From Penicillium oxalicum (lineage: Eukaryota; Ascomycota; Eurotiomycetes; Eurotiales; Aspergillaceae): a stretch of DNA of 64,000 nucleotides. Positions within the stretch are counted from its first letter, which is position 1, and the number at the start of each line of letters is the position of its first letter. The notes beneath the pieces are model-generated. The model was not told where the DNA came from. It ran no database searches and saw nothing but the letters and a program-made list of their open reading frames with translations. Below, piece after piece: positions 1 through 64,000 of this stretch. A program made the translations under genes and the position numbers. The stretch spans positions 1,550,001 to 1,614,000 of the forward strand of contig NC_064654.1 in assembly GCF_001723175.1 (NCBI RefSeq), read 5' to 3'.

Positions 1-460
1 ACGCTTATTTTGTTCGGATTCGAGACGCTCTTATTCGAGCCTCTCTTTTTCAAGGCGTTCGCGCTCTTTAACCTCGCGACGCTCTAACTCTTCTAACTAG
101 CGACTTCCTTAAAGTCTCGAGCGATAAAATCGCTAGCACGTTTTTGTAATAAACGTTTCTGCTTTCGGAGCTAAAGAAGCTTAGCTAGGATAGCCTCCTC
201 CTCCTCCTTAATTTGATTTTAAGACTTAACTAAACGACGCTACTCCGTATTAGTAAACGAAGGAGACGGTATTATATACTTTATACTACCGCTAGCGCGT
301 ACGTAGTTACTATAGCGATCAGAATAATTAGCGCGAATATATACTCGTTTTAAGCGAACGTAACGTTCACAAGGAATTACAGATTAAAAACCTTCGTCTT
401 CGATATAACGAGTTAAAGCGTTCTTACGAACAGAAGCCTTAGAAGATATAGTTAGTAGAA
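1..460 (-). pseudogene. Antisense ORF of copy A (Cys-rich plus coiled coil), partial
   Basis: On the minus strand this stretch reads, through RIP stops, as the same protein found antisense in copy B: a short basic start, a motif that reads as C-x2-C-x-R-x-K before RIP, a second CxxC-like pair, then a long Glu/Lys/Arg/Leu-rich segment typical of a coiled coil (RASDFIARDFKEV is legible). The carboxyl part continues off the left edge. Its function is unknown; the paired cysteines suggest zinc binding, but this is inference. The frame matches copy B over its whole length, which supports coding rather than chance. Confidence 0.6.
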
Positions 461-551
461 TAGGCTATAAGAAAAGAAATAGGAGAAAACAGAAAAATAG
501 TAAATAAACCTAAGGGGACACTAACGCTTAAATCCTTTAAGGACAAAGGAC

Positions 552-565
552 AGGGAAGGAGGGGA
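552..565 (+). other. Polypurine tract of copy A
   Basis: Uninterrupted 14-base purine run just before the LTR. It is the expected plus-strand primer of reverse transcription and sets the element's orientation as +. Confidence 0.7.
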
Positions 566-568
566 TAA

Positions 569-1292
569 TATTACGGACCTTAAAGAAGCGCGGGGGCCGT
601 AGTTATTTAAGTAACGACTAAGGCTAATTATTCTACGGATACTAGGAATAGCGTTATTACGTGCGTTTCGGTATACTTAGGCGTGCCCGAGGGACCCGAG
701 GAGGAGACATTAGGGCAGGCGCTAGAAGTAGCCTATAGCTAACCGACATAAACGATACCCTCTTACTCTATAAGACGGTTAGCGCGCATAGGAAACGGCC
801 GCTATTTTACTAGCAGAATTACTATAATGAAGAGTAAACGCACGTGACTATATCCTATCGGTAATAGGATAGACTTATCGTGATAAGTCCTAGCGTATTA
901 GTAATAAGTCTCGACTTATTAGTGATAGGAAGGACTAGATATATAAGGACACTCTTTTTAGTATTATATATTTAGTTCTTCGCGATTAATTGTATATTAT
1001 TACTTAGTTACTACCTTAAAGCACTTTGCACTCCACGGTTTAACTCTAAGATAAACCTAACCTATAGGTAGGGGATTCACTTAGTAGTAACACTTAGTAA
1101 TTGACCTACTTAGCGCGCACCTCTGGCACGTCTTACAAGATACTCGATAGGATCCAACCCGTAGTAAGGCTTTGCGAAGTAACGGTACGATTGAGAGACT
1201 AGGTCTTGGGATTGGAAGTTAGGATAGCAGGCAAGTATCGGCCCAGGACGTTCTAACTTACGGTGACCATCGAGCACCGCGCACGCGTAACA
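569..1292 (+). repeat. LTR of chromovirus copy A (724 bp)
   Basis: Starts TATTACGG (ancestral TGTTACGG) and ends GCGTAACA, giving the short inverted ends TGTTAC/GTAACA. Four further copies of this LTR start occur in the window (43385, 56563, 60605 stub, 60632). It holds short repeated blocks such as GATAGGATAGACTTATC and a conserved ATATATAAGGACACTC stretch near 940 that could be a TATA region. Confidence 0.93.
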
Positions 1293-1874
1293 GATAAGAG
1301 ATTTTAGCTACGATAAATTTATTAATATCTCTCTCCTTTTCTTCTTCTTGCTCTTCTATTCTTTAGGCGTAGCGGGCTTCCTAAATAGGCTATTAGCGGC
1401 ACTATTTTTCGTCCTAGGAATATACTTTATATCAAAATCGAAGAGCCGAATCTAAGTAAGCTATCGCGTTACTAAGGCCCTAGGTAAGTCTGAAGCTAGT
1501 CGATTTAACTACGCAACTAGTATATTAGTATTAGTTTCTAATATAAACCTTACCCCGTATAGCTAATACTATAGCTTTTTGAACGCCTTTATCACTCCTC
1601 GATATTCTAATTTTCTAGTATCGTACATTTACTCTGATTTAGACTAAACCCCTAACTCGTATCATGCTACTCGTCGTACCCCTTCTCTTTTCTGTATTAA
1701 AACGGTACCCTATCCTATTTTAACGCGTCTACTGCAAGCGTTAGGTCTAACAGATTCTAGCTATAATCGACTAGTATAACCGCCGGAAAACTATATAGTA
1801 TCTCCTTGATCTTCTTAAAGGTATTCTGTTTATTATTACCCTAATCGAATATCGTATCCTTCCGTAATATCGTA
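1293..1874 (-). pseudogene. Element E RNase H fragment (between insertions A and D)
   Basis: The minus strand reads as the end of a gypsy RNase H domain. Legible pieces include a segment matching the usual L..FDFDIKYIP close to the N-S-A-A-D motif, around 1330-1440, with TGG codons turned to TAG. It continues the reverse transcriptase found in the same orientation right of element D (9256 onward), so D split one gene. The integrase and 3' LTR of E must lie beyond copy A, outside the window. Damage is heavy: many TAG/TAA stops and no usable start. Confidence 0.75.
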
Positions 1875-2030
1875 TAAGATCCCGGAAGGGTAGTCACGTG
1901 AGTCATGACTCACGTGAGTACCCCCGTTCGGCCCCGTATAGCCCCGTGACTGTCCTTATAGACCCGATTTTTAAGAGATACTATAGAGATACTCTCCAAA
2001 AATCAACCTTTCTTTACTCTTCGAATCATA
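1875..2030 (+). repeat. 5' LTR of element D (156 bp)
   Basis: Begins TAAGATCCCGG (ancestral TGAGATCCCGG) and ends CGAATCATA (ancestral ATCACA), so it is a TG...CA LTR. It contains a perfect 22 bp palindrome at 1895-1916. Very short for a gypsy LTR. Confidence 0.9.
1895..1916. promoter_or_regulatory. 22 bp perfect palindrome in D-family LTR: two CACGTG E-boxes flanking AP-1/Gcn4-like sites
   Basis: Reads identically on both strands. The ends are CACGTG; the centre holds TGAGTCA and TGACTCA. CACGTG is the bHLH E-box, and TGA(C/G)TCA is the bZIP site used by Gcn4/CPC1-type factors. It sits about 20 bp inside the LTR, in its U3 side. It is perfect again in the solo LTR (31075-31096); in the 3' LTR (from about 9122) the left arm has lost bases. 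A regulatory role is inferred. Confidence 0.6.
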
Positions 2031-2299
2031 TCTGTAGCAAACCCTTAAAAGGAGGCGCCTTCTACGGCCCTCCCGGAGGGGGGACCCCTTCCGAAAGGAA
2101 GCGCGAAGCCCTATATACTTCTCCTCCCTCCTCCCTAATCCTTACAAAAATAAGCACTCGTGAGAAGGAAGGCAACCCTTATCTAAAGGACTCACGAACG
2201 AAGATAATAAGGGACCGGCTTAGGGGGGACCTCGTGAACCCTCGAAAAACGGTCCCGGGGGGAGGGCGTTTACCCCCGATATAGCCCTTACGGCCCCGC

Positions 2300-3660
2300 C
2301 TCTCCTCCTACGTTACCGATCCGCTATAATACCCGAGGACCTCGGTTACTAGCAGACCCTTACTACCTTCTTAGAAGAGTCCGGACACCCCTATACGGCT
2401 CCTTACGGACCCTTATACCTAGGAATAACTATAAGAAAGGAAACCCCTATAGGTATAAGAGGCTACTATTCACGATACTCCCTGTATTCTCCTTAATCCT
2501 TCCTATTTCTAATAGATACTACTCTCGACTTACGGACCTGCCTCCGCGGACCCTCTCCCGCGAGAGGAACGCCTAAATACTCCTGAAACCGACTAGGCCC
2601 TCTCCTTCTTGCCTCCGATCGTGGCTAAAGCCTACCGAACGTAGCTTCGAAACTATATCCCGGACGACTACGCTAAGGCCGTAGGATATTAAGACTACCC
2701 CTTAGTGTCTACCTATAATATAACAGAACGGTACCTAGGCGTAGTCGAATACCTCCTCTTCCTCCCGGGCGGCGCCCGCTACTACCCCGGAGGAGACCGA
2801 CTAAACTAGCTCTTCTCCGTCTCCGGTAGTTAGCTTAAATCTCCTAGAGATCCGCAAGGTCTTAATAAAAAAGGTGCCTAGTATCCGTCCCTACTCGGGA
2901 ACGATCGCCTAAGACGCTCGCGTATACTGCGCGATTACGAAAGGTTCTTCTATAAGGTCTCGTACCTCGTAGGCGCAGGAATTCCGGACACCGACAAAAT
3001 TATCTACGCCTAAGGGTCCCTAAGGCGAGCTAAGAAGGTATAGAATACCTATCGCTAATAGATCGTTAACTAGTACGCGGAACCGATTAAGACCTAGGAA
3101 GGTTATCGCGCCTAGATCCTTCGGGAATTTTCCGAATACCTTAGCCCTAAAAGCGCTAGGATCGCTTCGCTAATATATATTAAGGATCCCTTACTTTCGC
3201 CGAATACGCTATAAATCTGTAGTAAGTAGCTATTAATACCGAGGTGCCTTCTAGAAGAAGTCGTTATCTAATACCTCCGAAAGGGTACGAAAGCTACCCT
3301 CTAGAAGAAGTAGGCTAAGGATCGCGAATACCCGACTACTCTCCGAGCCGTATCGACCGCTTTATCTAGTATAAGAGGGGAGAAATAATCTCCGGTTAGA
3401 TCGAAAACTACTCCCCTCTAAGGCTAGAGACGCTAATAGCGATTTCCGGATAAACGCTATAGCTGGCGGTCGCGATAGCTCGAGTACGGCCCCGCGAGGG
3501 AAGGTACGTATACGGGCCCCTATAAAATACTATATATACGGGAAGCTAGGTTATATCAAGAGAGACTGCCCTAAGGGAGTCCTTTATAGCAAAAAAAATA
3601 AGCGGCTAGACGAATTAGAGGCCTTCGCTAGCTAGCTCCGAGCCGCCTCTTGTGCCCCTA
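2300..3660 (+). pseudogene. Element D gag (nucleocapsid knuckle at 3528-3569)
   Basis: Capsid-like coding sequence on + broken by many TAG/TAA codons. The carboxyl end holds the zinc knuckle with the spacing C-x2-C-x4-H-x4-C: codons at 3528, 3537, 3552 and 3567 now read Tyr, Tyr, Tyr and Cys, followed by P-K, with GKLG and IKRD intact between them. The first three ligands were lost by TGC/CAC-type to TAC/TAT changes, exactly what RIP makes. No credible start codon remains. Gag would package the element's RNA in cytoplasmic particles. Confidence 0.75.
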
Positions 3661-3699
3661 CTTCTAGGACCTAACCCCTCGAACCTAACGCACACGAAG

Positions 3700-6600
3700 C
3701 CTCCCTGCTCGCTATCTATCTAAGCGGGTCTCCTACTCTATTAGGCCCGAGTTAGCCCTCGGGAAGTACTAATACCGCGCCCTCTTAGACTCCGGTTCCT
3801 CCTATACGTTTATCTCCTCTCGAGCTATAATATTACTAAGAGGATCCGTTCGCCTAAAGAAGCCTCCGGACGCCCTCTAGGTAAGGCTACCCGATAGGCG
3901 GTCCCTATATATAGAAGGACGCGCTCGCGTCCTGCTAAAAATAGGGATATAGACCGGAAGCGTGAAGGCCTAGATCCTAGATATACCTAACCTTAAGATT
4001 CTTAGTCGGGACTTTCTGAAGTAATAGAACCCGACTATTAATTAGGTTAGCTCTCGGCTAACTATCCGTGATTACTAGCGAATATACCTTATCGAACCTT
4101 ACGAGGCTCGACCTAATCACGAACTCGAAGAAGCGGGTATCTTCCTAATATCGTCTAAATAGATATATAAGTAAATACGCAAGAAAGACGAGGGCACCCT
4201 TATAATCTCTATTAGGGCTCCTCGAGATAACTCCCCTCCTCTAGAGGCTCCTATCTTATACCCGGATCCGGATCCGGACCCTTATAGGAAATATAGGAAG
4301 ATTATCCGCGAAACTCCCTAATACCTTGCCTCCGGAAAGGGAGATCTAGTATAATATTAATACTAGCGACGCGAAGCCCGTGAATATCTATCCTATTCTC
4401 TCTCTAAAGAGAAACTAGACGAATAGATACGCTAAGTCGATCTCCTCTTAAAGAAGGGACTAATCCGCCCTTTAGCTAGCCCTAGGGTTTCTAGTCCTAT
4501 TCGCCCCTAAGTCTAATAGTAAGTAGAGGATATATATCGATTACTATGCCCTAAAACCTAACTAAGAAGAACGGGTATCCGTTGCCCCGGATCTAAGACC
4601 TTCTCGACTAAATCGGGAGCGTATAGGTCCTAACGAAGATCGACTCGCGTCTAGATTCTAGTAAGTACGCCTAACCGACCGCGTAGTGCCTAAAACTACC
4701 TTTAATACTATCTAGGGAAAATATAAGTAGCTTGCGATGCCCTTTAGTCTTTATAACGCCCCCGTAACCTTCTAGACGGTTATAAACGAGGCCCTTTAGC
4801 CCTACCTTAGTAAGTTCGTAGTCGTATACCTCGATGATATCCTTATCTTCTCGGATAGTATAGAAGAGTATTACGAGCTTAAAAAGGTACTCGAGATCCT
4901 CGAGAGGGAACGACTGATCGTCTAACTAGGGAAGTGCGAGATTATAACTAACGAACTAGAATTCTGCGGATATATCGTCGGGAATAGGAGCGTATAGCTA
5001 TATACGGCTAAGATCGATATTATCCGTACGTAGCTATAACCTTAGAACGTGTACGAGCTACGATAGTTCCTCGGCCTCGCGATATACTATCGGCGGTTTA
5101 TCTACGGGTTCGCGGAGATATACGTGCCCCTACACGAACTCCTAAAAGAATCGGACGCTAAGCTCCGGAAGCTTAAGTTCCGCCCTATCCGTAGAATATA
5201 GCTTATAAGGCTGCCTTCCGAAAGCTAAAGAAGAAGTTATCGGAAGCCCCCGTTCTCTTATAACCGATCTTACGTAGCTATTTACTATCGAGACCGATAC
5301 TTCTAATAGGCGATCGGCCTAGTCCTACTCTAGAAGGACTAGAAGAGGCACTCTACCCTATCGTATACGACGGGCGGAAGCTTATAGGCGCCGAGCTTAA
5401 CTACCCGGTGCACGAGAAGGAGTTACTAGCTATTAAAGAGGCCCTACTTTAGGATAAATATATTAATAACGGAACCTAAACGGAAATCGTAACGGACTAC
5501 GCTAGCCTATAGTACCTATAGACGACTTTACCTATAGTAAGCGCCTCGCCCGCTAGGTTAGCGAATTTTAGGAGTATAATCTCAAGATCCGATACCGTCC
5601 GGGCACTAAAGCTATCGTGCCGACGCCTTAAGCCGACGACCGGATTTTATTAAAAGGTTACCTACTAACGTTACACGAGATCGACCTATATAGAAGGCCG
5701 CCCTAAGCTGTAAACGTAACTATTTAAAAGGTAGCCGAGGATAAATAGTTAGCCGCGACCGTTAACTTCTTAGATACGGGAGTGCTTCCTGATAATAAGC
5801 TCCTGTCTAAGGTAGTAACTCGATACTCGGATCACCTCTCTATATAAGACCGGGAAGACGCTAACGACCGCTAACTAACCTTTACGTATAAAGATAGCCT
5901 AAAAGTACCCTACCTAGAACCGGTGTTTAGGGGTGATCTAGTTAATAAGATATACTTATAATACGGATATCTAGGTAGCTAGGCCTAAACGGTATCCTAA
6001 GACCGAGAGCTTAGTAGCCCTAGATAAGAGCGGATATAGAGACCGCGGCACGTAGTACCCTTAGTACTAGGTTTCTTAGGGATTAAAGAAGGCCCTAGAA
6101 CGGAAACGGCCTACTACCTAGTAACTAAAGGGATTAGGCCTTTCTAGAGATAGGGGATCGACCTTATTAGACGACTACCGATAATACCGAACGGCAATAG
6201 ATAGATTTTATAGCAATCGACTACGCGACTGGATAGCCGATAGCTAAGGCCGTCCCGGAAGCTACGGAAGAAGCGCTTAGGACCTTCCTCTACGAGGAAA
6301 TCTTTATAAATTACGGAGCGCTACTCGAGATCCTCTCCGATAATAGTTTAAACCTCTTTCGGGTACGGTTAGCTACTACCTAAACCTACTAAAAACTCGG
6401 TACCGGCTACTACTACCCCCTACTACCCCGTACGAATAGGAAAGTAGAAAATCTTAACGGTCTACTCAGCCGTATATTAACAAAGTACCTTATAGGAAAG
6501 CTAACGAAGGCGTAGGACCTATATCTAGCGTAGGCGACCCTAGCTATACGGGTCCGGGAATACGCGGTAACTAGGTATAGCCTATTCTTTCTAGTTTATA

Positions 6601-7430
6601 GGGTCTACCCCCGCTTACTAGGTAACGACCTAACAAAAGAACCCTTAGTATTCGCAGGACGGACTAAAGAGCTCTAGGACGTAAGCGACGCCCGCACTAA
6701 AGCGAATAAACTACTACTATCCCGAGCGATCCGGACTAATAGGATTAGGGATAGCTAGGTAACAAGATAAGCTTCGAAAAGGGAGATTAGGTCCTCGTTC
6801 GGAACGAATTAGTGCAGAAATTCGAGAGCAAGTAGTTCGGACCTTTTAAAGTCCTTACGGTATATCTACTTAGTATATATACACTAGAAGAACCGAACGG
6901 ACGGGTCCTAAAGAACCTAATTAATAGTTCGCGGCTAGTCAGAGCTAACGTAAAGGACCCGGGAGCCCTATAGATATTATAGGCGGCATAAGTAGCACTC
7001 CGGAGATAGGGGATCCGACTAAGACGACCCCGAGAGCTACTAAAAATCATCGAACAGGATAATACTCCCCCTACGTATAGGGACTTATCTACCTTTACGA
7101 AGGAAGAATAGAATTAATTCCTAACGGACCGGGCTAACAGTATACGCCCGAGCAAAGTAGGGGAGGAGAACGTTATAACAGAAGCCCTCGATCGGAGCCG
7201 TAAACGTATTAATAGGGAAAACAGAAAGACTAAGAAACGCGCGATAGACTAGGAGGAGCTCTAAGCACCTATATCTAGGGACGAGCTCTAGGACACGGAC
7301 TCGTTAGGATCTAGTAGACTACTACTAGGGGACGTTCGGAATAGCTAGGACGCTAACTAAGACGAACGGATTTATTTAACGGACCTCTCGCTATCGTAGT
7401 CCCTACGAGGTACTAATACTAATAAAGTAT
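3700..7430 (+). pseudogene. Element D pol (protease, RT, RNase H, integrase)
   Basis: Protease: LLDSGSSYTFIS near 3782-3817, catalytic D-S-G intact. Reverse transcriptase: about 4400-5050, catalytic YLDD intact at 4827-4838 followed by ILIFS. RNase H: about 5150-5700. Integrase: about 6000-6500, first catalytic Asp in DFIAIDYATG near 6204-6233, second in EILSDN near 6326-6343, Glu in KVENLNG near 6442. A carboxyl tail (LVRNE, GPFKVLTVY) near 6790-6860 resembles the segment that follows integrase in fungal gypsy elements. No chromodomain was recognised. Stops are almost all TAG or TAA from RIP, so it cannot be translated as it stands. Confidence 0.85.
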
Positions 7431-7478
7431 ATCGAATTTAACTACCTATACTAACGCCGAAAGCACACGAAAAGGAGA

Positions 7479-8900
7479 TTACTTCCCTAAACGCTTCTTA
7501 ATAGAGACGAACGGGTTATCGTCGCTATTATTATTATTATCGTTATTATCGTTATCGTTATCCTCGAGCTTAATCTGCCTATTCTCGACTAGGTACGCCT
7601 CTAGGATCTCGAGATCGCTCTCTAAAGCCGCGATTATCTCCGGAATCGCCTTATAGGCCTCTAACGCGACTGTAAAGTCGTTCTTGTTATAAACCTAAGG
7701 ATCCTTTAGGGGACTAGATAGCCACGAATTCTTAAAGAAGCTATTATCCTTAGCCTTACCCTTGCCCTTATCCTTCCCCTTCTTAGGCTTATTATCCTAG
7801 CCCTTCTTCTTTTTAGAGCTACCCTCGCCGCTATTATTATAGGCCCGCTTCTTACCCTTTAGATCGCGCTACTAAAGGTTAGCTAAGGAGATCGGGAATA
7901 AACGAAGGGGAATATACCTTTTTATCCTTAACTAGTATATAGGAGGAATATATCTTATTATAATATTCCTATACCTAAGGGTCGAGGAGCTTATCCCTCT
8001 GTAAGGAGTACTAGGACGCGTTACTATTAAATTAGTAATTTCTATAGCCTCTGGCCCCTAACGGACCCTCTCGCTTAGTCCCGAAAACGCGATAGGAATC
8101 GAACGGACTATTTAGGTTGCTATATAACTAGTATTCCTTACCGTTAGGAGCCTGTTTACCGACCTATTAGGTAAAGGCTACCCGAACCTTCGTGAGGGTA
8201 CCGTAATCCTTCGGGTTATCGTTCCTCTAGTCTACGTCTCGGACTCGTAAGCTATTCGTCTAGAAGTCCTTCGTATAGTTAGTCTTAAACTAACTCCCTA
8301 GAGGATTACTATAGGTATCTAAGCCCGTCTATAGCCTATTAGTCTGCGCGGCATTCGGATCGAAGTCCTTCTTGCGCGTATACGCGAAAATCTAGGCCGG
8401 AGTGTACTTTACCGCGACGGCCCCTTCCTTGTTACCGGAGCTATCCGCGACTAAGCGGTCTAGACCTAACGCTCGATAGAGCTACTAAGGGAAGGCTTAG
8501 GAGAAGACGATAGAATAGGAGCACGAGACTCTGAAAACTCCTATCGCTTATAAGCTAGTCCTTAGATTACCGAGGGCTCGATAGAGCGTCCGGCACAGGA
8601 AGTTTAAGGACGAGAGGAGACAAAGGGGCAGGAGCGAACTTAGCAGGAGGATTAACTACTAGCTTAGAAAGAGGATAAGGAGGAACTAAAGACCTATTAG
8701 CTACTTAAGGGTCTAGTTCGGACTCGGAGTGAGCTACCCGGCCTAGGAAAAAGTCTTAGAATATACGGGATAACCTAGATAGTGTTAGAAGGGATAAGGA
8801 AGAAAGATAAAGAGAAGAAGAAGCGATCGAGGGGATTTACCTGTATTTGTAGCGGGGGATCCTTTGTTCCCCCGGACTACCCTGATAGGAGCTTTTAGCG
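7479..8900 (-). pseudogene. Antisense ORF of element D, unknown function
   Basis: Read right to left this is one frame of about 450 codons interrupted almost only by TAG where Trp or Gln would fit; it ends in a true TAA at 7479-7481. Visible features: a Pro/Ser-rich start (about 8600-8850), an aromatic-rich middle (TKDF, NSLRVRDVD, YGTLTKVRVAFT around 8150-8290), a Lys-rich patch resembling a nuclear localisation signal (KKKKG, KGKDKGKGKAK at about 7760-7820), a Leu/Glu helix, an Asp/Asn run (about 7515-7560) and the end KKRLGK. It faces pol and lies between pol and the 3' LTR, so it would need its own promoter. I do not recognise the family. The start codon is uncertain. Confidence 0.6.
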
Positions 8901-9102
8901 ACTATTAGCCGTATACGGTAGTTATAAGTAGCCGAAAATGATATTGCACCTTTTCCTTTGTTAAACCCCTACCATTTTACTTTACCGTGTATATATAAAC
9001 GCACCAAGGCGGGAACCTGCGGATATAACCGAACGGAGTAGTAGTGAGCTTAGGCTGAGTTACCCTAAAGCTCGGGGCGAGTTTAGTCTAAGTAGGGGAG
9101 GA

Positions 9103-9255
9103 TGAGATCCCGGAAGGGTGGTTACGTAGTCATGACTCACGTGAGTACCCCCGTTCGGCCCCGTATAGCCCCGTGACTATCCTTACAGACCCGATTTTTA
9201 AGAGATACTGTAGAGATACTCCAAAAATCAACCTTTCTTTACTCTTCGAATCACA
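9103..9255 (+). repeat. 3' LTR of element D (153 bp)
   Basis: TGAGATCCCGG...CGAATCACA, preceded by a purine-rich run. It differs from the 5' LTR at few sites, including small deletions in the palindrome's left arm. Followed by CGTA, the presumed 4 bp target duplication. Confidence 0.9.
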
Positions 9256-9299
9256 CGTATATAACGGCGCTATAATATACTAAAAATCCTTTACTAGAA

Positions 9300-10500
9300 T
9301 TCGAAAGTAGACCGCAAGACTAACAAAAGAGCGTACCTTATCGCGATTAATAGGGACCGGCTAGTCGGCTAACTTAGAAATTTTCCGCTTATTAGGTCTG
9401 CGCCCGTTAGAATCGTATACCTAGCCTATAATTTTAAGGCCGGATATTACAAGTTGCGATTTTTCTGCAGAAACTCTCGCTCCCGCAAGTTCTAAAAGGT
9501 ATAGGGTCTTATCTAGATTTTGTATATATTCTAAGATAAACCTCCTAATCCCTAGTCTTATAAACTCGTTATTATACCGGGTCTTAGGTCCTTTAACCGG
9601 AATATTATCTATAAAAGGTTTAGTAATATATAGAATATTAGCTAGGATCTATATAACTACTCTTTAGAATTGCGGTATAGAATTCGAAGCCCCTTGCAAT
9701 AATATAGTCTGCCTTAGCAAACCGATCGGGGTCTAAATCGCCGTTATATTTCGATCGCGACTATCTAGAGTTATCTAGTTATACCCGGAAAATAGATTAA
9801 TAGCGGACGATATTACTATGCCTGAAAATTCTTTAACGAATTCGTCCGTATTAGGGGGTATATTCGTATCTCGTACTATTACTTTGTTGATATATATTAT
9901 AGTATTTACTATACAATATTTTTTATTCTTCTTGCGTACTAAAAACTAAGGATTTCGGTAGGGACTATCGCAATATTCTAGGACCCCTTTTTACAATCTT
10001 TCCTATAATATCTCTTTAACTACACCTTTTAGCGCTAGCGGGATTCGAAATCTAGGATACTACTAGGCCTTATACCGAATTGTCTTGATGCGTTATAGCG
10101 GTATTACTTCCGGGAAAATCAAAGATATATAGGACTAATCCTACGTAAAACAACCTTCTCTTTTAAATAGTATCTCGCGTAATAATCCTTTTTCTTTCGG
10201 TAGAAGATCCTTTCTAATTAATATTTTCTGCTCCCTTTTAGGTATCAGACGCGCACCTCTTGCGATCGTAGAGATCCGCGGTATTAGCAGATTATTAAAT
10301 TTACTTTTAATATTAGACGCGCGATATTTAGTAAAGTATTTCTTTTCGCAGATTTCCTTCTAATTTGTATAACTAGTTAGCACCGATCTATCGTTTTCGG
10401 TCGCGTTAACTAGTTTAATCTTGTCCGCTACTCTTTTAAACAAAGTATAAACCGGCACACCTATACCTATAGAGTTAGGGCTCGGATTCATAGTCAAAAG
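9300..10500 (-). pseudogene. Element E reverse transcriptase (FLDD type)
   Basis: In minus-strand reading order: an N-terminal palm segment (LFSGYN, ITLDSRDRN, TPIGLLRQT) at about 9690-9830, and the catalytic loop at about 9590-9625, now FIDN. In active relatives this loop is FLDD, so RIP removed one metal-binding Asp. The position upstream of RNase H at 1293-1874 fits RT then RNase H order once element D is removed. Confidence 0.75.
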
Positions 10501-10679
10501 ATGCCTTAGTTGTAGAAATCTTGTAGTAATATCCTACGGCTACCTGCGCGGAATCTTATGATTATAGCTAAATCTTAATTTATCTAAAATTTTTGATATC
10601 TTTCCGTCTCTTGTATTTTTAAATATTTTTAGTGCTTTTGTAGCGTTTTCAGAGGGCACTATCAAAACGTATAGTAAAT

Positions 10680-13600
10680 TATAGCCTATTTTTAGCGTCG
10701 GTATCTTATTTATTATACCGGAAGCATCGCCGATTAGGCTTCCGGATATCCTAAAAAATCCACCTCCGTATTCGTAGGTTCTACAAAGTCTTTAGGCTAT
10801 AGCTAATACTCCTAGACCGAAGTTTTCTTACTCGGAGAATATACCTTAAAGACTAACTTCCTAGTCCGGTCTTCTGAAAAGACTACTATTTTAACAGAAC
10901 TATCAATTTTCTCCGTAGTAGAAGCTATTATATCGCGTAACTAGATTCGTCCTAGGAGAATCTCTGCTATATAATCCTTTGTAATTATATAGTAAGAGTA
11001 CGTTATAATATCGCTAATTAAAATAGGCAAGCCTTCCGTAACTCTGTAAAAGGGACGCGTTCGGCTATTAATAGGCACTATATAAAGCTTTAGATCTTTT
11101 CGAATATTAAGGTTTAATATGCGTACTGTTTCTAGGGAAATAAGATTGACTAATAATCCCTAATCAATCGTAGCTTTAAGCTTATACCTATACACGTATA
11201 CCTTTGTACGCAAGAGCCCTCTAGTATATTCCTTGACCGTACCCGAATTTCGTGGCGCAGAGATTCGTACCGATCTCCTGAGATCCTACACCCGCGCGGT
11301 TACTTTATCTACTTTTGTAACTCGCTAAGTAGTAGCGAAGTATATAGGCGTAGTAGTATTTATAGTATCTGTAGTAATTATAGGCACCGAAGGTTCGAAG
11401 GAATTCGTAATATTTCTGACTTAGCTACGTAGTTACGGTAATATAAATATCAGATTACCTAGTATAATCGTAGGCGGTACAGGAATAGCTAGCAATTTTC
11501 TAGTAATTTCTTCCTTACGTTAGGTAGTAGCATCCGCGGAAGGTTTTAGGCGCTTTTAGATAGTCGACGAATTTCCCGGTCTAGATAGGTAAGCAGGCGT
11601 CGAAAATCTTACGTCTTGACTAGCTCTCTAGGTCTGACTACCCTAGTCTTAGATTTCTTCTACAGAAGAATCTCGCGGCTAACCGTTTAGTTAGCGATCC
11701 CGTTCCCGCCTATAAATTTCTTCTGCAGAAGAAATTCGTAAAGGGGCTAGTACTATATCCGCTATTATATTGTCTTTATTAATAGTCGCTAGATAGTATC
11801 TGCTCGGACGTATATTACGTACTTTCGTATAATTTCTAGACTGGTTAGAGCGCTTGCGACTGGCTAGTTATCTATTAATAGCGAAGACTTCTCCCTTATA
11901 TATTTCGTCTTCGCTCCCTTCTAATCCTTCGAAATTAGCGTCTTTTCTAAGGGAAATCCCTACTAAATCTACCTAAGTAGTATAAATTTGCGGAGTGTAG
12001 TAAGAATAGACCCCTAAATATAATTAAGGCGTAGTAATAGTAGAGATAGCGTTAACGCTTACGCGTTAATTCTTTTACTGCTAGTACTAGTCCGGAACTA
12101 TATCCTTCTAAAATTAGTTACCTCTCTTTCGCGCCTCCGGTCTATTCTTACTAACCCTTCCGAGTACTACCCGATTTAGTTTATTCCGGTAGTATAGTCC
12201 TTTATTTTATATACTTAGATAGATAGGATAACCGGTCACCCGATACCCTTTATTCCTATACTAGTAGTAACTATCAGATATCTGTCTTGTAGGTATATAA
12301 GTAGGGTTATTTCGGTTATTATTTTTCGCGATTAGGTACTAAACTAAGACTCTCTGTTTATTGGTAGCCTTCCGCTAGTCTTTAATAACCTTTAGCATAT
12401 TTACTAACAGACTATTAAAAGCTTTTGTTAAACTTTCTAAATCCTGTCCTCTTAGAGAGCTCGTATTCTTAATCGCAGAACCTCTATTTTTCGGAGTATC
12501 TATTATTTTCTGTCCCTCGTACGATTTTTCTCTAGAATCCGCGTAGACCTAGATTCCTTTCTCGGGTACTACGTAGCCTATCGCGAGATCGTAATCCTTC
12601 TAGTCCTAATTTAGATCCCTAGTAGCTTTTTCGATCTAATCGAAAGAGATCCGTCTTTTGCTCCTAGAAGGGTAGTTAATATTAATTTTCTCCTTCTTGA
12701 TTAATTTCGATCTTAACTTTTCGGGTAGTCCTTCGATAAACTAAGTATATTATTCTAAATTGCTAATATCTCCTCTCTTTACTAGATACGAGGAAACAGA
12801 CGAAAAGATAGTTAAGTATACGTAAAAGTCGTCCTATTCGATACGATTCCTACAGAAACTCTGTAGCTAGGTACGGGTATAGGTAGCCTGTAGGCTATCC
12901 GTATCGCGATACTAATCTTTGAAGTCCTAGAAAAACTCTTCTTTGTTCTTCGCTTACTAGTTAGTATTCGCCTTAATCTATATACGCTATAGCTAACCGT
13001 AGCAATCTAGAAGGATCTCTAAAATTCGCGCGTTATTTCTTATATTATAGCGCTTATATATACGTTTAAAACTATCTAAGAATTCTGATATATTTCTGCC
13101 TTCGAATCGTAGCGTACTAGGGGTCCCTAGCTTAGGTATGGTCCTAACTATATATCGTAAAGTTTATATCTCTGAATTAGGCGTATAAACTTATATTAGT
13201 ATCGGCGAAGGAGCTAGTCTCGGCGGTAGTAGCGGCGGTAGCGGTACTCTCTCGCTAAACCCTTTAGGCGATCCTTTAGTAGACTTAGAAGGGGCTCGAT
13301 TACTAGGATTACGATAGGTATCGAAAGAGGTTATATTTATAGGTATATCTAAAGATATTCTGTAGTCGTTTAGTTGTTTAGATTACGATGATTGCTTTAG
13401 CTTCGTAGGCTCTATCTAGTCCGGATATTTTTAGGGTTTTTTAGGTATAATAGTATCTAGAGGGATATAGCAAGATTCGTAAGGTAATTAACTCTTTAAA
13501 TTTAACGAAGTCGTAAAATTAGTAGCTAGTCTAGATAGTAGCGCTATTCCTGATTCTTTTCGATTTTTCTTCTAGTTTTTCACTCTCTTCTTATAGCCGT

Positions 13601-14280
13601 TCCTTTCTTTTTTATCGCTTTTCGTCGTCTGTTTAGTATACGTTTTTCTCGTGTTTTCTTCTGTAGAAGAATTTTGTAACTACCGTTTTAGTATAGTATT
13701 CTCTTCTAGTAAGATCGTTATATTAGCCGCCTATAGAAACCTTTCTAAAGCGATAAACTAACTCTATATAAAGTTTAGATAGACTAAGTTTATCTATTAA
13801 TATAATTAGTCCGGAGATATTTTTAGCAATCGAATTAATATCTCTCGATCCTCTTAGTATCGATCAGCTAATAATCCGCGAACGAGCTAGGTATACCGGT
13901 CGAACAAAGGTATAGTATTAGCCGTAAGACCCTCGGTAGGAGCAGCCTCCTGTATATAGCTAAAAGTCGCGTATTTAGCTATAATATAAGGTATCAGTTT
14001 CGAATAATAGTCTTAATTTCTCTTAATTTTTCGTCAGGGTCAAACGCGTTGCCTACTTTTTCTGCAGAAAAGTGCAGAATTTCTTAATTATAGCGGTAGT
14101 CGTAATAGTAGCGGTCGTAGCGGTCGTAGTAGTCGTTCTAGTCGTCTTAGTCTTAGCAGTCTTAGTAGCAATCTTAGTAGCAATCTTAGTAGCAATCTTA
14201 GTAGCAATCTTAGTAGCGGATCCTTTTATAATCGTATCGTAGGAATAGTATAGTCCTCTATCTTAGCTACCTTTATTGCA
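10680..14280 (-). pseudogene. Element E gag and protease region
   Basis: Homologous base for base, apart from RIP changes, to F (28622-34270) and, for its right part, to H (51978-54586). The amino end starts with a Lys/Ile/Ala/Thr repeat encoded by a 12 bp tandem array (14150-14215). A second gag block (ancestral start near 13350) corresponds to the 121-codon open frame left in H. It contains several copies of the TTCTTCTGCAGAAGAA-type palindrome (11654, 11718, 13658). Too many stops to define proteins exactly. Confidence 0.65.
14150..14215 (+). repeat. 12 bp tandem array at gag start of element E
   Basis: Successive copies of CTTAGTAGCAAT, about five. On the coding (minus) strand they give repeated Ile-Ala-Thr-Lys. 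F and H carry the same array with different copy numbers. Confidence 0.85.
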
Positions 14281-14284
14281 AAAC

Positions 14285-14302
14285 CCCTGCGTCGGTTACT
14301 AA
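14285..14302 (-). other. Primer-binding site of element E
   Basis: Next to the 5' LTR on the coding strand lies TTAGTAACCGACGCAGGGG; F and H keep versions of TGGTGACCGACGC. A PBS starting TGG should pair with a tRNA 3' end GCGTCGGTCACCA. Which tRNA this is cannot be decided here. Confidence 0.55.
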
Positions 14303-14650
14303 TAAAGAGGGGAATGCTCACGGTAGTCTGATCTCACCAGACAGGTCGAGTTATAGAGGAACTAAACTAAACCTACAAGCACGCAAGTCCTGGAATCCTC
14401 TAAAGTAATCGTGAGATCCGATGTTAGGTACTAAAGGCAGGAATCAAAAAGAGTGTGATATTTCAAGTGTAAGGAATCTGACTGTAAAGACTGTCCTGAA
14501 TCCTCCGTCCAAACTGTTGTTCAAGTATGATGATGATGCCGGATCCCGTAAGCTAGGTCCTAGATAACCTTCCTCGGCGGTAAGGCTCTTAGGCATCTCC
14601 TACTACTGAATATCCGCCTTTAAGTACGTGCAACCGAATCCCCCACTACA
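14303..14650 (-). repeat. 5' LTR of element E (348 bp)
   Basis: On the coding strand it runs TGTAGTGGGGGATTCGG...CCCTCTTCA. On + it begins TAAAGAGGGG (ancestral TGAAGAGGGG) and ends CCCCACTACA. Copies: F 34340-34689, H 48597-48947 and 54587-54937. Confidence 0.9.
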
Positions 14651-15159
14651 ATATATAAATATTCTTTTAGGTAGATTTTCTTGGGAGGTTATAGTACTTG
14701 GAAACCCTAGAATAAAAATTTTATTCTGAGAGGTAAGTCTTCCCGAGAGAATCCTCTTAAGAGGAAATTAGTCTTGGGAGGCCCGACCGAAGAGAAAATG
14801 CTATATAAGAGGGCCTACGTTATATAGAATGCTTCTTTGTATAGGACCCGTCCTATAACGGTAGTCCTAGTCCTAGCCTAGTCATAAGCCGGCTTGCGTC
14901 ATTAGCCAATTTATTTTAGTAAGGCGGTTATTAGTTCTATTCATTACAAAGAGATTCGATTGTAGATGCCTTTTAGCCAGGGTTCCTACTATCTTGCGAG
15001 TAGACGATCTTAGGTTTATTTTAAACTAGAGACTCTAAGAGCCTCTTAGGGACGCTTACTAAGAGGTCAAGGTTAGATAAGTTTCACGATATCATTAACT
15101 AACGAACTAGATATACGCTTAGGAGCGGCACGTCTAGATACGTAGGGCCTCTATAGATT
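14651..15159. other. RIP-damaged stretch with no recognised gene
   Basis: Stop-rich in all frames and rich in TpA. It may hold the upstream part of the dynamin-like gene whose GED follows (a frame with ISLTNELDIRLGAARL can be read near 15090-15140), but nothing is firm enough to name. Confidence 0.4.
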
Positions 15160-15520
15160 TAGGAAGAGGGTTTTCTGGCCTAAGTAGTCCCCGAGCTAGA
15201 AGAGACTGTGCAAGACATCCACAATATCTTGAAATCGTACTACAAAGTTGCCCGAAAAAGGTTCATTAATAATATATATATGCAAGTAGCGGATTACTAT
15301 TTGGTCACCGGACCTGCCGCGCTAATAAAATTGTTCTCCCCTTTATAGGTCTATAACCTTTCACATAAATAACTAGACCAAATCGCTAGAGGAGGCAGCT
15401 ACCCGAAGGAAGCGTCGCTAGCTATAAAAGCAGGTAAAGGAGCTCGAAACTAGCAGAAAAATTCTACTCTAGCCGATAGAAGAAAATCTGTCTCTCCTTA
15501 AGTTGCGTAAGCAATCTATC
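15160..15520 (+). pseudogene. Dynamin-family GTPase effector domain (GED) remnant
   Basis: Reading + gives VPELEETVQDIHNILKS then YYKVARKRF, followed by ADYYLVTGPAA and KLFSPL, then, after a one-base frame change near 15394, an Arg/Lys-rich helix ending LETSRKILL. This order is the GED that closes fungal dynamin-like (Mx/Vps1-related) proteins and helps assemble the GTPase on membranes. Only the carboxyl end survives; no GTPase domain was found upstream. Stops are TAG/TAA at positions expected for Trp or Gln, the RIP pattern. It is probably a fragment of a repeated dynamin-like gene caught in the accessory region. Confidence 0.7.
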
Positions 15521-15687
15521 AAAGAGATCTTTGTTGCGTTTGCGTTCGAGGTAGCTAATAAGACTAGGAGCTTATCTTGGAACCATTTTTGTATCCTATT
15601 CCAGAGGAAGACAATAAAAAGGCTGATACCGACGCTAAAAAAACACGCACAATTCTCTAAATCAGCTCTTAAAACTACGGGGTTATT

Positions 15688-15890
15688 AAAATAGTATCTA
15701 GAAGTTCCTCTTCAGAATCCAACGAATATAAATATACATCCGGCAAAGTTTTCTTAACCTCGGCTTCCCTTCGATCCTTTAATTTAGCTCGCCGAACGAT
15801 GATTTCCAGACCTTCGCTAATATCCTTCGAATATTCTAAGTCCTCTCTAATCATAGCTTCCTTCGCATTTTTTCCTAAACATCTAATTTA
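15688..15890 (-). pseudogene. Short open minus-strand frame, unrecognised
   Basis: About 67 codons without a stop in an otherwise stop-rich area, acidic and Lys-rich (EDLEYSKDISEGLEIIVRR is readable), ending in TAG. It could be the edge of another decayed gene. No family recognised and no start defined. Confidence 0.3.
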
Positions 15891-15949
15891 CTCCGTTTCC
15901 TTTGTGAGGTAGAAGACTAAGGAACTAAAGCGAATCTAAGCTAAAGACG

Positions 15950-17495
15950 TAGGGCTTCTTTAGCACTAGTACGACCTGCTTAAAAATATCCTCTATAACG
16001 TTCTCCCTCGGCTAGTATATAACTTCGATAAATACGGCTTTTAGCTAGGTCAAGGGCGATCGAGAAATATTATTAGGGCTAAAATATCTTACCCTAACCT
16101 ACTAGAAGCTAAAAGAGGCGAAAATATCACTGCACTAGAGTGTATTATAGCGGATAGCTAGTAGATAGACCTACTCTATATCTTCAAAGGAACTAGTAAA
16201 AATCTTATAGAGGCCTAGTTCTACGTTAGCGAAAACCTACTACTAGACACGATAACGGCTATATCTCCGAATAGCTAGATTTCTGATGAATTAGCCCTAG
16301 CCTAGCTAGGCTATTTTATCTAACGAATAGCTTATCGCGTGAAACGGAACGAAAAGCGCGTTCTTATATTCGACGGCTATATTGCGTATCTTATACTGGA
16401 ATTTCTTCAAACCTACGAGGATAATACGATATCGGAGCAAGCTGAGATAGTAAGGGCTAGTAATCCTCACGGGCGAATAGGTAACGAGGTAGGAGCAGGC
16501 GGAACTAATTCGAGATAATTAAGTTAATTAATTAAAGAAAAAGAGAGACAGACTATTATAGGACAGGTTAAACGACCCTATAGCTAGCTAAGATACACGG
16601 TGTTACGATAACCGTAATACGAAAGATACTAAATTACTATACAAAACACAAATAAAGGTAGGGTCCCACGGTATAACCCCCGTCTAGCGGTAAGTTACCG
16701 CTCGATATCTCGACTTACGATTATTCTATTTAGCTTCCTACCGTATTCAATATATCTCTGCTAGCCACTTAACGGAAAGCCCTTTCTGATAGCAATTTCG
16801 GATAATAAATAATAAGCTAGCTTTCTAGGGTGGCCGGCCGTATAAAAAATCAGATTCCCTCGCGATTATCAGGCCAATTCACCAGAAAGCCTTTTACGCA
16901 GCGAATTATCCGCGAATCCTTTAAAGAGCGTAGTATCTACCTAGTTAACGGTAGTAAGATTGTAGAAAATCTTACGAATAAACTAGAGATTCCTAATCTA
17001 ATTGCACTAGATCTCCGCTCATTTACCTTATATATACCGTCACTACCACCAAATCTCTCGTCTTCCAGTGTTGAAAATAGCCCTCCAAAATCTATTAAAG
17101 TACTAGAGAAGAATCAGGCAAAGATATACAAAGAACTTAATGCCTTTTCGGCGAAGGCGTAGCGAAATCTTACGAGGGTTTTCGCCTACTAGCGGGAGAA
17201 GTTAGAAGAGCTAGCGATAACGCAGGATACGATTCGGCGAATAAGGGCCGCGCAGGTGCTAGTACATCGTAAATACACTAAACGGCAGGTCAAACCGCTT
17301 AGCTAAACTAGTATATTAACCACACGCGATGTAAATCGGTTAATTGCAGCTAGGAAGGAGGAAGAAATAGCTAAGGAGGAGCGGGAGCTAGCTAGGCAGT
17401 TCAAGAAGGTGTATGGTTACGAACCCACACAGAGATCGGAGGATAGTATTCAAAGGGCGATTTTACGCGAGAGAGAGGCTAGAGAGGCAGGATAG
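15950..17495 (+). pseudogene. Pogo/Fot1-like DDE transposase, decayed
   Basis: Reading + through stops: YNFDKYGF (first catalytic Asp, about 16018-16035), then GQGRSRN, ECIIADS, YIFKGTSKN, and IFDGYIAYL (second Asp, about 16366-16392), the layout of the DDE_1 domain of fungal pogo transposases. About 16440-16800 does not continue the domain and looks inserted or scrambled. A 110-codon open frame (16830-17162) and the following Glu/Arg-rich stretch to about 17495 match the carboxyl tail (RIIRESFKERSIY, then a coiled segment). The amino-terminal HTH is not visible; the dynamin remnant lies where it should be. RIP damage fades towards 17500. Confidence 0.75.
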
Positions 17496-17520
17496 CTATT
17501 GTTTAATAATAACTAGCTAG

Positions 17521-17658
17521 ATGGTTGGTAAATTTGACGATTTCTTTGAAATGTGACGGGGATTCGGGAATGACGGGAATAGGGGCGCACCTAAAGCGGG
17601 TAGCGGTTTGGGTGGGCAGAAAGGCACGGATAATGCAGACCGTCGGCAATGCTTGACT
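17521..17658 (+). other. Possible right end of the pogo element (Fot1-like terminal sequence)
   Basis: Ends GGCAATGCTTGACTA; its complement starts AGTCAAGCATTGCC, resembling the AGTCAAGCAC start of Fot1 inverted repeats, next to a TA. No matching left end was found, so the element is truncated or the match is chance. Confidence 0.4.
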
Positions 17659-17849
17659 AGCCCTGGCATAACACCTAGTTAGGTTTCCGTGGGCGGTGAA
17701 GCCCTAAACACAAACCCAGCCCAGTTTAACTCATCGTCTGACGTAAAGACTCTTTATCACTATTGCCACTTTAACGCGACTCGCGCGAACACTGCTTCGT
17801 GCACTCCTCGAGACCTAAATCATCTCAACATTTCATATCCTGCATCTTA

Positions 17850-19393
17850 ATGAAGTACGATAAGTACTTCCTGCCTAACGGGCAGCAGATCAATGTCAAA
17901 CCATCCTTTGGGGGGTTTAGTTTTACAGTCGATGAACACACCTTACGCGGCTCTTTTCCACCTTGGTGGTCGATATCTCTTTATAGCGAGAACTTAAGTA
18001 AAGGAGTTCCGCCCAGTGATGGGGTTGGCCAGTCCCTAATCGATCTTGTCTCCTTTACAAGACCGACTCTTCGCAGTGACGTGCTACATCTTTCTTCAAT
18101 ATCGACACCGTCAATTACTGACGCGAAACCTGAAAGCTCTGTTACCAGACAAGTGGCTATGGTTTTATTTGCCACCTTTCTCTGGTATTTCCAAGAACCT
18201 GCACCAGAATGGCATTTTCACACATCGAGATTCGTCACAGATACAGGAGCAGAGTGGAGCCTAAGAGTGAAAGGAGACGGCATTCTAAGTGGCAAATATC
18301 GAATGCAGAGACTCGAGCGGATGGGACTAATCGCGACTGCTGACCCCTCAGTGGGTTCGCAAGATAGTTCAGAGACCTGTTTCGAGATGTTCATCAGTCA
18401 AAGAGCCTTTTGGCAGTTGGATCCCGGTATATATCTATTTACTCTGGATCCGCCCCGCTTTCCTGTCGGTGATGAGGTGGCATGCGATGATCTTCCATCA
18501 TTGGATGCTTTTGGAAGAGGATTCCCCTTTGGCGCTGGGCCTAACACTTCTGGGACTCTCATACCCTCATATTACCCTCCCATCCCACTTCAATATAAAT
18601 ATACTGACAGCATCCGCCATCCAGTTCGCCCAAGAGCTCCACGTCAAGGAGAGATTTTTTACAGGAGGTTTATTCCCAGCCGTGGTCAGAACATGACATT
18701 CCGCATACCTCTAGTCCCAATGGAAAGCTCAATAAGGTCACATTCCGCATCAACGCAGCCATACATTTGGAGTGGTCCGAACACATGCCTTGACCCTGAA
18801 CTTATGAATGATTTAAAGTTGCTTCAACGATGGATGAGCCAGTCTCAAAACCACACAAGCTCGATCCAGAGCACTTCTTTCGAGGGTCAGCGGGAAAATC
18901 TCGACAGTTGCATGTCAAGCAAATCATCTTTTCCTGCACTAGCATATTGGGGCTCAACTCCCGTTGGCTTTCTCGAGATTTTCTGGGTCCTTGAAGATCG
19001 TCATGGCGAGCTGCGGGGCAAGGTGGAGGACTGGGATAGGGGCTTTCGGTTCTTCATTGGAGATGACGACTTCAATGGCTTGGACGACCTGGCGCTCTTC
19101 CTGAGCTCAGTGGTTCATTATTGTTGGTTGTGCGATCAGAGAACCTATTCCGTTCTGGTGGAGGTTAGGGCGGACAATAAAAGGTACGATACTCTTCAGA
19201 TGAATGGGCACTCCTGCCAATTTTCGATTCGTCAAGTCCAGAATTTCGGCAAGCCAAAATTGAATTCTTCTACAGATTCATCGCATGCCTACAAGATATC
19301 GGTTTCTTTAGGGAAAGCGAAGTGTATACTCCGCAGGAGGGTGCTGTCATCATGAGAATTAAGCGTAGTTTCTGGGTTGCACCTGTTACCTAG
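17850..19393 (+). CDS. SidF/AceI-like siderophore (N5-hydroxyornithine) acyltransferase, divergent
   Basis: Family members move an acyl group from CoA to N5-hydroxyornithine to build hydroxamate siderophores. Start: ATG at 17850 (MKYDKYFLPNGQQI) is preferred because relatives begin with a similar LPNGQ segment followed by FGGFSF; 17 further codons upstream have no ATG. Family landmarks in order: SSISTPS, VTRQVAM, LERMGLIA, RAFWQL, RHPVRPRAPRQGE, then a GNAT/IucB-type domain (PVGFLEIFW, DWDRGFRFFIG, LSSVVHYCWL, VRADNK). A 53 bp intron (19184-19236, GT...AG) restores IACLQDIGFF...VAPVT; total about 496 residues. Odd: where relatives keep His after DxDRG it has Arg, and the GPHR loop reads GLDD, so activity is doubtful. 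Codon use is normal with no RIP. A lone copy; no other siderophore gene is nearby. Confidence 0.85.
19184..19236 (+). other. Predicted 53 bp intron in the SidF/AceI-like gene
   Basis: GTACGATACT...GTCAAG. Splicing joins ADNK to SPEFRQAKIEFFYRFIACLQ in frame and restores the conserved carboxyl end, which otherwise lies in another frame. The length is typical of filamentous fungi. No strong branch-point consensus is seen. Confidence 0.7.
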
Positions 19394-19399
19394 TATATC

Positions 19400-20014
19400 G
19401 ACCGTTTGAACTTATGAGACCTAACACCAAACTGCTCATAAACTCGTTCTTCTTAAAAGCGAATTTGAATAGAGTTACAATATCCCCTGTTCGTTCCTTA
19501 TAAAGAGTAAACTTCTCTAGGAGTAGCACAAGGCGGTCGAATGATAAATAATGTAGCGTAGTCTACCTCGTTCTGGACGCGATACGGTAGTACCCATTTC
19601 AGTATGGCAAAGAAATAAATTTGCATAACTGTATTTCGGGTCGGTGCTCTTTTCGTCGTCGGGTCGGTAGTTAGGATTTATCTGACCCAATCGCTTACGT
19701 ACGGCAGCACAAACAATAGGGAACCTCTCTGGGTGAAAGTAGTTCTAGGTAAGCCTAGTAGGGTCCTGTCGTCTCATAAATTCCGTCGATGAGGTGATAT
19801 CGGGTTGACAATTGTGGGGCTCGCAAATCGGAGAGGGGACGGAGTAATCACCAGAATACACAAGCTCGAAGCAACGGCCAAAGAGTACATTGTCCAATTC
19901 TTCGATCATAGGAGGTTGGAGGATCTCCTTTGGGAAGAGGCTTATTAAAGCCGCATGGATAAAGATTTTCTGTTGGTCTTTGCCGACAACGAACTGAGTA
20001 ATATCAGAGTGCAT
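19400..20014 (-). pseudogene. BTB/POZ-domain protein, broken
   Basis: ATG at 20014 begins an 89-codon frame with a fungal BTB pattern: SDITQFVVGKDQQKIFIHAA followed by the strand/helix region and ELVYSGDYSVPSPI. A stop ends it near 19745. Further left the domain's usual carboxyl helices can still be read in other frames (KFTLYKERTGDIVTLFKF near 19470-19520), so at least two frameshifts or a lost splice pattern broke the gene. BTB proteins of this type mediate protein-protein contacts; targets are unknown. It converges on the SidF-like gene. RIP is mild here. Confidence 0.65.
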
Positions 20015-20447
20015 GACTCTACATTTGCATCAACAGCCAGAACATGACGAGAGATGAAGATTGCACCTTACCTGCGATATTCAACATCCAAGTTGGTAGA
20101 GTGACTGGATGTTGGCTTCACGCCTCTAGGAGTGAGAGTCTTTTACGGGGGTTGTTGGGTTGAAGCCGAAAAAGAAAGTGAAGACCAGCATTGTTAGTAA
20201 TTTGCAGGCTTCACCTCTTGAGCAGGACTTCTGAAATGAAAGTTAAACCAAAACTGGCAGCGATGGCAAGCGATGAATTTATAATAAGCTCACCAAGTAC
20301 TGTGCTCTCCTGGCGATAGACAGCCATTGGCACGTGGCACTACAGTACGGTACCCAATGCACTGTGGTGCTAAACCTAAAAGGGACTGGTGCCGCAGCAG
20401 GTCGCTCCACCTTTACCCAAGAAGAAAGTTTAGAGGCAGTTACAGTA

Positions 20448-20466
20448 AACTCCCGTTTTCGGCACG
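20448..20466 (+). repeat. Inverted repeat, left arm (19 bp)
   Basis: AACTCCCGTTTTCGGCACG, exactly complementary to 21060-21078. Beyond it lies GTGCCTAATGAAAGTGTGCC, related to GTGCCTAATGAAAATATGTG at 21030. Confidence 0.8.
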
Positions 20467-21059
20467 GCCCTCCGGGCGACAAAATTTCAGTGTGCCTAAT
20501 GAAAGTGTGCCGCTAGTACTACACTAATCCTAATCTAGTAAGTACTAGTCTGTTTTAGGTCTAAAGTAGTCATGCAACTTCGTCTTTCCTCCTATGTACT
20601 TGTATATATAATAACGAGTGGTGGACCGAAGATATATATTTGTCCTGGGTCATCCATACTTTCCTGCTCACCACCATGGACCATGGACGCCTATCGAGAT
20701 AGTCGCATGGTTGATATCACGTCCCAAATTTAGACGAAACCACTCAGCACATGTTATCTAAGTAGATATACTCCGTAGAGTACGCTCCGATGCATAAATA
20801 TGAAGTGCTTCTTTCTGAGCGTCTGATATGCCTTTATTGTGTTGTTTTGTGATGGTTAGCTTGGCGGCCAGGGCCACACGGAAGTGGCAGAATCCTGTAT
20901 TATGATTGGTCTATTCGCATGACTAAGCAGGATTTTCAAGGGAAATCTTTTGTGCCGGACAAAAGTGTGCTGGATGGCGTTCTTATATATGGAAAACTCA
21001 AAGAAGTGGGTCCATCCAACAGATTTTGGTGCCTAATGAAAATATGTGCCTTAACTGGT

Positions 21060-21078
21060 CGTGCCGAAAACGGGAGTT
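21060..21078 (-). repeat. Inverted repeat, right arm (19 bp)
   Basis: CGTGCCGAAAACGGGAGTT, the exact complement of the left arm 594 bp away. The arms' outer neighbours are only partly related, so these may be ends of two copies in opposite orientation rather than one hairpin. Confidence 0.8.
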
Positions 21079-21289
21079 ATACTCCAATACTGTAGTTACT
21101 TTCTTGCCGGATGCATCGTCTGCCATATTCTCTTTCTTAAACCTGGTTTTCACTTGGGAGAATCCACATGAAGAGACTGAAAAAAGAAGTGCTATTTCTC
21201 TTACTGCATTACTGCAAGGCATCGCAGAATTGCGCTAGGGTAAAAAATATATATTTGTGGCTACATTGGTCCTTAGACCTTAATTGGCT

Positions 21290-21660
21290 ACTGCCGCAGC
21301 TACTTCATTACATCTGAACTCGGCTGTACGAGTTTATTATATCCAGATATCTGAATTCAAAGACCTAAAAATATTTAATGCACAAAAACCAACAAAGACA
21401 AGTCCACGCTAAGACACCGTGCTCTATAGGGGTCCCGTTACAGTCGAGTGAGAATTACTAGCATATCGCTAAAAGTGCATGACTTTAGCGAATGTTTTAT
21501 CGCAGACATTACATGCATTTGCAGAGCTTAATACAAGGTTCCGTAGATGCTTTCGCTTAATATACTTCGGAATATCTCCATAGGATAAGAACTGTTACAC
21601 ACGCTTCGTGAGGGCTAGATTTTGCTGCCCTACACAAATAAAGCAAAATAAGGGTCGATA
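21290..21660 (-). pseudogene. DUF3435 3'-end duplicate (C2H2 zinc-finger region), copy 2
   Basis: Direct repeat of 25555-25925, about 370 bp. The minus strand reads the zinc-finger tail of the DUF3435 gene: KYIKRKHLRNLVLSS, then ACNVCDKTFAKVMHF, the pattern C-x2-C...H. It keeps better Cys codons than the copy at 25.7 kb. Nothing of the recombinase core is present, so it is a 3' fragment left by duplication or unequal exchange. Confidence 0.7.
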
Positions 21661-21800
21661 TCCTTACGGACGTTTTATCACAAATATTGCAAGCAATAAT
21701 AGTGCTTAATACAAGGTTCTGTAGATGCTTTTACTTAATATGCTTCGAAACATCCCTATACGATAAGAATTATTATATATTAACTAGGGCGGGCAGGAAG
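21661..21800 (-). pseudogene. DUF3435 zinc-finger fragment, copy 3
   Basis: A third, shorter copy placed directly beside copy 2 in the same orientation (RDVSKHIK, KHLQNLVLSTIIACNICDKT); it breaks off right after the CxxCDKT motif. A tandem partial duplication. Confidence 0.65.
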
Positions 21801-22967
21801 CTAAACTTCGGTCTAAGGTCAAAGCTATTATTCAAAGTGTGTCCTACTATCTCTATAAGCTTCTCTTAACTACGCAGTATAGTGAGCTCAGAGAGAAGAT
21901 AAAGAATATTATCAATAGGGTAATCGAGGTCTGGCGTCCTATCTAGAATTCCACGAAAAGATATAAGACAGAATTTAATCCTGCCGATTAGGCCTATAAT
22001 AAGGATTTCCTATTCTATTTTCCGGTAGATAGTAAAAATCTAATTAGGGCTAAGTATCAAAACGATCACCTTCTTGTTATTTTCCCTAGATTAAATTACT
22101 TAGAAAGTAATGCATTTATTTTGACTTCCGTCGTTCCGCTCACGGGCCAGCAGAGATTATATATTGCTACCAGTCAAGAGCTAAGGGAGGAATTTCGAGG
22201 GCAAACTAGCCCCACGACTACTAACAACCTAGTCGGAAAAGGCAGAACTCTGTTACTAAAGCCTAATCGCAGTTGAATAGTCGTAGTTCTTTAGAGAGGC
22301 ACTCCTCCGGAGGCTTAGGCAATTAAGGAAACATAAGTCGCGTGCTAGAGCTAAGATAGGATTTTAGCTATCTCCGGGGACATTTTATTGCTAATGGTTG
22401 CTATTTTTAGGTTGAATTTGCTAAGTAATTAGGTTTACTTTCTTTTGCTTTATTTACTGACCTATATTTTGCTTCTGTTTTGTATCACAATCTTAGTTAC
22501 TATCCGGGTATCAGGACCAAATTATTAGTATAGTAATAAAACGTATTAGCTACCTTTTATTAATAAGGAGTCGGATGCCCTACTAGCTATCTATCTATTA
22601 TTCGCTCCCACGCGCTTCTCAGAGAGGGCAAACCCCCCGCCAGATATTGCCGGTGTAGTGTTATTCACTCCCTATCATTCCAACCCTTGAGCTATATAAA
22701 AGCCACCCAGAACTAATATAAGGCTTACGTGTCGAAAATGATTAGACTGCACTTGAATAATAACGTTGACATTTACGAGAATATAGCACAGAACTCGAGG
22801 AAGACCTTCGATAGTCGACGAGATATATAGGGAACACGATATTCGACGGTCCTCTTAGCTCTTAGTAATAGCACCCGACAATTTACCAGAATTTAAACTT
22901 CTAGTATAACTAAGATAGTAGTTATAACTAGTTATAGCAACGCTAAGTCCGGCCCTTTCAAATCTTA
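21801..22967. other. RIP-damaged stretch with one possible decayed ORF
   Basis: On +, 21900-22276 reads as a sustained frame ending TGA (DSKNLIRAKYQNDHLLVIFP and GKGRTLLLKPNRS are legible) with a few RIP stops; no family recognised. 22280-22970 shows nothing beyond AT-rich, stop-rich sequence. Confidence 0.4.
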
Positions 22968-23447
22968 TTACTAGGCGAACATCATAAAGTCATTTGCAGT
23001 AGCGTTATTGCATAATTTCTTATATCTTCCTCTACTCGCGTACATTCTGCCAGTTCTCTAGTCAGAATGCTTATAACGATTAGCCAAAGAGCTTCGGTAG
23101 CGTACCTGATAAGTCGGGAATTTCTACCCTACTTTGCGACTAGGCCTACTGAAATTTCGTGTCTGGAGATAGTAATTAGAACGTTCCTTCTCTGATATAT
23201 CGCCGCGATCTGCTAAAATTTGTTGAATTATAGTATTAGATATATCTCCCATACACTAAGTCGCGTATACCTTGGCCGTGACCGATCGGGCTATTGTTAT
23301 ATGCCCGTTTACAGAGGCGATTAATTAGAACACGTTCTCATCTGCAACGATATTCTCAAAGATATTTCGGGGTTTATTTGTTAATTCCGTTAAAGGGGTG
23401 TATTATTCTTCTTAGCTCGGACCAGAATATTCGGTCCTATCGCTCAT
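22968..23447 (-). pseudogene. Unrecognised gene divergent from the HeLo-like gene
   Basis: From ATG at 23447 (MSDRTEYSGPS) one frame runs about 160 codons with stops only as TAA/TAG at plausible Gln/Trp sites, ending TAG-TAA at 22968-22973. Legible: GDISNTIIQQILADRGDIS, NYYLQTRNFSRPSRKVG, YQVRYRSSLANRYKHSD. No motif recognised. It lies head to head with the HeLo-like gene, the two starts 287 bp apart, so they could share a promoter. RIP implies it was once multi-copy or sat in repeated DNA. Confidence 0.5.
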
Positions 23448-23734
23448 ATTGTCTTGCTAATAGGAAGTATTTGTGGAAGGGTTGATAGTGAGGCAAGAGG
23501 AGGTTGGCCTTCAAGAGCGGGGCTATAGCTACCAATCTTAACTACCGTGATCCTATCACGTGATATTACTTTTTAGACGGGAGGGGTTAACCCTACCTTC
23601 GTATCACCCCGATGATCATCTTCGATTATCCTCTTTGCTCTATAAGGCCTTGTTAGTAATATTTCTGACATTTAAGGCTCACAATCCTCATAACACATAA
23701 AATTTCTTTAAGCTTTCGTTATTTTCGCTCTCCT

Positions 23735-25033
23735 ATAGCAGACCCTCTGTCTGTTACCGCTAGCTTAGTAGCCTTAGCCACGTTCGCTTTCTAGTCTAGC
23801 ATCTCGCTTTACCAACTAGTTAATAGCTTTAAAAGTTCGAAACGAGTCATTCGAGAATTACGAGAAGAGCTAGAGGCCTTAGCCTATACCCTAGAGGACC
23901 TCCAGAAAGTTACCGCCGAGAATAAAACAATATTAGTAGCTCTGAAACTCCCTTTGCTTCGCTATGCGAAAATCTGTCGAGATTTTGAAAGCGTTATTAA
24001 GCGAGTTTTTCCAAAAACAGACTAGCAAGGCAGAGCCTTCCGCGACTAGGCAAAGTTAAATTACTTAGGGAATAATATCACCGACGTAAAGAACTCCCTT
24101 GCCGGGTACAAACTAACGATTTATATTACCCTTAGAGGCGCAACTTTGTACGTTTATCTCCGTTATGCTCAAAAAGCGCAGTACTAATATTTCCCTAGCC
24201 AAAAAGCCGCGGTCACTACTAACATTCTAGAAGAATATAAATATATGATTTCTAATGCTGTATCTAATATTCATAAGCATCTTATAGAGATCGATAAGAG
24301 AACTGAAGATCTCTAAGTCTCCGAGAAATCTAGACCGTCTAAACAGATAATCCTCCTTAATGAGATAAAGGAGGAGAAAGAAAGTCTCTAGCAATACTTA
24401 GAGATATGCTCGAAGGTCTTAAGTTTCATCAGGGATACTAAGAATAGCCTTCGGCAAGCCGGCTCTGCGGAGAGCGAAGAGGATCCTGGATTACACAGAA
24501 TAACACTACGTACCTATTCGCGGACAAAGACTAGAGGTATTCTTACCGAGTTTCAGGGTCGCATAGCAAATAATACATCAGAACTAAAGAATCGACTACG
24601 AGAATTAGATAACAAAATCAGCATTCTTATTCAAGACAAGTCTGATAATCAGGGCGAGAACATAAAATACATTCGAGACGCCAGGGATAAAAGAGCTAGT
24701 TTAGTATAGTGCCTTAGTATTTGCGCCGATACTTCAAAGATAGCCGACGCGGCACGAACAAATAAACTCGAGGACATAGTATCAGACGATAATTCCCGCC
24801 AGATCATCATATCTACTATTAGCGACTTAGTATCGGCAAGGTATATAGTAATAGGATCTGGGTCGTTGTAGTATATTAGACAAATGTCTAATAAAACAAT
24901 ATAGCATTTGTCTTCGAAGGGAAATCAGTTTGAGAGCGAAAACGCAGATTCCGAGGTAAAAAATCACCGAAGTAATTTCGACCGTCGCTATAGCGCTAGG
25001 TATCAAATTCGTGTATCGCCTAAAGGAAAATAA
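23735..25033 (+). pseudogene. HeLo-like N-terminal domain protein (fungal STAND/azaphilone-cluster-L type)
   Basis: The start codon is now ATA (23735) before ADPLSVTASLVALATFAF, the hallmark opening of fungal HeLo-like N-terminal domains. Then RELREELEALAYTLEDLQKV, LKLPLLRYAKICRDFE, LNYLGNNITDVKNSLAGYK, a 51 bp intron (24148-24198), helical repeats (KEEKESL-QYLEICSKVL; DARDKRASLV-CLSICAD), and an end block (EDIVSDDNSRQ, IISTISDLVSARY, RRYSARYQIRVSPKGK). About 415 residues; no NACHT/NB-ARC domain follows, so it is the short stand-alone form. HeLo-type domains act in fungal programmed cell death and incompatibility; that role here is only inferred. About ten in-frame TAG/TAA from RIP. Confidence 0.8.
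24148..24198 (+). other. Fossil 51 bp intron in the HeLo-like pseudogene
   Basis: GTACGT...TACTAAT...TAG: donor, branch-point-like TACTAAT and acceptor. Removing it joins ITLRGATF to QKAAVTTNILEEYK in frame. Confidence 0.7.
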
Positions 25034-25554
25034 ATCCTAGAACTAGTCATATTTTGGCAGCTAGTATACCGTCGTAGTATACCGTTATAGTACTGGAATA
25101 AAGAATTTGCTACAGATAGCCGTTTAGGACTTCGTCGCTACGTAGGCAACCCAGTGATTCACGCTTCTAAATCACAATATTTCTAACTTATCTTCATAAG
25201 AGAGGGCTTCTGAAGGGAGAGGAGAAACTATCTAGTATAGCAAGTAGTATACTTATATTAAGCTCATCAAGTAGTAACTATCCCGGGAGAGAGGAGAAAG
25301 TGATTTACGCGGGCGGCTACGGTACTAAGGCCTCAAGATAGAGATAGACTAAGGCACTAAGCCTGATACGGATTAGCGCTATAACATCTTGCTCGACCCT
25401 AGCCCTTAGCAGGAAGGAAGAAAGACAGAGCCAGCTCTCTCCTTGCTATAGTATATTATCTACTACTTTAGTGTAAAGCCCCTAAAATCCCTCGCCGCAG
25501 AACATCGCAGGACTACGCTAATATCCGAAATAAGTACGTAGCTAGATCTTCCTC
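25034..25554. other. Intergenic, nothing recognised
   Basis: AT-rich with moderate RIP. A short phrase GGGAGAGGAGAAA recurs (25218 and 25291) beside AAGTAGTA blocks, a weak local duplication. No gene seen. Confidence 0.4.
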
Positions 25555-25689
25555 TACCGCTACTACGGCTACTTCGATATATTTAAAAGTATAAAGGCTA
25601 ATCGTATTATCCAGATATTTGAATTCAAAGCTCTAACAAATTCTATCTACAAAAACTAACAAAGACAAGCCTACGCTAGGACACTATAC

Positions 25690-28342
25690 TCTATAGGGGT
25701 CCCGTCACTATCGAGTAACAATCACTAATATATCTCTGAAAGTGTATGACTTCTGCAAACTCTTTCTTATAAACATTACAAGCAATAACGGTGCTTAATA
25801 CAAGATTCTGTAGATGCTTTCGCTTGATATGCTTCGAAACATCTCTATGCGATAAGAATCGTTACACACGCTTCCTAAGAGCTAGGTTTTGCTATCCTAT
25901 ACAAATAAAGCAAAACAAGGGTCGATAGTCTATTATTACAGATCGAATAGCATTTTTAAGTGGGCTTGCCGATTTAGCCTAGACCTTAGTCGTTTCGCTT
26001 TCCGGCTTCTGATCGATATTATCACGCTCTGCTAGATAGCTTTCGACCCGTTTATTTTATAGCAAACGGCACGTGATACCCTCCTCAAATTAACAGTAAG
26101 CGGCAACAGCATCAATAGCTTCAGTGCGTCGATATATTTCTTGGTCTAATGTCGGCGATAGCAGAGTTAAAAGACGCTCAATCAAATGTTTCTGAGGCTC
26201 GGGCATCTCCTCCGTGTGTCGTAGTTTTGTCGTCACCGACTCGGCTAGTTTCGTCTTAGATAGCTGCCGCTATACTTCTAATATAGGTTGCTCTTGATTA
26301 TATTTCTTCTGAAGCTATAATAGCAATACGTTTCTAGCCCGTTCCCGTGCACTGTTAAGCTCTTGTTTTAGCTTTTGATAGCTTTCGTATTTCGGACTTC
26401 CCCGGTGCTATGAAAGTGGACGGCCTAGTTACTAGCGAAGTGTATCACGCCGCTAGATAAGGGGAGAAATTTCAGGCTATTCGTTAACTAAGGAGGATTA
26501 GGCAGTCGTTAATGCTTGTGGGCGGTCGGGGTCGATAGTCCGGCTTATTCGACAAGCTATATATATGATATTATTATCTGGATTCAGGCCTCGGATAATA
26601 GCAGGAAGGTTCTTGTTAATCCGCCGGTCGAGATAGTACTTCAGAAAAGTACGAGTATCGGCGTGGTGCATAATCAGGTTGCGAAGTGAGTTACTTATAG
26701 CTCCTAAGATGCAGGAAGTTAGCTATAGGAACCTACACGACGAGGATTATAAAGGAATCTGCTTACCGCTATTATCTAACGCTTTTCTAGCCCCGTATCG
26801 AAGGCTATAAGGACGGGCGACTTATCGGAAGCTAGTAATAGTACTAATACTTTTAACCTAAGGAAGAAGAGTTAAGTAAGGCAAAGATTTATCGGCGGAA
26901 ATGCCGATTCCTTGCAATAATCGCTCCGTCTGCCGAAAAACAGGCACGTTGTCTAGAGCCGGATCAAGCAACAATAGAAGCTCGTTGCAGCTATCCCGAA
27001 TATATAAGCGAGGAAGCTGTTCTGCGGAGGTTAGGACCTCCTTACCTTTAACTCTCTTGAAGGCACGGTCCGCAAAAAGCAGTCATAGCAAGAAGATATA
27101 GGGGCTGAGAACAAGTGAAGGGTCAAAAATAATCTCCGGCAGGATATATATATTTCTGTGCGACAGTTAGCGGGCTATAGCAATATTAAAACTCCCTAAT
27201 ATTAATATGCTTACTCGTCCTTGGAGCCAAGAAATCCCTTAGTGTATTCAAACTTGAATTCGATCAAGATTCTGTGAGGGCCGCCTTGCGGATCTCGGAG
27301 CAGACTGACTCCGATATAGCGATACCGCAAGCTTAGCACTGCCTAGGGGCGATTAGCTATAAGACCGGCTAATTGTAGGAAAAGGCAAAGCTCGATGCGA
27401 TACCGACCGTGTCCAAATTTTTTCTTCGTCGTACTAATAGCCGTTTCCACGACTATAGTCAAGTCTTCCACAAACATAGTAGACTTTTCGCGGCCTTTAC
27501 AAGACAGTTTATACTTTCGAGCTAACTTGCGGATTACCTGTAACATCAATTAGAGCTATCCACACTATAAAGAAGGAAGCTTTAGAGACCGAGAGGTGAC
27601 TTCGTTTCTTACCCGGCGCATCTGTCGATTCATCTGTTTTCCGATCTTTTCTGATATCGCTCTTTCAAAAACGAGTCGAAAGACTTTCCAAAACGTCTCT
27701 AGTAAGCTTTTTCGTTTAATTCCAGGCAGCCGCCTTCTATTTTTGCCCCGTCGCAAATTCAAGGCCTAGTCGAGAAATATATGTATAATAGCAATAGATA
27801 TCTTCCGGAATTCTTGTTCAGGATCTTTGCGGAGAGATGTACAAAATCTAATAGGGTTTAGACAAATAATAATAAGAGGGAAGAGCTTAACAGAAAAATC
27901 AGACGTACTATTTCTAACGAGACTCGACCTAGTCAAGAAGGATAGTAGTGCCTTTGCTATAATCCTCTTTTGTATACACAGACTCGTCAAACTCTGCGAG
28001 TTACTACAGGTAATATTCAGGAGAATGTTCATTATCTGCAAAAAGTTGCGTAATATCACTAGTATCTGTAAGCTGATCCTCGTCGAAATCAGGCTCTATT
28101 GGGTCGGTATCGTAATGCTCGTCGCTACTATCTTTAGAGCTATCTTCTCTAGCCTGTGAATTATTGTCATACGATTCTGACCTAGCCTGTCGTCGAGAGC
28201 GGTCTATATTGTAGTGGAATAGGTAGAAAGAATTATTTAAGGACGTACAAGTAGAAGGAAATGTTAGGTTGGTAGGTAGCGTGGATAGTAACGAAGGCCG
28301 AGGAAGCAACTTCCATTTAAATAAACCCTTCTCGGAAACCAC
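25690..28342 (-). pseudogene. DUF3435 tyrosine-recombinase-like gene (Starship-captain family) with C2H2 tail
   Basis: Read right to left: an acidic N-terminus (ATG 28342; SSDEHYDTDPIEPDFDEDQ), a DUF3435 core (LNLRRGKNRRRLPGIKRKS, ETFWKVFRLVFERA, KKFGHGRYRIELCLFLQLA), then recombinase boxes: YSLRYGA with the catalytic Arg (26789-26811) and HHADTRTFLKYYLDRR carrying His and Tyr (26627-26671). It continues with RTIDPDRPQAL, coiled helices, and two C2H2-like fingers (CFICV..., KRFLSHRDVSKHIKRKHL, ACNVYKKEFAEV) to about 25690. About 850 residues, in several frames, many TAG/TAA. DUF3435 proteins include the captains that move Starship elements; many DUF3435 genes are not captains, so mobility is inference. 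Its 3' end is duplicated at 21.3-21.8 kb. Confidence 0.8.
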
Positions 28343-28620
28343 ATCTTTTAGCTAGAATGAAAATGCTAGCAGGAGAATACCTATAGGAACCAGGATCGAC
28401 ACATGTTATACTGCTACTGCCCCTTGAGGCCGCAGGCCGCAGGCTGCGGCCAGGCTGGTGTGGGTGGAGAAGAGGATGCGCAGGCTGCAGCCCCAGAGGA
28501 GGGAGGAATGGGTGGGCGTGGCCGGATGTCAAGGTGCGTGGCGGGAGATATGGCAGATGGACGGCTTAAAACGGCCTCACTTCCGGCCATTTCTGGCAGT
28601 CCTTTTGCCGTCTGCTAGTT
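28343..28620. other. GC-rich island without RIP between DUF3435 gene and element F
   Basis: Abruptly GC-rich, with CA and TG dinucleotides intact. It contains alternating GGCCGCAGGC/GCCTGCGGCC-type blocks (28428-28455) and CAGGCTG repeats. The open frames on both strands are composition artefacts. It ends exactly where element F's sequence begins. Short length (below what RIP usually detects) or late arrival would explain the lack of RIP. Confidence 0.5.
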
Positions 28621-30126
28621 TATTGGAGTAAATTATAGCCTATTTTTAGTATCGGTATCTTATTTATTGTACCGGAAGTATCGCCGATTAGGCTTCCGGA
28701 TATCCTAAAAAATCTACCTCTATATTCGTAGGTTCTACAAAGTCTTTAGGCTATAGCTAATACTCCTAGACCGAAGTTTTCTTACTCGGAGAATATACCT
28801 TAAAGACTAACCTCCTAGTCCGGTCTTCCGAAAAGACTACTATTTTAATAGAACTATTAATTTTCTCCGTAGTAGAAGCTATTATATCGCGTAACTAGAT
28901 TCGTCCTAGAAGAATCTCTGCTATATAATCCTTTATAATTATATAGTAAGAGTACGTTATAATATCGCCGATTAAAATAGGTAAGCCTTCCGTAACTCCG
29001 TAAAAGGGACGCGTTCGGCTATTAATAGGCACTATATATAGCTTTAGATCTTTTCGAATATCAAGGTTTAATATACGTGCTATTTCCAGGGAAATAAGAT
29101 TAACTAATAATCCCTAATTAATCGTAGCTTTAAGCTTATACCTATATACGTATACCTTCGTACGCAAGAGCCCTCTAGTATATTCCTTAAACGTACCCGA
29201 ATTTCGTGGCGCAGAGATTCGTACCGATCTTCTAAGATCCTATACCCGCGCGGTTACTTTATCTACTTTTGTAACTCGCTAAGTAGTAGCGAAGTATATA
29301 GGCGTAGTAGTATTCGTAGTATTCGTAGTATTTATAGGCACCGAAGGTTCGAAGGAATTCGTAATATTTCTAACTTAGCTACGTAGTTACGGTAATATAA
29401 ATATTAGATTACCTAGTATAATCGTAGGCGGTATAGGAATAGCTAGTAATTTTCTAGCAATTTCTTCCTTACGTTAGGTAGTAGTATCCGCGGAAGGCTT
29501 TAGGCGCTTTTAGATAGTCGACGAATTTCCCTAGTCTTAGATTTCTTCTATAGAAGAATCTCGCGGCCAACTATTTAGTTAGCGATCCTATTCCCGCCTA
29601 TAAATTTCTTCTACAGAAGAAATTCGTAAAGGGGCTAGTACTATATCCGCTATTATATCGTCTTTATTAATAGTCGCTAGATAGTATCTACTTAGTCGTA
29701 TACTACGTACTTTCGTATAATTTCCGGACTAGTTAGAGCGCTTACGACTAGCTAGTTATCTATTAATAGCGAAGACTTCTCCCTTATATATTTCGTCTTC
29801 GCTTCCTTCTAACCCTTTAAAATTAGTATCTTTTCTAAGAGAAATCCCTACTAGATCTACTAGAGTAACGTAAATCTATAGGATATAGTATAAATAGGTC
29901 CCTAAATATAATTAAAGCGTAGTAATAGTAGAGACTATATTAATATTCGTACGCCAGTTCTTCTACTACTAGTACTAGTCCGGAACTATATCCTTCTAAA
30001 ATTAGTCGCCTCTCTTACGTGCCTCTAGTCTATTCTTACCGATCCTACTAAATACTACTCGATTTAGTTTATTTCGGTAGTATAGTCCTTTATTCTATAT
30101 ACTTAAGTAGACAGGATAACTAGTTA

Positions 30127-30169
30127 ACGTAATTCCCGGTCGGGCGGGCCACCCGGTCGAGCGGGCCAC
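30127..30169 (+). repeat. Pogo terminal inverted repeat, left
   Basis: Starts ACGTAATTCCCGGTCGGGCG; mirrors 32122-32164 with about one mismatch. Confidence 0.9.
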
Positions 30170-31054
30170 CTACCCCTATTACAAAACTTCCAAATCGATT
30201 ATATCAACCAACGTCTATTAATTCAACTAGATAATACGATTTTTACATGAAGTAATCCTGTGGCCAACTTAGCTATATCTACTGCAGGTAGGCGGAGCCC
30301 TCCTAGCTAGTTGAATCGGCTAATTAGGCAGATCGACCGCTTCATGCGATACTACCTCATCAGCTTCTACTAGCTGAATTAGCTACTAAACTAGCTATAG
30401 GCCCTCTTCGATAGTTAGGCCTCCTTCGTATACAATCTGCCTAGTCGATCGAGTGCGCTTTTGACGTTTCTTTTTATTCGCTACGCGTAGATTAGCGTTC
30501 TCCCGCGCTAGTAATGCACTGCTATATAATAAGAGATAGGCGCCCTTGATAATCTGATCAAGTATAGCTTTTGATAGCGTAGGCGGGCTATACGATCGCT
30601 ACTTAAGAAGCTCTTTAAGTATAGAAGCTTACTTCTCTAGCTATATCGCTATCTTTAGCGTCTTTAGGGTAAACTAGCTAGATCTGCTACTTAGTCGGCT
30701 TAATAGTAGCGAAGGCGTATATAGCGATATATTAAGCTTAGAAAGCACTCTTTCGGCGCTAACTAGTACGATACTAGTAGCTATAAAGCTACTTTGAACG
30801 ATCTTCGGCTAAAAAGCTTCTATCCTCGCGCGAGGATAATCTGCGAGAAAATTAAGCTTGTCGATATAATTATAACCTGTTCGGGCTAGGTCGCTCACGA
30901 ACTAACCGTACGCACGCTTAAGTACTACAAAGCACCTAACATCAAGCGGCTATAGTAAGTGAGACAAATATAAAGGCATGCAAAGTAGTATAATATCGTT
31001 TTCGGTATATATTCGATCGAATTAAGGTGTAAGATAGCTACCGTGACCGTCAAG

Positions 31055-31208
31055 TGAGATCCCGGAAGGGTGGTCACGTGAGTCATGACTCACGTGAGTA
31101 CCCCCGTTCGGCCCCGTATAGCCCCGTGACTGTCCTTACAGACCCGATTTTTAAGAGATACTGTAGAGATACTCCAAAAATCAACCTTTCTTTACTCTTC
31201 GAATCACA
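31055..31208 (+). repeat. Solo LTR of element D family inside the pogo transposase
   Basis: 154 bp, TGAGATCCCGG...CGAATCACA, nearly identical to the LTRs of D and little affected by RIP. Flanked by CAAG/AAAG, a one-mismatch 4 bp duplication; removing it restores LILDGHGS in the transposase. Keeps the perfect 22 bp palindrome (31075-31096). Confidence 0.92.
31075..31096. promoter_or_regulatory. 22 bp E-box/AP-1 palindrome in solo LTR
   Basis: Second perfect copy of the palindrome described at 1895-1916. Confidence 0.6.
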
Positions 31209-32121
31209 AAAGGATTAATAGCCGAAATCGCCCTCGTACACGCGAAGCAGTATATAGAATAAAGAGCTTTTAAAGCCAGCGAAGGCCGATCTTATCGGTA
31301 GTCTAGCCGTTATTCGATACTTCAATTCGCTAGTCGCTAGGAAGATTTGATTCAAACCAGCTAGCGATATAAACCTAGCCTTTAAAGATAATACAGGGCG
31401 GTAGCGAGAAGCTATTAGCGTATATTGCCTCGATCGCAGTAACCTATTCGCGATTACTAGGCTATAAAATCGATCGCCGGCCGTAGTATTCTGCTCGTAT
31501 AACAACCTTCTGCGATAATATAAGGCCTATCGCAAAGCCCGTCTTATCAAAGTTATAGATATCCTCTGGTTGTATCCCGTTCTCGTCAATCACTCTTTGT
31601 ACGGTCGTAAACTAGGCTCGTAGGGCTTTTAGGTCTTTGTTTAATACGCGCTAGTAGTTATATCGTCTAGAAAAGCGTGTACGAAGCTTATCACGCCGTT
31701 GGATAAAGGAAGATAGCCAGTTTTTGCCAACAGTAGGTAGTAGGCTATCACCACGCGCAGCTAGCAGAATATTAGCTATCTCTCGAACAGTAGAGGGCCT
31801 AGGCGCTACTCCACGCGAATCCATAGATATTATCCACTTAGTAAGCGAATCCTCTTCGAATTAAGTCAATTTATGACCGTTTAGGCGAGTATCCGCGCGT
31901 AAGACTCGACCCTCTTCACGGGCTTGTAATATTGTGCGCGGTATTTCGTATAGCTTCGCTGCTACGCGAATAGATTTGATACGGCCATTTTTAATATCAT
32001 CAAGGGCTAAGAGGATCCTGCCCTCCTGATTGGCCAATTTCTGCGAGGATTCAGTACGAATTGGTGGCATAGTAGGTGGTTGAATTAGGTAGGATGGTAG
32101 GAAGACGCGATTTTAGAGAGG

Positions 32122-32164
32122 GTGGCCCGCTCGACCGGGTGGCCCGCCCGACTGGGAATTACGT
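32122..32164 (-). repeat. Pogo terminal inverted repeat, right
   Basis: Complement of the left repeat, ending GGGAATTACGT next to the duplicated TA. Confidence 0.9.
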
Positions 32165-34023
32165 TACTTAATATCCTTTATTTCCGTACTAGTAGTAACT
32201 ATTAGGTAGCTATCTTATAGGTATATAAGTAGGGTTATTATAGCTATCTTATAGGTATATAAGTAATGTTATTATAGCTATCGTTTTTCGTAATCAGATA
32301 CTAAACTAAGACTCTCTGTTTATTAGCGGTCTTCCGCTAGTCTTTAATAACCTTTATTATATTTACTAATAGACCGTTAAACGTATTCGTTAAACTTTCT
32401 AAATCTTAGCCTCTTAAAGAGCTTATAATCTTGTTTATAGAGTCCCTATTCTTCGGAGTATCTATTATTTTCGTCCCTCGTATAATTTTTCTCTAGAATC
32501 CGCGTAGACCTAGATTCCTTTCTAGGTACTATATAGCCTATCGCGAGATCGTAATCCTTCTAGTCCTAATTTAGATCCCTAGTAGCTTTTTCGATCTAAT
32601 TAAAAGAGATCCGTCTTTTACTCCTAGAAGGGTAGTTAATATTAATTTTCTTCTTCTTATTAATTTCGATCTTAACTTTTCGGTAGTCCTTCGATAAACT
32701 AGTATATCTTTCTAGATCGCTAATATCTCCTCTCTTTACTAGTACGATAATACGATAAAAATATAGTTAGATATATATAGAAGTCGTCCTATTCGATACG
32801 ATTTCTATAGAAACTCTATAGCTAGGTACGAGTATAGGTAGCCTATAGGCTATCTATATCGCGATACTAATCTTTAAAATCCTAGAAGAACTCCTTATTC
32901 CTTACCTACTATTTAAATTCGCCTTAACCTATATATATTATAGCTAACCGTAGTAATCTAGAAGGATCTCTAAAATTCGCGTATATTCTTATATTATACG
33001 CTTATACATACGCTTAAAACTATCTAAGAATTCTAATATATTTCTGCCTTCGAATCAGGGCGTACTAGGGGTCCCTAGCTTAGGTATAGTCCTAACTATA
33101 TATCGTAAAGTTTATATCTCCGAATTTAGCGTATAAACTTACGTTAGTATCGGCGAAGGAGCTAGTCTCTAAGGTAGTAGCGGTAGTAGCGGTACTCTCT
33201 CGCTAAACCCTTTAGGCGACCCTTTAGCAGATTCAGAGGGGCTCTATCGCTAGGATTACGATAGGTATCGAAAGAGGTTATATTCGTAGTATATCTAAAG
33301 ATATTCTATAGTCGTTTAGTTATTTAGATTACGATAATTACTTTAGCTTCGTAGGCTCTATCTAGTCCGGATATTTTTAGGGTTTTTTAGGTATAATAGT
33401 ATCCTAAGGGATATAGCAAGATTCGCAAGGTAATTAACTCTTCGTATTTAACGAAGTCGTAAAATTAGTAGCTAGTCTAGATAGTAGCGCAATTCCTAAT
33501 TCTTTTTAATTTTTCTTCTGTATTCGCACTCTTTTTTATAGCCGTTTTTCTCTCCTTTATCGCTTTCCGTCGCCATTAGTATATATTCGGCTCGCGATTT
33601 CTTCTGCAGAAGAATTTTGTAACTACTATCTTAGCGTAGTATTTTCTTCTAGTAAGATCTTCGTATTAGCCGCCTATAGCAGTCTTTCTAGAGTGATAAA
33701 CTAGCTCTATATAAAGTTCGGATATACTACGTTTATCTATTAATATAATTAGTCCGGAGACATTTTTAGTAATCGAATTAATATCTCTCGATCCTCTTAG
33801 TATCGATTAGCTAATAATCCGCGAACAAGATAGGTATATCGATCGAATAAAGGTATAGTATTAGCTATAAGACCCTTAGTAGGAGCAGCCCCCTATATAT
33901 AGCTAAAAGTCGCGTATTTAGCTATAATATAAGGTATTAGTTTCGAATAGTAGTCTTAATTTCTCTTAATTTTCGTTAGGTTAAACGCGTTACCTACTTT
34001 TTCTGCAGAAAAGTACAGAATTT

Positions 34024-34255
34024 CTTAATTATAGTAGTAGTCGTAATAGTAGTCGTAGCAGTCGTGGCTATCTTAGTAGTAGTCTTAGTAGTAGTCGCGG
34101 TAGTAGTAGCGGTCGTTTTAGTCTTAGCGGTCGCAGTAGTAGCGTCAATCTTAGTAGCAATCTTAGTAGCAATCTTAGCAGCAATCTTAGTAGCAATCTT
34201 AGTAGTAATCTTAGTAGTAATCTTAGTAGTAATCTTAGCAGCAATCTCAGCAGCG
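34024..34255 (-). repeat. Tandem array at gag start of element F
   Basis: About eight to nine 12 bp units of CTTAGTAGCAAT type (34147-34250) plus looser TAGTAGTCG repeats. The coding strand opens at ATG 34266 (MKGSAAEIAAK) and gives Ile-Ala/Thr-Thr-Lys repeats, a strongly basic tail. The array is longer than in E or H. Both strands stay open here only because the unit length is a multiple of three. Confidence 0.85.
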
Positions 34256-34339
34256 GATCCTTTCATAATCGCATCGTAGGAATAGTATGGTCCTCTATCT
34301 CAGCTACCTTTATTGCAAAACCCCTGCGTTAGTCACCAA

Positions 34340-34689
34340 TAAAGAGGGGAATGCTTATAGCAGTCTGATCTCACTAGATAGGTCGAGTTATAGAGGAACT
34401 AAACTAAATCTACAAGCACGCAAGTCCTAGAATCCTCCAAGGTAATCGTAAGATCCGATATTAGGTACTAAAGGCAGGATTTAAAAAGAGTATAACATTA
34501 CAAGTGTAAGGAATCCGACTATAAAGACTGTCCAGAATCCTCCGTCCAAACTATTAATCAAAACCGATGATAATGATCCTAAAGATCCCGTAGCCTAGGT
34601 CTTAGATAACCTCCCTAGGCGGTCAGGCTATCAGGCATCTCTCACTACTAAACATCTACTAAGTATATACAACCGAATCCCCCACTACA
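34340..34689 (-). repeat. 5' LTR of element F (350 bp)
   Basis: TAAAGAGGGG...CCCCACTACA on +; the neighbouring primer site keeps TTGGTGACTAACGC on the coding strand. Confidence 0.9.
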
Positions 34690-35201
34690 ATATCTAAGTC
34701 GAACTCCGCCGTTTATGCTAATCCTGTTGCTAATTCGAACCCTGTTGCTAATATGAACCCTGCTGCTGATGTGAACCCTGTTACTAATGTGAACCCTGCT
34801 GCTAAGCTAAACTTCGTCGCCTAGTTTGATCCTATCGTAGGGTCTAGTCCTGATATATGGAAGTCTGCTATGAGTAAGAATCTAATAGCGACGCGGAGGG
34901 CCCTGCTAATAAGGTTGACATAGGCGTGCTAAAACGGAGCTATGGAGTACTTTATAAAGATAGGTTGACTTGGGACGAGAAAAGGCTCTGCGATGTTGCT
35001 AGGGTCTACGGTTGGTAAGGATCCGGTACTAAGCGGGGTGCTAAGGGACGATTTTAGGCTAGGGTCCTCGGTGGTAGCGATAAGGAATAAGGGTGCTATC
35101 TTTGCTAAGATTGTGGCCTCTGCTGATCTTGGGTACGATATATACCCTGTGTGCCCTACGTGCCCTGTATACCCTACGTGCCCTATATGCCCTGCGTGCC
35201 C
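34690..35201 (+). pseudogene. Unrecognised coding-like fragment with short repeats, cut by element G
   Basis: RIP is light. On + a frame reads tandem NPVANxNPAA-type units (34725-34800, an 18-24 bp degenerate repeat), SSPDIWKSAMSKNLIATRR, then a 108-codon open frame from 34993 (MLLGSTVGKDPVLSG...) that ends in CPTCP/CPACP repeats built from a 9 bp TGCCCTACG-like unit (35149-35200). Element G begins directly after. The frame changes at least once. Could be a retroelement ORF1 or a host gene; undecided. Confidence 0.35.
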
Positions 35202-35635
35202 TATAACAGGGATTCCTTTGTTATATCTCCCCGATCAGCCCCCGGAAGGCCTTAGGCCCACAACCCCCCCCAGGCACCCGATACCATCAGGTGACCGCGG
35301 ACCAACAGGGCAGCCTTAGGCACCTATCCACTATTCCCTCTGACCTCTCACATATACTACCCGGGTCCTATAGGCCCTAGGGCCTAGAGAATTAGGCTAG
35401 GGCTATACTACTATTCCAAAGGTTTCGAACTAATTAGGTTCTATCGCGTAGGCTTATAGTAAAGGGAACCATCAGGCTCCCGTACGAAATTTAGGAGTAC
35501 TATAAGATAGCCCTCCTCGAGGGAACCTCGAGGGATCCTTAAGAATTAGTCTTAGAATTCACTTACTAACTAGCGGCGCCCTCTTCCTCCCTAACAATTA
35601 AGTCCTTCTACCTTATATAAGTAGATCTCGTTATA
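35202..35635 (+). repeat. 5' LTR of element G
   Basis: TATAACAGGG...GATCTCGTTATA. The outer 160 bp keep CA/TG (ACCATCAG, GTGACCGCGGACCAAC); the inner part is RIPed. Confidence 0.92.
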
Positions 35636-35689
35636 ATTCTAATTCTTCTCCCTAATTATTACTATAGGAAGATAGCGCCCTGAACCTAT

Positions 35690-36800
35690 AGTTATACTAA
35701 CGAGCTTTAGAACCCTCCCTATACAGAGGACGCCCTTAATCTAGATCCTAAGAACCCTCCTAGACTACCTCCGTACTAATTAGAAGAGACTACCCTAAGC
35801 TCCCCCGACCCTCCTAAAGGGAAGCCTACTAGCCTAGGGTTCCTTAACGTATATCTTAAGATAATATAAGAAACAATCCGGAAGCTCGAATAACTTACTA
35901 TCTTACGCTAGTAGATCGCTAACCTCTAGATAGGCCTCCGAACCTATAACCCTACCCCTCGAGGATAAGGCTACTACTAGTTATCCTATAAAGACTCTAA
36001 GGAAGATAGGCGGGACGCTAAGGAAATTAGGCTCTCTAATATCCCGACCTTCTCGAAGGAATTTACCCTCTAGAAGCGTTAGGAGTAGCACCTCGACCTC
36101 CGCTAAAAGTTTAAGAGGGCCCTAAGAAAATATAGGATAGAGAAGCGCAAGATCCTTAGGGTACTCGCCTATATAGATACTACCTACTAATAGAGATAGT
36201 ACTAGTACTATAAAGAGAAGGGGCTAATATATAACCGCCCTATCGAAGAAGACTAGGAATACTTTAAGAAATAGACCCTAACCCTAATCAAGAACGCTAT
36301 AAGCCTAGAGTCCGAGGTTATATCCTAACTCGAAAAGGCGTACTAGCGAAGAGACGAGAATCCGCGGGAATTCTATACCCGCCTCGATATCCTTAAGTAA
36401 TACTTTCTACAGACCTACGAGAAAGAGCGGGCCCTTACCTACTTCGCAAAACTATAGTACAACCTATAGTATAATATCCGCCTCTACTAGATCCGACTCC
36501 CGGAAAGCTAGGACGAGATAATTAATATAGCCTACTACTACTAGGAAATCTAGACGCTCGGAAGAAAACGCAAGGCCCTTAATAAGGCCCTAATAACTAA
36601 CTAAGAAAGGCGACTAAAAGGGCGTTAGGGAACTACAAAAGGAAGGGATAGGGATAGGAAGCCCTAAGAACGGTCCCGAGATAGTAACCCTATAGGAGAG
36701 GATAGCAAGAAGAAGACCTACTATCTCTATAAGAGCGAGGAGTACTTCGTAAATAGATACTAATAGAAGAAAAGAATAGTCTAAGCGGCTACCTAGGAAA
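35690..36800 (+). pseudogene. Element G gag; zinc knuckle with all four ligands changed to Tyr
   Basis: Capsid-like frame with FSKEFTL, LRVLAYIDT and many stops. The knuckle spacing C-x2-C-x4-H-x4-C is exact at codons 36719, 36728, 36743 and 36758, but each now reads Tyr (TAC or TAT): Y-Y-L-Y-K-S-E-E-Y-F-V-N-R-Y. The intervening residues are conserved. This is a clear record of RIP acting on TGC/TGT and CAC. Confidence 0.75.
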
Positions 36801-36849
36801 AAGACTAGGAGACAAAGTAAAGATCCCTTCTTCGTCTCCCGCTCTTATA

Positions 36850-39800
36850 GGGACCTAGACCCGCTTTAATATCAGAATTACTATCTAGGATAACCTCGAG
36901 ACCTATATAGACCTCGATAGCAGGGCTAAAGTCGATCTAGTTAGCTAGGAATTCGTATAATATTATAAGTTCGACTAAGCTAAGCTAATAGCTCCCCTAA
37001 TTAATATAGTAAATATATAAGAGACACCTACTTACAGAGTATAGAAGATCCCTATCCGTATAACTAACTCCTATAGTATAACGCGCTAATTTATCCGCCC
37101 CTATATAGCTATAGACCGGGACCCGCGGCTAGAAGATAGCCTAGTTCTCCTCTCGATAACTATCTTATATAACCTTAACCTCTACCTATCCGCAAGAGAC
37201 TAGCGGTAGTAGTTTAGCTCCCCCTCCTTTAAGCTACTAAATCCTAGGAGGTTTACGAAATTAACGAGAAACGAGGCTTATATCTTCGCGGTAGTCCGCC
37301 TACTAGAGACTGAAGAGGTATAGCTCCCCCTAGATAAGAGAATAGAAGAAAAGGGTAAGCTAGACCTACCCCCTAAGCTTAGGGAACACCGAAAGTTCTT
37401 CTTCTTAATAAGCTCTAAGACCCTCCCTCCTTCTAACTAGCACGACTATACTATCGACCTCCTATCTAGCGTAAAAGTACCGTTTAGCCCTATTTATCCC
37501 CTCTCCTAGAAGGAGCTTAGGGAATTAAAACGCTACCTTAATAAAAATATAGCGAACGGACGTATTAGACCCTCTAAGAGCCCTACTAGGGCACCGATCC
37601 TCTTTATTCCTAAGGCAGACAGGACCCTATAGCTATACGTCGATTATCAGAGACTTAATAAAGTATCGATTAAAAATCGATACCCTCTCCCCCTTATCTC
37701 CGAGATCCTCGACCGGGTAGCTAACGCAAAATTCTTTAGCAAAATTAATATCTAAGACGTATACTACTGGATCCGTATTAAAGAAGGGGACGAGTAGAAG
37801 ACTACCTTCTGAACCTATTATAGATACTTCGAATATATAGTTATACCCTTTAGCCTTACTAACACCCTAGCTACCTTCTAAAATTATATCTATACCGCCC
37901 TCTATAATATCCTCGATATCTATACGGTTACCTACCTTAATAATATCCTTATCTTCTTAAGGACTAGGGAAGAATATACGGGATACCTCCGGAACGTTAT
38001 CTCCTAGCTCTAGGAAGCTAGCCTATATATAAAGGCCTCTAAGTATATATTTTACTCGCCCTATATCGACTTCCTCGGATTCGTTATCTTAACCAAGGGA
38101 GTCTCTATAGACCCCTAACGAGTTAAGGATATCGCGAACTAGGAACTACCTACTACCTACTAGGATATCTAAGTCTTCCTAGGATTCGCGAACTACTACT
38201 AGAGATTTATTCGGAACTATTTAAGGATCGTACTACCTCTTACCTCCCTTCTAAAGAGAAGCGAGAATAGCAAAAAACTAGGGAAGGTATCCCTAATACT
38301 CGAAGAATAGGTAGCTTTCCGCCGCCTAATCGCCGCCTTCTAAATAGCCCTCCTACTATAATACTTCGACCCTATAGAACCTATCCGCCTCAAAACTAAC
38401 GCGTCGAATAGGGCTATAGCAGGTATCCTATCCTAGCCTAATAGCTAGGGAGCCTAGTACCTAGTAGCTATATAGTCTAAGAAATTCTTAGGGGCTAAAA
38501 CCTAATAGGGGACCCTAGATTAGGAGCTATTCGTAATTATCTACTCCTTTAAATACTAGCGGTACTATCTAGAGGGAAGTACCTACCTAATTAAGGTCTA
38601 TTCAGACTACGCTAACCTATAGGTCTTTATAAAGCAGACTAAGCTAAATAGGAGATAGGCAAGATAGTATCTATCTCTGACCCTCTTTAATTTTATAATT
38701 AAGTATTAGGTAGGGAAGCTAAACCCTACTAATAGGCTATCTAGACGATAGCTACTAGCTAACTACAAGGTTAACTTAATCTCGCTACTTTAGAAGCGGA
38801 TATTAGTCGAGAACCTCCTAGCTAATCACTAGGAGGCAGACGTCTAGTCGCTAACTATAGGAACCCTATTACTAATAGTAAAGGACCTAACCTTACGGAT
38901 CCCTACCTTCGAAGAAAACAAAGAGTAGGATAAGTTAGTTAGAAGAACTAACTAGGAGGAGCTAGGCCGTACGCGACTAGTCTCCTATATATAAGTCTAA
39001 ACGGCTTATACCCCTAAGACAGCCTACTAGAACGCTAGCGAGGGCCTAAAGGACCTACTCTAGCGGCTTTAGGAAGAAGATCCGGAGACCTAGCGCCGTA
39101 AAGCTACTATCTAAGGTCGCGACTAAGGGTAGAAGGGCTAGAGTATTAGCCCCGAGAGGTTAGTACGATTCTGTTACAGGATCTATATCCCTATAGGGAG
39201 TAACCTAAGGATAAGACTCCTAAGTATCTACTACAATAACCCTATAGCCAGGTATTTTAGAAGAACTAGGACCCTAGACCTAATCTAAAGGAAGTTCTAC
39301 TAGCCTAATCTTAATAGAGACATAGCTAACTACGTAGGATTATACTAAATATACTAGGGCGTCGTAGCGCGACGATATAAGCTATATAGAGAATTATAAC
39401 CGCTCCCTATACCTATCCGCCTATTCGCGGAAATCTCGATAGACTTTATTATAGGACTACTACTAGCGATCTAGAAGGGGTAGCATATTAACGCTATCCT
39501 AGTAATCGTAGACTGATTCACGAAAATATATATATTCCTACTAGTATCCTCGACGATAATAGCGGCTAAGCTAGCTAAGATAGTATATAACAAGGTAGAA
39601 TTAAAATATGGATAGCTAGAAGGAATCGTAAGCGACTAAGGCCTAGTCTTTATAAGCTAGTTCTAGACAAAGCTATACTATATCTCTAGGATCTGCCTAA
39701 GGCTATCTATAGTATTCTACCCGTAAACTAATAGGTAAATAGAACGAATAAACTAGGCGCTAGAGTACTATCTACGATACTTCACGAACAAGGACTAAAC

Positions 39801-40530
39801 CGCGTAGCTATCCCTACTAAGAATAGCAGAGTATATATATAATAACGCAAAAAATTTAAATATCAGACTCTCGCTATTCGAGGCCCTAATTAGCTACTCC
39901 CTAGACTTCTAGAAGAGTTTCGAGGACGAAACCTTAGGAAGGGAGGCACTAGCTAGTACGACCTATATAGAGGCAAGAATAAGACTCGAGAACCTAAAAG
40001 TCCCGGTCGCTATAGCAAGATTACAGAAGCTCGAGTAGATCCGCGAATACCTTAAGGAATACTAGCGATTAGCGGCCGAATCTATAATAAAAAACTATAA
40101 TAAAAACTACTAACCCTAGACCCTATAGAAGGGAACCCTCGTAGGACTATCTATAAAGAACCTACGACTTAAGACAAACCGGAAGCTATCCTCTCGCTTT
40201 ATTAGCCTCTTTAGGGTTATAGAGACTATCAGAAAGTAAGCCTACTAGCTAGTACTACCTAAATAGTATAGCCGAATTTATAATATCTTCTATATCTCTT
40301 TTCTCGAGCCCTAGAGGCGAATAGCCGAGTTAAGGGAGGAAGCCCTACTAATACCCGAGCTAGAGGATAATAACGAGTATAAGATAGAAGAAATCAAGGA
40401 CGAATAAGAAATCGAGAACGAAATATACTTCTTAATTAAATAGAAAGGATAGCCCTCGGAATATAACTAATAGGTACCCGAGGCAAATATAACGAACGTA
40501 TAGCAGAGTATTAATAAATTCAGAAAGTAA
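36850..40530 (+). pseudogene. Element G pol (RT, RNase H, integrase, chromodomain)
   Basis: RT about 37540-38080: [37 protein letters not shown], and the catalytic box at 37933-37944, now YLNN: both metal-binding Asp became Asn by TG-to-TA changes. RNase H about 38380-38720. Integrase about 39200-39900 (EISIDFIIGLLL near 39430; VIVD-FTK; a segment like the usual QTDGQTER follows). Chromodomain about 40385-40500: EIENEIYFLIK-KG, PSEYN-WVPE, where stops sit at Trp sites; it would guide integration to methylated histone H3. Inactive. Confidence 0.85.
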
Positions 40531-40599
40531 AGGAAAAGGGCCTAGATAGATAGGAAAGAGACGATCAGGAGGCCCTTCTAGGCGACCTAGGCGTAATAA

Positions 40600-41555
40600 A
40601 CACTAAGGGAAGAATTCGCCCCGATAGAGACGGAAACCCTAGTAACTAAGACCGTGGCGGAAGACCCTACGCTATCTACCTAAGTATAAATACCTACGTA
40701 AATAGTCCGCTAAAAAACCTACTTAGCGTTAACCTATACTAAATAGCCTATATCCCTAGGCTAGAGCTAGGGAAAGTAACTTAAATAGTACCGCTTAACC
40801 TCCTTCCTAGAAGTAATATTAGCGGTAGGGTAGGGAAGCCCTACTAACGATATACAATAGGCCTTAACTAGCTTATAGTACTCCCGCTAGCTTTTCTATA
40901 ACTACCTATTAGGAAGCCGAACTATCACACAGAACTACTAGAATATATACCTAAGACCTAGTCTTCTCCTTACTCTTCCTACTCTTCTCGTTAACTAGGC
41001 GGAAGGACCTCCGATATTCGATCTCGACACAATTAAAGACCGTAGCTAGATTAGCGGCCGTATCGTAAATAGTACCCTAGAGGGCACCCGGCTATAATAT
41101 ATACTTAACCTACTAGGAAGAATCGGTATTATCCTTCTAAAAACGACTATACTACCGCAAGATCGTTCCGAGATTATAGGTATCCCCTACTAACGTAGCA
41201 GAGACCTACAAAGTATTAGTAAGGAGACCTAACCTAATATAACTACTAAAAGACGTATAGGAGGATAGCTCGAGCCCCGGCTATAATACTATTTATAAGA
41301 AACCGATATCCTTGCGTTAAGCATATAGTTTATCTCGAAGGGACCGGGGGGGATTATAGGCACTGGCGGGACCAGCCAGGTATTATAATCCTTCACGGTC
41401 GTCCGCAGATAAGATACATACTAGGAGAACCAGTTATAGTTCGATACCTATAAGGTAAGCGCGCGGGTCTTCCTCGACGTCGCGGTTTTCTTCGTAGTCT
41501 TCGGCGTTGCTTTAGCGACCTTCGTCCTACGCTTAGTATAGCTCGAAGTAGCCAT
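40600..41555 (-). pseudogene. Antisense ORF of element G, unknown function
   Basis: ATG at 41555 (MATSSYTKRRTKVAKATPK) starts a Lys/Arg/Thr-rich tail like a nuclear localisation or DNA-binding extension, then SNYNWFS, TTVKDYNTWLVPPVP, PPGPFEINYMLNARISV. Near 41250 the frame shifts and continues SSYIRLGLLTNTL, SATLVGDTYNLGTILR, FNCVEIEYRRSFRLVNEKS, with stops only as TAG at Trp/Gln-like sites. The end is unclear; the frame seems to run on to about 40600, overlapping the chromodomain tail. No family recognised. Same position and opposite orientation to pol as in D and A/B. Confidence 0.55.
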
Positions 41556-41745
41556 ACTAACCACAGACTTCCTTACGGTTCCCCGGGCGGACGAGCTCGT
41601 AGCTATAATAGAATCAGAGGATAGGAGAAGGAAAGATAGAGGGAAATAACAGGAGGAAGAAAGACCCTAGGGCCTAAGGGAACCTCCCGAGGAACAAAGA
41701 AACCCTCCTCCCTAGGGCTAGCGCTCGCTAGGGTCTAGCGACCCT

Positions 41746-41756
41746 AGAGGGGAGGA
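41746..41756 (+). other. Polypurine tract of element G
   Basis: AGAGGGGAGGA, 4 bases before the 3' LTR; plus-strand primer. Confidence 0.7.
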
Positions 41757-41760
41757 TAGT

Positions 41761-42197
41761 TATAACAGGGATTCCTTTGTTATATCTCCCCGATTAGCCC
41801 CCGGAAGGCCTTAGGCCTACAACCCCCCCCCCTAGGCACCCGATACTATCAGGTAACCGCGGACTAACAGGGCAGCCTTAGGCACCTATCTACTATTCCC
41901 TCTGACCTCTTATATATACTACCCGGGTCCTGTAGGCCCTAGGGCCTAGAGAATTAGGCTAGGGCTGCACTACTGTTCCGAAGGTTTCGAACCGATCAGG
42001 TTCTATCGCGCAGGCTTATAGTAAAGGGAACCATCAGGCTCCTGTGCGAAATTTGGGAGTACTATAAGATAGCCCTCCTCGAGGGAACCTCGAGGGATCC
42101 TTAAGAATCAGTCTTGGAATTCACTTGCCGACCAGCGGCGCCCTCTTCCTCCCTAACGATCAAGTCCTTCTACCTTGCACAAGTAGATCTCGTTACA
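41761..42197 (+). repeat. 3' LTR of element G
   Basis: TATAACAGGG...GATCTCGTTACA. Mirror image of the 5' LTR in RIP: the inner 170 bp are RIPed (ACTATCAG, GTAACCGCGGACTAAC), the outer part from about 41930 is not. Confidence 0.92.
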
Positions 42198-43379
42198 GTT
42201 TCAACAGACATGTCAAATTGAATGATGCCCACCTATTGCGTAGATCAACCATTTTCGTTTTTCGACCTTCCTTGGTGTTCAATCTCATATTTCTCATATT
42301 CTCCAACCATCTAGATGCTGTGTCCTGCCTTCCAGGCAGAAGGTATCGTGGATCTCGTGCTGGATCGATGAATGCAACAGTCACGCACAATAGACCGTGA
42401 TCCGGTGATCTCTGCGACAGAATCCATCAAGTGAGAATGGGCGGAGAATATGAATATCAGGCTCTTTGGGTAAGGAGCCACCTTATGGGCCAAAAAAGTT
42501 AATGGTCTTAGATGAGTGTTTATATCACTTAGGTTGATCAACAGTAATATTTACTTCCTCCTCCATGACCAAACAATTGTTGGCTAGCTTCATGGTTCTT
42601 GGTTCAAGTACGGCAGCTCATATAATGAAAAGTTGCTTTGACCAGGTAACACCATCTGACAAAGACCAAATCCTCTCAGCTGACGTTGGAAAAGAAATGA
42701 CTCAAGTTCGAAAGAAAACAATGCATGAGACCAGGTCTAGGAAATTTTCATGGAAGAAACCCAACTTTTAGGCTTGAAATTTTACTTGTTCAGATGATCC
42801 ATATGGAAGAAGTCGCGCCTCAAGATGAAAGACATCAGTTCCGAGTTCTGAGGGAGATCTTTTAGAGACTCAGGTCACCATTTCGATAGGCGTGGCGGTG
42901 AGATTCCAACTTACGAACAGAATCCTACAACATACGCTTGCTCATCCCCATCTGTTTGGCAAGCGTAATTCAGCCCTACCCCTAAGTCTATGGGATTGCA
43001 ATATGAATAGATTCCATTTCATTTGTCCCGCCCAGGGAAAAAGATCAATGTGGAAAACGTACCCTGCTAGGATGAAGGGCTGGGCGATCTAGGCTGAGAC
43101 ACATCAGTGAGCTCTACGAGTCTACCCCATTTGAGAGAGTTTGCCCTCTCCAGATGTTTGCTAGGCCTAGCAGCGGTCATGTGTCTTGAGGGTTTTTCCC
43201 CTATCGTGGGTTTTCCCTCTCTCTGTCTTCTTCCTTCTCCCTAGACTTCCTAATCCTAGTTATCTCGCCTCTAGATTGCTTCCTTGCCTTGTAGACCTAT
43301 AGGTCTATTAGGTTATAAGCCTGATCGCAATAGTGAGGCCTAAATTTGTGAAAACTGCAAGTTCTTAAATTTTTAATTA
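42198..43379. other. Island with little RIP, no recognised gene
   Basis: Ordinary base composition to about 43100, then slightly AT-richer. Open frames of 65-76 codons occur on both strands (for example minus 42390-42193 with DPARDPRYLLPGRQD), too short and overlapping to accept as genes. A pyrimidine-rich stretch TTTTCCCTCTCTCTGTCTTC lies near 43212. Possibly exon pieces of a host gene; undecided. Confidence 0.35.
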
Positions 43380-43384
43380 CTAAA
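43380..43384 (+). repeat. Target-site duplication of B, left (CTAAA)
   Basis: Matches 57301-57305 exactly. Confidence 0.85.
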
Positions 43385-44117
43385 TGTTACGGACCTCAAA
43401 GAAGCGCGGGGGCCGTAGTTATTTGAGTGACGACTGAGGACTAATTATTCTACGGATACTAGGGAATAGCGTTATCACGTGCGTTTCGGTATACTTAGGC
43501 GTGCCCCGAGGGACCCGAGGAGGAGATATCTAGGGCAGTACTAGAAGTAGCCTATAGCTAACCGACATAAACGATACCCTCTTACTCTATAAGACGGTTA
43601 GCGCGACACAGGAAACGGCCGCTATTTTACTAGTACCGGAATTACACCCTAAGTACGGTACTAGTAACTTATTACGTAACTATATCCTATCGGTGATAGG
43701 ATAGACTTATCGGTGATAAGTCCTAGCGTATTAGTGATAAGTCTCGACTTATTAGTAATAGGAAGGACTAGATATATAAGGACACTCTTTTTAGTATTAT
43801 ATATTTAGTTCTTCGCGATTAATTATATATTATTACTTAGTTACTACCTTAAAGCACTTTGCACTCTATAGTTTAACTCTAAGATAAACCTAACCTATAG
43901 GTAGGGGATTTACTTAGTAGTAATACTTAGTAATTAACCTACTTAGCGCGTACCTCTAGCACGTCTTATAAGATACTTAATAGGATCTAACCGTAGTAAG
44001 GCTTTGCGAAGTAATAGTACGATTAAGAGACTAGGTCTTAGGATTAGAAGTTAGGATAGTAGGTAAGTATAGCCTAGGACGTTCTAACTTATAGTAACTA
44101 GTTAGCACCGCGTAATA
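43385..44117 (+). repeat. 5' LTR of chromovirus B (733 bp)
   Basis: TGTTACGG...GCGTAATA (ancestral GTAACA). Confidence 0.93.
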
Positions 44118-44189
44118 TATTAATCGCCCTATCTTTAGACCGTGAAGTATAGTTATTATAGTAGGTAACGATAGTACCCGAAAGGAAAA

Positions 44190-45330
44190 ACTCCTACTCG
44201 AACTAATAAACGAACCGACTTAGACGACGAACGTAATATAGAGATTCAGAATCTTAAAACTATCGTCGGATAACTTCGAGAATATCTTAATTAACTAGGC
44301 GCGAACTATAACGTCTATTCGATAAGCGTAAAAGACTACTTAGAGTAACTCTATACTTAAGTCGTCGCTTTAGCCCTAGTAACTACTATTAGAGTACCTA
44401 AGCTCCGAAGGCTAAGACCTTCGATAGTAATAGACAGAAATTACGAGGATTCCTAACGTAGATAGATATCTATATCGATATTAATAAAGGACGCCTCGTT
44501 ATAAAGGTAGCAAGTTTTTTCGTGTTAGCCTACCTATAAGGATAGGTATAGGACTAGCTCGAACTATATATCTACGAGTACTACGAAAAAGATAGCGATA
44601 AATAGAACACGACTATATAATTAATCTTTAGTAGCTATACTACGTTTCGATAGCACCTCGAACGAACTTTTAGCGATATTAATACTAAGAAGATAGCTAA
44701 ACGTAAATTAAAACGAATTCGATAAACTAGGTTAGTATCCGCCTATATAGCCGAGTTTATATAACTTATAGCGATACTATAATAGGAAGACTACGCTTTA
44801 ATTCCGTACTATACACGGACTTAAACCCTATATTAAGGACGAGCTTGCGCGATCGATCGACTAGATACTATAGAAAAACTTATCGACGTAGTAGTACGAA
44901 TCGATAATCGCCTATATAATCGATAAATAGAAAAAAGGGAAATTAAAGGATAGCGCTAACGCACTAGCCGACTATTATACTATTAGTACGATAAACGACT
45001 AAATAGACCTATAAGAGATAGCGACCCCTATAGACTAAAGCTAATAGAGCTTAACGTAGCGAGACTCCTAAGTAATAAAGAGAAACGAAGAGATAATAAC
45101 TTATACTTTAAATATAGAAAAGCAGGGTATAGGGCGCGTAAGTACAAGGAAAAGTATAATAATACAAAGCTATAGGCGCGTAAGCGTAGCGAAAGACGTA
45201 ATAACGCAAGGCTATAATAAATAAGGGCAACCTAGGATAATTAGGTCTGCCTTAGTAGCTACGAGCTACCGACGATAGCTCTAAGACGCCGCTACGTAAT
45301 AGCAAGAAGGTACGTATCGCTACTACCGCG
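44190..45330 (+). pseudogene. Chromovirus B gag; zinc knuckle ligands all Tyr
   Basis: Legible parts: TYPE segment KAKTFDSNRQKLRGFLT (44415-44455), usual for chromovirus capsids, then knuckle Y-F-K-Y-R-K-A-G-Y-R-A-R-K-Y with codons at 45104, 45113, 45128 and 45143 in the place of C, C, H and C. The same gag in C (61430-62470) is slightly less damaged. Stops are TAA/TAG. Confidence 0.75.
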
Positions 45331-48300
45331 AAGGAGACTAGATAAGTATACAGAACTAAACTAAGAAGAGTAAAACCTTAGATATCTTCGACGACTATAA
45401 AGAAAGGCGGAAGTAATATACGATAAATTACTAAGGATATAACCCCTAGAACCTTTATAGACGATATAGTTTACCGCGGCCTAATTAGCGTAGAGCACGC
45501 GACGGAAGAATTTCCCGAAATAGATTAGGAGAATATCGAGAGTTAAGGGTAGACCTAGTATAGTCTATAGGACCCTACCGACTCCTAGGAGTTATCCTAA
45601 AACCTAGGAAGGAGCGGGACGGACCCTAGGAATACTAAGCGAGAACCTAGGAACTCTAGAAATCCTAGAAACTCTACTATAGTTCCTAGGGAAGGATACT
45701 ACTATATAGCCTTAAGAAAGAAACCCCTAAGAGAATATAGAATAATATCTATATAATAACCTAAGGTATATATATAAAGGATACGTATATACCCTTAGTA
45801 CGATCTCAGAGCTATAGTAGGTTATTAATAATAGATACTAGGTATATATTAGGAAGGTCGAGAGGAGCCTCGAACCTAGACCTCTATAATAGGAAAAGAA
45901 ACCTAACTAGAAACTAGAATACGCAGGAGTCTAGTTTAGAAAAAGAAAACTACGCGATAAATAGCGGTAACTCGTAGCGATAGTATAGGGACGATATATA
46001 AGGATTACGGCTAATATTATACTTAGATTAACTATAGTAATAATCGACTCGGGAGTAGCTAGTAACTTTATAGATCCTAGGTATAAGAACCGCTATTAGA
46101 TTAAAGGACAAGAAAAACCCTAGGTCGTGCTAATTATCGGACTTAACGGAGAAAGACTCGGACTAGGGATTACCTACGAAAGCGGACCTCTACTAATAGT
46201 TATTAGAGACTACTTCGAAATTATTAACTTCGACGTAACCCTACTAGGATAGTACGATATATTTTAGGCGTTCCTTAGTTAAGGAAGTATAACCCGATAT
46301 TAACTAGTAAACTAATAACCTACTCTTTAGATATAACTATCGAGTCACGAGCGAGAAATAGACCGGAAGGAAATAAAATACGCTAATAATACTTAGCTAT
46401 AGGGTAGTAGGTACTTATAAGAACCCTTACGAAGGCGAACTTAAGAGGAGTTTTCGGCTAGGAGTAGGCCTAATAGAAACACGATCGATAATAAGATATC
46501 GCGACGGTTAAGTAAGGAAGTAATATAACTAACTAGGAACTAGAGGAATATATCCTCGTTACGACGTAGTAATAGCCTTATACGCTACGGAAGCGCTAGA
46601 AGAAGAATATAAAATACTAGGAATATATAGAATTCTAAGACGTATTTACGCTACTAAGGGATAGTAAGCTACTAGAGTATAGTCCGTTCGACTATAAGAT
46701 AAAGATTAAGGATAGCGAGGAACTAAAGTTTATACTAATCTACCTATTATCGTAGAAAGAGTTAGCGATACTAGAAGAATATATTAAGGATAACCTTAAG
46801 AAGGGGAATATTTAATACTCGAAATCTTTAGTAGGATATCTAATCCTATTTATACCGAAGAAAGGAGGGGAACTTAGAATATATATTAACTACGATAGCT
46901 TAACGATATTACGATTAAGGACCGGTACCTATTACTATTAATTAACGAAATCTAAGATATTATTTAAGGAGCGAAATATTTTAGTAAGTACGATATTACT
47001 AACGCGTATAATAACTCCGAATTAAGGAAGGAGATAAATAGAAGATAGCGTTCAGAACTAAATACAGGTACTATAAGTACAAGGTTATACTATTTAGTCT
47101 TACTAATATACCCGTATTATTTTAATAGTTTATCTTCTATATTCTATAAGGATACCTCGATAAGTTCGTGATTATATACCTCGACGATATCCTAGTATTC
47201 TCTAAAACCGAGGAAGAATATATCGAGTATAATAGGAAAGTACTACGACGACTTAGGGAACAAAGGTAACGCTTAAACTTAAGAAATACGAGTTTTATAT
47301 CTAATAGATAAGTTTCCTCGGATATACTATTAGCCCTAATAGACTAGGGATAGAACAAGATAAAGTTAAGAGTATACTCGAATAGCTAACGCTAATATAT
47401 ATTAAGGACGTACAGAGTTTTCTTAGACTTACGAATTACTATCGAAAATTAATACCGTAGTACTTAAAGTATATAGTAGGACTATACTAATTTACTAAAA
47501 AGGGGATACTATTCTAGGACGAAGAAGTAGAAAAATTATTTACCGTACTTAAGAATATATAATAAAAAGGTAGAGAAGCGATCCTAGCTATATTTAACTA
47601 CGATATACTAATTATTATAGAAACCGACGTATCTGATTTCGCGCTTAGAGTATAGCTTATATAACTAGGAATAAGATAGTAAGCTTAGACCTATCGCTTT
47701 CTAGTCTCGTAAGATAATACCCGCGGAAATTAACTACGACGTATACGATAAGGAACTACTAGCTATAGTATTAGTATTTTAGATATAGAGAGCCTACTTA
47801 GAAGGGCTAAGTATATAGTAATCGTTCGGACAGATTACTATAATCTTACGTACTTTACGACTACGAAGAAACTTATAAGGCGATAAGCTAGATAGGCGGA
47901 GACCTTAGCCTAATACGACTTTAAGATCGTATACTATAAAGGGACCGAAAATATAGTCGCGACGCGCTTAGTCGAACCTAACTATAAACTAGGTACTAAG
48001 GAGGTAGTACTAGTAATCTTAGCAAAAGATAACGAAGGAAATATCGTCTATAATTACTAGACGCTCGTAGCGACTAGCGAGGTCTAGAACGACGAATAGA
48101 TCGAAAGGATTCGAGACGGTACACGGACCGACGAATTACTATAAAAGGTTCTAGGCAATAATATAGCCCTAATAAATAATAGCTTAGTCTATATTTATAG
48201 ACTAGTATACGTTCCTAGAAACCTCTAAATATAGATTATATAGCTATATTACGACGAACTAATATAGGGATACCCTAGTATCGAAAAAACTATCGAAAAG

Positions 48301-48596
48301 ATTACGCGGAATTACTATATTCCGGTACTATACAGAAAAGTCCGGAAGTATATTTAGTAATATAACTCGTATTAACGAAACAAGACGTTACGATACGTAC
48401 TATACAGAGAGATAGAATTAGCGAAGTACTATAATAACTAGGAATAGATTATAATAGACTTTATAACGAAGTTACCTATCTTAGAAGGAAATAATATAAT
48501 AATAGTAGTCGTCGATCGACTAACTAAGTACGTATATATAATACCGATAACGGAAACTATTAATATACGATAGATAGCTAACCTACTACTTAAATA

Positions 48597-48947
48597 TGAA
48601 GAGGGGAATGCTCACGGCAGTCTGATCTCACCAGATAGGTCGAGTCATAGAGGAACCAAACCAAACCCACCAGCACGCAAGTCCCTGAATCCTCTAAGGT
48701 AATCGTGAGATCCGATATTAGGTACTAAAGGCAGGAATCAAAAAGAGTGTGATATTGCAAGTATAAAGGATCTGACTATAAAGACCGTCCTAAATCCTTA
48801 ATCTAAACCGTTTTTCAAACACGTCGATGATAATACCGGATCCCGTAAGCTAGGTCCTAGATAACCTTCCTCGGCGGTAAGGCTCTCAGGCATCTCCTAC
48901 TACTGAATATCCGCCTTTAAGTATATGCAACCGAATCCCCTACTATA
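48597..48947 (-). repeat. 3' LTR of element H (351 bp)
   Basis: TGAAGAGGGG...TACTATA on +. Outer edge (48597-48700) nearly free of RIP, inner edge RIPed. Confidence 0.92.
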
Positions 48948-48960
48948 TAACCTCCCCCCC
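48948..48960 (-). other. Polypurine tract of element H
   Basis: Coding strand GGGGGGGAGG next to the 3' LTR, directly after the cargo gene's stop. Confidence 0.7.
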
Positions 48961-51519
48961 TATAATTTACCGTCCCTTAGTTAATTTCCCGTATCCCTCG
49001 ATAGTAACGTTAGATCTCCTAAAGACCCTTAGGCTGACTTACTAGGCTATATAAAATTTGGTAAAACCGATAGGCCCTTCTCCTTTCGCAGAAAATAAGA
49101 GTGTGCGCTAAATTGCTACCGTTCGGCCTTTATCGTTATCTCAAAATATAGTAGGTAGGCCCGTCTCGCCTAGTCGCGCTACTCCTAGATTAATCTATGC
49201 GCTCGTTACTAATTCCGGCTAAAAAGAACGTCTAATTCTTCGATAACTACAGGGGAATCCTATCTTTCGCGACCGATTAGCGTATCTCTGATCGGACTTG
49301 ATTCTGGTAACCGAATTAATACAGAAAAAGGATACGTAAGCCGACTGCTATATTTCTAACTAGACTACCCGGAAGGAGTCTGTTCAGGTAACGAAAAATC
49401 GTGATAATAAGCCGAAAGTTCAGACTAAGTACCTAATTTAGGACTGTCTAGGGTCTTATAATCTTCCCTGATACTAATAATAAACTAGGGCAAAACCGTT
49501 CGCCGAAGATAAGTCGCTAGTCCTATTAATCTATGAGGAAGGTATAGCTTCGAAATACGTATATCTCCCTATTTACAGATAACTTTTTCCTAGGAGAGAC
49601 TAAATTTCTCCTTATCTTCTGCTATCTATATCGTAGCCGATATCTTATAGATTAAACTATCTTTTTAGTAACTACGATTGCGCAGATCCTGCTATTACTT
49701 AGTAAGGTGGTTTTGTATCCTAAGTAGTATTTCAGTGTAATTTCGTAGATCCTTAGCCGTTAAAGAGACCGTTCCCTAGATTATATTCGCTATTCGCTAG
49801 GATGCAAGGAGATCCGTTATATTAATATTAAGATAGCGAAAAGTAGTCTGTTTATTAGGGTATACACTCTTCGCGTAGTAAGGAAAAGAAATTAGCCGAT
49901 ATTAATAATCCGGTCGTAGCAGAATATAGAGTAGGTAGTAGGTATAGTCGCGCCGTACTAGTTGCTAGATACTACTATACTATGCGTTTTTGGCCTATCT
50001 AACCCTTAGTGTATGCTTTCGCGATTAGTAATACTAATCGTATATATTGAATTCCTCCTCGATTATATCTATTAGACCTCGAGGATGATAGCCGTCCTAA
50101 TTATTACGTAGCTACGCAAAAATTAGTACTACTATATTTCCGTTAACGTTCTAATCCCTCTCTATTTTCTTCCTAAAACTTAGCGGAACCCTTCTAAAAT
50201 AGCGAAAGCTAGTATCTTAGAAAGTTAAATACTATATCTTCTCGAAATTCGATACTAGAGGTTTTCGTATCTTAGGAGGGAATCGAAAGTAGCTCCTAAG
50301 TTCTTTTCTAGAGGATAGTTTAAACTAAACCTTAAATTCCTTCTTGGCCCTATCCTAGTCACCGAGCCGGGCGTAAAGGTATCGTAAGCGTTATACCAGA
50401 GTCCCGTAATCGACACTGTTAGTATAAATATATAAAAGATATACTAGCTAAGTTATATACCCCTTGCAAATCGAATTAGGGCTAATTTTAGTCGTATTTT
50501 AGTATATAGACCTGCCGACAAGCCGAAAAATTACTAGCGCTTCGCGCTTATGTTTAGCATCTAATTTCGTCTTCGGAATTATTTTAGCTAGCCTAGAAGC
50601 ATCTATCTTTATCTATAGGGTGCTAACTTTAATAAACCTTGCGATATCTTCGGTTTCTTAGTAGCAGGCTCCGTTAATAGTTCTGATTTCTGCGATCGCT
50701 TATTATTATCGTTATCGTTATCGTCGTCGCTTAGTTCCGGGCTCTGTTTGCGCGGTTAGATTTCTTCTATAGAAGAAATTCGGCTTCCTTCTAGATCCTG
50801 GTTTCGCGATAGGATTTCTTCTGTAGAAGAAATTTAGCTTTTATCCTTATCTAGAGCTACGCTTTAATCCTTATCTGCCTTATCCAAAATTCGCGGTATC
50901 CGATAGTATTCGTATATAAATCTATCTTTATTAATCGATAGATATTATCTTGATAGCCTTTCTAGCGTTAATTCCGTTAAATCCGGCGATTTATAGGCGT
51001 TATCGAGATTATCTTATATAACCTCTTTAGCTCTTCGGATCCCCCGCCTATATTTCCTTTCTTAAGTCGTTAGAGAATAGCGTTATTAACTCTAAGCTAT
51101 ATCTCTTCGAAACTGATTCCGCTCCTTACTAGTTTACTAACTTTTTCGGCGAAAGCTTTCGTTCTAGCCCGGATTATAATCTTTTTAGCGTTACTATTCT
51201 AGGCTTATAGCGCTACGTATATTACTTACTAGATATAGTTCTTGTCGTATTCGCGGCGATTAATCGCTTCTCTTGCTACCGTCTAGCTATCCTCGAAATC
51301 TTCCCGAGACTTATATCCTTTCTAAAATTCGCTATCTTTCACAAAAGTATAGAGTTCGATCACGACGGAGTCCAAAAATTCCTATCCTTTTTCGCAAATC
51401 TTATACAGACAGAGCTTAGCCGCCTTATAGATCTAGTCCGTAGGTAGTATTCGTAATTCTTCGATAATCTTGCTAGGGGAAATAACTAATATTAAATAAT
51501 TACTTAGTATCGAAGGCAT
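48960..51519 (-). pseudogene. Cargo gene of element H, possible 2-oxoglutarate/Fe oxygenase-like C-terminus
   Basis: ATG at 51519 (MPSILSNYLILV) begins a frame with TAG at Trp/Gln-like sites (KAAKLCLYKICEKG, AKKIIIRARTKAFAEKVSKL), a Ser/Asp-rich linker with KRSQKSELL and ATKKPKIS (nuclear-signal-like, about 50640-50700), then a second domain: GYHPRGLIDIIEEEFNIYD (50040-50095), FRYLNINI (49815-49845), VSLTAKDLRNYTEIL, GDIRISKLYLPH (49540-49575), RRTVLP (about 49500), and RKEKGLSVLPN near the end. The stop adjoins the polypurine tract. FR(H)x(D)IN...GDxRI...R recalls cupin-fold dioxygenases of the phytanoyl/TET-like group, with His and Asp lost to RIP, but this is tentative. About 850 codons with frameshifts. 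Confidence 0.55.
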
Positions 51520-51977
51520 AATATTAAGGTGCTAGCTTGTGGCGGATATTGTAGCCTGGTTCGTTATATTAAATTCTTCTGCAGAAGAAATTCGTAGTAT
51601 TTAGCGAAAATCGTTATAATTTAAGCTCTCTCCGGAGACTTCCCTCCCTTCCCAAAAATCTTGCTGTCCCTAGTAAGTTACTTTTCTATTACTTTTTAAA
51701 ACAGTCTTAAAAATTACTAAATTTCTAAATAAAGACAAAATTTAGCAAACCTAACAAAATTAATCCGTTTCTAAGAGAAATTAATAAAAATATAAAAAAA
51801 TCCGAAATATTAGTATTAAACAGACTAATTAATACGTAATATTTTAACAAAGAAAATCATATAATTAACTTAACCCTGTCCCTCTCGCGGTAGCTGTCCT
51901 CTTCTGCGCCTTTGCGTAGCAGGTAGCAATCCGTTCTTAGCCTTAATTCTTTTATCCTTATCCAAATTTCTTTTATC
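51520..51977. other. AT-rich spacer between cargo gene and gag of element H
   Basis: 51700-51870 is very AT-rich with few CpG, unlike the rest of H, and has no open frame. It may be the cargo gene's former upstream region. 51880-51960 contains TGCGCCTTTGCGTAGCAGG-type sequence with little RIP. Confidence 0.45.
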
Positions 51978-54586
51978 CTAGAGTGGCTAACTGTTTAGTT
52001 AGCGATCCTGTTCCCGCCTATGAATTTCTTCTACAGAAGAAATTCGCAAAGGGGCTAGTACTATATCCGCTATTATATCGTCTTTATTAATAGTCGCTAG
52101 ACGATATCTGCTCGGTCGTATACTACGCACTTTCGCATAATTTCTAGACTAGTTAGAGCGCTTACGACTAGCTAGTTATCTATTAATAGCGAAGACTTCT
52201 CCCTTGTATATTTCGTCTTTGCTCCCTTCTAATCCTTCAAAATTAGCGTCTTTTCTAAGAGAAATCCCTACTAAATCTACCGGGGTAGCGTAAATCTGCG
52301 GAGTATAGTATAAATAGGTCCCTAAATATGATTAGGGCGTAGTAATAGCAGAGACTATATTAATATTCGTGCGCCGGTTCTTCTACTACTAGTACTAGTC
52401 CGGAACTATATCCTTCTCAACCTGGTCGCCCCTCTTGCGTGCCTCTAGTCTATTCTTACCGATCCTACCGAGTACTACTCGATTTAGTTTATTTCGGTAG
52501 TATAGTCCTTTATTCTATATGCTTAAGTAGATAGGATAACCGGTCACTCGATATCCTTTATTTCCGTACTAGTAGTAACTATTAGGTAGCTGTCTTGCAG
52601 GTATATAAGCAGGGTTATTACGGCTATCGTTTTTCGTAATTAGATACTAAACTAAGGCTCTCTATTTATCGGCGGTCTTCCGCTAGTCTTTAATAACCTT
52701 TATTATATTTACTAATAGACCGTTAAACGCATTCGTCAAACTTTCTAAATCTTGTCCTCTTAGCGGGTTCGTATTCTTGATCGCAGAATCCCTATTTCTT
52801 AGCGTATCTGTTATTTTCTGTCTTTTAGACGTTTTTTCTCTAGAGTTTAAGTAGACCTAAATACCCTTCTTAGGCACTACGTATCCTATCGCGAGATCGT
52901 AATCTTTCTAGTCTTAGTTTAGATCCCTAGCCGCCTTTTCGATCTAATCGAAAGAGATCCGTCTTTTGCTCCTAGAAGGGTAGTTAATATTGATTTTCTC
53001 CTTCTTGATTAATTTCGATCTTAACTTTTCGGGCAGTCCTTCGATAAACTAAGTATATTGTTCTAAATCGCTGATATCTCCTCTCTTTACTAGATACGAG
53101 GAAACAGACGAAAAGGTAGTTAAGTATATATAAAAGTCGTCCTATTTAATACGATTCCTGCAGAAACTCTGTAGCTAGGTACGGGTATAGGTAGCCTATA
53201 GGCTATCCGTATCGCGATACTAATCTTTAAAGTCCTAGAAAAACTCTTCCTTATTCTTCGCTTACTAGTTAGAATTCGCCTTAACCTATATACGCTATAG
53301 CTAACCGTAGTAATCTAGAAGGATCTCTAAAATTCGCGCGTTATTTCTTATATTATGGCGCTTATATATGCGTTCAAAACTATCCAAGAATTCTAATATA
53401 TTTCTGTCTTCGAATCGTGGCGTACTAGGGGTCCCTAGCTTAGGTATAGTCCTAACTATATATCGCAAAGTTTGTATCTCTGAATTAGGCGTATAAACTT
53501 GCGTTAGTATCGGCGAAGGAGCTAGTCTCGGTAGTAGTAGCGGCGGTAGCGGTACTCTCTCGCTAAACCCTTTAGGCGATCCTTTAGCAGACTTAGAAGG
53601 GGCTCGATTACTAGGATCACGATAGGTATCGAAAGAGGTTATATTTGTGGGTATATCTAAAGACATTCTGTAGTCGTTTAGTTATTTAGATTGCGATAAT
53701 TACTTTAGCTTCGTAGGCTCTGTCTAGTCCGGATATTTTTAGGGTTTTTTAGGTATAATAGTATCCAGAGGGATATAGCAAGATTCGTAAGGTAATTAAC
53801 TCTTTAAATTTAACGAAGTCGTAAAATTAGTAGCTAGTCTAGATAGTAGCGCTATTCCTGATTCTTTTCGATTTTTCTTCTGGTTTTTCACTCTCTTCTT
53901 ATAGCCGTTCCTTTCTTTTTTATCGCTTTTCGTCGTCTGTTTAGTATACGTTTTTCTCGTGTTTTCTTCTGCAGAAGAATTTTGTAACTACCGTTTTAGT
54001 GCAGTATTCTCTTCTAGTAAGATCGTTGTATTAGCCGCCTATAGAAACCTTTCTAAAGCGATAAACTAACTCTATATAAAGTTCGGATAGACTAAGTTTA
54101 TCTATTAATATAATTAGTCTAGAGACATTTTTAGTAATCGAATTAATATCTCTCGATCCTCTTAGTATCGATCGGCTAATAATCCGCGAACGAGCTAGGT
54201 ATACCGGTCGAATAAAGGTATAGTATTAGCTGTAAGACCCTCGGTAGGAGTAGCCCCCTATATATAGCCAAAAGTCGCGTATTTAGCTATAATATGAGGT
54301 ATTAGTTTCGAATAATAGTCTTAATTTCTCTCAATTTTTTGTTAGGGTTAAACGCGTTACCCACTTTTTCTGCAGAAAAGTGCAGAATTTCTTAATTATA
54401 GCGGTAGTCGTAACAGTAGCGGTCGTAGCGGTCGTAGTAGTCGTTCTAGTCGTCTTAATCTTAGCAGTCTTAGTAGCAATCTTAGTAGTAATCTTAGTAG
54501 TAATCTCTTTTATAATCGTATCGTAGGAATTGTATGGTCCTCTATCTTAGCTACCTTTATTATAAAACCCCTGCGTCGGTCACTAA
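51978..54586 (-). pseudogene. Element H gag region (121-codon frame still open)
   Basis: Matches E 11681-14302. One stretch stays open: ATG 53666 to 53301 (MSLDIPTNITSFDTYRDPS...), Ser/Pro-rich, then a capsid-type segment (STPRFEDRNILEFLDSFERI). Upstream it carries the Lys/Ala/Thr array (54460-54510), about three to four units, the shortest of the three copies. Contains palindromes at 52025 and 53964. Confidence 0.75.
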
Positions 54587-54937
54587 TGAAGAGGGGAATG
54601 CTTACGGCAGTCTGATCTCACTAGACAGGTCGAGTTATAGAGGAACTAAACCAAACCTACTAGCACGTAAGTCCCTGAATCCTCTAAGGTAATCGTGAGA
54701 TCCGATATCAGGTACTAAAGGCAGGAATTAAAAAGAGTGTGATATTGCAAGTATAAAGGATCTGACTGTAAAGACCGTCCTGAATCCTTAATCTAAACCG
54801 TTTTTCAAACACGTCGATAATGATGCCGGATCCCGTAAGCTAGGTCCTAGATAACCTTCCTTGGCGGTAAGGCTCTCAGGCATCTCCTACTACTGAATAT
54901 CCGCCTTTAAGTATATGCAACCGAATCCCCCACTATA
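54587..54937 (-). repeat. 5' LTR of element H (351 bp)
   Basis: Same ends as the 3' LTR; the primer site (coding strand TTAGTGACCGACGCAGGGG) follows at 54568-54586. Confidence 0.92.
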
Positions 54938-55799
54938 ATATATATTTACTAACTATAGAATACCGAGCAAGATTACCTCGGACAGAGATAAACTATTTAT
55001 ATCGAATATATAGTAGTTATTAGCGGATTAACTTAGTATTAAGTATAGACTCTCTACCGCGTACTACCCGCAAACTAACGGATAAACCGAAAGAGTTAAC
55101 TAAACTCTAGAATAATACCTACGATACTACGTTAATTACTAACAGGATAACTAGGCAGGATTATTACTAATAGCGTAGTTAGCGTATAATAACGCTATAT
55201 ACGCTACTACTAGAGAAACACTATTCTTCGCTAACTATAGGTTTAATCCTACTATTATCGGGAAAACTATCGGAAAATAGCTACTCGCAGAATCGTCGAG
55301 ACTACTAGCGACTAGGCTTAAGTAACTATATTTATAACTAACAAGGGATATCGAGTTTCTTAATCTGCGTATAAAAAACTACTACGATTAGTCGCGCTAG
55401 GAGGCGCCAGACTTTTGAAAGGGGGAGAAAGTTTACCTCTTATAACGTAATATTCGTACTATATAACCTAGCGCAAAGCTCGACTACCTTAAATTAGGAC
55501 TATTTAAAATCGAAGCAAAAATAGGACCGCTTAATTACCGATTAAAGCTACCTAATAGTATATAATATATCTATACTATATTTTATATCTTATTATTAGA
55601 AAAAGTACCTAAGAACGCTAAAATCGCTACTAATATAGAAATCGGAGAAGAAACCGAAAATAAATATAAGGTCGAAGAAATCCTAGATACTAACAAAATT
55701 AGCGGAAAGCCTTACTACTTAGTAAAGTAGAAAGGATACGATATCTTAGAAAATATATAGGAACCTATTAAGAACCTAAGAGGCTACTACTAGCTAGTT

Positions 55800-56442
55800 C
55801 GACGGTTTTACTAATAGGAGAGGGCGACCCGATATTCCTAACTAACTAAGAGGAATCTAGGTCGGCCTAAGAAAAGGAAGGATTATTTAATAACTAAGTT
55901 AGAGTAGGATCCTCTAATAACGCCATAAGAACTTAGCTATCGGCTATAGTAGATAAAGGAACCCTAGTTATAGTACGGGTACTCTCTATAGTACGCTTAT
56001 TTTATTCGGATTCGAGACGCTCTTATTCGAGCCTCTCTTTTTTAAGGCGTTCGCGCTCTTTAACCTCGCGACTCTCTAACTCTTCTAACTTAGCGACTTC
56101 CTTAAAGTCTCGAGCGATAAAATCGCTAGCACGTTTTTATAATAAACGTTTCTGCTTTTAGAGCTAAAGGAGCTTAGCTAGGATAGCCTCCTCCTCCTCC
56201 TTAATTTAATTTTAAGACTTAACTAAATAACGCTACTCTATATTAGTAAACGAAGGAGATAGTATTATATACTTTATACTATTACTAGCGCGTACGTAGT
56301 TACTATAGCGATTAGAATAATTAGCGTAGATATATACTTATTTTAAATAAACGTAACGTTCGTAAGGAATTATAGATTAAAAACCTTCGTCTTCGATATA
56401 ACGAGTTAAAGCGTTCTTACGAATAGAAGCCTTAGAAGATAT
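55800..56442 (-). pseudogene. Antisense ORF of chromovirus B (Cys-rich plus coiled coil)
   Basis: From 56442 (ATA, ancestral ATG) leftward: SSKASIRKNALTRYIEDEGF, then paired sites where C-x2-C-x2-L-K and C-x2-C-x2-A once stood (now Y-x2-Y, 56330-56400), PSFTNIE, then an acidic-basic coiled coil (KEEEEAILAKLL, RASDFIARDFKEVAKLEELE, KERERLKKERLE; 55990-56200), and a carboxyl block MALLEDPTLT-LLNNPSFS (55850-55930) that overlaps the end of pol on the other strand. About 210 codons, stops only from RIP. Likely a small zinc-binding coiled-coil protein; function unknown. The same frame is present in copy A. Confidence 0.6.
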
Positions 56443-56545
56443 AGTTAGTAGAATAGGCTATAAGAAAAGAAATAGGGAGAAAACAGAAAAATAGTAAATA
56501 AACCTAAAAGGATACTAACGCTTAAATCCTTTAAGGATAAAGGAT

Positions 56546-56558
56546 AGGAAAGGAGGAG
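56546..56558 (+). other. Polypurine tract of chromovirus B
   Basis: GGAAAGGAGGAGA-type purine run just before the 3' LTR. Confidence 0.65.
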
Positions 56559-56562
56559 ATAA

Positions 56563-57300
56563 TATTACGGACCTTAAAGAAGCGCGAGAGCCGTAGTTAT
56601 TTAAGTAATAACTAAGGACTAATTATTCTATAGACACTAAGGAATAGCGTTATTATATACGTTTTAGTATACTTAGGCGTGCCCTAAGGGACCCGAGGAG
56701 GAGATATCTAGGGTAGGTACTAGAAGTAGCCTATAGCTAACCGATATAAACGATACCCTTTTACTCTATAAGATAGTTAGCGCGACGCAGGAAATAGCCG
56801 CTATTTTACTAGCACCGGAATTATACCCTAAGTACGGGTAGCTAGTAACTTATTACGTAACTATATCCTATCAGTAATAGGATAGACTTATCGGTAATAA
56901 GTCCTAGCGTATTAGTAATAAGTCTCGACTTATTTGTAATAGGAAGGACTAGATATATAAGGACACTCTTTTTAGTATTATATATTTAGTTCTTCGCGAT
57001 TAATTGTATATTATTACTTAGTTACTACCTTAAAGCACTTTGCACTCTACGGTTTAACTCTAAGACAAACCTAACCTATAGGTAGGGGATTTACTTAGTA
57101 GTAACACTTAGTAATTGACCTACTTAGCGCGCACCTCTAGCACGTCTTGTAAGACACTTAACAGGATCTAACCCGTAGTAAGGCTTTGCGAAGCAACGGT
57201 ACGATTAAGAGACTAGGTCTTAGGATTAGAAGTTAGGATAGTAGGTAAGTATCGGCCTAGGATGTTCTAACTTATAGTGACTAGTCGGCACCGCGTAACA
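56563..57300 (+). repeat. 3' LTR of chromovirus B (738 bp)
   Basis: TATTACGG...GCGTAACA, followed by CTAAA. Confidence 0.93.
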
Positions 57301-57305
57301 CTAAA
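57301..57305 (+). repeat. Target-site duplication of B, right (CTAAA)
   Basis: Matches 43380-43384. Confidence 0.85.
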
Positions 57306-57780
57306 CCTATCAAATTCGGCTATAGAAGCTATAATCACTAAATCACCAAATTCAAATTTAAATTATTAAACCTAATACAAATTCAACAAACTTAACTAGG
57401 CTATAGAAGCCAGAAATTCACTAAATACAATATAATTAACTAGGCTATAGAAGCTAAATCTAATATTAATAAAAGAAAGACGCGTCTGTTGATATTTATT
57501 AGGACTACTATAATATTAATATCTCTTACTTTAAACCCTACTATAATACACTAACAATAATACTATATATCCCCTATAAACCTCCCTTCTTACTAAATTC
57601 TATCCCTAAATTCTATCTAAATTACCTAAAATATCAAATTTACCTAAACCTTAATTATATTCCTAAATACTAACTATAGCTAAAGAAGATCTCGGCTAAG
57701 CGGCTAGGGTTAAAGAATTCCCTATATCTCGTAAGGACTATAGCAAATTCTTTACCCTAAAATCCCGAGGCTAGCTAGTA
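57306..57780. other. AT-rich leader before the copia element, short direct repeats
   Basis: GGCTATAGAAG occurs three times (57318, 57410, 57443), each near ACTAAAT-type sequence, a degenerate tandem unit. It may be the copia LTR/leader (TGTTGATATT at 57488 and CACTAACA at 57549 are possible LTR ends), but no second LTR exists in the window to prove it. Confidence 0.4.
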
Positions 57781-57789
57781 AACTAACTT

Positions 57790-58640
57790 ACTAGCGCCCC
57801 TAAAGAATTTACCCTTAACCTACTTAAATTATTAGAAAGAACAGAAGACTTCGAGGACTAGTTCAGAGATATATACTAAATCCTTAAAAAGAAAAGACTC
57901 TATCGCCTTGTTAACCTAAAATATAATAGGCCTAAAGTAATATCTAACAAAGTAGAAACTTAGGTCGAACACTCCTATACTATATAGATATAGCTCTAAT
58001 AATCTATCTCGAAGGATATCGATACGATAGTTAAAGCTATAAGATTCCGATACAAATTCGCTAATAAATATATTATTAGCTTAAAAAAGGCCCTCTATAC
58101 TACTAGCTTTATTCCTAGCAAAAAGAAGGTAACTAGGGTTCTACGAACCTACTAAGCTAACTACCTATCGGCAATCGATTTTGTGTTTAAATTTCGTAGT
58201 ACCTATACTAAAGTAACAGAAGAAGTCTAACTTGCCCTAGGTATAATCGTTTCCCTACTTCTTAATAAATTACAAAGTAATATCCTAACCTTTGTAGCTA
58301 CTAGACTAGTAGATTATTCTAATAGATACGAAAATATTGCAAAGATTATAGCACCAGACCTTTTCCGAACCTTTACTAAGGTAATCTATAAACTAGAAAT
58401 TATAAATTACTAATTCTCGAGCGTTATAACTACGATAACTAGAAAATCTTTAAAACCCTCGTTAGACAAATATAAATACCTCCTGTTGAAGTATATACCT
58501 CCGAGAGGTAAATCGCTATAGGAATAGGCAAAAGAATAGACTAAAGGCCTAAATTAGGTTACCCCGAACGGTAACTACTTCTTTTGCGGAAGAAAAGGCT
58601 ATGCTACTAAGGACTACGCCTATTTAGTTATTATATCGCG
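57790..58640 (+). pseudogene. Copia gag with damaged zinc knuckle
   Basis: Helical capsid part like the UBN2 family, then knuckle codons at 58576, 58585, 58600 and 58615 reading Tyr, Cys, Tyr, Tyr in place of C, C, H, C (Y-F-F-C-G-R-K-G-Y-A-T-K-D-Y). Confidence 0.75.
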
Positions 58641-59049
58641 AACCCTAGATTAGAAGCCTATTAAAGGTATCTAGGTAAATACCCTATAGAGGAATATAGA
58701 TAATCTAAATAGACTACCGCTAGAAGGGTAGACTATAATATATAATAACAGAATTAAGAAGAACGGGGGTAATACCTAGAATTCTACCTAAACCTTCTAA
58801 AATCCTTAGAAGAGCTAATAAAATCTAATAATACTAATTTCTATTAGAAAGAATAATAGGAATAAGAATTCGATTACCTTAAAGGGGGCCTAATCCTAAT
58901 CCTAACTATATAGAAGGGATCTTGAAGAGGAAGATACTAATATAGGAGGTAATACGGATAATAATACGAGCGTAAATATAGTAATATAGGCTAGTAAAGA
59001 AGAAGATAAGTACTACTACGCCCTTATAGTAGTAGAATTCGACTTCGCT

Positions 59050-60550
59050 AACCGCCTAGATCCCTAGCTTGCTATAGCCTTAATTAAAAGAAACTCCTCT
59101 ACTAAGTAGATCGTTAACTTAGGTGTATTACGCTCAATTTGTATTAATAGAAATATAATTATAAAATTCTAAAGTGACCTATATAGCTATTAATACTAGA
59201 CCTCTGATAGAAGAACTATTAAATCTCTTAGAAAAGCAATCGCTCGAATTAAATTAATCCTCCTAGAAGGCACTAAAACCCTTAATATATAATACGAATA
59301 TATACTAATAGGTAACTTTAACTTCCTATCTACGACCTAAATATATAAGGACTATAAAATAGGCTAGAAAGACTAGGAGAATATTTTTGTTAACCTAGAT
59401 AATAAATAAAAGATTATAGTATACGTATACAGGAAACAAGGTATCCTATTTCTGAAGGCTACTTTAATTAAACTATCTATAGCGTACGAAAAGAAGGCCC
59501 CCTAATTATAGCGACCGTATATTCCTTTACTATAATTTTACTAGAAGTAGCCTATTACTATCTAGGTTATATTAGATAGCCTATCGCAAAAATTAACTAT
59601 TACAAAATCGGTAAGGAGGTCTATAGTAACGAATATTTTAATTATAAAGCTTGCAAGATTACAAAATCTAAGAGGATCGTATCCTATATAAACTAGACAC
59701 GCTCTAAGATACTATAGGAATTTATCTATATTAATATCTAGCTATGTACCCCTCTTGGAATCAGGAATATATTATACGTCCTAATCGTAGTTAACGATGC
59801 TACTAGGTTTAGATAGGCTATTCTAATAAAGATAAAAGGCTAAGCCTCGGATATCCTAATCTAAATACTAAAGCGTATCTTTACTTCTACTAGTACTTAG
59901 CCTTCCGAAATCCGTATAGATAGAGACAGAAGTTTCTTTAAATTTAAAGAATAGGCTAAGCAGAAGGGTTATACTTTCTTAATAAGCGCCCCTTATACCT
60001 ATAAACAAAATAGTATTACTAAAAGCTCTAGATATCTTATTATATAGGGAGCCCGAACCCTTATAGTAGCTACGCTCTAAGCTCCTGTATTTTTATAGCC
60101 TAAAGCTATAGTTACTACTACCTATATTATAAACCGAATCTGTAAACTAAATAAAAAATTGTCCCCTTTAGAAAGATAGAATAAGTACTAGTATAATACT
60201 AATAGCTCTAGGGTAAAGTAACTAATCGATTTAGGGTTTTTACGTATCTAGTATTCTAAAGCCTATATCTATATTCTAAAAGAATAACGAACCTAAGGAT
60301 AAAAGATAGCCCTAAGGGTATAGATTAGATACCTAGTTAGATATAATAGTAAGAATAGCTACTAATATAGGATTTACGACCTATATAAGAGAAAAGTTAT
60401 AATCAGAAGAGATATAGACTTTTAGGAAGAACTATCTATACTACTATTAGACCTAGATAATCGAATTAAATAGATTATATAAGAAAGGTTCTATAATATA
60501 AAGATCCAAAATATTAAAAAGATAACCGATATAACCGTGAAATAATTAAA
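59050..60550 (+). pseudogene. Copia protease-integrase region
   Basis: Protease triad changed D-S-G to N-L-G. Integrase keeps the order of a copia core: VNDATRFR with its Asp, the EIRIDRDRSF strand with Asp in place of the second catalytic site, and the APYT...QN...GARTLI region that normally holds the Glu. Downstream GKGY-like connection (YLVRYNSKNSYQYRIYDL near 60330-60385) is the usual link to RT. Cut before RT. Confidence 0.75.
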
Positions 60551-60604
60551 TAGGCCTACCTAAAAGACTACTCGCGCGAATAACGACTACTATAAAGATC
60601 CCGA

Positions 60605-60631
60605 TATTACGGACCTCAAAGAAGCGCGGGG
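60605..60631 (+). repeat. 27 bp stub of an A/B-family LTR
   Basis: TATTACGGACCTCAAAGAAG and 7 more bases repeat the first 27 bp of the LTR that starts at 60632. It looks like an older LTR into which copy C inserted, or a slipped duplication. Confidence 0.8.
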
Positions 60632-61365
60632 TGTTACGGACCTCAAAGAAGCGCGGGGGCCGCAGTTATTTAAGTAACGACTAAGGACCAATCATTCTAC
60701 GGACACTAGGGAATAGCGTTATCACGTGCGTTTCGGTATACTTAGGCGTGCCCCGAGGGACCCGAGGAGGAGATATTCAGGGCAGGCACCAGAAGCAGCC
60801 TATAGCTAACCGACATAAACGATACCCTCTTACTCTATAAGACGGTTAGCGCGACAGGAAACGGCCGCTATTTTACTAGTACCGGAATTACACCCCAAGT
60901 ACGAGTAACTAGTAACTTATCACGTGACTATATCCTATCGGTGATAGGATAGACTTATCAGTAATAAGTCCTAGCGTATCACTAATAAGTCTCGACTTAT
61001 TAGTAATAGGAAGGACTAGATATATAAGGACACTCTTTTTAGTATTATATATTTAGTTCTTCGCGATTAATTACATATTATTACTTAGTTACTACCTTGA
61101 AGCACTTTGCACTCTATAGTTTAACTCTAAGATAAACCTAACCTATAGGTAGGGGATTACTTAGTAGTAATACTTAGTGATTAACCTACTTAGCGCGTAC
61201 CTCTAGCACGTCTTGCAAGACACTCGATAGGATCTAACCGTAGTAAGGCTTTGCGAAGTAACGGTACGATTAAGAGACTAGGTCTTAGGATTAGAAGTTA
61301 GGATAGCAGGTAAGTATCGGCCTAGGACGTTCTAACTTATAGTAACTAGTCGGTACCGCGTAATA
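60632..61365 (+). repeat. 5' LTR of chromovirus C (734 bp)
   Basis: TGTTACGG...GCGTAATA, with an unmutated outer edge. Confidence 0.93.
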
Positions 61366-61429
61366 TATTAATCGCCCTGTCTTTAGACCGTGAAGCATAG
61401 TTATTATAGCAGGTAACGATAGTACCCCG

Positions 61430-64000
61430 AAAGGAAAAACTCCTACTCGAACCACGATAACCGAACCCGACTCAGACGACGAACGTGATATAGAGATTCA
61501 GAATCTTAAAACTATCGTCGGATAACTTCGAGAATACCTTAATTAACTAGGCGCGAACTACAACGTCTATTCGATAAGCGTAAAGGACTACTTAGAGCAA
61601 CTCTATACTTAAGTCGTCGCTTTAGCCCTAGTAACTACTGTTAGAGTACCTAAGCTCCCGAAGGCTAAGACCTTCGATAGTAACAGACAGAAATTACGAG
61701 GATTCCTAACGCAGATAGATATCTATATCGATTAATAAAGGACGCCTCGTTAGCGAAGGTAGCAAGGTTATTTTCGTATTAGCCTACCTACGAGGATAGG
61801 TATAGGACTAGCTCGAACTATATATCCACGAGTACTACGAAAAAGATAGCGATAAATAGAATACGACTACGTAATCAATCTTTAGTAGCTATACTACGTT
61901 TCGATAGCACCTCGAACGAACTTTTAGCGATATTAATACTAAGAAGATAGCTAAACGCAAATTAAAACGAATTCGACAAACTAGGTTAGTATCCGCCTAC
62001 ACGGCCGAGTTTATATAACTTATAGCGATACTATAATAGGAAGACTACGCTTTGATTCCGTACTACGACACGGACTTAAACCCTATATCAAGGACGAGCT
62101 TACGCGGATCGATCGACTAGATACTATAGAAAAACTTATCGACGTAGTAGTACGAATCGATAATCGCCTATACGATCGACAAATAGAAAAAAGGAAATTA
62201 AAGGATAGCGCCAAGGCACTAGCCGACTATTATACTATCGGTACGATAAATAACTAAACAGACCTATAAGAGATAGCGACCCCTATAGACTAAAGCTAAT
62301 AGAGCTCGACGTAGCAAGACTCCTAAGCAATAAAGAGAAACGACGAAGAGATAAACTTATACTTTGAATATAGAAAAGCAGGGTATAGGGCGCGTAAGTA
62401 CAAGGAAAAGCATAATAACGCAAAGCTATAGGCGCGTAAGCGTAGCGAAAGACGCAATAACGAAGGCTATAATAAATAAGGGCAACCTAGGACGATTAGG
62501 TTCCGCCTTAGTAGCTACGAGCTACCGACGATAGCTCTAAGACGCTACTACGTAATAGCAAGAAGGTACGTATCGCTACTACCCGCGAAGGGGACTAGGC
62601 GAGTATACGGAACTAAACTAAGAAGGGTAAAATCTTAGATACCTTCGACGACTACGAAGAACGGGCGGAAGTAATACGACAAATTACTAAGGATATAACC
62701 CCTAGAACCTTCGTAGACGATATAGTTTATCGCGGCCTAATTAGCGCAGAGCACGCGACGAAAGAATTTCCCGAAATAGATTAGGAGAATATCGAGAGTC
62801 AAGGGTAGACCTAGTACGGTCTATAGGACCCTACTAACTCCTAGGAGTTATCCTACGAAACCTAGGAAGGAGCGGGACGGACCCCGGGAATACTAAGCGA
62901 GAACCTAGGAACTCTAGAAATCCTAGAAACTCTACCGTAGTTCCTAGGGAAGGATACTACTATATAGCCTCAAGAAAGAAACCCCTAAGAGAATACAGAA
63001 TAATATCTATATAATAACCTAAGGTATATATATAAAGGATACGCACGATACCCTTAGCACGATCTTAGAGCCATAGTAGGTTATTATAACGATAGATACT
63101 AGGTACACGCGTTAGGGAAGGTCGAGAGGAGCCTCGAACCTAGACCTCTATAATAGGAAAAGAAACCTAACTAGAAACTAGAATACGTAGGCTGAGTCTG
63201 GTTTAGAAAAAGAAAACTACGCGACGAATAGCGGTAACTCGTAGCGATAGTATAGGGACGATATATAAGGATTACGGCTAATATTATACTTAGATTAACT
63301 ATAGTAATAATCGACTCGGGAGTAGCTAGTAACTTTATAGATCCTAGGTACAAGAACCGCTATCAGATTAAAGGATAAGAAAAACCCTAGGTCGTGCTAA
63401 TTATCGGACTTAACAGAGAAAGTCTTAGACTAGGGATTACCTACGAAAGCGGACCCCTACTAATAGTTATTAGAGACTACTTCAAAATTATTAACTTCGA
63501 CGTGACCCTACTAGGATAGTACGATATCGTTTTAGGCGTTCCTTAGTTAAGGAAGTATAACCCCGATATTAACTAGTAAACTAATAACCTACTCTTTAGG
63601 TATAACTATCGAGTCACGAGCGAGAAATAGACTAGAAGGAAATAGAACACTAACGATACTTAGCTATAGGGTAGTAGGTGCTTATAAGAACCCTTACGAA
63701 GGCGAACTTAAGAGGAGTTTTCGGCTAGGAGGCAGGCCTAATAGAAATACGATCGATACACGAGATATCGCGACGGTTAAGCAAGGAAGTAATATAACCG
63801 ACTAGGAACTAGAGGAATATATCCTCGTTCACGACGTAGTAATAGCTCTATACGCTACGGAAGCGCTAGAAGAAGAATACAAAATACTAGCGGAATATAC
63901 GGAATTCTAAGACGTATTTACGCTACTAAGGGATAGTAAGCTACTAGAGTATAGTCCGTTCGACTATAAGATAAAGATAAGGATAGCGAGGAACTAAAGT
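61430..64000 (+). pseudogene. Chromovirus C gag and start of pol
   Basis: Gag: KAKTFDSNRQKLRGFLTQID near 61662-61725; knuckle near 62356-62400 reads Y-F-E-Y-R-K-A-G-Y-R-A-R-K-Y, ligands lost as in B. Protease: IIDSGVASNFIDP near 63304-63345 with D-S-G intact. After that the stretch preceding RT (KLLEYSPFDYKIK near 63940-63975). A 60-codon minus-strand frame here is a shadow of the protease. Confidence 0.75.

Follow-up and report, generated by a model that had tools for sequence, protein, structure and literature searches.

Element H and its surroundings

The stretch of DNA that we analyzed, hereafter the window, comprises 64,000 nucleotides of the Penicillium oxalicum genome (G000:C5:1550001-1614000; genome size 30.8 Mb in 17 contigs). 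The signature of repeat-induced point mutation (RIP) extends over most of it, with TA/AT of at least 1.3 in 28 of the 32 2-kb windows and (CA+TG)/(AC+GT) of at most 0.7 in 26 of the 32, and RIP-type mutation has ruined the copies of the element family described here, including the LTR element H at 48597-54937. The features of H, and one of a related copy (the A copy) in the window, are as follows:

48597-48947, minus strand (element sense): 3' LTR of H, 95.2% identical to 54587-54937
48951-48960, minus strand: polypurine tract, a purine run beside the 3' LTR
49023-50603, minus strand: C-terminal part of the putative oxygenase gene, RIP-degraded, with a PhyH/DUF1479-like 2OG-Fe(II) domain; included in the gene profile that finds P0001, and matched by protein P0016
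50604-51579, minus strand: linker and N-terminal part of the oxygenase gene, with 42% identity between 51013-51579 and residues 67-222 of P0016
51580-51872, minus strand: AT-rich spacer between pol and the oxygenase gene, common to the full-length copies
51873-51989, minus strand: pol remnant, the last ~40 codons, with an Arg-rich tail (compared by eye)
51985-51989, no strand: deletion junction, at which position 561 of the full-length copy L044 is joined to position 4909 with a 5-bp overlap
51990-53666, minus strand: putative gag region, common to the A copy at 90.6%; longest open piece 53301-53666
54568-54585, minus strand: primer binding site, tRNA-Arg(ACG), an exact match to the last 15 bases of the tRNA genes
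54587-54937, minus strand: 5' LTR of H, pairing with 48597-48947
54938-54941 (right) and 48594-48596 (left): target-site duplication of 3 bp, or 4 bp counting the first base of the LTR
9358-9939, minus strand: RT stretch of H's family in the A copy, included in profile A5 and matching the pol protein P0042

An earlier note, made from the letters of the window, had assigned to H a pair of LTRs, a primer site, a polypurine tract and gag, and each of these is in place. The LTR search of the genome gave at least 41 matches (40 of 84 candidates scored). The primer site has one mismatch, within the CCA added to tRNAs; its 14-base core was located 20 times in the genome, and the five sites retrieved, none of them within an element copy, are tRNA-Arg(ACG) genes. 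No Pfam family model matched the gag region of H, which we name provisionally from its position and from its being shared with other copies. H is inserted in the pol gene of another element with 20 other matches in the genome; five of these were fetched for an empty-site check, and the uninterrupted site was found in four, the fifth being without the second flank.

Rightwards from 51985, H matches the A copy (11677-14657, 90.6%) and a second related copy, E (29565-30120 at 91.2% and 32163-34696 at 82.4%), while leftwards of this point it matches neither; the earlier note, which had placed the departure from E at 51977, was right within about 10 bp. The A copy breaks off at 9256 and the E copy at 28627, both short of the oxygenase tract, and the tract looked foreign because the window's A and E copies end before reaching it. 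A DNA transposon splits the E copy at 30125-32166; it has 46-bp terminal inverted repeats, matches to DDE_1 and HTH_Tnp_Tc5, and relatives at other places in the genome.

Copies of a 16-bp palindrome, TTCTTCTGCAGAAGAA, recur across the element family: 11 of its 12 hits in the window (at most two mismatches) lie inside the family, at 11655, 11718, 13656, 29543, 29606, 33599, 50762, 50816, 51574, 52026 and 53964, and ten scrambled controls gave 0-1 hits each. The window's sole open reading frame of at least 150 residues (17799-19355, 518 residues) sits in an island that bears no mark of RIP (TA/AT 0.71 at 18001-20000). On the minus strand, 27005-27471 is a RIP-degraded remnant of DUF3435, the family of Starship captain recombinases.

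The full-length family and the loss of pol

Searching the genome with 48960-51900, we found at least 49 matches (40 of the 42 candidates scored), and at least 18 besides H spanned 2,850 bases or more at 85-91% identity. The distance from gene to gag was derived from 41 LTR matches, 48 of the 49 gene matches and 40 of the 52 gag matches (the 13 omitted are short), limited to matches longer than 1,500 bases for the gene and of 900 bases or more for gag. Among the 30 copies longer than 1.5 kb, it was 4,958-5,034 bp in 12, 390-737 bp in four and 5,370-12,612 bp in nine, and five had no gag within 14 kb of the gene; no distance fell between 737 and 4,958 bp. The nine larger distances probably reflect inserted sequence, split matches or wrong pairings: 9,074 bp, at least, is a mispairing, and others stem from split matches. 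An LTR adjoins the oxygenase gene in at least 16 of the 30 copies.

In the copy C8:19666-30320, the tract and the AT-rich spacer form one continuous sequence with the part that H has lost. The content of the gap between gene and gag was read in a single full-length copy, L044, where it is pol; the other copies were judged from their coordinates. Within the L044 gap, an integrase H2C2 model (E 4.7e-4) and a Tf2-type SH3 model (E 0.023) matched downstream of RT, both below the curated cut-off. A profile of the RT stretch (A5, six copies aligned) matched the Ty3 RT-RNase H 4ol8 in the PDB (E 9.4e-05) and Ty3 Gag-Pol (E 4.4e-4), and the A-copy RT stretch found 11 pol proteins, the best being P0042 (E 5.3e-79, 66% identity). 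RT, RNase H and H2C2 models match these related pol proteins. When PF00078 was searched over the whole genome, no gap of H's family gave a match, and a plain RT search would therefore miss the family's RT. The Arg-rich tail of pol was recognized by eye in H, in L044 and in the pol protein P0043.

The family has the marks of Ty3/Gypsy elements: paired LTRs, a tRNA primer site, a polypurine tract and a target duplication of fixed length. The order RT–RNase H–integrase with a Ty3-type RT, absent from H itself, is indicated by L044 together with the related proteins. As judged from sequence, the full element is about 10.7 kb long and of the form LTR-gag-pol-oxygenase-LTR; its parts normally follow one another as 5' LTR, primer site for tRNA-Arg, gag, pol (with RT, RNase H and integrase), the oxygenase gene, the polypurine tract and 3' LTR. 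We consider it very probable that H is a pol-deleted, RIP-inactivated copy of this Ty3-type LTR family, which normally carries the oxygenase gene.

Approximately 4,347 bp of the full-length element are missing from H, and with them RT, RNase H and integrase and, by eye, the protease and nucleocapsid parts as well. The earlier note had seen neither RT nor integrase in H, and the deleted stretch is the one that holds both in the full-length copy. Three further copies are pol-less: C5:663362 (junction L044 944 / H 52280, ~10-bp overlap), C2:698595-704987 (L044 794 / H 52335, ~15-bp overlap) and C2:674720 (L044 533 / H 52216, ~6-bp overlap). The first of these (C5:663362-669802; L019, L045) is inserted in the gag of a same-family copy. 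The junctions differ in all four pol-less copies, with no one deleted structure common to several, and the sequences would be read most simply as four separate losses of pol; the strict minimum is two, because the deletion of C2:674720 encloses that of H and the deletion of C2:698595 encloses that of C5:663362.

H is an ordinary deletion derivative. Its deletion may reflect a template switch during reverse transcription or repair at microhomologies, and the data fit a loss of pol before insertion (template switching) as well as one after it. Loss of pol through reverse-transcribed spliced RNA was rejected, as the four junctions differ and no common donor/acceptor pair is visible. The palindromes were likewise dropped as a cause of the breakpoints: by eye, one adjoins only the right breakpoint of H.

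The pol-less copies could alternatively be a nonautonomous subfamily that moved after pol was lost and retained gag and the oxygenase gene. Both LTRs are present in three of the four, clean 4-bp target duplications (ATAC, at C5:663362-669802, and ATAG) were found in two, the deletions spared the oxygenase gene in all four, and the empty interval in the gene-to-gag distances points the same way. The differing junctions, however, mean that no pol-less form is seen to have multiplied, and deletion after insertion accounts equally well for the data, such that we regard a mobile subfamily as unlikely. Our results do support the view that H, in its pol-less form, would have depended on the enzymes of its relatives for any movement.

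The earlier note had gone further and proposed that H had picked up a foreign, cellular gene where pol should be and had been mobilized by the enzymes of E. The first half of this description stands, in that H has LTRs, a primer site, a polypurine tract and a gag region and is without pol, and the tract is indeed absent from the window's E and A copies. The capture itself does not: the gene belongs to the family, where its place is between pol and the 3' LTR; pol and the gene are found together in the full-length copy; the matching spacing recurs in 12 of the 30 copies; and H retains the last pol codons and the spacer. A search for further copies of H found the tract in many places, but among the four pol-less copies no second one had H's junction, and no intact parent was found in the genome. 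We accordingly hold capture to be very improbable, and H to be a deleted copy of the full-length family. An independent insertion of the tract into an LTR element is scarcely credible, despite the sharp departure from E at one point, since in other copies the tract has an LTR at one end and at the other continues, by way of the same spacer, into the adjoining part of the element, with constant gene-to-gag spacing in 12 of 30. The two findings that the earlier note had named as contradicting its own reading, a separate insertion with its own ends or an RT inside the tract, both came out negative, the tract being continuous with the neighboring element part in other copies and holding no RT.

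The oxygenase gene

The minus-strand gene reported in the earlier note is real and extends for about 2.6 kb beside the 3' LTR, and the AT-rich spacer that was said to precede it is also found. The last 551 codons of the tract lie in one frame in six of 20 copies. From the frame 48951-50603, we built a gene profile of these six copies and a shorter one (seven aligned, stops as X), which matched six proteins; the best was P0001 of Penicillium atrosanguineum (850 residues, E 1.7e-73), and another, P0006, carries PhyH. P0001 itself matched no Pfam model. A search with P0001 added 35 proteins, seven of the eight with a species name being from Penicillium, and the resulting 41 relatives range from 341 to 1,129 residues in length, with 29 falling within 700-1,000. 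In H, 49023-50603 is 42% identical to P0016 over 527 columns, and the gene changes frame between ~51056 and 50603. In four of 20 copies the N- and C-terminal parts are in the same register, and no frame-changing intron is therefore needed; a short intron could still lie within the variable linker.

Transversions were counted by codon position. In the C-terminal frame, those found in at least two copies fell on positions 1, 2 and 3 in 5, 0 and 12 cases (p 0.0016), and the counts were 15, 10 and 23 with every transversion included (p 0.068). Neither the N-terminal part (4, 3 and 5) nor the spacer (3, 2 and 8; p 0.089) showed significant bias. The search for a cellular parent, suggested in the earlier note, gave only matches with stops: each of the at least 55 matches of P0001 in the genome is so affected (53 of 67 candidates scored). 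The donor of the gene may lie in another genome.

Other searches were less informative. A Pfam scan of three minus-strand frames of two H stretches matched no family, and the same scan missed the family's RT; a weak DUF6094 methyltransferase match appeared in four of the seven gene copies (best E 0.011; another, at E 0.032, is below the cut-off). The PDB sequence search with the gene profile gave no match, and NCBIfam gave no informative match on the 42 rows. Viral contigs had no match with P0001 and 70 pattern matches with A4, none of which was confirmed. A guess from one frame that the tract is a second gag gene was dropped when the oxygenase relatives were found.

The third gene looks to encode a protein whose N-terminal part is helical and is followed by a disordered linker and then by a PhyH/DUF1479-like 2-oxoglutarate-Fe(II) oxygenase domain. 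In structure prediction, the C-terminal fold of a relative is the barrel of the PhyH/DUF1479-like group, with matches including 7twe, 4rgk and 6akz. YbiU and GIG2 (DUF1479) and the PhyH-family oxygenases, which are chromosomal enzymes, have the same predicted C-terminal fold at 12-13% identity over aligned residues. The HxD...H metal site and the distal Arg are kept in 38 of the 40 relatives covering the site; in all seven genome copies examined the HxD is changed at both metal-binding positions. TET/JBP is absent from the Pfam families matched by the 42 rows at E 0.1, and no TET/JBP structure is among the 50 fold matches listed. The best folds among those listed are mostly oxygenases of small molecules or of unknown role, and a small-molecule or protein substrate would be equally plausible.

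Probable pairing in other genomes, precedents and possible role

Outside this genome, the oxygenase P0016 and the pol protein P0043 both come from source lgn with a contig of 10,218 bp in each case, and the oxygenase P0023 and the pol protein P0042 both from source ena with a contig of 8,231 bp in each case. P0016 and P0023 score highest of the 41 relatives against the seven gene copies, and P0042 and P0043 are the two best pol matches. Phylogenetic trees of the oxygenase (30 of the 41 relatives and three copies, 11 short or distant relatives omitted) and of RT (RT rows filling 15-16% of the columns) both join those relatives to the element at 100/99, and in both the RIP-altered rows raised warnings. 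Judging from the equal contig sizes, pol and the oxygenase probably lie together in at least two other genomes, and these two contigs probably carry the same pairing with open frames. The remaining nine pol proteins show no such equality of source and contig with any oxygenase entry, and the gene may therefore mark one clade.

Several related systems are known. Ty3/Gypsy elements of Phalaenopsis, 25 kb long and present in many copies, carry an AlkB-type 2-ODD ORF whose domain showed m6A RNA demethylase activity in vitro (PMC9289625). The present family resembles the orchid elements as a Gypsy-type LTR element with an extra 2OG-Fe(II) dioxygenase gene in many copies; it differs in its RIP-bearing genome, its length of ~10.7 kb and its predicted PhyH/DUF1479-like domain. 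Fungal Gypsy elements of up to more than 13 kb are described with either a dUTPase or a further ORF of unknown function and are thus similar in having a gene or domain beyond gag and pol (PMC2864245). The available text of that source names no oxygenase, and one of its ORFs, compared here by description, could be a relative; a third gene in a fungal Gypsy element as such is already known from it. Fungal DNA transposons and Helitrons, some in hosts with C-to-T repeat mutation, are reported to carry a TET/JBP dioxygenase (PMC12730594); they too are fungal mobile elements bearing a 2OG-Fe(II) dioxygenase, whereas ours is an LTR retrotransposon and matched no TET/JBP model. Retrotransposons of dinoflagellates and charophytes have likewise recruited a modification enzyme, in their case a cytosine methyltransferase (PMC5890265). 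A literature search, with most subscription journals outside its scope, found no fungal LTR retrotransposon with an oxygenase gene. What sets the present case apart is an LTR family in a strongly RIP-mutated genome with a PhyH/DUF1479-like 2OG-Fe(II) oxygenase as its third gene.

While active, the oxygenase would have worked to the element's benefit, its most plausible target being a modification placed by the host on the element's nucleic acid, chromatin or proteins. A role in escaping host control seems plausible because of the precedents set by the orchid AlkB-type gene, the fungal TET/JBP genes and the retrotransposon methyltransferases. That a fungal Ty3-type lineage keeps a 2OG-Fe(II) oxygenase as a stable third gene against the host silencing or RIP machinery is a tentative proposal, and one that we would not favor at present. 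If true, such counter-defence would match, on the side of the retrotransposons, the TET/JBP genes in fungal DNA transposons; the enzyme might, for example, oxidize modified bases in the element's RNA or cDNA or act on proteins of chromatin. An enzyme acting on nucleic acid, chromatin or a silencing factor would make a testable case of it.

A second, diverged family of oxygenase-like repeats occurs at six places in the genome (C8:743004-743987, i.e., L067:4005-4988; C1:2675109; C5:753925; C7:1871047; C1:2618315; C1:2595243), with 23-24% identity to P0001 in three. In L067, this repeat has an LTR element on either side. An RT-bearing element in L067 also matches a stretch of the window that ends at 5839 and is bordered at 1874 by one copy of a ~155-bp repeat, whose three copies (1874-2028, 9102-9255 and 31053-31208) are 94-98% identical.
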